A stretch of 64,000 bases of DNA, taken from assembly GCF_032118995.1 (NCBI RefSeq), contig NC_092665.1:16574012-16638011 (forward strand), in the 5' to 3' direction. The notes beneath the pieces were generated by a model. That model ran no database searches. It was given only the letters and a program-made list of their open reading frames with translations, and had not been told where the DNA came from. This stretch comes from Asterias amurensis. Its lineage: Eukaryota; Echinodermata; Asteroidea; Forcipulatida; Asteriidae. This document shows positions 1 to 64,000 of the stretch, piece after piece; position 1 is the first letter of the stretch, and every line of letters starts with the position of its first letter. The position numbers were made by a program, and so were the translations under genes.

Positions 1-484
1 CAGTGTGAAACTTTGTCGATTTGACGTTTACGGGAAACGTGACAAATGGCGCTGAGGGGCTTCAACAATCTAATGAAAAAACAAATGGCTAGAGCATGCA
101 AAGCAAATTTAATATGACTTCAAATAAACACAATTCTAAACATGGACAACTGTGAACACTCAATACAGGCGAACGTACCCCCAGAGTGTCCACAGCATGT
201 GATGTGGATTTATGGATACAGAATGAGCATGGACGAGCACTTAAAATTGAAAAATATCAGAGTTAACAAAAAACTACACATGATTTTTGTCATGATCCCT
301 GTGTACATGCGTGGAGTTGAATAGTTTTGCATTAGGCCTACCACTACCAGAGACTAATTTCCCCCAGTCTCGCTTTTGCGTTGGCTTATATAACACAAGA
401 TAACTGCAGAGTGCACGGCACATGTGTATCGATACATTTGTACCGATCGATTCAAATCAATCAATATTTATTTCCATATTGATC

Positions 485-866
485 TTAAAGGCAGTGTACA
501 CTGTTGGTTAATACTCAAAATAGTTATTAGCATAAAACCTTACTTGGTAACGAGTAATGGGGAGAGGTTGATGGTATAAAACATTGTGAGAAACAGCTCC
601 CTCTGAAGTAATGTAGTTTTCGAGAAAGAAGCAACTTTCCACGAATTTGATTTCGAGACAACAGATTTAGAATTTGGAGTCTCGAAATCAAGCATCTGAA
701 AGTGTACAACTTCACATGGGTGTTTTTTCTTTCATTGTTATCTCGCAACTTCGACTACAGATTGAGCTCAAATTTTCACAGGTTTGTTATTTTGTGCAAA
801 TGTTGAGATACACCAAGTGAGAAGACTGGTCTTTCACAATTACCAGTAGTGTCCAGTGTTTAAAGG
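485..866. repeat. Palindromic MITE, family HP-2, copy 1
   Basis: A ~380 bp non-coding element whose two halves are imperfect reverse complements. Its ends read roughly aaaggcagtg...cac and gtgtccagtg...tttaaa, and near the centre there is a short hairpin (gatttcgaga ... tctcgaaatc). The same sequence recurs at about 10,020, 10,559, 10,990, 21,938, 22,975, 27,124, 37,868 and, shortened, 52,849. No ORF of note, so non-autonomous. The superfamily is not assigned. Confidence 0.8.
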
Positions 867-868
867 TA

Positions 869-1944
869 GAACAATTAAACAAAAAATACATCAGGTCAAG
901 AAAAACTAAATTTAAACAAATATAAGGTAACGGATACGGAGCATACCAATATTGGGGTTTTTACAGAACCCAGAAAGACTTGTTTTGAAATGACTGACTA
1001 ATAAGATAACAAAATCGCCTAAGAGACTAAGCTGAGTATTGGGAACTATAATACAAAACAAGACGGGTATATCACGGACTGTTTATAAAAAAACCTTCTT
1101 ATTAAAGATTCGAAAGCCCTCGGGCAACCCGCGGTTTCACGACTGTTAATTTCTTCTGCCTGATTTGGTGAGTAAATTGGAAAGTGGTAAAACTATACCG
1201 CGTGCAATCAAATTTCCAATAAGCACGTAGGACACCCGCGCATTTCCATTAGTGTTGTTATTAGCATGTTCGTTAGTTATTAGCATGTTCGTTAGTTATT
1301 AGCAGGTTCGTTATAACCGGTAATTCAATACAGCAATGGGAGACAATTGAGGTTGCACTGTACTAAGCAAGCAACAGGAATTTGTATTCATATTTATATC
1401 GTATAGGACGTCCTGTTTTCAAGGTGTCCCAAATAATGTTACCTCTCTGTGCGCGATGTAAACAGTTCCTAAATAATGTTTGTGGTTTGACTTGCCAAGC
1501 AAAGAGTCCCCTCTCCCGTGGTTTGACTTGCCAAGCAAATGAGTCCCCTCTCCTTTTTTTTTTTTACCTTTCATTTCTTTCCAAAAACCACGCAGTAACA
1601 ACAGCCTGACATGTCCACCCAGGTAAGTTGTGTTCTCAAGAGGAACAACACATTGATTGGAAAACATTAATTGTTGTGCAGTGAAACGGAAAATGTATTC
1701 AGAAACTAAGGCTGGCTTGACTGAAAACAAATCAGCATGGGCCTTTTATTTGTTCATTTATGATTGCTTGTATAAATTGGTGACCAGCATAAAGCCTTCG
1801 GACGGTAAAACTTTAGCGGTGCAATGTTTTTTTTTTCCATTATTCTTTCTCTCTTTATTGAAACAATTTTTTAGGTTTCATTTATAGCAAATCATCGAAA
1901 CACAGAATATTGGCAACCAATAAGAAAACTGGAGTGACACAAAA
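869..1944. other. Gene-free stretch with two small tandem duplications
   Basis: No exon or known family seen. At 1257-1312 a 20-bp unit (ttagcatgttcgttagttat) is repeated about 2.6 times. At 1482-1553 a ~35-bp unit containing gtttgacttgccaagcaaa is repeated twice, followed by a T tract. Confidence 0.6.
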
Positions 1945-3159
1945 TTACCGGGACACGTTGCCTTGGATCGGGTGAGATGGTCTATGAGAAGCGTTGTTAT
2001 AAAATCGATGTGGTTATATAGGTGTTTTAAAAGTAGAATACACGATTCACACAAACATGCCTCGAAATTGCATGGTTTTCCTTTTAGTACTTTGCGAACT
2101 GACACGGTCGGCCATTTTATGGAGTCAAAAACTTGACTCCACAAAATGGCGTGCCGTGTTAGTTCACGACGTATTAGTCTATATAGGCGGATTTCTGAGA
2201 AATAGGTCTATTTAAGGTGATTGAGGCATTTTGGGGTAAAAGCAGGGAACCATACTTTTTAATACGTTTCAGGCGTGCTGGTTCCGAAAAAATGGTTCCC
2301 AGAACCGGGTGCTACATAAAGCATTATACCCAGTTGGGGTAAAAGCAGGGAACCAGACTTTTTAATACATTTCAGGCGTGCTGATTCCGAAAAAATGGTT
2401 CCCAAGCGAAATTTTGAGTTTTTGACCATCTAATTTGCGTAATCATATTTTTGACCTCTTTTTGAACCATTTTAAGCAAATCTCTGTAACATGACAATCA
2501 AAAATGACAAGTGATGCGTCAGTACCTAGATGTTGAAGGTCACAGAGTAGGATTAAAACAGTTCAGAAGTAATTAGTGCTAATTAATACACATGAACATG
2601 CAAATTAGTGGCCGCCATTACAAAAAACATGATTTCTCTTCAATATCTCTGTAGCTAGGCAAGCAAACATGATAAACGAAGTGTTTTTCCTATATGTTCT
2701 GCGGCTGAACCAATGTGATCAATGATAAGCAAGATGCTTTTTATGCAAACGAGCTAGTAAAATAGCTTAAAATGCTTATTTATGCAAATCAGCTAGTATG
2801 ACTACCAGTGAATTTCATAACAATTCATGAATTAATGCTTAATGTTAAGGCCCCTTAACTTTACACCGAAATACTACTTGATGCTAATACAGGCCGAAAG
2901 AGCAATTGGTGTCACTCACCAGTCCCTCACTTTTAGTTGGGTATAGAATGAACTGCTGTTGCCTAGGAACATGTAGCCATACAGCGAGTTTCATCACCAA
3001 TCTGTTGCTGAAATGCACACATTGCTGTGCATTGAAACCCATGCTTCTGGCATGAACACAAAGTATCTTCCAGCAGGTAACTTTTAGGGATTTGACTCAT
3101 TGACATCAGTATGGGCTGTGGTTCTGAGTCACCATGTTCCCATCCATTGTACATGGGCT

Positions 3160-3640
3160 CATCAGGAAGCTCAGGTATGGAGCAGTGAACATTTCACCAA
3201 ATAATGATTGATAGGAAGTACGCATCAAATTGAAACCGGGAGCATCATTTTTTCATAGTTCACACCTTGAATCAAATCAAAGAGGTACAGACTCGACTGA
3301 AGCCACAAAAAGAAATATATTGGTGTTGTTGGTCAGACCAGATCTCTTCCATACACACTCGCCAATGCCATAATGAAGGGCCTTCCATTCCAAAGAGTTC
3401 CTCACTTTTATGTCGCTCAATCCATCCTACGAGGGCACCAAGGTACTTGAACTTCTCAATGACAGAAGCGCCATGTAGTCCTTACCGTCTTTCGAGATGA
3501 ATGCCATCGTCTTGGTCTTCCTTAAGTTCAATGCCATTCTGTCAGGCCAAGACCTAGCCAGCACTCCTGTCCGCAGCATCGATCATGTCCACTCTCGGGA
3601 CTTGAAGTAAATGCTTTGCCATAAGATTTACCATTAGCTT
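3160..3640 (-). mobile_element. Decayed LINE reverse transcriptase fragment (RTE-like)
   Basis: Read on the minus strand, the region shows the C-terminal hallmarks of a LINE reverse transcriptase in broken frames. These are LNLRKTKTMAF, then IEKFKYLGALV, then DIKVRNSLEWKALHYG and finally VASVESVPL. Compare the common RTE/CR1-type pattern 'N-KTK-M ... FKYLG ... DIKVRKALAWKA ... ATVESVLLYG'. No long intact ORF remains. It lies on the opposite strand from the better-preserved LINE at 4,289-5,450. The clade assignment is tentative. Confidence 0.5.
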
Positions 3641-3749
3641 CCTTTAAAGGCTATAATAAGACTTGAGGGGAGGGCACCACTCCTCTCAGGACTACCCTGG
3701 TTGCTGCTCTCGTCCGCACTAGGATTGGACGTACGTTAAGTTACGTGAC

Positions 3750-4186
3750 GAGCTCTACCTGCAAACCGGAGTTTGCAGTCAGAGAGGTCCTTCTCCGAGG
3801 TATACTACCAATCTAGGCTGAGGAGATCTACCTACCCGGAATGGTGATCAGAGAGGTCCTTATCTTAGGTAGACTACCAATCTAGGCTTAGAAGTTCTAC
3901 CTGCCCAGGATGGTGGTCAGAGTGGTCCTTCTCCTAGGTAGCAATCTAGTCTTACGTGTTCTACCTACCCTGGATGGTGATCAGAGAGGTCCTTCTCCTA
4001 GGTAGATTACCAATCTAGGCTTAGGAATTCTACCTACCCGGAACGTTGGTCAAAGAGGTCTTTCTCCTAGGTAAACTACCAATCTAGGCTTACGAGTTCT
4101 ACCTACCCGGAAGTGTGATCAGAGTTTTTCTTCTCCTAGGTGGCCTGTCTACTATAGCTGACGAGCCTAACCTGCTCGGAATGATC
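3750..4186. repeat. 69-bp tandem array, about 6.5 units
   Basis: The core tctacctacccggaatggtg recurs with starts at 3754, 3827, 3896, 3960, 4029, 4098 and a decayed one near 4167. Most spacings are exactly 69 bp. Units share gatcagagaggtccttctcc and accaatctaggctta. It sits inside the long-TIR element, next to the LINE fragment. No coding role is seen. Confidence 0.85.
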
Positions 4187-4288
4187 TGGTTTTTTGGCAC
4201 CATTTAAAATTGCCAATTACACTTCTGCCAATCAGTTTAAAACTAGGGTTTGGCGCATCAAACCAAGCAGTAGGAGTCTGTTTAGAAG

Positions 4289-5450
4289 ATGATAGTTCTC
4301 CTGGGTTTGTCTTTACTGTTGTTGCTAAAACTGCATCGCTTTTTACCTGATGTTTCTCTTAGTTTAGAAAATGTCGTTCTTAGAAAAGTCCCTTCCATTG
4401 TGTTTCTTGGACTTGAAACCGATACAAATATGCTCTTGAAGGATCAAGTTAACAGGGTCTGTAATAAAATTTCCAAAGCTAACTATATTATCAATAGGAC
4501 TAAAAACAATTTGAGGCTGAGAGATAGTTTGGCAATTTATAATACATTGGTTAACTCTCATTTAAATTACGGTATCTTGGCATGGGGTGGCTTGATTAAA
4601 GTTTACCCCTCATTTTGTAGAAGGCTTATTACTTTACAAAAGAAATGTTTTCGCAACGCATGTCATGTCAAGTATAACGCACACACTACACCTCTCTGTT
4701 ATAAACACAATATTCTCAAATTGGAAGATATTTATAATGTGCAAATAGCTACTCATTATTTTGATTATCGGAATAATTCACTTCCAGAAAATCTAAGCAA
4801 TCCCATTTTCTTTTCATTGAATCGAGATTTTCATGCTTTCTCCACAAGACAAGACAGTCTACTTCACGCCTTTTGTATTTGTAGAGTTGACGTTGCTTCA
4901 TCCAATTATCGCTTTACCCTTCCAAAAATTTATAATTCTTTTCCTAATGGACTTAGGGAATGTTTTATTAATGTTCCAAAAAAGCGCTTGATTAAACAAC
5001 TGAAAGACTTTTATTTAATTAAGTATAAAGATTTTCTATATACTAATTTGAATTGTCACACATGTCATTAGAGCAGGACATTGAAAGAAAAATATATATT
5101 TATATTTAAATATGTGTACAAGTTCATATCTTTTAGGCCTAATACCTATATTTGCTTTACACTATTGTTCTTCAAAGATGTGCTTTACTTTATTTTAGGG
5201 TTACTATATTTTACTTTCATATTACACTTGTCATTTGTGAAACCAGTGCAGCAATTTATTTTTTATTTTTTATAGCAGTTCGGGTGCTCCACTACAGGAG
5301 GGTCTTACCTCCTTTGGCTGCAACCCCCATTTGTACTTAATTTAAATTTATAACAGTATTTATATACTTGAAATCATCATTGTTGTATTTTTTGTTGTAC
5401 AAATAGAAATAAAACAAACAAACAAACAAACAAACAAACAAACAAATGTT
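4289..5450 (+). mobile_element. 5'-truncated LINE: end of reverse transcriptase ORF, 3' UTR and CAAA tail
   Basis: An uninterrupted reading frame at 4289-5071 (260 codons) encodes the C-terminal part of a Jockey/CR1-type LINE polymerase. It carries FLGLETD (the thumb 'FLG' motif), then the segment around residues 85-105 with LAIYNTLVNSHLNYGILAWG, then LQKKCFRNAC. The catalytic RT core is absent and an in-frame stop lies just upstream of the first ATG, so this is a 5'-truncated copy. The stop at 5069-5071 looks natural. About 340 bp of AT-rich 3' UTR ends with aaataaaa and a (CAAA)n tail at about 5413-5446. A short simple-repeat tail is typical of CR1/Jockey-type LINE 3' ends. Confidence 0.85.
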
Positions 5451-5562
5451 TTGCAAAAACTCTATTGTAGGGATGCATCGATTGAGCAAAAACTGCATCA
5501 GAGATTAAAATGTTTTGCAAAACTCTATTGTAGGGATGCATCGATTGAGCAAAAAGTGATGA
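5446..5562. repeat. 62-bp tandem duplication
   Basis: The segment tgttttgcaaaactctattg...gagcaaaaa occurs twice in direct succession (about 5446-5500 and 5508-5562). It lies directly downstream of the LINE tail and just inside the right arm of the long-TIR element. Confidence 0.75.
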
Positions 5563-6411
5563 ATGATGAAATGTATTGGTAGTCAGACTAGCTGATTTGC
5601 ATAAATAAGCACGTGTAGCTATACCAACTCATTTGCGTAAGCATCTGGCTTGCCAATGAACACACTACATGCATTGCCTGACCCTCAGAACATAGGTAAA
5701 AACATTTCTTTATCATGGTTATTTGCCTAGTTTCAGAGATATTGGAGAAATCTCATTTTTCTGCTATGTCTGCCACTAATTTGCATATATTTTGTTAAAA
5801 TTACTTACCACTAATAATAACTTCATAAAATGTGTAATCGTTTTATGAGACCTTCAAAACATGGGTATAGCACTTCAATTGTCATCTTTGCTTTCCTAGC
5901 TACCGAGATATTGAAGAAAAATGATTTTTCTGTAATGGCGGCACTAATTTGCATATTTATGATTATTAATTACCACTTATTACTTTGGAAATGTTTCAAT
6001 CCTATTCTGTGACCTTTAACATCTAGGTACAGACTCATCGCTCGTCATTTTTGCTTGCCTGGTTACAGGGGTTTGCTTAAAATGGTTCAAAAAGGTCAAA
6101 AATATGATTATGCAAATTAGATGTCAAAAACTCAAAAATTCGCTTGGGAACCATTTTTTCTGATTCAGCACACCAAAAATGTGTTAAAAAGTCTGGTTCC
6201 ACACTTTTACCCCAAAATGCCTCAATCAGTCACTTTTTCCAGAAATCCGCCTAGACTATATAACGAAAACCATGCAATTTCGAGGGAAATTTGTGTGGAT
6301 TGTTATAATATTCTACTTTAAAAAAATCTCTCTAACCATATGCATTTCATAACAAACGGTTTTAAACGCTTTTTAAAGACCAACTCGCCCGATCCAAATC
6401 AACGCATCCCT

Positions 6412-7220
6412 TTAAGGAAAGTGTTATTACAAGCCAAAATTGAGCCCGTTTTTTCACTACTTTCCTCTGACTCACACAATGGATTAATAAGCCCATACCA
6501 GAAGCATAACCACTATCTGCGACTATATTTTTGTCAAATCCTGTATAATACCTTCAATATTGTCACCCTTAGAATAGGAATTGTTGACCTCGAATGTTGT
6601 CATTTTATGTTTGGACTGATTAGTGGAGAAAGAGTAGCACCCAACTAAGCAGAATTGATGTCGTGAAATGGCTCTTCCTACATCCTTTAGCCAGGTATAA
6701 TGATGGTAAACATCGTGCCTTCAGAGTTGACTTCTAGACCTAATCGTCTGATCAGGATATTGTTTCTGTGCACTCACGACGCCATTCCACTTTAAATTAA
6801 TTCCACTCTATCACAACAACAACCTCGGACATTCAATTCAGTTCGTTCAGCATTGGTGGCTTTTACAGAAAGAAACATATAAATAAATTAATTTCTTGTA
6901 TATTTAATAATATTGTATCGCATTGCATTTTATTTCCAGGGCAATTTGGACGAAGTCTAATCTATCTAGCAATCCAAAATTAGGAGAATTTTGCATAATT
7001 ATAACTTAAGAACGTGCCCCGTGCTCGTCTGACTGTTCTGCTTTGTTCGTAGATGGTTTCCAATAATTACATGTAAATTAGACATCCTCTAGTAAAGTCA
7101 GTAACGAGGCTATTAGAACCCTTTATTACAATTCCTAATGAATGAAATCATCAAGGGGGGGAGGGGAGTGTAATGGATTTGGTGCCATTGTTATACTCAC
7201 GGATCCCGTTCTCTGCTCTC
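6412..7220. other. Gene-free stretch
   Basis: I see no exon, RNA gene or known repeat family here. It is AT-rich with a short G run near 7156-7167. Confidence 0.5.
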
Positions 7221-7225
7221 TAACT

Positions 7226-7446
7226 GTAAAAGAGTGAAAAAAACAATCTTTACATTTCGAGCTGTCCCTCATATGGCTCTTTAAAAAGAGTGGTGGTTAT
7301 TTCACTCTTTTAGAGGGGTTTCACTCCAGGACAGAGTGAAAAATCACTCATAAAGATGCTAACTTCAATCTAAAAGAGTGGAATACCACTCGAAAAAAAG
7401 TTGTCCTTCATATGGCTCTTGAAAGAGTGTTTTTTCACTCTTTTAC
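7226..7446. repeat. Small palindromic element (MITE-like)
   Basis: The ends are inverted copies: gtaaaagagtgaaaaaa at 7226 and ttttttcactcttttac ending at 7446. Inside, a catatggctctt...aaagagtg segment occurs twice in direct orientation. Non-coding. Confidence 0.65.
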
Positions 7447-8237
7447 ATTTTAAGAGAGTGGGTTTCTGTCACGACATTGCGTAAGGGTTTGGCGTTCTAT
7501 GGGCAATAAATGGTTAAAATGATGTTTTAAAAGTAAAGGCTATAATAAGGCTTTAATTATTCAGACAAAATATTTCATTTTGTAGAACCAACGGACCTTG
7601 TGGTAACATTAAATAAAATGTTGAAGGTTTGCGTGAACCATCTACTTTTAAAACCTCTTTTCAACCATAAAATACATAAAAATAATTCTTACAATAAAAT
7701 ACATAAAATACATAAAAATAATTCTTACATAAAAATAATCCATCCAAAATGTATCTCTTTGAACTGTGCAGGAACCTGTGTAGTGGTCCATGCTGGGACA
7801 GCAGGGTATTAAATGGCCACATTGACTCAATACAATAGATAAAATGTGCGGTGAGTTGAAAATCGTTCGATGATTTGATGATGATTATTATTCTGTTTAA
7901 TACACGAAACTATAGTCGTAAAAATGCCTAAATGAATTATATTAATTTGCAGTCTCAACGGAGACATCTTCTCTCTTGACAATGTTCGATACCTCGACAT
8001 TTTGCTCACATAAACCCTGACTGTCTTTACGATAATCCAATCCATTTTAGAATTCTACTTATTTTCACGCATTTTTTTTTAGAATAGCAAATTGTCCTCC
8101 CATTCTCAAGGAAATAATAGGGAGGTCTACGGAGATATCCAAATGGACACCGCGTTTCTGTCGTGTGGTTCTGTACCACCTATAGTCGTGTGAGTAATTA
8201 AGATATACATGCGTCTATAGTAACTGCAAGACAGTAT
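7447..8237. other. Gene-free stretch
   Basis: No gene recognised. At about 7668-7738 a short AT-rich unit (aatacataaaaataattctt) is repeated twice with slippage. Confidence 0.5.
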
Positions 8238-8485
8238 TCTGTGCAACAAATAATTACTTGATGCAGTACCCCCTGATGACAATTATTTGTTTGTAATCAG
8301 ATATTCTCCTCTACCGTCCTTGCTCAGATTTCTTAATTACTCACAGCGGGGACTTCTGTCCCGGTGGGCACAATCCCACCAAATAACATGATGAAATCTG
8401 AGCAAGGATAGATGAGAAGATCTTTAGTTAAAAAGATTATTGTCATCGGGGGGTACTGCAACAATTAGTTACTAAGCAGAAACAC
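8238..8485. repeat. Palindromic MITE-like element
   Basis: The left arm has gcagtaccccctgatgacaa and tccttgctcagatttc. These mirror gaaatctgagcaagga and ttgtcatcggggggtactgc in the right arm. It is ~250 bp and non-coding. Confidence 0.7.
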
Positions 8486-9640
8486 AATCTGGCTGCTAAT
8501 TAAAAAAAAAAAGAAGAGAGAACTAATTTGTTATTTGGACATGGAACTAGTTTGGTGAAAACATCGGGAGTGGCTTCGGTTCAAATCGGTCGTCATGTAT
8601 TGTGTTAAATGCTGGCATACAAGACTCACTCATATTCTAAAAAAAAAAAAACAATAAACAAACAAACAAACAATTAAACTAAAGAAGAGGTTTCAAATTG
8701 AAAAGGCCTACACCAAATAAATATAGTTAATAATACAAAACCAGGAGACAAATTGTTTAAAATCCCACAGGCAATTAAAGGTAAAGCCCACGACAAAAGA
8801 AACTCCCTTAATTACCTTTGAGCACAATGACCGCAACAGTCTTTAATTTGGTTCCATGTATTAGAGACTTTAGTGGGTCCATTAGAGACACAGCTCGGCG
8901 GCCAAATGGACGTAAACCACTCACGATAAGAATTGGATTGTCTTCTCTAAACGCAAATGGGGAGAGAGTCACGAGGTTTCAAATGAATGACAAATCTGCA
9001 CGAACTGGTAATTTATTATTGACAAGTTAATGAACTCCTCGCTTCCCCGATCAGAAAAACAAAACACGTCACAAAAGAGTTTTGTATAACCTTTTTATGT
9101 GCCTAATAGGTATTCTTTTATTGTGCACGAACTCTGGAATCAACTTTTTATTCTACATTGTTATACAAAAATTAAGTTTTTAATTTTTTTAAATTGTAAT
9201 AACTTATTATAATTTGTATATTTGTCCCCCAAAAAAGTAAAAAGTAAAAAAAAAATCGTAAAAAACGTCCAGACCTTGCTCATAAAAAGACAAACATTAA
9301 TTTATATGATGTTAGCGGTGAACATCGGAGAAATAATATTTATTTGCACTTCAACCAAGCGAATGTATAGCACTAGCATGGAGTATAACAAATTCAATTT
9401 AAATGACACCCGATGAAATTATTTTATAATGATTTTTAGTGGGACCTACTACAATGTTCAGTATACAATTACAATGTAAAACCAACTCCATTAGTCCTCC
9501 CCTACACAACACACTGCTTTTGTTAAAATTGACGTTGGCATTTTAAAAACTTTTTGCACATTGAATTTAAAACCTTTCATTTTGAACGCGTGACTTTTGA
9601 TTTTATCACGTCCTATAGTTACTGTAAAAGTCTGTTTGAT
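8486..9640. other. Gene-free upstream flank of the chloride channel gene
   Basis: AT-rich with small CAAA and A-run repeats near 8640-8675. No exon with credible splice sites was recognised. Confidence 0.5.
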
Positions 9641-9649
9641 TGCTTTCTG

Positions 9650-9750
9650 CTGCGAACAAGTCAGCTAGCAGACGACACATCATTGACGCAGTCAAGCATG
9701 CGCAATGCATTGTGGGTGCTGCCAACTCTAATCACTTTTTCAAGATGGCG
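9650..9750 (+). promoter_or_regulatory. Likely TATA-less promoter with NRF-1-like and YY1-like motifs
   Basis: GCATGCGCA at 9696-9704 resembles the palindromic NRF-1 site. CAAGATGGCG at 9741-9750 matches the YY1 core and overlaps the start codon of the short first exon, an arrangement known for TATA-less promoters. No TATA box is seen. The motif matches are direct; promoter activity and start site are inferred from the position beside a credible first exon. Confidence 0.5.
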
Positions 9751-9792
9751 CTCCAGCCCGACAGAAGAGAGCTAGGATATGAACAGACCTTG
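9745..9792 (+). CDS. CLCN2-like: First coding exon of the ClC-2-like gene (short N-terminus)
   Basis: Sixteen codons, [16 protein letters not shown], then a gtaaat donor. The end YEQTL joined in phase 0 to MYGRY of the next exon at 14044 recreates the ClC-2 N-terminal signature (human ClC-2 has [22 protein letters not shown]). This match across a 4.25 kb intron is the reason for the assignment. The start ATG lies in a good context, inside a YY1-like motif. Confidence 0.85.
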
Positions 9793-12700
9793 GTAAATAT
9801 CTTCTTATTCTGACTTTAAATTGTGGGTTTGGGGGAAATGGATATAAATGTTAATATTGACGATGCTTTTAAGATTACTCAGGAACACATTTGACGTTTT
9901 CGTAGGGTGAAATATTACGTTGAAACATGGGTTGAAACGATTGTTAAATGTAAACACACGATTTGACACGTACCTCCTGTGCATGATATGACGTACCGGC
10001 GGTTGGACACGTTTGGTATGGTATTTGTAATTTAAAGACCAGTATTCTCATTTTGGTGTATCCCAACTTGTCATCGAATTTGCAAGAGAAAACTGAAAGA
10101 AAAAACACCCCTTTTGCATTGCTTTGTGTGCTTAAAAAGGCTTTAAATTAAGCTGAACTCTGTTGAAACGAAAGTGAAGTATTTCATTTTAGTCATTGAC
10201 ATTTGTTGAGTGAGTTGTGAGAAAAATACCACCCAGCTCAAAAACTATGTTACTTCAGGCAGAAGGAGCAGTTTCTCACAAATTTTTATAATAATCAACA
10301 GCTCTCCATTCCTTGTTACCAAGTTAGTTTTTATGCTAACAAATATTTTGAGTAATTACCAAGGCTATTCTAGTTTAGTGTCCAGTGCCCTTTAATTTAA
10401 AAATTAACAATTAAAATAGCGTCATGAATTCACAGAAGTTGGATCATGTCAAGTCAGTTAGTACTGACTACCTCTATTTCTTCCTCTATGCTCACTCTGA
10501 GCTGATCAGGTGACGCTGACTAGTAAGAACAGGTACATGTATTAAGGAATTTACATAGTGACAGTGGACACTATTGGTAATTGTCAAAGACCAGTCTTCA
10601 CAGTTGGTGTATCTCAACATTATGCATAAAATAACAAACCTGTGAAAATTTGAGCTCAATCGGTCGTCGCAGTTGCGAGATAATAATGAAAGAAAAAACA
10701 CCCTTGTCACACAAAGTTGTGTGCTTTCTTATGCTTGATTTTGAGACCTCAAATTCTAAACTTGAGGTCTCAAAATCAAATTTGTGGAAAATTACTTCTT
10801 TCTTGAAAACTACGTCACTTCAGAGGGAGCTGTTTCTCACAATGTTTTATACTATCAATCTCTCCCCATTACTCGTAATCAAGAAAGGTTTTATGACGAT
10901 AGTTATTTTGAGTAATTACCAATAGTGTCCACTGCCTTTAAGCATGGATATAGAAACCTATGTCTACCTCCAGATGTATTAAACTTGAAGACACATTACA
11001 CTCTTGGTAATTACTAACAATAATTGTTAGCATAAAAACATACTGGTATTGAGGAAAAACTAGCAATGGAGAGCTGTTGATAGTATAAATCATTGTGAGA
11101 AACGGCTCCCTCTGAAATAACTTAGTTTTTGACAAAGAAGTAATTTTTCACTCAAATATTTGAATTGAATTCGATACCTCAGCTGAGGTTTCGAATTCAA
11201 GGCATCTGAAAGAACTGGTGTTTTTGCTTACATTTATTCTCTAGCAACTTCGATGACCGATTGGGTTCAAATTTTCACAGGTTTGTTATTTTGTGCTTGA
11301 GTTGAGAAGAGTGGTCTTTGACAATTACCAAAGGTTGTTCACTGCCTTTATGATGACCACACAGTCACAGTCACGTATACAATGTGGTGCATTGACTTTT
11401 CCCAACATGTTTGAGGATTGAAATCCTTCCTTCTTCCTAGTACTATTTATAAATAATGAACTACACACACAAAAATTGGGAAAGATTTACGTTTCCTGTC
11501 ACCACTTCTTTACACTAACCACAAAAGGAATGTAATGTCATTTTCAGAGTAAAATAAGATTTAAGAAAGATACCAATTTTGTTCACTACAAAAGAAAAAG
11601 TGGTGGCAGGATACAGAAATTATAGCACTTTTCAAATCCATTACTGATTATTGCATGTAATATAATGTTTCATACTATTGTGAATAAAGGCTATACAAGT
11701 CTTATTAAAAAAACAATGTCCTTTAAAACCTTTCCAACCGCCTTACAACCAGAATGTTCCAAGACTCAGGCAATGCCATTTGATCTAAACAAATAGGAAT
11801 ATTGAATTGACTCACTACAAAAAAAGTAGATTAATATTACATTTTTTTCATTTTTTTAAATTATGGCACTTTTTGTTGTTGAAATGAAGTCTAAAATTGT
11901 AAATGTGTGAATCCCATCTCTAGAGTAGAATATGTATGAAGTCACAATGACAACTGATGTTGGCGTTGAACTAGACTAACAGTTGTCACGATAAAATTTC
12001 ACGCTAAAAGTCCCAACAAACAATCGCAGCACAGTGCTGTTCAACTAAAAGCCTATTTTCCAACAGCTTTATTCCACGTAACTTCATCTCTTTGGAACTC
12101 CTGGAACACGTTTCCCTCAATCCTACAATCCACATGTGGACTGTTTAAGAGGAATATCAATTCCGACCTTTAGCATGCCTGAGTTATTTTCATCTTTTAA
12201 ATGTTTTCTTCTTATATCCCCTTGGTACAGCATTGTTTGGTGTGAACTTGTTTTTTTTAAATAATAGAAAATCCTAAAATCGTTTAATTTCCAAGCCTGG
12301 ATGACCATGCAGAATATTCCCATGGGAACACCATTTTCCATTAGTGGAGCTAAGGATCCATCCATCCAAAGATCTTTTCATAATCCTCCTTTGGTAATAA
12401 ATGTATTTTCCAGTTGAGTTGACAAACCGTATAATTTATAAACTCCTTCAACTGTATGGATTATGTAGGTTGATATGTATGCACTGAACCAACTGTAAGA
12501 TGTGTGTATCACACACATTGCAAGTTGATCTAAATTCTCATTAAAAACATACAGTGGGTGAATGGGCAGAGACGCGTCAGTTAAAAGTTGGACTGTACAC
12601 TGTGTTGACGCACTGACCGAATACCAATTATATGAAGGCCAGCAAAGTTCTATTAAATCACATCATTGATTGATCTGTCAGCAGGAGGGTTGAGAATGGG

Positions 12701-15700
12701 ATTTTTACAAAAGTATTTAATTAGAATGAGAAAGTGTTTAGGATTGCATCAAATAAAAGGGAAATGAGACGTTCATGACTTCCTAAATCAGTGACTAATA
12801 ATAATTCAAAGCACTTTAACTGTGTGCAAGCAGATTTTATCAATACTGCTATTTATTTTGTCTTGTACCAAGTGTGCAATTACAATTACCAATAGTGATT
12901 TTGAAGTTCAAAAAGGGACCACACTGAAAAAAAACAAAGTTTGTTTATATCTTTAAAGCATGAATAACATCTAGAAATGCTAGGGCTATTTGTTTCTCAT
13001 TTGTTTTTAGTACTCTGTCAAATTAGCCATCATAGCAGGAAAAGGATATGATCAAAACAGTCCCGACTCTTGGTATGGTTCACCATGTTCACAGTGTGAC
13101 CAAAATGCATTGTTTGGTAGAAGTTTTCTTTTGCCCAAACCGCAACAGAATGAGTCCTTCGTTTTAAAACAAAGAGTTGTTGAAGGTTTTACTCAGTCAG
13201 ATATGAGAAACGTCTGTCGCTGGTTTTGTTTTGGTGAGGTTGATATGAGATGTTCTCTCTGCATGGGAAACTTCATTCAATTCCTCAACCAACATTTGAA
13301 CTTTTGATCAGTCAGACTATCAAGCTTTGCATATTATTGACAATTTAAATGAGGGGAGTACTAAAGCTCACTGATTCTGAGTTGACCTAAGTGGATTTAT
13401 ACAAACTCCAACCATCATGGCTTTTGTAGAGGGCGATTATACACAAGGATTCAAGGATTTCCTTCATGCTATGCCGCACGTACACACCAAGCTTCATAAG
13501 GAACATTCCGATTACAATGAAGAAATGGGTCTGCTTCAAGACACACCCCAGAAAAGCAGGCATGTAAAACATTGTAAATGGCTTCACAAACTTCCGTCCT
13601 TTGGTGCTCATTTAAAACGCAGCTCACCACATGGTTACTCAAAACTCAGACACTCATGCCCGGGACGTTTAGCCGACACCAGCGTCAATCTTGACTATAC
13701 CTCAATTTGTGAGTTACATACAATACAAGCCAAGGTGGAAAAGCCTGGTAAATGTGTTTCTAAGACAACATCTAGAGCTTCAAGTGAGTTACCTCACACC
13801 AGCATTGGAGATAACTCTCATTGTAAACCTTACTTTGAGCTGAAAACATTCCATAAACAAATCAAACAAGAAGCCGATAAGAAACAGGGCGTTGCTTGCC
13901 CAAAACCCTATCAGAGATTGAGACGAGCGATCAGAGGTAGCTCAAATTATGGCACCACTGATAGCGTTGCGTTTCATAGCCAAGCAATGACAAAGTTATC
14001 CGATGGTTGCGTTAATGTATCTGGACTTCCTCGTAATCCACAGATGTATGGCAGATACCGACAGGAGTTGAGTCAATTTGCTAAGAACGAAGCGGTAAGA
14101 CAGAAAGAGGAACAGAAACGACAAAGACAGCTTGATGATGAGTTTAGACACTATAAAGGGACATGTTGCTACACTTTTAAATGTAAGTAGATATTTCAGA
14201 AAATTACAAAAAAATCTATTCTGCGGTAGTAGAGAAGTCTCCTGAATTCAGAAAAATAGACTATGCACTACTGTAGTAGAATATGAAGCAAGACAACTTC
14301 TCAACAAAAAAATCTACCCAGCAAATTTTCTACACATGGTGTTACTGCAAACCAAAGCATTGATACCTCACCATGCAATGCCTCAAATCCAATTCATATA
14401 CAGGCCATTGGTTTTTTTTTCAGATTTGTACAAGTTTTGGCAAACTCTATATTATTTTATTTAATTTGAAAATACTCCTTTTTAGTTCCCATATTGTTTT
14501 ATTCTTATGCTGCATAATTTGTTTTTCAATAGTGATGCTGAATTTATTTTATGTAGCTTCAATCATCAGCCATGGGATACACTCATATATCATGTATAGA
14601 GAATCTGTAAACCTCTAAATAACATCATTTATATTCCGAGGGCTTTGTTTCAAACCAGTAAGAGGATAACCACCTAGGTTTTTGTTTAATTCAGGATCGT
14701 TACTTTGTATAATCACACCCCTGATGTAGCTTCTACTTTTTTTTCAAATATGTCCATGGGCCAAATATCTATCTAAGCCCTAATGTTGGAAATATCCCTT
14801 ATTTGTTGTTAATATCTCTATATCTTTCGTTGATACAGCTAACTTAATCTGGTTCCGTGACTTTGTCTTCAGTAAGATCGGAGAAGATTGGATTTTTCTT
14901 GCCCTTCTGGGTATAATCATGGCCTTATTGTCTTTTGCCATGGACTACGCTATTGCCAAATTCCAAACAGGTAAGACAGAGAGTTCCAAAGACAATGTAG
15001 GATGATGGTATGCAGCTTCCTTATAAAGTCATTAATTGCCAATCCATACATTCAGAAAAAGGTCGTCTGATACTGTCTATCCATGAGCCCCCCCAGGAAT
15101 AATCATGGCGCTATTATATTTTGCCTATTACCAAATTCCTATCAGGTAAGAACGAGAGAATTGACTGTTTTAAAAACAAGTTGCTTATGAGTCATTAACA
15201 GCCATTCCAGACATTCAGGGAAAAAATATTTTTCTAATACTTGCCAACAATGAGTATTGATTAATGCCTAAAATAATTATTTTCATAGTAATCTACCTCC
15301 ATGTTATAACAAAGATGAGAGACATTTCCTGAATTCCAACCAGGCCTGATACTTCAAGGAGGCATTGAGGGTGATTTCCTCCATGCCCCCTGGACATTGC
15401 TTTGGTGCCCTGGAAATGCTACTGTAGAAATTTACAATTTCCTCAAAAGGGTGTCCTTTACCAAGAAGAAAATGCCTTGGTGCCCTTTGCCCTTTTAAAA
15501 GATGCAGCATACAGCCCTGACAGACTTTTTAAGTCTGCTTGATAACAATAATTCAGCATTCTTCTTTGCTGTGTTGGAGTCAAGACGTCACAGACTGAGA
15601 ACAAGACTTAAAACCTTATCTTCTGAATGTATAATCAAAACTCTTTACTCGCTGCAGTTACTGAGTCCTGCATAAGAAATACTTTCAAAGGTTTGGATTT

Positions 15701-18700
15701 AAATTTCAAACTATTTTGTCAGCGCTGTTACTGTATAAGATGACTGGTTATTTATTTATTTGTTTGTTTATTTAAAGTCTGCTTCAGTTCATCATAGATA
15801 TAATATACTTTCTTTTGTACTTTTATTTATATTTTGCTTGTACAGGATTGCGAGCATCATGCCTAAAGGACCTGAGAGCTCTTTGTAAGAGGCCGCTATT
15901 ATTATTATTGTTATTATTATTTATTTATTTATTTATTTATTTCTACCGATAGCTCAAGTACAACTCTACTTAGTCATGAAGGGGCAGCCAGTTTTACAGT
16001 ACTTGGCTTGGACTGGATTCCCAGTAGCTTTCATCATATTCTCAACGGGATTTGTCCACTTAGTGTCGCCAAATGCCATCGGTAAGAAGCCTCTCAACTT
16101 TCTTAACAAAAAGTCTTTGATTGCCTCTATGCCCCTGGTCATTGCCTTGGTGCCCTTGAAATGCTCCAGTAGAAATTTCCTCACACTCATAGGGTGCCAA
16201 TTACCAAGGAGAAAATGCCTTGCTGCCCTTGCCCTTTCAAAAAATGGACAGCATATAGACCTGTCCATATGTTTATACAAATATTTCCACTGTATCAGGG
16301 AATAATGTATGTTATACTCCATTGGAATCGGAAAAATTTGCATTAAATTATTCCCTTCCTCTAGCCATCAATGCTTTCTTTCTAGGGCAGGGCATTTACC
16401 GATGGTAAAGGGAGGCATGCCAGGTACACTGGGCGAACCCACTCTTTTAACAATAGGTGTGCAAGGGGGTCAATTTCACAAAACTCTTCCTAACCTAGGA
16501 CTAGTTCTAGGTAATGCTAAGAGATGGAACTAGTCAAAAGTTATATTAGTCTGATTAGTAAAAGAAAAAGACATTTTCTTAAATTCTTTCGACCTCATTA
16601 AAAACCTATTTTTATACTTGTTGCAAGCCTGGGTTTTCCTTGGAAGCAGAAGCTGTTCCGTGTGTGCTGGCCTTCACTATATTTTAAAGACTTTAAGAGT
16701 TGACAGTGGGCTTTGCAAAAGGTTTTTGCTCTCTCAAATATGAATTTCAATGCCCATTGTTGAAGATTCTGTAAATCTTTTTGAATAAGATTCAGAGGTT
16801 CTTATGCTCTTGCCTAATTAGGCCTAAGACTAATTTGTTTAGGATGTTGTACTTTGTTGTAAATTGCATCCATGTTCAATTATCATGCGATTATGTTGGC
16901 TCAGTGGTTTCTTTCTCTGGCGTACACTTCTGTGAACAGAATCCCACCTCGAACCAGAGACTTGATTGGATTTTCAATCCCCACCTAATTACAAGAGGCT
17001 TTTACGCTTAGGTTTTCCTCCCACATCTAATACTGAACATTCCTTCTCATAAGTTCCTATTCATCTGTTATTGCCGCTAATCGTGCTGTTGGATACTGTG
17101 TAAAATGTGATTTGCTTTGTGTATTTTAACAATTTTTGTGTAGATTTTTCACAATGATTTCATTTTGGAGTAGCGATATGATCGTGCTCTTTTGGAATAG
17201 CGCTATATAAGCACTGTTTATTGTTAATATTTATTTTTAAAAAAGAACAATGAAATAAATGATGAGATTTTTGTTGTGTTAATATTCAGGCTCTGGGATC
17301 CCTGAAATGAAAACTATTCTAAGAGGAGTCGTCCTTAAGGAGTATCTGTCATTTCGGACACTCGTCTCCAAGGTGGTTGGCGTGGCAACATCACTTGGGA
17401 GTGGACTTCCCATTGGGAAAGAGGTAAGAATATTTGAATCTCTTTGTCGTGTTAGTAGGTGGGGGGTGTAAGTGCGTGGGGAGGGGTTTAAGTGCAAGTG
17501 GGGGAGGGGTGGTTGAAGAAATGGACCTAAAGGGTCTGGGTACTTTTTGTAACACAAAACACAATGTCCACAGATTTACATTAAAATTATACAGTGTGAA
17601 GAGAATGAAAGAAGAAGCTTCCCTATAAAATAGGTGCTGTAGTTTTTGGAAAAATTAGTCATAGTTAAACAATGAGTAAAACAATTATTTTTGCAGAAAA
17701 TAGAAAACACTGAAATGTTTTTTTTTTTTTTTTTTTTTTTTTTTTGGGGGGGGGGGGTTGTAGTTATTGTATAATTAAGTTTATATAACTATTGAACAAT
17801 AGAAATACTGATTTGAAACATAAATCAGTTGTGTACCATTTTCATAAGCCAGTAAATATTCTCATAAGCCGACAAGAATCAAACTCAAATTTATGCTGGA
17901 CTTGTCTATCTAGCTCAAAATTAAACCTCTCACAAAATGAGTTCTCTCCAACCACTAATTTGTGGAATGGAATAAAAATATTCCCTTTTGTGTACACGGA
18001 AACCTTATTAAATCTGGCTTACACGGGGGCAGACAGTTCTCTGCGGAGTGAATTGTGTCCTTTGTTAAACACTATAGTTTGATCAACACAAAAAGTCAAT
18101 TATAGACAGACAGTTTGTTAAGCAGATTAACTAGCTAGCCTTTGACAGTATCCTGTGTTTATAAAACCAACACTAACAAAAGAGAAAGAGGAAGGACCCT
18201 TCTTCCTCTGATCAATGGGGGAAGACTTCTTGATTATTTTATAACTGTGTGGTTGTTCTGCAATTTATCTATTTAAGAATGCCTAGAAGTGCTTTGTGTT
18301 CACTTATGTAGTCCGCAGAATTCAGAGTGCTTCTTTCCACTTCAATCTGATTACTTATGTTCTATTATATAGTAATGTCGTACCTGGGTCAAAAATCTTC
18401 AGTGTAAGGCTAGATGGCAAGTAGTAATAATGATTATAATAGCAAAGTATAGCACAGGTACATGTACATCTGCCAAAATGTACTCAAGGCTCTACATTAA
18501 AGAGAAACATTCTAAGACATGGTCGTAGCAACTTATAAGGGTTTACAAGGTGTTATGGTGCACTTAGAAGACATTGCCAGCAACACCTGGCCAAACATCT
18601 TCTCTTGGTGGTGGTTACTCTACTCCAATTACACCCATGGCTTGACGCCCCCTCTAAAGAAGGAAGCAATAAATGTTAAGTGTAGAAAGACAGAAACACC

Positions 18701-21700
18701 AGAGCTCAAATCCAGTGCACTTGACCATTTTGCCACAGCATGCCACAGTTCGCAGATAAAGGACACACAGATATTGCAAATAAGTATTTGACAATCCCTT
18801 GTTTTTATGAAAGGCTCATGTGGCATGAAATAAGAAGTTAAATTGTTCCTAAAGCACACATGATATTATTCCTGCTTAAGTCTGTTTTCTGATTTTGTTT
18901 GCCCTTGGGAAAAGTCTTAAAGAATGTGATCATAGCCTGAAATAATCAATTAGACCCTGCATAATGTGTACATTAAGGTTAGTCTTTGTACTACACAATA
19001 CAATAGTCCGACCTTTTTCAAGGACTAAAAATATCCCATTAAGCAGTTTGCTCTTACAGGGTGAATTCAGAGAATATTTCTTCTTAACGGCTTATGTTGA
19101 AAGCTTTGCTTTCCGGCTTTTGCATGTTTAAATCAGTTTGACTGTAGCTAATAGTGCTGACCATGTCAGCTTACAATTTATAGTTCAACGTTTTCACCGG
19201 TAAACTTGGTGATCCGTCTTAAGCCTGTAAGAAGATATTTTCATCTTTAAGTGGGCTTATAAGCAGAAAACAGCTGCTGAGGGCTTAAATGAGCACTGTC
19301 ATTATGATCAAAGTGAGTTTGTTGCCAGATACTTAAAGGGCCACTGTCATTATGCTCAAAGTGAGTCTGTGGCCAGACATTAAATTACCAACTCTCAGCC
19401 AGTTACTTCACATGCTAGCACGTTAAAATGACGATACCCTTTAAAACTGTTGTTTGTGATGTGACGATTAACGCATGTTCATGTTCTATCATGACGACGG
19501 TGCCCCAAGTAGGAATAAGCTGCCTACAGGCTTATGTAGAAAACATCTGCTTGCAGGTTTTATAAAAGATGCCCGTGGTCCAAACTTCATAAACTCTGTC
19601 AGCATAAAAGCTTGCTAAGTACATACAAATCTGGTTTAACAGAAAACTGGTTACCAGCCAAAATTGCTTAAGGTTTACATTGTCGCAACTGGTACCTCAC
19701 TCATCTAAGCAGTATTATGTTCTTAAAGGAACACGTTGCCTTGGATCGGTCGAGTTGGTCTTTGAAAAGCGTTCTGTAACCGTTTGTTGTAAAATGTATA
19801 TGGTTAGAAAGATATTGTAAAAGTAGAATACAACGATCTACACAAATATGCCTCGAAATTGCATGGTTTTCTTTTTACCCTGTCGACTAACACGGTCGGC
19901 CATTTATGGGAGTCAAAATTTTGACTCCCATAAATGGCCGACCGTGATAGTTTGCGACGTAAAAGGAAAACCGTGCAGTTTCGAGTGATACTTGTGTGGA
20001 TCATTATATTCTACGTTTAAAACATCTTTCTAACTATATGCACTTCATAACAAACGGTTTCAAACGTTTTTAATAGACCAACTCGTCCGATCCAAGGCAA
20101 CGTGTTCCTTTAACCATGTTAACAGCTACCGGTATATTAAATTGGAGTCCGGTAGTCCAGGTACATTACATGTAAGTTTGGAAGTATGGAACTGTACAAT
20201 TACTGTAACTGGAACACAATGTAAATGAAACACGATGTATGTGACAAATAGATGACACTGTACGCGTAGGTGGCTTGGAGAAGTGAAAGATTTGAAGGTG
20301 TTGAAGTAATGACTCACTTGGGCCCAGATTCCATTTGTGCACAGTATAAATATTGAAGAAACAGGTCGCGCTGTGTTTACTCCAGGTGTTTTGTATCGTT
20401 TTATTTGCTATGCAAGTTTGTCCCAATCAAGGCTAAAAGCCACTTTTTGTAAGGGGCTACAAGGAGAACATATTTGAGATGAAAATAACTCGGGGAGCTG
20501 AACGGAATTGATATTCCTCTTAAAACATTTCAGATTGTAGGATGGAGGGAAACATGCACCAGGCAGGGAATTGAAAAGAGATGCAGTGGGTGAAATAAAG
20601 CTGTCAGAATGACTCTTTGTTGTAAATCTCAGCAAAGCAAGATTGTATGGTTTAGTTTTCTATCAGTGTCCTTGTGTTTATTGTCAGGTTAAGAAGTGGG
20701 TCTCGGTTTGCTCTGACGTTGTCCGATAATTTGTTTCTTTCTTGCCGAGTCCATTTGTGTTTATTGTCAGTGCTTGCTCTATCAACTTCTGTAAGAAATG
20801 AGTCTGTGTTTGCTCTGATGTTGTCCGATACTCTTTTTTATTTTATTTCAGGGTCCAAAGAAATGGGTCTAAGTTTGCTCTGACATTGTCCAGGGATTTG
20901 TCTTTTTATTTCACAGGGTCCGTTTGTGCATGTAACCAGTGGTGTAGAAGAAGAAATGGGTCTTTGTTTGCTCTGACATTTTCTGATAATTTGTTTTTTT
21001 CTTTCAGGGTCCATTTGTATATATTGTCAGTGCTCTATCAACTACTCTATAAGAAAAGGTTCTCTGTTTGCTCTGATGTTGTCCGATACTCTGTTTGTTT
21101 TTATTTCACAAGAGTCCATTTGTGTATATTGTCAGTAATCTATCAACCATTCTATAAGAAATGGGTCTCAGTTTGCTCTGACGTTTTCCGATACTCTCTT
21201 TTTTTCTTTCAGGGTCCATTTGTGCATATTGCCAGTATTGTATCAACCATTCTCAGCAAGCTTATTGTTACATTCAAAGGGATATTTGAGGTAAGACAGA
21301 TTTATATTCAAAAGACTGCACAAGTCTCACATAATTAAAACATTGACCTTATTTAAGCGAGCGAGATTTTGACCCGCTTCCCCACCGCAAATATTAACAA
21401 CCACCATCACAGAGATAGAACACTTAGTTGGTAGACCATTGTCACTTGAATCCAGAGTTTGCAGGTTTTAAATCTTGTTTGAGCTAATAATCCTTGTTTA
21501 CATAAAGGCAGTTATAGGTTGATATTCCAAACAAGAAAAGTTTCCAATCCTACAAACTAATTATGAAGTTTATATTTGATTAGAATGAATCCAGAAACAG
21601 TGAGATGCTAGCTGCAGCTTGCGCTGTGGGTGTCTCCTGTAACTTTGCTGCTCCTATCGGTGGGGTTCTCTTCAGTATTGAGGTCACCTCAACGTACTTT

Positions 21701-24700
21701 GCTGTAAGGAATTACTGGAGGGGATTCTTTGGAGCGGTGTGTGGGGCGTTCGTTTTTAGATTGCTTGCCGTTTGGAATAAGGAAGAAGGTATGGCTTCAA
21801 TGTCATAAAGCCTGTAATGTAAGCGAGGCACAATTTTAACTTGCTTAGCAGCAAAAAATGTTTGCTTAGCAAAAATAGGTTACTGGTCAGAACACACAGT
21901 TGCCATTGCTGTGACTAGTACCATGGTCATTTCTTGCTTAAAGACAGTGGACACTATTGGTAATTGTCAAAGACTAGTCTTCACAGTTGGTGTATCTAAA
22001 CATATGCATAAAATAACAGACCTGTGAAGTTGTGTGCTTTTTGATGCTTGATTTCGAGACCTCAAATTTTAAACTTGAGGTCTCGAAATCAAATTCGTGG
22101 AAAACTACTTCTTTCTCGAAAACTATGTCACTTCAGAGGGAGCTGTTTCTCACAATGTTTTATACCATCAACCTCTCTCCATTATTCGTAATCAAGAAAG
22201 GTTTTATGATGATAATTATTTTAAGTAATTACCAATAGTGTCCATCGCTTTAACTACAGCATGTACAGGGTGATAAGAAAACAAGCAAACCCACATTTGA
22301 CTTCAGTTTTTACCTACTTGAACAGCATATTTCGAACATTCAATTACATGCTATCAAAATGTTGATCTTTAAACATAAGTGACAGAAAAAATTATTGCAC
22401 ATTTTATTTTCGAGATATGGTAGTTTAAAAACTTCATATGGCACTTGTGTTTGTCAATGGATGACTTTATTCCATCCGCTTAACTGACCTCTGGAATAGT
22501 TGTAAACGTCGTTCATTAAAAACCAATTTTCAGGATTCTTTAGATCAGCCTTCATTAATTGTCATTGATTACAAAACATCCAGAAGGAAATTACTGTTTT
22601 GTTTCTATAGTTATAACAATGATGTATAAAGAAGTAAGCGGCCTGATCTGATTGAACTGATTTAAATTCTGATTGCAGAAACGATTACAGCGTTGTTCAA
22701 GACCACATTCAGAGTGGATTTTCCTTTTGACCCCCAAGAGTTGATTGCTTTTGCATTTATCGGGTGAGTGACATGAATGAAGTCCATGTGTGGGAGTCAG
22801 TGTAATTATTGACCTTAATACTATACGCTATGTAATCTAGTTTGTTATTGAATGAATGTTTGTGATTCCACCTGTTTTTCCATTAACAAACCAGACAAGG
22901 CGTTGCCCACCGGATGTCTTGTTATAAAAACAATTTATTTTCCAATTGATACAGCTGATAGAACCCCAAATCGTTCTTGGGATGTTATTACTTGAAATAT
23001 ATTAGCATACAAACTTACTTGGTCAGTTGGTAACGAGCAATAGAGAGCTGTTGATAAAACATTGTGGGAAATGACCTTCTCTGAAGTAATGAAGTTTTTT
23101 TATAAAGAGGTAATTTCTCAAACAAATATTTGAATGTGAGAAAGACTTCAGGCCTGAAGTGTTTTTTTCTTTCATTATTTTCTTTCAACTTCAGTGACCA
23201 ATTAAGCCCAATGTTAACAGGTTTGTTATTTTATGCATATGTTGGGATACACCAAGTGAGAAGACTGGTCTTTTACAATTACCAAAGGTGTCCAATGCCT
23301 TTAAGAGTTGGCTTGTATGATAGATGTATTTTTTGTATCGAGGTGGCCCTTTTAATCACTGTATACTCGGTACTTTCCCATGTCTTAGGGGAAATAAGAA
23401 AAGAATAGAGGCTTACATGGACCTTTTCCTAAAACTCAGCTGATATGCTAGTGCCCCAGCTTTTTCTTTGACATCAATTTTGGAGCAGTATTAATTGTAC
23501 ATGTTTTGTTTTCAACATAAAGCAAAGCTTGAAGCAACAGACAAAGCCCAAGGATTTTTTATAAAAAATCTCCATGTATTTTTTTATATTTTTTTATTTT
23601 CATTTATTGACATCCAACAGCGGAAAGCCGCCACTTACAGGAATCGTTAAAAACTATGTAAAAATATGTATCATGTATCTAAAGTATCTAATGTATCTTA
23701 GAAGAGTGTCTAGCACCACCCCCCCCCCTCCACCACCTTGATGTCAGAAGACAAACATTGTAAATAATACACACTTCCTTCATAGAGCTGTTCTGCTTCT
23801 CCTTGGAACTAATTACTTCTTGCCTGGTGCGTGTTTCCCTCCATCCCACAGTCTAGACTGAATATCAATTCCAACCTTAAGGTCCCCTTAGATATTTTCA
23901 TCAAAAGGATTTTATTTCTAGAGTGGCTTTTAGCCTTGTTTGGGGCAAAGTTGTATTAAAAAAATAAAAATTCATGACAACTTTATGTGTTTATTATTCG
24001 TGGTACATTTTTCATCTGCAGTATTGCTTGTGGTTTCGGTGGAGCTCTGTTCGTATTTCTACATCGACGGATTGTGGATTTTAACAGAACCCATAAGAGA
24101 ATCAGCACTTTCCTCGTTAAGAAGTGAGTCCAATTTACATGTATAGTCCATTTTAGATATATACAGAAATTGCCAGGTACTAGCAAGTCGGACCAGCTAG
24201 CTGATTTCATTTTATTTCATTATATTTGCCAGCAAACATGAAAAATCACATTAAAAGTTTGCACATCAAAGATTTACAAGAACAAGCAATACAATAGTTT
24301 TAAGAAGAATACAAATATGAAAAAACATTTAGCAAAGTACTGAGAAACCTGGCCTGGGCCCAATTTCATAGAGCTGCTTAAGCACGAAATTTTGCTTAAG
24401 CAAAAAATCCTTGCTTAGTAAAATCAGATTACCGGCCAAGACTCCACTCAATTGTTATGCTAAGTAAACAACAGCTAAATACCAGTCACAAGCAATGTAT
24501 ATGGCATGAAATTTTGGCCAGTAACATGTGTAAAATAAGCAAGCTATTTTCGTGCTTAAGCGAACTTTTTGCTTAAGCAGCTCTATGAAATTGGCCCCTG
24601 GTCGTGGGTAGATACATATACTGTAAGAAACAACCTCCAGTAGGGGTGGTACACAAAGCACTTGAAACAAAACAAAAGACAAGAACCTTCGCGGGGAAAG

Positions 24701-26593
24701 CCAATAGCCAATGGTTCCAGATAATATTAAATAACAAGACCAATCGGCTTATTGGTTGAGTCCACCAGCTGGTTCACTTGTCCATAATTCATAATAAATA
24801 AGGCTGCATTTTAAAATTGAACTAGTGTTGTATATGTGACCATTAAGAAGTTGTTAAGTGACTGTATTTAAGGCACGGGGAAACTGGATTTGCAGATCTC
24901 TTGAATGTTTTGTTGTCAGAGTCTGTAAAATTGGTGTACATATACACGCTCAATCAACCTGAGGAAAATACAGTTCTTAAACTCAACACAACTCTTCTTT
25001 ATTCATCAGCCTTCCTTTTTTCTTTTTCTTTTTACATTCATTCAACAACTTCTAAACTTGGCATCCTGTATCCCATCCGTCACATGAGGGCGCTATTACC
25101 ATTTTTCATGAACACAACAACTAGCCAGGCGGACCTCTTAGAGACAATTTTGACTGGTCTTTGGGTATTTTAAGTGCCACTTGGCAAACTCAGTGATCGC
25201 CACTGAGCATGCTTAGTGGTGGCCATCTGAGAGCTCAGTGGTCTCTAATGATTAAGACGTTTTCTCTAGTGTCTGCAAACAGACAGAATGAAATTAAAAG
25301 TTATGCAGAACTCATATTAGATTGAAACATGGCCAGCATAAGGTTGCTAACCAAACTACCATGGTCCAATTTCATAGAGCTGTTAAGCACAAAAATTTGC
25401 TTAGCATGAAATGTCTTGCTTGATAAAAACAGGACTACCAACCAAATTTCCATTTTTTGCATCTCGTTTGTTACTGGAAATCAGCTGTTGTTTGCTTATC
25501 CTGAAAATCGTGTGGAAATTTGGTTGATAATCCTGTTTTTATCAAGGAAGAAATTTCATGCTAAGGAAATTTTTGTGCTTAGCATCTCTATGAAATTGGG
25601 GCAATGTCACAAGTACAATTTGTCACTTGTAAATGTATGCTGTTTATTTCTGCTTAGCAGACAATTAGAAAGCACTGTTTTATCCATAAGCAGCTCTGTA
25701 AAATTGGGCCCAAGAGATGTTTTGATTCAATGCTGATAATGAACCGACCTGTAGAATGTCTCTTACATCTTTAAGATGTTCATCTTATCCTTCTCTTTCA
25801 GTCGTTTCTTGTATCCTCTGCTGGTGGCTTTCGTCATCTCTTCCATCACTTTCCCTCTTGGGCTTGGTCAATTCATGGCTGGAGAGGTAAGATGGTCAGC
25901 ACAACTTTCACTACAATTGACCCTGACCTATCCAAATCCTTTGACACCAAACATATGGTGTGTCATGGCCTAGCAGTTAAGAGCACTGGATTCAAGCTCT
26001 GGTGTTTGATTAGCAGAGTGTTGGTTTGAGTCCCGGTCATGACACTTGTGTCTTTAAGCAAGACACTTAACCATGATTGCTTCGTAAAGTTGGGGTAGTA
26101 GTGCTTTCTGCTCTACGAGCCAAGCTTCAGACGGATGATACCCAAGCCTATATCCATATGGACTACTACAGCCCCAGAAGTAGGAAGTAACGGCGTAAAG
26201 CCCTCACCTTTAAATGGCCGTCCGGCCTTGTGATAATGGTGATGTCTCCTTCAAAATATTTTTTAATGAGTGCAAAACTCAGAAGTGATATGTTTTGGTG
26301 TGACAACTAATAGTATGAAACTGTGTCTGATTGATTTAACAGCTAACACAGAAGCAGCAGATTGATGAGCTGTTTAGTAACACAACCCTTGGTACAGATC
26401 CAGCCAATGTGAATGAAGAAAATAAATACAAACCTTGGCATCGTCCTAACGTCTTCGTTACCTTAGGGGTCTTTATCGTCATGCAGGTAGAGTTTTAATT
26501 TTGTTTAATTATACAAATTTGTTTATATTATTTTTGCAAAACAATACAACAAACACTAACAAAATTACATACCAAGAAAAAACCCCAATAGGG

Positions 26594-26628
<35 letters not shown>

Positions 26629-29600
26629 GACTTGTAATGCGCACGTATCCACCCTGCTGGGTTTTTAAGGCGCAAAATAACGGACAGTCCTGTATACTGG
26701 TGTCTTGTATTAAAAAAGTCATTTTTACAAGCATTCCACTTCTTATCAAACTTTTTCAGGTTGTTGTCCAAAGCAATTTTTTTATCAGCATCAGTTCGGT
26801 CTTTCTTCTTCTACTTTCAAGCGCCTTGGTACTTTGGCGCTATATAAATCCAATTATTTGATCTGATCCACCCATCTTCCTTTTGATAGTTCTGGATGAC
26901 AGCTCTAGCTGTGACTTTACCAGTTCCTGCCGGTGTCTTCATTCCAGTCTTCACACTAGGAGCAGCATTTGGAAGACTGGTAGGAGAATGTATGGCTGCC
27001 TGGTTCCCACAAGGCATTCATACTTCAGAAGGAATTATCAATAAGGTCATTCCAGGTGGATACGCTGTCGTTGGTAAGTAAGCTCAGGTCATGTCTTAAG
27101 ACGTTAAGGTCAAGTCTCAAGACATTAAAGCCATTGGACACTTTCTGAACAGAACAAAAATTTGAAGTTCACAGATTTACAAATAACTTACAGGGTTTAC
27201 AGAAGGTAATGGTGAAAGACTTCCCTTGAAATATTATTCCATGAAATGCTTTACTTTCTGAGAAAACAATAAAACAATTATCCATTCTTGATATCGAGAA
27301 TAACAGATTTTTTTAAAACACATGTCATGACACGGTGAAACGTGCGGAAACAAGGGTGGGTTTTCCCGTATTTTCTCCCGACTCCGATGACCGATTGAGC
27401 CTAAATTTTCACAGGTTTGTTATTTTATATATAAATTGTGATACACAAAGTGTGGTTTTTGGACAATGCTGTTTGCTTTAAGGTTTAGTCTCAAAACATT
27501 AAAGGCACCGGCAAATTTAATAATTGTCAGAGACCAGTAATCTCACTTGGTGAGTAGAAAGCTGAGGTAAATACTCTTGTTTTGCTTTGTACATTTTTAG
27601 GAGCAGCAGCCTTGTCAGGAAGTGTAACTCACACCATATCAACTTCTGTCATAGTCTTTGAGCTGACTGGACAAATAACACACATCTTACCTGTCATGGT
27701 AAGTGACAACAGACAGAACACTGTCATTAGAAAGTGACTCTTTCAGTGGCTGCCTTTTTTGCCTTATAAACCTAAAATGCCTCCTTTTGTTTTGTTTTTT
27801 TACTTCTGATTTTTATTTTATTTTAAATATTGTTATTTTCGGAGAATGTACCTGTATGACCTTGGCACTGAAAGAGTTAAGAAAGTCTCTGGTAACAGTT
27901 CTAAAGTTGACAAAAGACTTAACTGTGTTGATTTTTTTCTATGAATGCAACTTGAACCGATGATGCTGTTTCTTGGTTAGGTTCCTCTATACAAATTTAA
28001 CCCCAAACCAAGGTTTTAACATTTTTTAATCTATGTTTTTGCTTACTCAGATGGCGATATTGATATCCAATGCTGTTGCTCAGTTATTACAACCATCTTT
28101 CTCAATCTTTGTTTTTGCTTACTCAGATGGCGGTATTGATATCCAATGCTATTGCTCAGTTATTACAACCATCTTTCTCAATCTTTGTTTTTGCTTACTC
28201 AGATGGCGGTATTGATTGCCAACGCTATTGCTCAGTTATTACAACCATCTTTCTCAATCTTTGTTTTTGCTTACTCAGATGGCGGTATTGATTGCCAACG
28301 CTATTGCTCAGTTATTACAACCATCTTTCTCAATCTTTGTTTTTGCTTACTCAGATGGCGGTATTGATTGCCAACGCTATTGCTCAGTTATTACAACCAT
28401 CTTTCTCAATCTTTGTTTTTGCTTACTCAGATGGCGGTATTGATAGCCAACGCTATTGCTCAGTTATTACAACCATCTTTCTCAATCTTTGTTTTTGCTT
28501 ACTCAGATGGCGGTATTGATAGCCAACGCTATTGCTCAGTTATTACAACCATCTTTCTCAATCTTTGTTTTTGCTTACTCAGATGGCGGTATTGATAGCC
28601 AACGCTATTGCTCAGTTATTACAACCATCTTTCTCAATCTTTGTTTTTGCTTACTCAGATGGCGGTATTGATAGCCAACGCTATTGCTCAGTTATTACAA
28701 CCATCTTTCTCAATCTTTGTTTTTGCTTACTCAGATGGCGGTATTGATTGCCAACGCTATTGCTCAGTTATTACAACCATCTTTCTCAATCTTTGTTTTT
28801 GCTTACTCAGATGGCGGTATTGATTGCCAACGCTATTGCTCAGTTATTACAACCATCTTTCTCAATCTTTGTTTTTGCTTACTCAGATGGCGGTATTGAT
28901 TGCCAACGCTATTGCTCAGTTATTACAACCATCTTTCTCAATCTTTGTTTTTGCTTACTCAGATGGCGGTATTGATTGCCAACGCTATTGCTCAGTTATT
29001 ACAACCATCTTTCTCAATCTTTGTTTTTGCTTACTCAGATGGCGGTATTGATTGCCAATGCTATTGCTCAGTTATTACAACCATCTTTCTATGATAGTAT
29101 AATCCAGATTAAGAAGCTACCATACTTACCTGATATCAGCCATGCTGGAGCCAAGTAAGTCCTTCATCTTAAATAGTAACAGTAGGCAATCCTTTCATGT
29201 AAACCAGACTATTTTGCACCTAAACCTGCTTTAATTGATTGACCCAGTTTGCCGATAGGGAGACCATATATATTGGGATAAGATGGCTCAGTTGGTAGAG
29301 TGCCGGTGTGTTAACCCGCAGGTAGCCGGTTCAAGTTAAGCTCTTCTCAAACCCAAGATCGTATATCCCTTTCTGGGGGATATGTTGATGACCTTATCTA
29401 TGAATGGCTAGAAGCAATACCATCAATTAATAATAGAAAGTTTGTTATCTATTACATTTCTGAATGATTATTGTTTCTTCATTATAGGACTTATGAGATT
29501 TTTGTTGAAGACATCATGGTACGATACGTGAAGTTTATCTCTTGGCTGTCGACCTACGGTGACTTGAAGGAACTCTTGGATACCTCTCCAAGACTTCAAT

Positions 29601-32600
29601 CCTTCCCCTTGGTAGACGCTCCAGGTAGGCCCTCCCCTCCCTCTCCCCTCCCCCTCCTATCCCCCTCCCATCCCCCTCCCATCCCCTCCCCCCCTCCCAT
29701 CCCCTCCCCCCCTCCCATCCCCCTCCCATCCCCTCCCCCCCCTCCCATCCCCTCCCCCCCTCCCATCCCCCTCCCATCCCCCAAGATGATATGTTGCCTG
29801 TTGGTGTGTGGATTGGATATTTTTACCCTCAGTATTTTCCTGAGTTCATACAGTATTACTGCAAGGTATGTGGGACTAGGTACGTATGAATTATGAGACC
29901 TACTCCTTTTACATAGCAGCATGTAATGGTTTACAAAATGCTGCGGCGCAATACACTGCTAATCAAACCAGAAACACCCGGGCAAACCCCTTCTCTTTTC
30001 AATAAGTGTACTTGTTTCTTTTACCTCATAGTTGATGGAGTTCTCATTCCTTTTTTCTTAATGTATATTTTTTCATTCATATAGAGTCAATGATACTACT
30101 GGGATCAGTACAGCGTAGTGAGTTAGAGTACATGTTAGAGAAGAAGATTGGTCTTGCAAGACGTCTTGTTGTAGTCCAAGAAAGGAAGAGAGCTCAAGGA
30201 GCTGCTGAGGTTCAACCAGGACCATCGGATCGATTCTCAGTCGTGTCATTCAATGCTAAGGTAAGTTAGAGGCATCTTCTAGGAGGTTAGAGCCGTCTGT
30301 CTCTTGAAAGATTGAGACATTAATGATGCTAGCTGGGTTAGTCTTGAGTAACTTTTAGGTCTCTGTTGGCCGGACGGTTGAATCCCCCCATGCTGTGGTT
30401 TGGGCATTGGCTTGGTGACCAGTCTTGTTTCTTTACCTTGTTCTTCCATTCTAAGTGCTATTGATCAATTGGCTGTTTTCAGAGCCAACACTCCCTCAAA
30501 AGAGAATAATTGCATGGTTGTACACGCAAGTTGACTATTATTTTGAGTTTGTTCTTGCAATATCTTAAATGAAAGCTTTTCAACTTTCCCACATCTATAA
30601 AACTACGTATTTTAATTTTATATGTAACTTTTTTTATGTCAAATCAGCCAGAATTCAGGTGTATGATTTTGACATAATCTGTTTCTTATCTTGCAGTCCG
30701 ATGATACCAACTCACAGGCAATCTCAATCAGGAACAGTGCTGACAATCGTAAGTTTTTGTACTTTGAGGTTCCATCAATTTTCACCAATATGTCAACAAC
30801 AAAAATTTTGAATTTATAAATTGCTGTTTTTCCTGCGAGGTTTGTATCAATTAAGAAGTGCAGGCATGGTATTCTTCCTACTTTGGTCTGATTTCAGATT
30901 TGTTTGGCCTTTGGATAAAATCAGAAAACTTGTGTACGTGTAGGTCCGCTCTTGTACTCAGTAAAATGTCTACTTGTTTCCAAAAACCAGATATCATGCC
31001 CAGAAGACTCGGTCTGTAACTTTTTTCCTGAATTTTGTTTGTTATTTTGTTTCAGCTTCTTCAGTCAGTCACAATAACTTAGAGGTAACTATAAACATCT
31101 GGAGTTTCATTATTTTGTTTTTTCTCGTATTGTCTCCTAGAAGTAAAACAGTTTCATTTTATTTCTTGATCACCTGGATGGGACTTTTACATGTTTCTCA
31201 CTTCAGTATCTAAACTGTGGTATAAATTGGTTCTTTTCCTCAAAATGTTATTTATGTATGGCTCCAAACATGGGTTCACATTTTGTTACAGAAACACAGA
31301 TTAACTCTTGCTGGTCTTGTAGTTTAACGAGTGAAACCGTTTTTATAGTTTTTTTGGTACAATATTGGTAAAACATCCTATTCACAGAACCTCAGACTTC
31401 CACAAAGCATGATACCTTCTAGGCTAGCATTGGGTGGACAGGTTTCTTCTGTACAGAATTATGCGTGAATGTCAAGCTTATTTTACAGGTTAGCATAGAA
31501 TTTTGCTTCTGTGCTTGGGCATTCCATGTTTACATAGGCATTCTTCGCTTACACAGCTTGTGCAGAAATTCAGCTCTTACCCTGTAAGCGAAGAATGATG
31601 ATTGCAAGCGCAGAATTTGGCAGTAAGGAGAGCCATGAAATGAAGCTGTTTATCTATGATTGGAGTCATACATTCAACCAGTTTTCATTCTTTATGGTTT
31701 TAATCTCCTTGGTGTTATTCATTTACATTTCCTTGGTGCTAATTTGAAACTATTTTTCCCATCTTTTCTTTTCCTCTCTGTTGAATGTTGGATGATAATT
31801 GTTAACTTATTTGTTATAACTAACGTGTTTTATACTTCTGTTGAATACAATTCCCTGATAACCTTTTTACTTCTTACTTAATATCAATATCTTATCCTGG
31901 TATTTCTATAATTTTTCTTACTAAATGATTAATTGGTTTTCACGGTACCTCTCATTCACATATGTAAATTCACTTTACCTACTTACTTATTAATTGGTTT
32001 TCCCGGTACTTTCCCATTTGTATGTTATTCACTTTTCCTGCTAACTTAAATTGACTTTCCCGGTACTTCCCTGAAATCCCATATAAATATATATATGTTA
32101 ATTCACTTTTCCTGCTAACTTATTAATTGGTTCCCGGTACTTGCCATTTGTTATTCACTTTTTCCTACTAACTTATGAATTGGTTTTCCTGGTTCTTCCT
32201 TGTTATCCCTGTATGTGATCATTTCCTTTGTTTTCCTTGTCTTTTCCATGTGCTGTATTTCACTCCTTGTGGGAATGCAACTTCCTGCGTATTCCCCCAC
32301 TCCTTCATTCCTTCATTCCATCGTAGCTTTCCCTTCAAGTCCTGCTTAGGAATTCCCCCCGCTCTACTCCTCGCTCTTCTCCTCGTTCTTCCCCAAGGAG
32401 TTCCTTCTCTGTGACTGGCAAGGTAGGGCAAAGACTTCTCAAAGAAGAAAAATCATGAATGAAGATCAGGGATGAGATTGTTCAGACTTTTGGCTGAATT
32501 CAGACTTTTTATGTCGGCATGGTAAAGAAAATCAGACATTATTTTTTTCCACAAATAAAGAAATCCTGCACATTGGTCTACTTCTCTAGTGCTTTTGATA

Positions 32601-35600
32601 CTGTTTCCAAAAGCTCCTTGGAATCTATAACCCCAGGGGTAACCAAAATGTAGAAATGCCATCATTTCAACATTAAACTTTGAATTTGTATCCAAGTTTC
32701 AGACTTTTTTGTTAGTAATGACGCTGGGGCACAGAAGAAATAAAAAGTCATTTATGGTAGGCCTCACGAATCAAGTGGGCTTTCAGAAGTTTTCCCTTGA
32801 CAGTGGTTTGCTGGCCAAATGCAAGTCGGAACTTGAGCAAGTGAAAATGCTGGCGGACTATTAAAATGACAAGCTATAAACTGGTCCCGCTGACCAGTCC
32901 TTGACAAAGAATTTCTTCTGCTAAAGATTTGTTTTTGTTCCCTCGCATGGTGTTATCCCTTTGCATGGTGTTAATGTGTGTCTGATTGCGTACTGTTAAA
33001 TGAACTTTCTGTGAAATCATGTTTATTCCAAGTTTCACTAATTCACTCTGCTTTCTGCTTCACTTAATTTGGTCAGAGTTTTTCCCACAAAAATGTGTGC
33101 CTTAATACTTAATTGTAAAATTAATGTTTGCTGTTTATCTGTGTGTAAAATTATGGCCGCTTATCTGTGTTGTTGTGCAATTGTGTTTTGCTTGAATGAA
33201 TGTGAAATGATGACCCCCATCTGGAGTTGAGCAATTTAAATCTTCCGTTGACTTATCTTGTTGATTTTGAATAATGAATGCAGGCTATAAGTTATTGGAA
33301 TGATTTGTTCTTCAAAAACAACTGTTTTGTGAATTTTCAGCTCTTTGTAAAATAACAAATGAGAAGAACTAATGATTCACACCTTCCCCTACTGGCATTG
33401 GATATTCACTCTAACCATCAATGTATCGATCAAATAACAATCAAAAGTTGAATGCAATGAGGGGTTCTAACCCTAGACCAGTTCTGTGTGATTTTTCAAA
33501 CATGTCCATAAACATACTTGTCCTGAACACAAAATCATGCAGTGGCTTTTAGCTTCAACTGATAGAAACACTTAAATTAGAACACCATTTAGCGTGACCC
33601 TTCACCATGTTCACACTGTATGCCGTGCCTCACTGTTTTGTTACAATGTCTATTTTGCTCGCCCCACCACCTAAGGGAATGTTAAAAGTATTTGGCTCCA
33701 GAGACAGCGTTCTGAGCTCTAGTAACGACTCCATGGATGGTACCACACGGAAACCTAAGGTTTATAAACTGGTAAGTTAACCCAGACGCACCTGCTACAG
33801 GTTGCGAACCATTATAGCCTAGAAGCATAGAGTGGCTTATTCACCCATCGACATGATATGAGATTTTACTGATTTCAAGATTTTTTCAAAACTCCTTGAG
33901 CCTCAAAGTGTACGTGAAAGGTGTAAAGTAGTCACCAAATGGGGGTAAGAAATAGTCCACATTGTGTCCAAACCTGTAGTTGTGTATTTCTGATGGTCCA
34001 TCAACCTCCTGAATTGTAACATCTGGGAGGATTCTGGCCTCCCTTAAGGGGGGCCAAGACCCATCTTAAGGAACTTTCATCCACATCTAATCTCATCCCT
34101 GCCCTTTGAAGAGCAAGAATCATAGATGTAGCTGTAGATGAAGTAACTTTAGTTCTGCCTTCAGAAATCACACTCAAAACAATTGAAAAAGTTGACAAAT
34201 TAAAAAGTAAAGTTTGAAAGCAGCTAAATTAGATTAGAGTGACAAGATGGTGATTGTGAAATCACCTTCATAATCCCGACGGTGGTTGAGATCATTCGAT
34301 GATAGATGATCTCAATCCAACTCGGGGACAATAAGATTCAGACAAACTTCACAGTTCCAATTCTGAAGACATTTTATGATAACATTTTTACACTGATAGA
34401 TCTAACAGAGCTAACACTCTTTGTGTCTGTAACATTTTAGCAAATGCTGCATCACACTTAATAACCACTCGGCATGGTTTTTATTTGGTTGTATTAACAA
34501 TCTTATCGATGTTGGCTGCAGTGTTTTTATTTTGGCATGATGAATGAAGCATTTAATGTCACATTAGAACTTATCCTTGTGTTTTTCACCACTCTTCCCA
34601 ATCTGTCGAGTTAATGTCTCTAATTTTCTCATAATAATAACTTCCTTGCCTTTTGTCCTATTTCCTCTATGGATATAATACGACCATATATTATGTGTTT
34701 TAATTTGTATTTTGTATCCCAAAAGCCTTTAGATTGTTAGTTTCGACACTTTTGCCTCCGACGAAGTAGAGAAGAAATGCTACATAACATTAGTTATAAA
34801 TGAATTAACACCAGTGCTATCATCAATAACAATAATCACAAAACTGTTTTTTATTAAGTATTGAATTGTCTCCATAGAAAAAAATAACTTGCTCTTCCGG
34901 TTTTTGTAGAACTATTACTTGTGATATATTTTTTATTATTGTACATGTGTATATTATTGTTGGCATATTGTGGATTTGTGCTCTTTATGATTTGTCATTG
35001 TTACTATTATTATTATGATTTTTTACAGCCGATTGGTGAGTTTGAAGACATGACAGGAGAAGAGGTACACACTACTATTACTCGATTTTACTTTTTATTC
35101 AGACTGTTTGGGAGGTTGGGGGTTGATGGGGGTTGTGAAAGAACCTTGTATGATCTGATTTACGCTTGAGTTATTACGCTTACCATTTGAGCAGTAGAGG
35201 TGAAGTTTGATGAAACTGATGATCTGTTTTAATCTTCACAGCTTGAAGAGTGGGAGACAGAAGAGTTGAAGCCTCAATTGGATTTCAGTGAAGTTCATAT
35301 CGACCCGGCTCCTTTCCAACTTGTTGAGAGAACATCTCTCCATAAGGTAAGTCATGAAGACCCCTCTATATTCCGACAACTCTATATTGGGACACGCCTA
35401 TATTTTGACATCGCTATACCCTGACATCTCTTGTTTCCGACACCCCTTTGTTCTGAGACCCCTGTGTTCCGACAACCATATATTCAGTATACATAACTCT
35501 AAGTTCCCAAAACCCCATGTCATTTATTTACTTAAATGTTTTTGATTCGGAAAACATTGATATATACTTGTTATATATTCTGTAATTACATTTGTTGTTT

Positions 35601-37013
35601 ATTATTTATGTGTACAAAGCAAAGATTTTATATGCTTTAACATTTTTTCTTCTTGACTGTGATTTTTACATTGTTTTGGTTCACCGTAACACGACATTCT
35701 GTCAATTTTTTATTTTATGGTATATATTTGATTGTGAGCTTTTTAAATGCGTTCTTGTTACAGCTTTTATTGTTTGATGGTGTTTTTGCATATTTCTTGC
35801 CTGTAAGGCTTTGATATCTATTCTGCTTATTTTTTTTACTGGTGTACTTTTCTTAAACTGTCTACTACATGTATGTAATTTTCTTAATCTTATGCCATTT
35901 TTACTTTTATGCGCCATTTTTACTTTCATGGTCCTGGAGAGCGCGCAATATAAAATCAATTAGTTTAATTTTCTGTCCCCCCAAAAAAACAATTGTGCCC
36001 CCCGCCCCCCCCTTCCATCTGATCAACTGTGTACAAACTTGTTGTGATAGCGCCCTCTATTGAATCAAGCTTCTTCAGCCCATGTTATGTTCCCCATGAA
36101 AGAGACAAATTTCCCTGGCACACCCCTCAATGGGACTGGGGGTGTCTGCTTTTTAACAATTTTGTTAGTGTTATTTTATACTACATCTGTATATTTAGGT
36201 AGTACATTTTTTAATATTAACAATGTAGGGTTGTATTGTAAATATAAGTGTTTTGATGTAATTTTTAATTATTTTTTATCTTTATGTAGTTTTTAAGTTA
36301 ATGGGATTTTCGTTTTTGAAATGTACTTTTGAATAATCCTCAACTATCTAGTTTTGTATATTTCTGGACTTTTTGATTACTGAAGCCTTGCCTATTATTA
36401 CCTTGCCTTGTTATTATTCTTAGATAAGTAGCTGTAACATGTACCCCTATTGTGATATTTAACAATGTACTATTGTTCTTTCCTTTTGTTAGTGTCACTC
36501 CATGTTCTCATTACTTGGTTTGAACCACACCTATGTTACAACTCTTGGACGATTAGTTGGAGTGGTGTCTTTGAAAGAGGTAAGACACCTTTGCATTGTA
36601 CAATTGATTCCTTGCCCGATGATAGCATCGTGTGCCCAGATGAAAGCCTATACGCCATCTTCCAGGGGCTCCAAGTGTTGTTGGTCACAGTAACAGAAGG
36701 TCTTGAGCAAATGGCTCCTGACAAGAACAAATGGCTTTACTGTTGCATTTTTATTGATACATTTAACGCCCCCCTAAAAATAAAAAGAAAAAGAAAAAAT
36801 AAGAAAAAAAAAGGTTTGGTGTTTTCAAGTATAATATCTTAAGAAGTAGTACATGTATAAGACTTTGTTGAAGATTGATGATTGTTGGGTTCTTTCTACC
36901 AGATCCGGAGAGCCATTGAGAGGACAGCTCAGAATAACCGTAACTCCTTCCGGCAAAGTAGCAGCCCTCCACCGCTGCAGAATACCATCCATGGAGAAAA
37001 CTCAACAAGTTGA
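9745..37013 (+). CDS. CLCN2-like: ClC-2-type voltage-gated chloride channel, 23 coding exons
   Basis: A plasma-membrane ClC channel protein, most similar to vertebrate ClC-2. Coding exons: 9745-9792, 14044-14182, 14839-14970, 15953-16081, 17290-17423, 21213-21290, 21584-21788, 22679-22763, 24022-24123, 25802-25886, 26343-26486, 26890-27073, 27601-27698, 29039-29154, 29488-29624, 30085-30260, 30697-30748, 31056-31084, 33676-33771, 35029-35064, 35242-35346, 36493-36579, 36903-37013. All have AG/GT borders, phases join, and the sum is 2508 nt (835 aa; human ClC-2 is ~898). Selectivity motifs are GSGIP (residues 150-154), GKEGP with gating Glu194, GVFIP (442-446) and Tyr539. The proton-glutamate position of ClC exchangers is Val254, so a channel is predicted rather than a Cl-/H+ exchanger. 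Two CBS domains follow (about 565-630 and 757-805). Three exons are flanked by partial tandem copies of themselves. Short exons 17-20 in the CBS linker are less conserved and less certain. Confidence 0.93.
10020..10394. repeat. HP-2 palindromic MITE, diverged copy
   Basis: The right half (cagtttctcacaa ... gagtaattaccaa ... gtgtccagtgccctttaa) clearly matches the HP-2 family. The left half is more decayed. Confidence 0.6.
10559..10941. repeat. HP-2 palindromic MITE, full-length copy
   Basis: Begins tgacagtggacactattgg and ends accaatagtgtccactgcct, its reverse complement. It has a central hairpin around 10,745 (gagacctcaaattc / cttgaggtctcaaa). Confidence 0.85.
10990..11350. repeat. HP-2 palindromic MITE, diverged copy in reverse orientation
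   Basis: Shares gttagcataaaaacatactg, aatcattgtgagaaacggct and the ending gacaattaccaaaggttgtt with the family. It lies about 50 bp from the previous copy. Confidence 0.75.
13417..14182 (+). CDS. Alternative 5' exon giving a long ClC N-terminus
   Basis: An open frame starting at ATG 13417 (context atcATGG, in-frame TGA at 13378) runs 209 codons and continues without interruption into [17 protein letters not shown] and the donor at 14183. It could be an alternative first coding exon producing a 1028-aa channel, while the acceptor aatccacag at 14035-14043 gives the canonical short form. The extra segment is basic and rich in His, Lys and Ser, has no signal peptide or membrane segment, and shows no domain I recognise. 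Alternative N-termini are known for ClC-2-type channels. A chance ORF of this length in AT-rich DNA is unlikely but not excluded. Confidence 0.6.
14909..15245 (+). repeat. 175-bp tandem duplication across the exon 3 / intron 3 boundary
   Basis: Copy 1 starts inside exon 3 (gggtataatcatggcc at 14909), passes the true donor at 14971 and continues to about 15,090. Copy 2 repeats this from about 15,096: ggaataatcatggcg..., a second gtaag donor at 15146, then gagtcattaacagcc and cattcaggg matching the intron. The relic exon end (15096-15145) encodes a degraded form of [20 protein letters not shown], has lost a few bases and has no acceptor. It is a dead partial exon copy. Use of its donor would add 175 nt and shift the frame. 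Confidence 0.8.
15345..15530. repeat. Dispersed repeat, copy 1
   Basis: Shares tttggtgccctggaaatgct, agaaaatgccttggtgccct and atgcagcatacagccctgac with the copy at 16,109-16,265 just after exon 4. The two copies sit in adjacent introns in the same direction. Non-coding; family not recognised. Confidence 0.7.
15901..15944. repeat. TTA/TTTA simple repeat next to the exon 4 acceptor
   Basis: A run of atta and attt units ends about 8 bp before the AG at 15951-15952 and supplies the only T-rich tract of that 3' splice site. Confidence 0.8.
16109..16265. repeat. Dispersed repeat, copy 2
   Basis: Second copy of the element at 15,345-15,530: cattgccttggtgcccttga, ccaaggagaaaatgccttgc and ggacagcatatagacctgtc. 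It begins about 28 bp after the exon 4 donor. Confidence 0.7.
16876..17228 (+). repeat. SINE-like element
   Basis: Begins with a degenerate tRNA-like head (tgttggctcagtggtttctt) and contains ttttcctcccacatctaata. It ends with the tail tagcgctatataagcactgt followed by a T-rich end. This arrangement resembles SINEs common in marine deuterostomes. The assignment is by pattern only. Confidence 0.5.
17290..17423 (+). CDS. CLCN2-like: ClC exon 5 with the GSGIP and GKE selectivity motifs
   Basis: Encodes [20 protein letters not shown] and ends with SGLPIGKE. The next exon (21213) opens with GPFVHI, so the key GKEGP motif with the gating glutamate is split by a 3.8 kb intron. Near-identical to ClC-2 in this part. 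Confidence 0.95.
17718..17757 (+). repeat. T28-G12 homopolymer junction
   Basis: 28 T residues are followed directly by 12 G residues within intron 5. A similar T12-G13 junction occurs at 40,271-40,295. Confidence 0.9.
17760..19285. other. Intron 5 interior, no feature recognised
   Basis: No credible exon or named repeat seen. Confidence 0.5.
19290..19385. repeat. 49-bp tandem duplication
   Basis: The sequence cactgtcattatgatcaaagtg...ccaga is repeated once with a few changes. Confidence 0.75.
19727..20109. mobile_element. TTAA hairpin MITE (HP-1), intact copy, 383 bp
   Basis: Flanked on both sides by TTAA (19723-19726 and 20110-20113). The two arms are nearly perfect reverse complements around a centre at about 19,918 (gggagtcaaaattttgactccc). 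Termini are aggaacacgttgcc / ggcaacgtgttcct. It is non-coding and probably mobilised by a piggyBac-like transposase (inferred from TTAA). Confidence 0.88.
20667..21290 (+). repeat. Degenerate tandem array of the exon 6 start and its splice site (7 units incl. the true exon)
   Basis: Unit starts at about 20667, 20748, 20852, 20917, 21008, 21113 and the real exon 6 at 21213. Full units are ~100-105 bp and some are internally deleted. A unit holds the first ~45 nt of the exon (ggtccatttgtgtatattgt...tcaaccattct), then a stretch with tttgctctgacgttgtccga, then a pyrimidine tract and AG. Several units keep a good acceptor (tttcag at 20851 and 21007). None has a donor, so they are partial exon copies that cannot replace exon 6. 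Confidence 0.85.
21213..21290 (+). CDS. CLCN2-like: ClC exon 6 (GPFVHI half of the gating motif)
   Basis: Twenty-six codons starting [16 protein letters not shown] and ending GIFE, followed by gtaaga. It continues in phase 0 from GKE in exon 5 and into [16 protein letters not shown] in exon 7 (21584). This is the only complete member of the upstream tandem array. Confidence 0.95.
21584..21788 (+). CDS. CLCN2-like: ClC exon 7, channel-type IEV motif
   Basis: Encodes the pore segment with [20 protein letters not shown]. In ClC Cl-/H+ exchangers the residue after this first Glu is the proton glutamate (EE); here it is Val, as in ClC-1/2/Ka channels. This supports passive chloride conduction. 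Confidence 0.93.
21938..22252. repeat. HP-2 palindromic MITE, internally deleted
   Basis: Family ends are present (gacagtggacactattggta and accaatagtgtcca). About 70 bp of the left arm is missing. Confidence 0.8.
22975..23304. repeat. HP-2 palindromic MITE, diverged copy
   Basis: Matches the family from attagcatacaaacttacttgg to caattaccaaaggtgtccaa. The left end is decayed. Confidence 0.65.
24355..24598. repeat. Palindromic MITE, family HP-3, copy 1
   Basis: Ends gggcccaatttcatagagctgc and its inverse gcagctctatgaaattggcc, with gcttaagca motifs in both arms. Further copies at about 25,362-25,711 and 39,094-39,270. Confidence 0.8.
25362..25711. repeat. HP-3 palindromic MITE, copy 2
   Basis: Starts tccaatttcatagagctgtt and ends agcagctctgtaaaattggg. 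A second internal right end near 25,598 suggests a tandem or nested copy. Confidence 0.7.
25960..26245 (+). repeat. tRNA-derived SINE
   Basis: The tRNA-like head has an A-box region (tggcctagcagttaagagca) and a B-box (ggtttgagtccc). It is followed by the motif tctttaagcaagacacttaacc, a sequence widely shared by animal SINEs, and a body ending near gtgatgtctcc. Located in intron 10. Confidence 0.75.
26595..26860. repeat. AAT microsatellite followed by a SINE-like fragment
   Basis: An (aat)n run is followed by gcgcacgtatccaccctgct and, about 200 bp on, the tail-like ctttggcgctatataaat. It probably derives from a repeat with an integrated microsatellite. The family is not certain. Confidence 0.45.
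26890..27073 (+). CDS. CLCN2-like: ClC exon 12 with the GVFIP motif
   Basis: Encodes [20 protein letters not shown], the third selectivity-filter motif (G-x-F-x-P), then [17 protein letters not shown] as in ClC-2. Confidence 0.95.
27124..27482. repeat. HP-2-related palindromic element, diverged
   Basis: Shares gaccgattgagcctaaattttcacaggtttgttatttta and the start/end cattggacact / ggacaatgctg with HP-2, but the arms differ more. Confidence 0.55.
28021..29090 (+). repeat. 76-bp tandem array of the exon 14 start and its 3' splice site (14 units)
   Basis: Units start at 28051 and then every 76 bp exactly (28127, 28203 ... 28963), ending with the true exon at 29039. Each unit holds the first ~52 nt of exon 14 (atggcggtattgattgccaa...caaccatctttct) and ~24 nt of intron end (tttgtttttgcttactcag). 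There are thus 13 decoy acceptors all but identical to the real one. Unit variants are ordered: gatatcc in units 1-2, gattgcc in 3-5, gatagcc in 6-9, gattgcc in 10-14. 76 is not a multiple of 3, and translation from any decoy stops within about two units. No donor lies inside the array. Confidence 0.97.
29039..29154 (+). CDS. CLCN2-like: ClC exon 14 (true copy at the end of the 76-bp array)
   Basis: Encodes [20 protein letters not shown] then [18 protein letters not shown]; ClC-2 has [32 protein letters not shown]. It contains the conserved Tyr539 that lines the chloride site. Only this unit continues past the repeated 52 nt into the rest of the exon and a gtaagt donor. Confidence 0.95.
29278..29400 (+). 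repeat. tRNA-derived SINE fragment
   Basis: gatggctcagttggtagagt (A-box type) and ggtagccggttcaagtta (B-box type) lie 40 bp apart, followed by unrelated body sequence. Not a credible tRNA gene, since the acceptor stem does not pair. Confidence 0.6.
29488..29624 (+). CDS. CLCN2-like: ClC exon 15, start of the first CBS domain
   Basis: Encodes [20 protein letters not shown] and onward to FPLVDAP; the domain continues in exon 16 (30085) with [15 protein letters not shown]. This matches CBS1 of ClC-2 (VEDIMVRDVPHV ... [13 protein letters not shown]). The donor gtaggc is followed at once by a C-rich tract. Confidence 0.92.
29629..29781 (+). repeat. C-rich pyrimidine minisatellite (cccatccc units)
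   Basis: About 150 bp almost free of G, built from ccccctcccat and cccctcccccc units. It begins 4-5 nt after the exon 15 donor. The minus strand has many G-runs of 3 or more and could form G-quadruplexes. Confidence 0.9.
31895..32235. repeat. Degenerate tandem repeat in intron 18
   Basis: About five units with ttattaattggttttcccgg, tacttcccatttg and ttattcacttttcctgctaa; unit length 60-85 bp. Confidence 0.7.
32240..33670. other. Intron 18, gene-free
   Basis: No feature recognised in 32,240-33,670. Confidence 0.4.
33780..35020. other. Intron 19, gene-free
   Basis: No exon or named element recognised. The AT content rises towards the exon 20 acceptor. Confidence 0.5.
36040..36140. repeat. 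Dispersed repeat containing gatagcgccctct, copy 1
   Basis: Shares tgatagcgccctct...gaatca and ttcagcc...tatgtt with copies near 55,880 and 63,178. Confidence 0.6.
36493..37013 (+). CDS. CLCN2-like: ClC exons 22-23: end of the second CBS domain and C-terminus
   Basis: Exon 22 (36493-36579) encodes [20 protein letters not shown] and LVGVVSLKE; exon 23 (36903-37013) begins IRRAIERT and ends at TGA. This matches CBS2 of ClC-2 ([33 protein letters not shown]). The C-tail after the domain is short, about 28 residues. Confidence 0.92.
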
Positions 37014-37350
37014 CTCCTTAACAGCCAAGAAAGCCTCTGAATCAAACAGTATGACCTTCCCCTTGCCCTTCCTATCTCCACACCAACTGATATATTATAG
37101 AATAAAGTCAAAGCCGTATATTGACAGAGTTACGGACCAAACTACAATTTGAAAAATTTAACGTACCAAAAAGTAGAGTTACTTGAAATTTCTCTCATCT
37201 TGATTAATGTTTAAACAGGCATGATGTTCCGATTTTTGGGACCCTTTGAAAAACCAGACAAATTATGACTAAATTGAGGTCTAATGAAACCTATGTGGGT
37301 CGACCTTTGTACTGAATAAAATATTCCTACTTAGTTGCAAGGACCAATTA
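37014..37350 (+). other. Likely 3' UTR of the ClC gene with poly(A) signals
   Basis: AATAAA hexamers occur at 37101-37106 and 37315-37320 downstream of the stop codon. Which one is used cannot be told. Confidence 0.55.
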
Positions 37351-37677
37351 TCATGCTTGAATAATGATTCGGATACTATCTTGGCGTACATAGTACCAGC
37401 TAAAGAACCAAAAAGTAAAGAAAGATTTATGGTTATATTATTTGTACAAAGAGACTTTACTCGGGGTCCTCACTGGTAAAATTAATGTTACTTCAAAATT
37501 GTGTTAATTGTTATTATCTGTTGCTTTAGTGAATAGTTGACTAATTTGTGTGATTTTTTAGCGTTCTTTTATAACTAGATCAACATGATGTGGTTGTTTT
37601 GACATAGCGGAGTCGTATTGAATTACTCCTCTAGTCAGATATAATATATCTTTTAAATATCGTTGCGGTATCCGCTG

Positions 37678-37850
37678 GGCAATCTCGGTGGTCTAGTTGG
37701 TAAGACACGGCTCTAGAATTGCAAAGGTCGTGGGTTCAAATCCCACCCGCGTAACTGTTGCCTGTGATATTTTTTCACAGGACTTTGGAAATTACTGAGT
37801 ATACAAGGCTAACACACATCAGATATATATTCATACATACTTTATAACAG
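37678..37850 (+). repeat. tRNA-derived SINE
   Basis: The A-box tggtctagttggtaagacac and B-box gtgggttcaaatcccacc are followed by gttgcctgtgatattttttcacagg. The same head and body occur on the minus strand at 52,950-53,125. The acceptor stem does not close, so it is not a functional tRNA gene. Confidence 0.75.
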
Positions 37851-37867
37851 GTTAATATTTAACCCTG

Positions 37868-38252
37868 AAAGGCAGTGGACATTATTGGTAATTACTCAAA
37901 ATAATTATTAGCATACAACCTTACTTGGTATCAAGTAATGGGGAGAGGTTGATAGTATAAAACATTGTGAGAAACGGCTCCCTCTGAAGTAACATGGTTT
38001 TTGAAGAAAGAAGTAATTTTCCACAAATTGGATTTCGAGACCTCAAGTTTGGAATTTGAGGTCTCGAAATCAAGCGTCTGAAAGCACACAACTTTGTGTG
38101 ACAAGGGCGTTTTTTCTTTCATTATTATCTCGCAACTTCGACGACCGATTGAGCTCAAATTTTTACAGGTTTGTTATTTTATGTATATGTTGAGATACAC
38201 CAAGTGAGATGACTGGTCTTTAACAATTACCAATAGTGTCCAGAATCTTTAA
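37868..38252. repeat. HP-2 palindromic MITE, nearly full-length
   Basis: Begins ggcagtggacattattggta and ends caatagtgtccag. The central hairpin carries gagacctcaagtttgg / gaatttgaggtctc. Confidence 0.85.
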
Positions 38253-38259
38253 CGGAAAA

Positions 38260-39090
38260 CAATATGAAAGGAAATATTTGATAGACACCTTGCCAGAGGT
38301 GTGTAGTGGACAGCTACAACACGGAGCGACCAGTTTTCGGTGGTCATGTTGGACGCCATTTTCAATCCAAATTCAGAGTTATTGAACAATGTCACTTATT
38401 GTTTGAGAACATTACAAAAGGAAATACATTGAAAGTTATATATAGAACATTTTGGGACGATAATTATAAAAAATCTCCCCTGGATTTTTGTTTTTATATG
38501 CCATATTTAATGCAGAACATGCATGTAATTTAAATGAAAGCTGACGACTTTATCGAGTCCAAGGAAATAGCTATTGTATATTTTAATATGACTTTGGTGG
38601 TAAAATCAGCCACAAATTAGAACTAGCATCAAAAAGGGTTGTCATGCAGTATTGCATGCCAGATTAAATGTAGAATGCATGTTATATTTACATTCACATG
38701 TATATTTTAAGAACCAGCACTACAATTGATTTCGTTAAGCTTGTATAAACCCAAATTTGCTTAGCAACAAAATATTGCTTAATGTGAAACTGCCCTGTGG
38801 TAAGTGTAAAAAAAGAAGCGCTATTTTTTATAAAGCTGGTGTGTATTTAAAACATGTTACTGCCCTCCAGAATTGTACTGAAAATAAATTAAATCTTCAT
38901 TATTTGTATCGAATGGTTACTTAAAAATGAAGTCTTCAAATTGATGGTGACATCTTTACAAATAAAATTATATTGTTTCGGGGGATGAGAAATATTGGTT
39001 TTCTATTTTTCTGTTAATTGACATTTATGTTCAGTTTACCTTTTAATTTGTCCTTTATTTTATTTCACTTTGCAGACTCTTGCTTTTAAC
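38260..39090. other. Intergenic, no gene recognised
   Basis: No credible coding signal. AT-rich. Confidence 0.5.
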
Positions 39091-39093
39091 AAC

Positions 39094-39270
39094 AGGGCCC
39101 AATTTTTAAAAGCTGCTTAAGTACAGCAAGTCGCTAAGCACAAAAAAAAAAACCATCCAAACTACATGTCGCATGTACAATTTGTGATTGATATCAGGCT
39201 TATTTTTGCTTAGAAGAAACTTGTTAAACACAACTCTCTGCTTGAGCAACTCAGTGAAATTGGGCTCTGG
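39094..39270. repeat. HP-3 palindromic MITE, shortened copy
   Basis: Ends gggcccaatttttaaaagctgc and gagcaactcagtgaaattgg are inverted. The middle is shortened. Confidence 0.65.
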
Positions 39271-39448
39271 TAATAAATATAATGGTGCTATTTTTATTCA
39301 GGAATTGGATACAAGTTGAGGCGGAAATATATTCCCGTTCTTCCTTAGAAAAAGAGTAGAGCGGGGGGTCACTGTCCGATAACCTTCTCAAGTTGGTCCC
39401 CAAATGAAAGTGTGTGGTATAGCCGCTGCTAGTGTATTGTAACTTAGC

Positions 39449-39668
39449 CATTTCAGACGCGCGTCAGAGTCGCGCCGAACCAAATAGATTAGGAGCGACT
39501 CTAGTCATTCACTACAACAGTCGATCTGTAGACTTTCAATAGTCGATCTGTCGACTTTCAACAGTCGATCTGTCGACTTCTAGCGCGTCAAGTCGCTCCT
39601 AACTGTTTCAGTCAGTCAACTTCTCATGTACTCAATTCAGAATCTGGAGCGCCTGTCTGAAACGGGTT
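39449..39668. repeat. Palindromic element with three 22-bp inner repeats
   Basis: Outer ends gccatttcagac / gtctgaaacggg and inner taggagcgact / agtcgctccta are inverted. Between them, agtcgatctgtcgactttca is repeated three times at 22-bp spacing (starts 39519, 39541, 39563); each unit is itself palindromic (gtcgatctgtcgac). Confidence 0.75.
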
Positions 39669-39699
39669 TAAGTTTACTGTAGTAGCATAAACACTAAAT

Positions 39700-41561
39700 C
39701 TTAATTCTGCGATTCCATTGCTTAAAATCTTTATTTATTTATAACGTCCAAACTCTCTTTGTAATGTGTATAAAGCCACCATGTCATTGTACTTATAACA
39801 TCGTAATGCTTTATCTGTGATGTGAGAAAAAGAAGTTTTGTCATAGCCTCGTTGAACATTCCATCTTTACATTTGACAGCACTGTTGTATAATCTGATTA
39901 TTGCAATATCATGTATAATAAATAATATTAAGAACAACAGTGCTAGTATGAAGTTTCCATTGTGTAATGTTGTCCTTTCTCACTTTCTGTTTCAAACATT
40001 TACTCCTGCTATTGACCTCTTTATGCTTGCCCTACCACTTACATCTCATGGAAAACGTTCTTTCTTCCATTATCCAGTGTGAGTCGGGGGGGGGGGCACT
40101 TGCCCGCTCAGTGCTCTCAGACGCCTCCCCTGAAAGTTTTGAAATCTTTTAAACTGGAAATTGCTAGGTGTGCTTGTTGCCATGTCAAGAGTTCTGTCCG
40201 TAGGCCTCGGTGTACATTGTTTTTTGTTTTGATTTGTTCTCTTCGGTTTTTTTGTTTTGTTTTTGTTTGGTTTTTTTTTTTTGGGGGGGGGGGGGTTCCG
40301 CCACTGCTGGAATGGTTGGGTGTATTTGTGTTGTTATATTTATCAGGATTCATGTAACTATGTTAATTGTTAACAGAAAACACGACTGCAGACTAAATAA
40401 ATTACAGCGAAATTGTTTTGCTTTCAGCTATTTAACCATTTAGCCACTGTACCACCCAGCCGCCTCTATGCGGTACGAGGAAACCTCGCTAGCTTGTGTT
40501 TGTAGAAAAAAAGGAACATCAAAAGAAAACTCGATAGTCATTAGTAGGTCTACGCATTTGTTAATATATCTAGTTGTTATAGATCGTTATTAATTCTCCC
40601 TTCACAGTTGACTTGTCGAAGCTAATGATGATTAAATAATTTAGCTCTTACGAAAAAAAACGCTCATTAGTAAACAGGAAATTGTTCATCATTTATGATG
40701 ATATTGTCTAAAATTGACGCCTTCGCATTTAATCAGTATGAGCATTGAGCCAGGCAAAAGCCTTGAAAAGCTATTGTGTCCATTTCATCCGTGCACAAAA
40801 ATATTCGCCATAAAAATTACCGTAGCCGTTTAACGAGAGGCATTTATTGTTCCCATGAGAACTTGTACTTTTATACAAATATTACCGAAAGGGTAAACAA
40901 TTGTGCATAAATATTAAGCCATGGCTATCTTTTAACTACGATTCCAGTAATTTACTGCAAGAATCTTGAGAAATTGGTTTTCAGCAAACTCGGGCGTAAA
41001 TATTACATCTCTCTTACCACGAAACGCCTGTAAAAGGGCTGCAGAGAAACTTAACATATTATTTATTCACCAGATGCATTTTAGTCTGATCATTATTATG
41101 CGTGCAACATTTTGTTTTGTCCTGATACAAAATAGTCTAAAAACAGTTTGGTTCATAACCAGATAGTAATAAGAGTTCAAAGTAATGAGATAAATTGTCG
41201 CATCTCGGTTATGTTTGAAGATTAAAATTCACATACAATGAACACAATAGTTTCAAGGCTTATACCTTGTCAAGAAGTCAACCGTGAAGAGATAATATTA
41301 AAAAATGAATTATGAATTTATTATACAATTCTAAACTATCTATCTGCAACGTCAAGCTATTGATGAAAGTGCTGATTGTTTGTTTACGAATCTATACACT
41401 TAGTGACTGTAACGACATAATTCTATCATTAGCTCTTAATTTAATCAATGTGGTGCTTATATAATAACACTGACAAAATTGTCACACGTACAAAATGCGA
41501 ATTCGCGATTTTTGAAAATCATTATTTAGTCACCGTGACGTTAACATCGATCCCATACTAA
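39700..41561. other. Intergenic region between the ClC gene and receptor A
   Basis: The two genes converge here. A T12-G13 tract sits at 40,271-40,295. A possible poly(A) signal for receptor A (AATAAA on the minus strand) lies at 41,318-41,323, ~240 bp after its stop. No other gene seen. Confidence 0.5.
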
Positions 41562-44500
41562 TTAGTCGTCCCCGCCCGTATTTGAGATATCAAACGGTTG
41601 CACTTTATTTCCGCTACCCTTTCCCATAACAAAAGACCTACGGTCCTGAGGGGTAGAGGATATACCCATTCGACTCGGTTCACCCAGTGACCTATCCCTA
41701 CCCCCTTCATCTGTCTTTTTGGTTAGAATAACATAAAGCTTAGGGATGTAAACAACCAATAAAGTAACGTATCCATTAAAAATAGGCATCAAACAGACTG
41801 CGACAGCGATATGTATGACTTGTTCCGCGTATAGGAACAGAGGCACGGCAGCCGCAATCGGTAGCATGTTGGTATAAATGCTGATCACGTAAAACCGCGC
41901 CTCGTTAAAGTTACCGGGGACGTTACGAGCTTTGTAAGCGAAGAAGCAACATGCAAGGAGCAGTAAGAAGTTGTAAGACATCGATGCTACTATCCCTGCA
42001 GCTCCGAATTTACAGAAGACGTTCCTGGTCTTGAAACGTTGCGTCTTGCCGTAGAGGTCTTGTTCAGAGGTCCAGGTTTCTTGTTCCACTAGTGCGCTGA
42101 TTATGATTATGATGAACTGCAAGGAACAAAACAACAACAAAACCATTTTAAAATCATCTTGGTTAGTTATTGACCCGTATTTCCCAAGGGTCATGACCCA
42201 TTTTCGCCCAGGCAGTAGTAAATAGATGAATTGCACATTACGTCATCGACCGCCATCTTTGATGTAACACAATATTGCAAAGTACGCGCGTGTACGCGCT
42301 GCGCTGCGCACAACTCTCAGCCAATGGTAGCCTTTCACGCTTGTACATTTCACCAAAGATGGCGGCCAATGCATGGGGTCTATATGAAGGACATTTTCTT
42401 CAGAACTCAAGTAGTACGTCTCGATCTCCTGAATTCCGAAATTTATTCCGTGGCAGTAGAATAAAAAATATGGCCTCGTTCTCAAATAATGAGAACCTAC
42501 AAAGCATTTGTATTGCATTTTTATTTTTTATAAATGTAAATTTTTTGTAATTCAGCTTTTGTTCTGCAAGGCAGCGAAGACAGTTTTTTAATAAACCATG
42601 TTATCCATCTATTGTGTTACCGCAAACATTGTACACTGATACCTCGCCAAGCAAAGTTCAACCCAATGTGTGCAGTGTGTGAGATAAAACACACACAAAC
42701 TGTTCTTTCTACTTTTGCTGAAACCATAACCCGGAAAGGCTCAGAAACAGCAAAAACAGAACACCTTTATAGCTTGGCTCAGCACGCTCGAATTGTTACG
42801 AGTGTACACCCATAAAATAAAAAAATAAAATAAAATAAATCAAACCCCCAGATCCATCCTTGACCTTAAAATCAATGGCAATACAAATTGCTTGCTTGTA
42901 AAGTACAGCAGCTTTCGATGGTATAAAGCATTTTGATAATCACTTCGCTTTGAAGAAAATGTGGTTATGGAAAAATGTATAAGTTTTATCCCCCCCAAAA
43001 ATTGAATCAGAGAAAAGTTTCTGTCAAGCGTTTTACAGATTGTGTATTCCAAAACCGATAACTATTCGTCCTGCGGTGACATTACCACTCCGGATTTTCG
43101 GCAATATCTCAAAAACGCTACCACGTTTTTAAATAAATTTTGTACAGGGTTAGTTTTATCGATTAGTTCCATAAACGAAAGGATACTTTCCCGTTAAAGA
43201 TGAGGGCATTGTGAGAAAATGTATAACAATATTGCATACAGGTTTTAAAGCCATCCTCTACTTTTCAACAACACGGATATTATTGCCAGTGGCTTACCAA
43301 CAATGATTTAAAAACTAACCTGTATGACAATCAGAATGGCGACAATCACAAGCTGAGCAGTAGATTCAGTAAATCTTGGCTGCTTAGCTGACTTTTTGCT
43401 GCTATCAAAGATCCTATAGATGCGGTTAACCTTCAAAAAGAAGGGGGCGTACATGACGGTGAAAGACACGACGTAGAGAGTCTTGGCCAGGCCGCAGATA
43501 CCCGGACTCGGTGTCGAGAGGAGCGGGAACACGGCAACAAACGCAAGGGTGATTCCGACGATATTGACGGCACTGAGTTCGCGACTCGTTGCCTTGATCA
43601 GGGGATGATGACGGTGTCTTATCATACCGTATGATGTTAATCCACAGAGGAGTAATCCAATTGATGACACGCTGGCCAGAATGACTACCAGTGGATCTTG
43701 CCAGCTTAGGGCAATCTTGTTGAGCTCAGCACAAGCGTAATTATTAATGGGCCATTTGTTCTCCGTGCAAAGCTCACATTTATAGCATCCGTGACGGCCC
43801 GCATCTTGCACATTAACAGGAACAACGACCTTCCTAAAGTCACATGTTGTCCCACATCTTGAGATGGGGACCTCACTGCTGTTCCGAGACCATCGTATCA
43901 AGGAATTGTTTATTTCTAATCGCGGTGTGTTGTCTGATCGCCAGGAACCAATGTCAGTCATCTTAACAATACCATCAACCCACTGTTTGTTTCGAATGTC
44001 AAAGTGCCCCGGAACAGATCCGTTTTGGAATCGGAAATCCCCCTTAGTTCCGAGAAAAGACACACCATTGACATTGTTCCGAATGTTGTTGTCAACCTTA
44101 GGCTCATTCATGAGACAGTCCGAGAGACCGTCTTCACAATCCTGGTTGATTGTTTTATTCAGTGCGTATGCCATAGCGAACACCGCGTCGATAACCGGAG
44201 CAAGAGTCGGAACTCTTGTGCTAAACCCCCTCTTAATCGATGTTTGGCAGACGTCTGCATTTTTAAAAAACTCATCGAACCAGGGATTAGAAGTTTCTTT
44301 GACACCCGAGACCAGAGAGCGAAAGTGTTCTTCGAATTCTACCAGCTCCGGGTTGTGGTAACGTATGAATAACCCACCAATGGTGTTTTGGTTTTCTACT
44401 GTAAAGTCCTCTTCTTCCACTAGACTGCTCACGATCCATGTGACATCTGCAAAGGGTGCCGTTGATGCAGCTTCCAAGACGGCATTAGCAGAGGATGGGG

Positions 44501-45341
44501 ATGAACTCACAAGTAGTACGGTCACGTGTTGGTCTTTTAACTTGTTCACTACACGTTTCAGTTCTTCATCGTCCTCATCCTCAACATGACCAAGTTCGCG
44601 AATACACAACCCTGCGTCGGTTGCAAGCTCGATAACTTGCTTCCCGAAATCACAAGCTTCATCGTCACCTGCAGCTACCAATAAGAAAAACGTCCACTCA
44701 AAGTGAACAAGTAAATCAACCATGGCCCGTGCTTTCTGTCTATTAGACGGTATGGTGGTGAAGAAATAACCATCTTCGTTGTCTTCTAAAAGTTTGTAGC
44801 TTGTCGCACCATACGATATAACAGGTCTCTTAAAGAGCGTTGCTGTACTCAGCACCAATTCAGTTGAAGAATGTGTTCCTGCTCCTACAAAGCCCATGGC
44901 AACTACCCGATCTGCTTGTCCTGGTGGCGGTCCGGGGAGTTTGCAAGTCTGTTTTTCGCTTCTATTTTGGAGAACTGGTTGTGTTCCTATGACTAGTGCC
45001 ATGGACTCCCATAGAGCGTAGTTCATCTCGGAGCAGTCATCGTAGATTCGGAACCCCAGAGTGATGTTAGGCAGAACTGTGGGATTTTGATTGATAGCAT
45101 TCACGGCAAAGACCATGGCTTCGGTCAACTGAAGGGCCGAGACGGGGAGTGGAACCTCGCACTTCTCCTCCGAACCTCCGTCACCATGAAGGGAAAATAT
45201 TCCCCCGATGTAAACGTTGCCCCAGGCATTATACATCTTACAGACCTCACTTGGTAAATGCACACCACACGCAAACTTGACAAGAAACAACATTAGGCAG
45301 ATGGTCCTCATGGTGGTTGACACTTGAGCCAGGACTCCCAA
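41562..45341 (-). CDS. Class C GPCR A (mGluR-like orphan receptor)
   Basis: Two exons: 45341-43320 (start favoured at 45311, where ccaccATG is an ideal context and MRTICLMLFLVKFACG is a signal peptide) and 42116-41562. Spliced length is about 848 aa. Order: Venus-flytrap (VSALQLTEAM, VLPNITLGF, FVGAG, SYGATS), cysteine-rich linker, TM1 with KATSRELSAVN after it, KVNRIYRIFDSS in loop 2, and NFNEARFYV and PKLY in the second exon, all class C hallmarks. Donor gttagt follows ILIVIQ in phase 0. Odd: the linker has 6 cysteines rather than 9 and is ~16 residues shorter than in B and C. The mGluR ligand residues S165 and D208 correspond to His and Asn. Ligand unknown. Confidence 0.92.
42117..43319 (-). 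other. Intron of receptor A
   Basis: 1,203 bp from donor gttagt to acceptor ttccttgcag; no nested gene seen. Confidence 0.8.
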
Positions 45342-45820
45342 ATCTCTGAAATTTGTTGTATTTGGTATGACCAGAGATGTATTTTGACGACACTCTTTAT
45401 CAAAGAGCTATAGCATCGCTGCCGAATGAAACAATGCACAAAGGCACATGAGTTCTTCCTATCGATGACGAGTTAACCCATTTCTGCCGTCGAATGAATT
45501 AAACTCCACCCCCTTTGCTCGCAACATACTATTTTTTTCGCGGTTGAAATAATTAAGTTATAGTTGTTTGGTCTGCCGTTGGTAACACGTAACCAAGGTT
45601 ACTGTAATTATTATCTATACTATTAAAAGCGTAACCCGCGCCATCTTGGATTGAAATTAGAAGGTCCAGTGGCATGGCATACTTGTGGAAATCAACACGG
45701 TTAAGTGTGTGGAATTCAATACGTTTGTGTGGTTTCAGACGTCGGGTTGCAAGTCTACAAAACCCTGACCCAAACTCCCACTTACGAGTCATCTGATTGG
45801 AGGAAGTTTGGGCGGCGACC

Positions 45821-46110
45821 GTGTGTCAACCACTGGTCGATGTTGTTACCAGACTTCCTAGAAATCTTTCTCTGACAGGTGACTCATTGGACAGTGTTTC
45901 GCAGATGGTTCTCCGGATTGGTTCACTCATTGCCCCTTGCCCGCCCACCTGCCGTTCGGGTGCCAGGACAAAACCGAAACAAATCTCACGAATTTGCATT
46001 GAATGAATGAAGCAACTCACAGATTGATGTTTCGCAGGCGACCATGTGTCAACACCGCTGGTCGATGTTGTTACCAGACTTCCTAGAAATCCTTCTGACA
46101 GGTGACTCAT
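45821..46110. repeat. 75-bp direct repeat pair upstream of receptor A
   Basis: gactggtcgatgttgttacc-type sequence through cttcctagaaatc...ctgacaggtgactcatt occurs at about 45,821-45,889 and 46,040-46,109 with only a few differences. The spacer is ~150 bp. It lies 480-770 bp upstream of the receptor A start. Function unknown. Confidence 0.8.
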
Positions 46111-46288
46111 TTATTGAAAATATTAAGTTTAAATGGAGAATATTTATAAAAAAAGCAGTCACTTCCAAACGGCATGAGAATTATGGACAAGGCGGATGGG
46201 ATCAAACGAAAGCTTTATAATTTTGAAACATTGGGTAGTGCTATAGGTTGGAAGGAGCCTGAAAGGTGTCTATTAACATTTTTGGGAT

Positions 46289-46304
46289 GGGGGGGGGGGG
46301 GGGG
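46289..46304 (+). repeat. G16 homopolymer
   Basis: Uninterrupted run of 16 G. Confidence 0.9.
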
Positions 46305-46979
46305 CGCGGCATCCCGCTAGTAAATATTAAGTCATGTTTGATGTTCTTGTATATAGCTACGTGTGGTAAATTTAGAATTCTTGAGACTTTGTCTTATTCG
46401 TAATTGGTTTGTTTAAAGAGCACGACCATGTCCTAGAACTGATCACAAAATAAATAGTAATTAATTTTAAGATTATTTGTCATGACATCTTACAGTTGTT
46501 TAGCTACGCCAGTTGCCACCATTAAGTGAATAAATGCTGACAAGTCATAACATCATGTAATCCTGTGACGTGGGAGCGGGGGGTGGGCATGCATTCTCAC
46601 AACACGCACTGTCATTAGGATGTAGCTTTACTCCCTCCCTCTCAACACAGCTCAAAATAATACCCCTCGATTTCAGATGTTATGATAAACAGTAATAAGC
46701 CAAACCAAAAACCCCATTGCATAATACACTCCCCTTAGCGACGGGCTTACGACGTAGCATAACACTTTGTAACTTGGTAACGGAATCCATTTATAGATAG
46801 GTAATCAAACATGGTTAGACAGCGCAATTCTCGAGGGAAAAAAAGTCAGGTCATCTATTCAGTCAACATACATAATTATACAATTGATTCAATTTGACGT
46901 CAAGTATTGGGCGAAGAAAATTCAAGTAATTTTAATAACCCCAATTTATGATTGACAGGTAGGCCTTTAACCAAAATGA

Positions 46980-47270
46980 TAGAGTCAATACTTCATAGAC
47001 GCTAGCCACGTAGAACCTCGCCTCGTTGAAGTTACCAGGGACTTTTTAGGGCTTTGAAAGCGAAGAAGCAACAAGCAACGAACAGTAAGAAACTGTAGCT
47101 CATGGGTGCGATGAATCGTGTGTCAAGGTTGCAGAAAATGTCGAGGTGTCTTTGGTCGGACTCCGTAGCCTCACGACGCGATGTTTTCACACTGAGTGAA
47201 TTTGGAGGGCGGACGAACGCAGTAGTGAGGATAATAACCAGTGTCGAATAAAATTTTAAACAGAGAGAGG
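46980..47270 (-). pseudogene. Relict second exon of a fourth class C GPCR
   Basis: On the minus strand it encodes LDIFCNLDTRFIAPMSYSFL, then CCFFAFKALK, clearly homologous to the TM5 region of receptors B and C (FCDLDIGFLVAMSYNFALLGACCFFAYKARNVPGNFNEARFY). A one-base frameshift follows AFKALK, after which the other frame reads VPGNFNEARFYVASVY and then diverges. TM6-TM7 are missing and no first exon is found within the ~2.8 kb before receptor B, so this is a dead remnant of a fourth tandem copy. Confidence 0.85.
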
Positions 47271-47329
47271 TTAATCTTTTTTTTAAAACCTTAAACCATG
47301 AACAGAGCAAGATTTTCATTTGCATATCT

Positions 47330-50110
47330 TTTGGGTTTAAATTGATGCTTTAGTGTGTAAGATCTCCAGTCTAATGATCAAAGGTTAAACATGTATTGCA
47401 TGACCACCTGTTGTTTTTTGTTAAACCCGCCGTCGATTTCACACTTGTCTCGAGTTAGGACGAGTAACTCATCCTAACTTAGGATTACTCTTTAGGTCTG
47501 CACGCTACAGTGCAGGGTTGGGACTCGTCCTAAGTCCAAAGATTAGTCTTATGGGTTTGGTTGTGCAAAAGTAAATGGTTGAACAAATTACCTTTGAGTA
47601 CGGAGCAAACACATCGTCGACAGTGCTGTGCTATTAACAGTGAGGTCTTAAAACTAAATGAACTCAGCACACACATTTAAAAATACACTGTTAAGTAATA
47701 TAATCGTGTAATTTGTTAATGCCAGTCTATGTACAAAGAGGCCATATGGGTCATTGAATGGAAATGTTGATGTTTTATTAATTCAATTAGTTCATCAAAC
47801 TCTGTCATGGGTGATGTTTTAAAAGGAATCCAAATTTAATCAAATCAAAAATCAACTGTCAAATTTAAAAGCTATTTGTATCCGTTTTGGTAATTATGGA
47901 ATGTTTATGTAAAAGTCAAAAAACAGTTTGCTTGGGGTGTGTGTGGAGTGGGAGGGGGGCGTGAAGCGAAAGATACAAATGAGAAACGTGCACGGGTGTG
48001 GAGACCAGGGTGGGTTGATGTTTGTTTACTAATTAGTAATTTTTACTACACTACTAGTACTGCACCTTAACTTGATTCATCGAAAGTAGCCATACAAAAT
48101 AGCATAGCATTACATGATGTGTCAAGGTGGTCCATGTCGTACCTTATCTTAACTCAAAAAGAGTATGAGCAACCTGCAAAAACCGGGGTGTTATAATATT
48201 GGCACCACTCTTGGGTTGTCACATTAATAGACACCGAAATTAAAATTCACGCCATAAGTCGACTTCAACGCTTTTTTAATTCAAACATTTAACACACCAC
48301 TGCCTACTTGGCAGTTTAAACACATTGACAATGTTACTATGGTTCCTTCAGCAAGCATGTTGTACTGTTAAATACATCCACAGTAATGTTGAACAAAGGG
48401 TTATTAAAAATACTTTCTCCAGTAGAGGGCGCTGTGCATTTTTCCGATTATTAAAAGATAGCTCTTCTGAGGTTTGTTTTACCAGACTATCCACAGCAAT
48501 TAAAAGCTGTAGCCTACCGTATTGATTAAGTAATGAAACTAGTAAAGCTGTCATAATCATCAAACAAAACTAAAATCAGTGAACTTATTATGACAGTTGC
48601 GCCACCAATAGAGAACCATGGAGGTAGGATAAATAAGTAGATATAATACCTTCCTAACAAGACACGGGTAGACGTTTCCATTCAGTCGACATAAGTGCCC
48701 CCCATTATAGTGCTAGAGACCACATTACATTCCCTTTTCATGCGTACATTTACTCATCAATCAAGATGGCATCCGGCACTTACAGGCCCTACTGCGCATG
48801 GTGTACCCCCCCCCCCCCAACCACCTCTTTATTTCATTCTCCCACAATTCTTACAGCTTTTTGTTGTTTTTTGCTGAATTTACAGTGAAGGAAATGGCTA
48901 TGAACCCCTTAAGCTTAAAACGTTTTGCATTAACACCCTTCGTATTTGCATTGGTTAATGTTACACCAACTTCCATGTGTGATGTCAGAGTGTAGCGCCC
49001 TCATTGTCACACATCATGGGGCATCTGAAGCAGTATATCAAATCGCCATCATGCCCTCCAAACAGTTGCCCACATCACCAGTGACTGCATTTTCCCCATT
49101 TGCCCTAGCGAGTTGTCCTTAAAGGAGCAGACACTCCGGCGACACAAAATGTTTCATAATATTGTAGTTTAATTTGAGACACACTCATATAGAAAAATCA
49201 AATAAGTAACTACCCTTATGACAAATAGAGCGCGAAATGTGTGCATCAACTGACTAAAAAGGACTACTCGAATTGAAACACAAAGTGATTGACGTTCTAC
49301 GGGCACACGATTACAGTATCCATGTATAAATAAATAAAGGATGCATCTATATTTCATATCTTTTTACCAGCGTGCATTAAAAGTGATTGATATAATGTCA
49401 CGTGACTTTCCGATGCGTGTTGTAAAGACAGCTTTCTGTCAGCCAAAATGCACTCGTGTCTGTTTTAAGAAAACACATTTGAGTGGTGTACATGTAGTTC
49501 ACGGACGGCGAATGTATTGTCACCACTTGACTTTTCAACACGATTTTGTATTGTTATTATTTTTATTTTATTTTTTACTCAAGTGAGACTTATTTACTCC
49601 ATGTGAATCCCTTCTCTTTTCTTTTGGTTACATCAATAAAACGTGTTTCCTGCGGCTTCAATGTTTCATTTAATCGTATTGGGAATATCTTGGCTAGTCT
49701 TGTATCTAGTCAAAAATATAAAGGTTGTTTTTATGGTTTGTATCAAACATAAAATAAAATGAAACAACTGACAATAAAATAATTATCAAGAGGCCGACAG
49801 GGCTACACTACAGTTTAGAACCGCGCCCACATATATAGCGGTTTGCGAGCCACACGAGGCACACGATATCTAATAATAGAGAGTGTTCGAGTTATGTGTG
49901 ATTACGTTTTGGCGATACCACATGGTATTTTTTAAATTGAGTTCGAAACTACATTATAGGAAAAGCATAACCCGTGCTGTGTGCTTAATGCTTATGCTCC
50001 GTTAGCGAACAATATCTGCTTACATTATTTGTGACATAAGCTCGTGATCTTTAGACTAACAAATTACAAACTATTATATAAGGTATGACGTTGATGAACT
50101 GTCAAGTTCT
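47330..50110. other. Intergenic region between the receptor relic and receptor B
   Basis: No gene recognised. A C14 run lies near 48,808-48,821. Confidence 0.5.
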
Positions 50111-53100
50111 TTAAGACGTTGACGGATGGACTCTGTTGCTATCCCCACTTAAGACAAAAGTGCGTCTACTCTGAACAGATAGACTTTGATGGTTATTTTC
50201 CTGTTCAGTAACTTTCTTGAAGGTGGCAATATATAGCTTTGGGAGATACACACATCCCACAGTGACGTAGCCATTTATAATCAGAACTAAACATATAGAA
50301 ATCGCTAGAGAAATTGCATTATCTGCCGTGAAGTACATGGGCATCGCGGCAAGTATGGGAACCAGTGTGGTATAGACGCTAGCCACGTAGAACCTAGCCT
50401 CATTGAAGTTACCAGGGACGTTCCGGGCCTTGTAGGCGAAGAAGCAACACGCTCCGAGAAGGGCGAAGTTGTAGCTCATCGCGACCAGGAACCCAATGTC
50501 GAGATCACAGAAGATCTCAAGGGTCCGGGGCTGGTTCCGGGGTGGGATTGGGAACAAGTTCCGGATGGATGTCCAGGAGCCTGGTTTGACGAGAGCTGTT
50601 ATCAGAATCAGTAAAGGCTGGAATGAAAGAAGTCAAATTGAAAGGTTTTAGTTAGGTGTGGAATAAGCCATAAGTTAGAATCGCAGAAGCTGCAATGAAA
50701 GAGGATTAATGGAAAAAGGTTTAAGTTACAAGGCTGGAAATGAACAACTAAATAATAAGCTCTTTTAAGAGCTTCGCCTTAAAAGGCGAAAATTGTCAAA
50801 GGAGTAAAAAATAATGAGGCAAGGGTACGATCTCAAAATTACTCTTCGATTTCTTAACTGTAGAATCTTACCAACCCGAAGCTTTACCTATTCATTAAAT
50901 TGACATAAAACTTGGGTACATCATTACCAATCAACTAAATAAAAGAAACACATTGTTGGTTACAAAATAAAACGACACTAAGAGTAAACTCCGAAACAGG
51001 AGGTGAGAAAAATGTTATGTTTATGTTTTGATTTGTGTTATTCCAAGGAGCAATCCAGAGTGCACTGCCTTGCTATTATCATAAGTCACGTTTAAAAAAA
51101 TACAATCAAAGCAAAATCATACGGCACAAAGACCTTTTCCAATTTGAGGTCGAATTCAGTTTTGTGATGTATCATTTTCCATGATAGATAGAGTCCCAGC
51201 TGTTCAAAGGTAAATCGCGGATCTTTGATGACTTATTTTAGTTGTACAAGCGAATAAACAAAAGTCATGCGTTATTTTCAAACTAACCTCACATGAGCCA
51301 GATTCAAAACGGCTACCTTTCATTTTGTTTTTACAACAAAATAGGTTAAATGTTAAATTGTCATACGTTTTCTGAACAAAAGTCATGCGTTATTTTCAAA
51401 TTAACCCTGCACGAGCCAGATTCAAAATGGCCACCGTTTTCACTTTTCACTTTATGACAACAACTCAGGTTAAGTCAGGTTGTACATTATATACCGCTTT
51501 CCCCCTCTCTTATCCCCATAACTTTGATCGTGTTACAATGATTCTTCTATATCACGCTCTAATTCACTCACTGAAATCCATTTTAGTATGTAGCATAGTC
51601 TAGTAACAGCAAAATCAATTTATGTGTGACATCCAAGTATTACCAAAAAGCTATCCATTGATTTTACTGAATTACCGGGTTTTTCACCAATAAATTCTCT
51701 TACAGATTCCCCAATTATTTTCTTCTTCACGTATCTAATGAGCTTCGTCCAACCTTGGAAATTAATGGATTTTCTTTCTATCTTTTCATTATCTCCTCTT
51801 CAAGATTGAGACGTCTCGATTATGCTTCGATTACTTTAATTACAGAGTCTTTGGATCACTATTTTGGAATCTCTGAAAGCAAAAAGTTATAATAAAATAA
51901 ATAATAATAACCTTTTAACAAATTACAGAAAATTTCCCACTATTTCTTCGTGTTTTGACCTTCTTTAGATTTTCTTGGAGATAAATCCATTGTAATTATG
52001 TAATTATTACTCTGATGAGTAATAATTAGTTTCTTCATTTTAAAATACAAACAAAATGCAAAAATTCTTTCTAAGTAGGCATGATACCCAAACGTTTTTT
52101 TTTCTCAATTTATTACAAATTTCGATTCATTAATTAATCAAGGCTATTTTAATTAAATACTTCTCTAGAATTTAATTTTATGTTTTATGTGTTTTTGCAA
52201 GATATGGACAGGTTGTACGGATTGTCCATATTTCCCCAATGGAGCTGTTTTCTATGGAATGAAATTGAAAGGCTGGGGTAATAATCTTCAACTACGCGAT
52301 AATCGTTTCTTTCAAATTGAGCTATAAATGAACCATTATTTTATAGATGTTCTGACCTCGCAGTCGGATCGGCATTTATTTCTGTTTCCGATTTTATTAT
52401 ATTTTCCCCCAAGGCTTTCCATCATTTTGTCTTTACTTTGCACAGTTAGTTATCTGAATGGCATAGGCCCTAACATACTTTTAGGGGGCGGAAGACAGAC
52501 CTAGTCATATTGTATGTCATACAATGTGGCCGTTTAAGCTTCCACTTATAGTTTCTAAAATGTCGCTCGACTTATATTTTTAATTATTTAACAACGTTTT
52601 TGTGAGGTGGATATTATTAGCATGAGTCAATCTTGTTTCGACCATGTCTCAAGAACTGTAATGAAATTCAAACATTTTTTAAGTTCTTGACTTGGATACC
52701 ACTTAACCATGTCAACCATATAAAGCTTGCTAAACCAATTAAAAATTACACAACCTTGTAAACCAATCTTAAAACCTGCTATAGTTAACAACGTAAATAA
52801 TTAAAATTTGCTTAACCTTGTAAACCAATTAAAGCTTGCTAGCTACTTTAAGGGCACTGGACACTATTTTGTCAATGTTTTGTTATTTTATTTGTTGGGA
52901 TGCACCAAGTGAGAATACTGGTCTTTGACAATTACCAAAGGTAAAGGCACTGGTGGACATGTTTGGTAATAAGTCTTTATACATCATTTCCAAACTTGAG
53001 TACTTCCCGAGTTCTGTGGAAAAAAACACCAAGGCACATTACTCGGTTGGGATTCGAACCCACGACTTTGTCAATCTAGAGCTTGTGTCTTACATAATAC

Positions 53101-55289
53101 ACAAAAATAGTTTATTGCCCGACGTTTCGGCCCTAGCAGAGTCTTTATCGAATGCAAAAAGACTATGCTTGGTTGAAACGTAAGGCCATTATTTGTTGGT
53201 AAACAGTTTGCAACAGCTAAAAATTCTATTTTCTCATAAAATTATGAAAACATACCTGAATCATGACCAACAATGCTACGATGACCAACTGTGCGATGGG
53301 TCCAGTGTATCGAGGAGGCCTGACCGTCTTCGTACTACTCTCAAAGATCCTGTAGATGCGATTGACTTTAAGGAGCAAAGAGGCAAATATCAGAGTGAAT
53401 GATGAGACGTAGAGGATTGTACCCATACCGCAGGAGGTGGCACTAGGTGGGCAGAGCAGAGGGTACACAGTAACGAAGGAGAGGAACAGGCCAAGCAAGT
53501 TAACACAACTCAGTTCTCGACTACTTGCTTTGATTAAAGGATGACGACGATGTTTGATCATACCAATGGTTGCTAACACACAGAGTAGCAACCCGAGTGA
53601 ACTTAGGAATATCAGGCTGATAACTGCAGGTTCGTCCCATGTAACTGTCTTAGCATGGAGTTTATCACATACCGTGTAGTTCGAGTTCGGCCATTCATTC
53701 TGTTCACAGCTCACGCATTCTGTTCCGACCACGATATCATCAACTCTACAAGCGCGACATTTCCAACAGCATCTCTTGGTGGAGTCAATCTCTTCAACGT
53801 AACCGACCGGGCATACGTCACGACAAACGGACTGGGGGATATCGCTATTGCCCTCCACCCATTGCACCAGTCTTTCGTCTATGGTTAACCGTTCCCCATC
53901 CATCAACACGGAACTCCAGGATCCGATTTCAACCAGCTCAAACCCACCTCCCTCTTGTCGCTGCATGTTCTTAACCGAAACCTGAGCAGGAACAAAATTT
54001 CCTTCAAACTCAAACTGACCTCTCGTCCCAGGGAAGGAAACCTTCTGTAGGTTTCTGAACAGGTTATCGTCAAAGCCCTTTTGAAAAATACAATTTGAGA
54101 TTGAGTTATTGCATAAATCAGAGATGGTTTGATCGAGGGCGTATGCTACGGATAAGACGGCGTCGATTGTTGGGGCTAGGGTAGCTATCTCACCGCTGAA
54201 CCCCTCTTCGCTTGACTCTTGACAGATATCAGAACCAGAACAGAACTCATTAAACCATGGGTTTTGGGTTGTGTTCAGTCCAGTGAGGAGAGAGCGAAAA
54301 TACTCCTCGAATTCAGTTAATTTTGGTTTACTGTATTCAATGAAGACTCCTCCTTGTGATCGCCTGTCTCGGACGAGCTGGGTGCCCCACGAGTCGCTCG
54401 CAACCCAAGTTCGTTCTAACGGTGGTTCTGCTGTACTGACAGCAGACATGACAGCATTAGCAGCGGCTGCTGAGGAGACTAGGAGAAGAATCACCTTAGC
54501 GTGTCTATGTTCTTGCAATACCTCCACCATGACTCGTAATTCATCTACTGTTGGGACTTCACTCAGCATCACTTGTACGTCCATACACATCGAATGAGAG
54601 TTTGCTAAATCGAGGATATCATGAAGTAAATGCATAATGTCATGATCAGAGGAATACACTACGGCTGTGTATTCCCAGTTGTAGTGGGCTAAGATGTCAA
54701 CTATTGCCTCGGCTTTGTGACTATCTGATGGGATAGTGCTGAAGAAGTACGGGTGTCCATGCTCACCGTGGAGCTCCTGGTCAGTGGCACCGTACGAAAC
54801 CAACGGTCGCTCGAAGAGTTCTACGGTGTTGATGACTACCTCGCTGGAGGAGGTTTTAGCCGTCCCAATAATCCCGACAGCCATTCTCTCCGTAGTCCCA
54901 ATATTAGGTCCGGGGATATTGCAGAAATCATCCTCAAGAGATGGCTGAGCCCCCAGGACCAGAGACAGGGAGCACCAGATGGAGTACTCCGGCCAGGAAC
55001 AATCGTCATGAATGATAAACCCTAGAGTAACGTTTGGAAGTACAGAGTCATCTTGGTTGATAGTCATCACAGCAAACGCCATGGCTTCGGTTAACTGTAA
55101 GGCCGAGACTGGGTATCGTCCCCGGCATCCCTCCATCTCAGAGACGTCACCGTCCCCGTGGAGAGAGAATAATCCCCCGATGTTAACATCCCCTGGCACG
55201 CTATAAGTCGTACATACTTCACGAGGGATGTATGTACTGACGACAATGTGTGCAATCAGCACAAACAGACCACAGACACCGATCATCAT
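50111..55289 (-). CDS. Class C GPCR B (mGluR-like orphan receptor)
   Basis: Exons 55289-53256 and 50617-50111; 846 aa. A signal peptide (MMIGVCGLFVLIAHIVVS) is followed by the Venus-flytrap (to ~490), a full nine-cysteine linker (about 490-545: CRDVC ... CCWKC ... CVSCEQNEWP), TM1 ~556-577, TM2 ~592-612, TM3 ~621-642 and TM4 crossing the splice site (VMIQ/PLLI). Exon 2 holds TM5-7 with NFNEARFYVASVYTT and PKLY. Loop motif KVNRIYRIFESS resembles TNRIARIFEQ of mGluRs. In the pocket, T188 (SYGAT) and D208 (PSD) are kept, S165 is Thr, and R78 and Y74 are Leu and Ser, so glutamate is an unlikely ligand. A TATA-like box lies 95 bp upstream. Confidence 0.94.
52849..52945. repeat. HP-2 palindromic MITE, short deleted copy
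   Basis: Only the two ends remain: gggcactggacactatt and gtctttgacaattaccaaag. Confidence 0.65.
52950..53125 (-). repeat. tRNA-derived SINE (same family as 37,678)
   Basis: On the minus strand, gtcgtgggttcgaatcccaa (B-box) is followed by gtgccttggtgtttttttcc and acagaactcgggaagtactc. This parallels the element at 37,678-37,850. The adjacent cccgacgtttcggcc motif at ~53,116 belongs to the neighbouring repeat. Confidence 0.7.
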
Positions 55290-55383
55290 TCGAGATACTC
55301 TGTTGCCGTCTTGTGAGACGTATTTCCAGCTGTCTTCTCAATCAGTGCACTACGTTTTATTTGTTTCCATCACATTAAGCTCG

Positions 55384-55391
55384 CTTTATAT
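55384..55391 (-). promoter_or_regulatory. TATA-like box of receptor B
   Basis: gatataaag on the minus strand, 95 bp upstream of the ATG. A start site ~30 bp downstream would leave a ~65-nt 5' UTR. Inferred from sequence and distance. Confidence 0.5.
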
Positions 55392-55695
55392 CCCCAACAG
55401 CTGATGCGTTATTCACTTGCGTCTTGCAAATGCACCATCTCTATAGCCTAGTCAAATACAGTCAAATCTATAAATACTCCATGGTATTTTTTTTTTCTTT
55501 TCTGATTTATATTTTTTTTTGTATCCGCAGTTTCTGAGGCGGATGAATTTTTAACCGTCATGATTGTCAAGGCGACTCTTAGCAGCGAGTTTTAAAAACA
55601 AAACGAAAATAAGTGTTTCTAGAAAAAAGTTTGAAGGCGGTATATTGATTAGCGACTGCAGTATGGGTGCGGTAACCGGTGTGGCATCATATTAT

Positions 55696-55847
55696 GGGTG
55701 CGTTCGTTTAGCTTCCCGGGGTCGACCCCGGTGTGTGGCGGTGTTTTTATCCAGGATGAACGTGTGCAGATAATTACCCACGTTCGTCCTGGGAAAAAAA
55801 ACCGCCACACACAGGGGTCGACCCAGGGGAGCTGAACGAACGCACCC
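55696..55847. mobile_element. 152-bp hairpin MITE
   Basis: The termini gggtgcgttcgttt and its near-inverse aacgaacgcaccc enclose two arms that pair almost throughout (cggggtcgacccc, gtgtgtggcggt / accgccacacac, tgaacgtg / cacgttc). Non-coding. The superfamily is not assigned and no clear target duplication is visible. Confidence 0.8.
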
Positions 55848-55859
55848 CTCCCCCATTAT

Positions 55860-55980
55860 AACGAACTGTGTACAAACTACGTCTGATAGCGCCCTCTTTT
55901 TAATCCTACTCCTCTTGTCCGTGTTAATTCAAAATCCCCGGTGGACAGATTTCCATGAAACACCAGTTTGGGGTTTTGAC
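55860..55980. repeat. Dispersed repeat containing gatagcgccctct, copy 2
   Basis: ctgtgtacaaactacgtctgatagcgccctct resembles the segments at about 36,040 and 63,160, including the preceding gtgtacaaact at the first. Confidence 0.55.
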
Positions 55981-55989
55981 TCGGACTAT

Positions 55990-58685
55990 GTGTCAAAAGT
56001 TTCGGGTCAACTTGATAGAGTTTTATGTCAGTTTTGTTATTTTTTTTTATTGGAGGGGAGGGGGGGGGGTGGGTTTGGGCCTACTCAAACGAGGAAGAAG
56101 CTTGTAGTAGTAAACTACAATACATTTTACCAAATTATAAGATATCATGAAGATGTTGCTTCCCAACTTAATTGGACAAGAACTTTAAAAACCGCGAACT
56201 AAAGCTACATATCTCGTTGTTACCAAATCAAATTGAATTGAAATATACAAAGGTCATTACTCATTAGTAATACTCAAAATGAAGAAAATGAACAAATCAA
56301 TACTAGAGCCGAGATTTGATCATCGTATGCAGAATTGACTTTAATCAAATTAACCACGAATTTAAAGACTGGTGTTCTCATTGTTGATGAGCAATTTAAG
56401 AATAAAATTTAATTGTAACTTGGTAGAAATATTGTTTTGCGGTATGAAATTTAATCAAATGCAACGATTCGGAAATTACTCTTATCAAACTATTAAAGAA
56501 ATCGGGGAATGGTGTTCTCATTGTTGCAATTAGATTTGTAGTAAATTGTAGAATTTTTGTGGTAAAATAAAGTACGATACAACGACGTCATTTTCGTAAA
56601 ACAAAACAGTTTGAATCTATCACAAATCTATTGCTGTCTTCTTTTAGATGTTTGTATCACAGTTCTGTTCTTAATTTTACCAAATTAAATAAGCCCAATG
56701 CGACCTTTACTATTTCGGAGTTATTATTGTGTTTTCTCGAAGCCGTTCCCTCCTTATTTCTAAATCGAAAACTACCGGATTGGATTGAATCTTCCTTGAT
56801 CCTTTGATGCATCACTTTACCAAGGATGTCGAATTTTTTCGAAGAGAAAAAAAAATTACTTTAAACTGTGTCTTCTAAATAACCGTGGATATATCGAAGA
56901 TTCGACAGAAAAACGTGCGCGTGCGGCATGCCTAAGGTTTAAGATAAAATGTTTTAGTTTAATGAAAAAACACTTCTTTTCAGACCCAGCGTGCAGTATT
57001 GCACAATAGACATTGCTTCCAGAATGTCACTACTACCTTGACCCTGTGAAGAAACACAATGAGCTAACATACCTGGCACCAACGCAACACAATGTGCCAA
57101 GATGTCTGCAAGTTTGTTTGAACACCGCTAAGGCATAAATGAAGACGTATGTTTTGACTGCACTCGCTCACAATCAAAAACGTGTATTTTGTAGTTTTCC
57201 CTTTTTTTCATTTAGTGAAAAATGTCCTTCGTGCTTTTCACTAGGGAACACCTTAAAGGATGAAACTTTCGTAGAGAGGTAAATATCCCGACTGAAACAT
57301 AATGAACCGGCCAATATTGGCAGCGAACCCCAACGTCACTATAAACTAAATCATGAACATCGAGAATATCAACTATTTTTTGCAAAGCATCCACAACCAT
57401 ATCTAAAAATAATATGTAACTGTTATTATATGTTTCCTGTAAACTTAAATAACACAACGGGAAGTTTGAACATCCTCTTCAGAACAACAAATTGTGTTAC
57501 TACAACAATACATTGTCAACAAGGACACAAGATACACCCAGTTCTTCATTAATACAAGTAATACAGAACAGCTCATTATTATAACACAAAACCCTTTGTT
57601 TACTATCATCTCGAAGGATTCTTATTAAAATGTATTGATCACCTCAAAGAATCAATATTAAAACAGCATGAGGGAGAGGACTTAGGATCGATTCAAGAAT
57701 GATAGCATTTTCTTTAAAGGAAGAGAAAACATTTCTAAATGTCGCCCCACCTACGAGCAAGGCTGGCTTTGAAAGTAAGGCATTACGCAGCTGTAGCCTG
57801 AACGTCTGACGTCACACCTCGAAGCTCATGCATAACGCTAGATACAAGCTTGAATTATGCCGCAGTTCTCGAACAAGTGAAACGGCATAAAACCTGAAGA
57901 CATTTGAATCATCAGTCCATCACTGTGTTTTGTAATGTCTTCTCAAATGTGACTCTTATTATGTGTTTTTTCTCAACTATTTGATGAGCAAACAAACCAT
58001 ACTCATTTTTTAGTTTTGGCAGAAAGTGCCTGTTTTGGGATGGACGTACATATTTTGTTGTTAGATAATGCATTGTGTTTGAATCATGTTGTAAGGTTTT
58101 GTATCTCATTAATATTTTGATACTCCTACAAGTAAGCCATTTTAACGGCTGCGTCCATGAAAACATTTCCAATGGAAATAATATCAATACTATTTTAGTT
58201 TGTAGCATCCCTGCAGACCATTTAATCTAGGCCTTCTACTCTAGATGTTTCCTTTCAGACGGTTCCGGGAAAACCCTGAACATTGTATCTATGACTACTA
58301 CAAAAATACACCGTAATTAATAATTTGGTTATGTGCTTACACCACTTATACTCGAAAAAGACTAACTGGGCCTCGTTTCTAACTATTAAATAACAAATGC
58401 GCTAGGGAATAATAATAAAGCTGTTTGTTCATTGTTGTTTAATTTTGCCCTTTATGATTATATTATAAACCACATCATCCGGAGGGAGAGTTACGACAAC
58501 TTGTGAATATTGTACCCGTAAAAACGAATTGCGAACACGGGGTGCCAGACTAGTCTGTCCATTGAGTTGCGCTGCATTTGGAGACAAAATGGCGTCCAGC
58601 AACCATGTGATCAAAGATGACTGCTCCCTCTATGTCGCAACTCTTCCAATATACGGCTCTGACATCGTATAAATACGCCCTGACT
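55990..58685. other. Intergenic region between receptors B and C
   Basis: No gene recognised. A G-rich stretch lies at 56,054-56,075. The remainder is AT-rich. Confidence 0.5.
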
Positions 58686-61600
58686 TCAAGAACCTGACGG
58701 ATGTACTTTGTTATCCTCTCCACTGAATCCAAATGAACGCCCTTCACGACTCTGGAAGATGCTACTTGGTCGCTCTCGATTCTGCATCATAGTATTCCCA
58801 TCCTGTTCACCAACCTTCTTAAAGATGATAGCGTAAATCTTAGAAATGTATACACACCCCAGTGTAACATAGCCATTAACTAGAAGAACCAGGCTAACTG
58901 ATGTTACTACAATAATGGCTGTCCCACCAGTAAAGTACATTGGCAAGGCGGCTAGGATGAACAAAAGGGTGGTATAGACGCTTGCCACGTAGAACCGAGC
59001 CTCGTTGAAGTTACCAGGGACTTTACGGGCTTTGTAAGCAAAGAAGCAACATGCAAGGAGCAGTAAGAAGTTGTAACCCATTGAGACGACGAAACCAAAC
59101 CCAAGATTGCAGACAACTTCAACGGTCCTCCTGTGAATGTTTGAAGATGGACTTGGAAACAGCTCCCGCACGGTGGACCATGTGCCTGGGATCGATAGGG
59201 CGGTGATGAACATCAGAATCGGCTGAAAAGAGACAAGTAGAATTTGAAACTTTTGATGCATGGTGGGAGTACAATATTAAGGTAAGGTTTGCGGTGGCAC
59301 CAACGGGTGCATTTTAGCGGTCGTAACCCACAACTGTTTCGGTTTTCGTTATGTAACATAATTTTAACATGATAATGTGGGGAATACTCCTGAAGACAAA
59401 CGAGCATACTAATCGAAACGTTGAGTTGTCAAACCACCGGTTCTTATCGGAACCCAATTTACGAAAAGACAATGTGTGCAAAAAAAATGGTTTCGTCACA
59501 AACCTCACTTAAAAAGAGACAAGTGAAGACGACATTGAAACTGATGTGCTTAAATGTAGCTTATGTGACTACCTTCTTTTCAATGGCTTTTATTTGTAGG
59601 GACAGTATTCAATTGTTGCAAACTGATATGACATGTGGTACAAATGTCTTGACCCTATTGGAGTCTTCTTAGCCTTTGATAAAGACATTTGAGAATTTTA
59701 CTTTGCGAGTTTATGAAATGATGCCTTCTGCAGACACGAGTTGTGTGCCTCTGCGTTTTGTTGTGATTTGAGGTAGGCCTAATATAATACTTCAATCTTA
59801 CCTGAATACTAACTAACACTGCGACAATCACCAACTGGGCTGTAGGTCCCGTGAACTTTGGTCGTTTGACGGTCTTACTGCTACTCTCAAAGATCCTGTA
59901 GATGCGATTGACTTTGAGGAATAGAGGGGCGTACATTAGGGTGAACGAGAGGGCGTACAGGCTCTGGGCGACCCCACAGATACTGACACTCGGTGGCAGG
60001 AGAAGAGGAAACACCGAAACAAAAGCTAGAATCAGTCCAAAGATGTTGACTGCACTGAGCTCTCGACTGCTAGCTTTGATCAGAGCATGGTTCCGGTACC
60101 TGATCATACCACATGAGGTCACTATAGAGAGTAGCAACCCTAGAGATGTCATGAAGCTTATAAACACGACTGCAGGGTCATGCCATGTGACCGTACGTCC
60201 AATGAGTTTCTCGCACATGGTGAAGTTAATGTTGGGCCATTCATTCTGTTCACAGCTCACGCATTCTGTTCCAACCACGATATCATCAACTCTACATGCT
60301 TGACACTTCCAGCAGCATCTCTTTGTGGAATCAATCACCTCAATATAACCAGGATTACACTCGTCTCGACACACAGATATCGGCACATCTCCCGTACCGC
60401 CAGCCCATTGCAATAAACTTGAATTAATCTCCAGTTGCTCCCAGTACGGCTTTGTTGAACTCCACGTTCCAACTTCAACCAATTCTAAATTTCCCTCATT
60501 GCTTCTCTGCAAGTTCTTCACTATAACCTGAGCAGGAACAAAGTCATGCTCGAAGAAAAATTCACCCCTTGTCCCCAAGAACTCTACGGTTCGCAGATTC
60601 TCTAGGATGGATCTTTGTATATTCTTGTCTCGTAAGAGGCAGTCTGTGATCGAGCTGTTACAACTCAGAGCCAAGATAGTGTCATCCAGAGCATAAGCTA
60701 AAGCCAAGACGGCGTCGATAGTGGGAGCTAGAGTTGGCAGCTCTTTGCTGAATCCCTCCTGGCTAGCTTCATTACAGATGTCAGATCCTCCACAGAACTC
60801 ATCAAACCAGGGGTTTATATTGTTCGTCTGGTTGCCTTTCAACAAAGACCGAAAGTATTCCTCGAATTCCATAATCTCAGGTTTCCTGAATTGTATGAAG
60901 AGCCCACCAAGCGCTTCGGCGTTACCGATTAGTTCCTTCTCCCAGGTGTTGCTGGACAGCCAGGTTCGTTCCAATGGTGGGTAAGCACCCTGAACAGACG
61001 ACATTACGGCACTAAAAGCTGATGCAGACGACACTAAAACGACGACTAGTTTGGCGTGAGGATGGGTCTGAAGCATTGTTACCATTTGTTGTAGTTCATC
61101 TTCAGTTGGATCTTCACTGAGCTCTGCTTCTGCATATAAGCAGATACCAAACACTTCAAGAAGGTTTACGATATCTTCTTCTAGATGATGAATTTCGTGA
61201 TCATCGGAAAATATCATCGCTATATACTCCCATTCAAAGTACAATAATATGTTCACAATGGCACTAGCTTTGTAGCTATCTGATGGGATGGTACCGAAGA
61301 AGTACGGGTGGCCATGCTCACCGTGGAGCTCCTGGTCCGTCGCCCCGTACGAAACCAACGGTCGCTGGAAGAGTTGAGCTGTATTGATTGCCACTTCGGT
61401 TGTATAAGTCTCTCCAGTGCCTACTATTCCAATGACATGCTTGGTATCTCCTCCAATAGTGGGTCCAGGGATGTTACAGAAATCACCCTCTAGAGATGGC
61501 TGAGCCCCTAGGACCAGAGACAGCGAGCCCCAGGTTGCATACTCCGGCCAGGAACAGTCGTCATAGATGATAAACCCTAGAGTTACGTTTGGAAGTACAG

Positions 61601-61853
61601 AGTCATCTTGGTTGATAGTCATCACAGCAAACGCCATGGCTTCGGTTAACTGTAAGGCCGAGACTGGGTATAGTCCTTCGCAATCCTCTTTCGAATATTC
61701 CCCGTCTGCACCGCCATGCAGGGAAAATAACCCACCAAGATAAATGTCTCCAGGTTGGACATAACTCGTGCAAACTTCAGCCGGTATGTATGTACCCATG
61801 CAGCTAACACTTTGCATCAGCACCAATGTTATTATTACACAGTGCACATACAT
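58686..61853 (-). CDS. Class C GPCR C (mGluR-like orphan receptor)
   Basis: Exons 61853-59802 and 59222-58686; 862 aa. Same layout as B: signal peptide (MYVHCVIITLVLMQSVSC), Venus-flytrap with VSALQLTEAMAFAVMTINQD, nine-cysteine linker (CRDECNPGY ... CCWKCQACRVDD ... CVSCEQNEWP), TM1-3 and KVNRIYRIFESSSKTV. The donor follows VSIQ in phase 0 and exon 2 starts PILMFITAL, with NFNEARFYVASVYTT. Compared with B, the conserved Pro of the TM7 motif (PKLY) is Ser (SKIY), and the S165 position is Thr. T188 and D208 equivalents are kept; R78 and Y74 are Leu and Ser. Parts of the flytrap are almost identical to B at the DNA level. Ligand unknown. Confidence 0.94.
59223..59801 (-). other. Intron of receptor C
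   Basis: 579 bp; donor gtaaga, acceptor gtctcttttcag. Same position and phase as in A and B. Confidence 0.85.
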
Positions 61854-61906
61854 CTTTATTTACTCCAGATGTAAAATCATCAGTACGTAGCTTTTATCAA
61901 TAAGTG

Positions 61907-61914
61907 CTTATATG
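61907..61914 (-). promoter_or_regulatory. TATA-like box of receptor C
   Basis: catataag on the minus strand about 55 bp upstream of the ATG, comparable to the box of receptor B. Weak match; inferred. Confidence 0.4.
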
Positions 61915-62039
61915 CAGCATATAAAAATGATAACTGCTGTTCTCTTCGTCCTCATGAAATATGAGGAAGAAGTGAACAATGCTAGCGGTTTTCCCCAATG
62001 TACGGCTTTGTTGTGACGTATAGACGTGGCCGACCTTAA

Positions 62040-62422
62040 AGGAACACGTTGCCTTGGATCGGACGAGTTGGTCGATAAAAAGCGTTTGTAACCGTTTTTT
62101 TATAAATTGCATATGGTTGGAAAGATGTTTTAAAAGTAGAATACAATGATCCACACAAGTTTGCCTCGAAATTGCCTGTTTTTTCTGTTACTGTGTGAAC
62201 TAACACGGTTGGCCATTTATGGGAGTCAAAATTTTGACTCCCATAAATGGCCGACCGTGTTAGTCGACGAGGTAAAAGGAAAACCGTGCAATTTCGAGGC
62301 ATGTTTGTGTGGATCATTGTATTATACTTTTACAACATCTTTCTACCCATACGCATTTTATAAAAAACGGTTACAAACGCCTTTCAAAGACCAACTCGTC
62401 CGATCCAAGGCAACGTGTTCCT
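62040..62422. mobile_element. TTAA hairpin MITE (HP-1), intact copy, 383 bp
   Basis: TTAA on both flanks (62036-62039, 62423-62426) and the same length to the base as the copy at 19,727. The palindromic arms centre near 62,230. It lies ~190 bp upstream of receptor C. Confidence 0.9.
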
Positions 62423-62426
62423 TTAA

Positions 62427-63160
62427 GGCCAATACAGCCATTAGATTCAGGTTGTTCGATTCACAAGGTTTGGTGTGGTTGGAACCTGTATTTAAACCTC
62501 TATAAACACAATCAAATCACCAATGTGTATGACGTTGAAGTCAAGTCAGTGTGTTTTTAAATTGAAGTGGTTCAGATAGTTTTCAGATCAATGGTTTCGT
62601 TTGATAAGTCGGTATTTTTAGCCTTCGTATGAATACGTTTTCTCGACCATTGAGAATTTAGATCAATTGGATGTTAGGAGGAGTTTTTCATTAAGATGGA
62701 TGCTCGACCTGTTTAAATTTGCGTAAATGACTTTAAGAGGAAAGATAGAAACTGATGGCCCGTTCCCAAGATTGCTTTTGAGAAAACTTCATTAATTAAT
62801 TTTCCGCTCGAGAAATTCAATTGATGTTTCCTCCTTGTACGATTATATTGAGTTTAATTATTTTATTGATTAGAAGCTAGCTTACTAACAATGAGGATGA
62901 CGTATTAGAAAAAGGTGGCTTATGAAAATGCAATCGGCCGAAAAAATTTCCCTTTATACAAATTTCATACAATTATATGAAAAAATGCAAACATTTCCGG
63001 AAAAATAAAATACAAGAAAAATTACAAAAACACCAACTGTAATAAAAGAATAAAGAAATTAACAGCAATTTTTTTTAACTAACAGTGTGTTCGTGAATAA
63101 GGAAGAGAACATAATATTTTAAAGGTGCATGCTGTGTGGCAGGGGATTTAATAAGTGCGA
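62427..63160. other. Gene-free AT-rich stretch
   Basis: No gene or known element recognised. Confidence 0.5.
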
Positions 63161-63174
63161 ACTGTGTAAAAAAA

Positions 63175-63346
63175 AAATCTGATAGCGCCCTCTTTTGAAT
63201 CATTTTCCTTCAGCCTATATTATTTTCCCATCTATAATGGGGAACAGAATCTCTGGGGCAGATTTCTCTATGACACCGTTATTATTTTGCATAGGAAATG
63301 AAACGATGATAAATTCCAAACAATGTGTCAACAGAGGGCGCTACTC
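63175..63346. repeat. Small inverted-repeat element, gatagcgccctct family, copy 3
   Basis: tgatagcgccctctttt at the left and acagagggcgctact at the right form inverted ends ~165 bp apart. The interior carries ttccttcagcctatattatt, shared with the copy at 36,040. Confidence 0.6.
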
Positions 63347-63630
63347 TTGATACACGTTGACAACGATCCCTTCCTCAGCTAATTGAGACGATCACATTTT
63401 TATTAATAAACACTTTATAATTTAAGACAAGAGGTCAGTTTCTCATACACAAGTTAATATAATTTCTATCGTATGCACTTTCTACAATGTTTTTGGAAAA
63501 CTGTTCAAAAATCTCCTACACATATACAGGTGCCTTGACCTCCTTCGTGAGCTTTGAGCTGTGTATTTCAATAGGTTTTTTTCCAGTTGCATGAATGCCC
63601 TGTAAAAAGACAGTTCAGTTGAGTTCTTTC

Positions 63631-64000
63631 TTACAGGTCGAAGAAGTAGCACTTATCTCTTGCATTCATGTTTTCATCAGCAGCTTCATGACGAGTTGCG
63701 TTGTTCAGCTGACAAACCATCTTCCCTGAGCCATGTTCCATCAGCAGATTGAAGGAGCGACATCGGGGCTCTGATCGGCACGCCTTCCCGCACGACACCA
63801 CACCATCAGCCCGTACCTCCTTCATGACGTGACCGACCAGGCACTGGGATTCAACACGGCCACCAAGACCGGTCTGAAGGCTAAATACTTGGGTGGTTGT
63901 GTTAATATGGTACTCGCAGGTCGCGTACTTTGTTTTAAGACCTTTACATGGCTTGTTCATCCATTGGCTCATCGCACCATCGGCGATTGACATTGCCACA
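63631..64000 (-). CDS. 3' end of a secreted protein: C-type-lectin-like tail plus PAN/Apple domain (partial)
   Basis: An open frame enters from the window edge and ends at a stop at 63631. The last ~70 residues (CLVGHVMKEVRADGVVSC, then CRSEPRCRSFNLL, then CQLNNATRHEA and CYFFDL) match the cysteine pattern of PAN/Apple domains, which bind proteins or sugars outside cells. The part before it, DGAMSQWMNKPCKGL then YATCEYH, resembles the end of a C-type lectin domain (W...PC......CE). The start lies outside the window; an intron between the two parts (possible acceptor gccttcag near 63,871) cannot be excluded. PAN assignment is good, lectin assignment moderate. Confidence 0.7.
   Translation of the reverse strand, partial: VAMSIADGAMSQWMNKPCKGLKTKYATCEYHINTTTQVFSLQTGLGGRVESQCLVGHVMKEVRADGVVSCGKACRSEPRCRSFNLLMEHGSGKMVCQLNNATRHEAADENMNARDKCYFFDL

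Follow-up and report, generated by a model that had tools for sequence, protein, structure and literature searches.

The window analysed here comprises 64,000 nucleotides of the genome of Asterias amurensis; it has a G+C content of 38% and is eukaryotic in character, with spliced genes. Its central feature is a plus-strand gene with 23 modelled coding exons, whose coordinates are listed in Table 1 together with those of the features discussed below. The gene was modelled by eye, guided by homology, reading frame and GT-AG borders. In the joined frame of exons 1-18, residues 7-669 align with human ClC-2 (8ta3) with an E value of 6.9e-240, and ClC-1 and ClC-K rank below ClC-2 as matches to the modelled protein. 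Based on this similarity, we designate the host gene as a CLC-2-type chloride channel. Exons 19-23 lie outside the part matched by ClC-2 and were modelled from reading frame and GT-AG borders only; the acceptor of exon 19 is the weakest of the gene, with a score of −7.32 in the acceptor matrix described below. GT-AG borders are present at all 22 modelled introns, which range from 177 to 4251 nt, and the exons range from 29 to 205 nt. A search of the genome_contigs collection with the modelled protein returned 17 candidate stretches, none of which was confirmed as a relative, and a literature search on echinoderm ClC-2 gave no paper on the subject among the matches listed. Two further observations were made within the gene. 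An open frame of 257 codons (13417-14190) runs in frame into exon 2 and is a candidate alternative first exon that would give a longer N-terminus. A C-rich tandem array of CCCTCC (29630-29782) starts 6 nt past the end of exon 15 and is a second repeat touching a splice-site region.

Table 1. Positions of the channel gene, its exon copies and the tandem arrays in the window
Feature	Position	Strand	Description
CLC-2-type chloride channel gene	9745..37013	+	23 modelled coding exons, 835 residues, 0 internal stops
Degenerate copy of exon 3 end	15096..15158	+	GTAAGA donor; 72% identity over 74 columns, E 5.7e-7
Older array	20667..21212	+	relic d0 (exon-type start 20667) and d1-d5 (20750, 20852, 20917, 21008, 21113)
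True exon 6	21213..21290	+	78 nt; last unit of the older array
Exon 13	27601..27698	+	donor at 27699, joined to one of 14 acceptors
Intron 13	27699..29038	+	1340 nt; 352 nt with 13 units subtracted
Array of 14 head-to-tail 76-bp units	28028..29091	+	straddles the intron 13/exon 14 boundary; start of unit k = 28028+76(k-1)
Unit 1	28028..28103	+	most divergent; alone preceded by the original intron
Unit 13 (decoy)	28940..29015	+	exon would start at 28963, 192 nt; sole decoy within the gene's exon-length range
True exon 14	29039..29154	+	116 nt, continues unit 14; 38 residues and part of the next codon

The array at the intron 13/exon 14 boundary is highly regular. Each unit joins 23 nt of intron type (a pyrimidine tract and AG) to 53 nt of exon type, which in unit k begin at 28051+76(k-1), and all 13 successive spacings are exactly 76 bp. 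Tandem Repeats Finder (TRF) reports 14.0 copies with 99% matches, 0% indels and a score of 2028, well outside what chance would give. On the plus strand the core CTTACTCAG is present 14 times, always within the array, and on the minus strand it is absent; no exact match to it was found in viral_contigs. The units share 70-76 of their 76 positions in pairwise comparisons and fall into five sequence types, with seven identical units, four identical units, and units 1, 2 and 14 each on their own. These types form ordered blocks along the array: unit 1, unit 2, units 3-5 and 10-13 (alike), units 6-9 (alike), and unit 14. The initial annotation had described fourteen exact 76-bp copies beginning at 28021. 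The number and the exact period stand, whereas the copies are inexact, being of five types, and the array begins 7 nt further downstream, at 28028. Its description of the last unit as the only whole exon agrees with our model, because unit 14 alone runs on to the donor at 29154, where exon 14 is followed by gtaagtcc. The exon lies within the membrane part of a protein of CLC-2 type, as expected from its description as a pore exon of a channel, and the blocks of unit variants make the proposed recent unequal exchange plausible. Short identical units are hard to assemble, and the copy number might have been inflated or collapsed by the assembler. A wrong count would, however, leave the array in place, and the five unit types in ordered blocks, the divergent left edge and the distinct last unit look like a real history; we consider an assembly artefact highly improbable.

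The units diverge from the exon at codon 18 of exon 14, which encodes Tyr in the true exon and Ser in the decoys. In the alignment with human ClC-2 its counterpart is also a Tyr, and we take it to be the conserved pore tyrosine of the CLC family. Two signs of selection were sought and neither was accepted. Within the first 17 exon codons five sites vary, all of them synonymously or conservatively, a weak result with a chance of 0.034 in a test that used transition weighting and omitted unit position 76 (in the Ser/Tyr codon, at the edge of the true unit). Among arrays with a period of at least 45 bp, with low-complexity arrays left out, two of four lie on acceptors (P 0.11 over the window and 0.30 within the gene span). 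This non-significant placement gives no ground for selection of acceptor-overlapping arrays; it favours chance and argues against any special mechanism.

The nearest known relative in kind is the VNTR in intron 18 of ABCA7, which is likewise a minisatellite overlapping a splice site of a coding gene, with the site copied in each unit (PMC5954066). It is reported to comprise about 12 to about 427 units, and use of the site of another unit leads to a frameshift and a stop (PMC5954066). The ABCA7 units described there are intronic, 25 bp long, and repeat the donor (PMC5954066), whereas the present 76-bp units repeat the acceptor with 53 nt of exon and omit the branch point. The unit is constant in this one sequence (14 x 76 bp, 0% indels), and the tract and AG of exon 14 are present in 14/14 units. 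As judged from these letters, the array can be classified as a splice-site-overlapping minisatellite in which the acceptor and exon start are repeated instead of the donor. Among the matches listed in a search of open-licence papers, none described a tandem array of an acceptor together with the start of its exon.

Several other arrangements of tandem splice signals resemble the array in part. The beta-globin constructs with duplicated splice sites from the 1980s contained identical tandem sites competing for one partner; here, the tandem sites are natural, 14-fold and in an intact gene. In Dscam-type tandem exon arrays, copies of exon sequence are also lined up in one intron and are used in a mutually exclusive manner, but the present copies hold only the first 53 nt and are donorless. 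The best GT in the repeat (13 copies) scores −1.55, compared with 9.8 for the true donor. The unit is thus an incomplete exon, and both mutually exclusive exons and a hidden donor turning each young-array unit into a mini-exon were rejected. NAGNAG acceptors are likewise alternative acceptors of one exon, but they are 3 nt apart, share a tract and a branch point, and are chosen in the second step of splicing, whereas the units here are spaced by 76 nt and each has its own tract; this class was rejected because of the spacing. In intron gain by tandem genomic duplication, splice signals are also duplicated, and the duplicated segment supplies both the donor and the acceptor of a new intron. Here the donorless unit creates no new intron and the existing intron 13 is lengthened. 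Recursive splicing, which uses AG/GT, does not apply to a junction that reads AG/ATGG.

A detained intron of the OGT type shares with the array the presence of non-productive splice signals in an intron. Decoy exons of this kind trigger a partial assembly of the spliceosome that does not lead to splicing, and they retain introns (PMC12017769). By analogy, U2 and U2AF parked on the 13 decoy acceptors might slow the removal of intron 13, whose retention leads to a stop after 12 codons. However, the OGT-type decoys are described there as cassette exons with both an acceptor and a donor (PMC12017769), and the 76-bp unit has no donor. We therefore rejected the decoy-exon class of intron detention, and a slow intron 13 of this origin is very unlikely.

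Use of any decoy would be damaging to the message. As the initial annotation had supposed, 13/13 decoys introduce an early stop, whose index is 575 in decoys 1-12 and 564 in decoy 13. The stops precede the end of exon 14 by 60-939 nt (60 nt for decoy 13), with further introns downstream. The NMD distance limit is 50-55 nt from the exon end. The decoy exons would be 268-1104 nt long for decoys 1-12, and skipping of the 116-nt exon 14 shifts the frame. Because decoy use, skipping and retention all break the frame, the junction between exon 13 and 29039 is the only frame-keeping outcome among these.

The strength of the acceptors was compared using a matrix trained on the other acceptors of the same gene. 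The score is 5.62 for unit 1 and 6.65 for every one of units 2-14, close to the leave-one-out median of 6.42 for the 22 acceptors of the gene. The matrix alone is non-specific, because 145 of the 3522 AG sites on the plus strand score at least 6.65. Units 2-14 share one 23-mer comprising the tract and AG. Decoy 13 and the true acceptor are identical over 289 nt upstream and differ at only two of the 53 exon positions (+21 and +53). Since decoy 13 is nearly the same as the true site locally, the choice between them must rest on more distant sequence; the separating information sits beyond the first 53 nt that follow the AG, in the remainder of exon 14 and at its donor.

The branch-point region distinguishes unit 1 from all the others. 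The duplicated piece begins inside the tract, and the ancestral branch-point region is absent from units 2-14. Two perfect yTnAy motifs are present upstream of unit 1, TTAAC (A at −32) and TTAAT (A at −22), whereas no perfect motif was found between −18 and −45 upstream of units 2-14, the true acceptor included; three 4-of-5 matches lie within reach in these units. A perfect motif accompanies 17 of the 22 modelled acceptors, and four acceptors of the gene besides that of exon 14 lack one. Because the motif also occurs in 51% of random intron windows, the branch-motif difference is a pointer and no proof. The near-identity of the acceptors reported by the initial annotation consequently holds for units 2-14, which score alike, but not for unit 1, which alone keeps consensus branch motifs. 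Taken at face value, the motifs could make decoy 1 the strongest acceptor via the original branch point, and transcripts would then mostly use it or stay unspliced, leaving an allele that is largely non-functional or sustained by an intact second allele. We give little credence to this possibility: branch motifs are degenerate, as the 4-of-5 matches illustrate, the exon of decoy 1 would be 1104 nt long, and the 835-residue frame is free of stops with GT-AG borders throughout.

The AG-free zone upstream of units 1, 13 and 14 is 38-43 nt (43 nt for the true acceptor), with 29 AGs in the interval from the first to the true acceptor. AG scanning begins at the branch point and follows a first-AG rule (PMC1431707). 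By this rule, the 29 intervening AGs prevent a branch point upstream of the array from serving the true exon, so that the true acceptor is expected to rely on an adenosine within sequence derived from the exon, either 38-45 nt or about 23 nt upstream. The expectation of the initial annotation that simple scanning would favour an upstream AG finds no support in that form, because scanning starts at the branch point (PMC1431707) and the AG-free zones are short; recognition of the branch point and tract is the more likely stage of the decision.

A hairpin in each unit might also be thought to bury the AG, masking the decoys or driving the amplification, or both. RNA folds pair AG/AUGG with CCAUCU, and their stability climbs from −8.1 in unit 1 through −12.2 (unit 2), −13.3 (unit 6) and −15.5 (unit 3) to −15.9 in unit 14. 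Among 4000 random variants of unit 1 with five changes each, 28 reach a fold as stable as that of unit 3, and the RNA fold of unit 14 has a z of −2.65. On the other hand, unit 1 has a z of −0.21, the unit as single-stranded DNA is ordinary (z −0.49 to −0.84 for five unit folds), and the fold test was picked after the folds had been seen. The true acceptor has the same hairpin, which therefore cannot discriminate decoys from the true site; masking was rejected on this ground, and we find the hairpin proposal as a whole barely plausible.

The reading that we favour, with moderate confidence, is that of a young, tolerated minisatellite in which the gene's long introns and exon definition select the last acceptor and leakage goes mainly to decoy 13. 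The array would have arisen when a 76-bp piece containing the tract, the AG and the first 53 nt of exon 14, but excluding the branch-point region, was duplicated head to tail, and would then have been amplified to 14 copies, probably by unequal exchange. The long introns would place the gene in exon-definition mode, in which an acceptor occupied by U2AF and U2 has to find a partner donor on the far side of the exon, the sole one being that at 29154. The last acceptor would win because it gives the shortest exon (116 nt, compared with 192-1104 nt from the decoys). Leakage would be mostly into decoy 13, giving an mRNA with an early stop, and the array would chiefly be a tolerated load and not a designed switch.

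One study of acceptor choice in transcriptome data bears on this proposal from two sides (PMC9225289). There, proximity across the exon favours an acceptor more in exon-definition than in intron-definition contexts, and the choice between well-separated acceptors is made at first recognition (PMC9225289). For acceptors at least 20 nt apart, however, an overall upstream preference is described there, which long introns on both sides reduce but do not reverse (PMC9225289). The branch motifs also count against exon definition, as the true acceptor lacks a perfect yTnAy and the two at unit 1 favour decoy 1. In addition, the 192-nt exon of decoy 13 falls within the 29-205 nt range of the gene, so that exon length alone cannot exclude it. 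The intron and exon lengths of the gene make exon definition the natural reading, in favour of 29039, and it excludes decoys 1-12 better than decoy 13. Exon definition remains the best available mechanism, but the point made by the initial annotation, a short exon in the last unit only, does not suffice in view of decoy 13.

To look for other exon copies, all 23 modelled exons with 60-nt flanks were searched against the window. Three exons have partial copies, namely exon 14, whose copies form the array, exon 6 and, for its end, exon 3; the remaining matches contain no exon letters. In the array before exon 6, d1-d5 and the true unit are mutually 76-89% identical. Relative to the true acceptor (10.0), d2 (11.0), d3 (12.7) and d4 (14.2) score higher, and d0 (7.25), d1 (1.57) and d5 (7.39) score lower, with weakened AG contexts in d1 and d5 (CAAG in the latter). 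A perfect CTGAY (CTGAC or CTGAT) is located 32-37 nt upstream in all five of d1-d5, the copies tested, and the branch motif lies within the unit, unlike in the young array. All six of d0-d5 lead to stops that precede the end of exon 6 by 133-561 nt. An invariant 11-nt run at the branch motif has a P of 0.009 over 64 intronic columns; this run was chosen post hoc, and the value becomes 0.029 and 0.13 without the indel-prone tract, and we did not accept a conserved branch block. The d1/d2 junction reads TCT/GTAAGAA and is donor-like by its letters. Because these decoys are strong and diverged while the reading frame is intact, strong decoys upstream of an essential exon appear to have been carried for long. 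The array before exon 6 and the donor-side relic behind exon 3 suggest that such decoys have long been tolerated in this gene.

The same features could be read as regulated or copy-number-tuned unproductive splicing, in which the decoys send a share of transcripts to NMD and the length of the array determines channel output. Every decoy of both arrays (13/13 and 6/6) gives a stop, in the young array with introns downstream, CTGAY is kept in d1-d5, and longer alleles of the human ABCA7 donor VNTR shift splicing and lower expression (PMC5954066). However, stops are the default result of out-of-frame reading of such units, the invariant branch run is weak, the AG contexts of d1 and d5 have decayed, and the stop of decoy 13 is near the distance limit for NMD. 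We regard this reading as unlikely. A bolder version, to which we assign a still smaller chance, is a heritable rheostat built of repeated poison-acceptor ladders before membrane exons: with more units, intron 13 would grow (from 352 to 1340 nt), its recognition would shift to exon definition and the fraction of transcripts lost to decay would be fixed accordingly, and the exon 6 ladder would be a previous round with the motifs of d1-d5 kept.

Splice-site choice is usually studied with duplicated sites built in the laboratory. The present locus may offer a natural contest for one exon among as many as 14 acceptors that share a 23-nt core and have nearly the same surroundings, graded only by their distance to the donor (116 to 1104 nt), in which one competitor alone kept the old branch motifs. 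The use of the array could gauge how strongly cross-exon distance decides and whether a branch motif can outweigh distance. At the acceptor of exon 14, the original branch region has been replaced by exon-derived sequence while the reading frame of the gene was kept, and the presence of a young and an old array in one gene suggests that decoys have been carried over evolutionary time.

Outside the channel gene, an open frame of 260 codons (4289-5071) resembles by eye the tail of a non-LTR reverse transcriptase, with no Pfam family at E 0.001. On the minus strand, three class C GPCR genes lie in a row (41562-61853), with ANF_receptor and 7tm_3 matches in three long ORFs. Smaller ORFs at 41562-42236, 50111-50557 and 58686-59261 are mutually similar and may be the last parts of these three genes.
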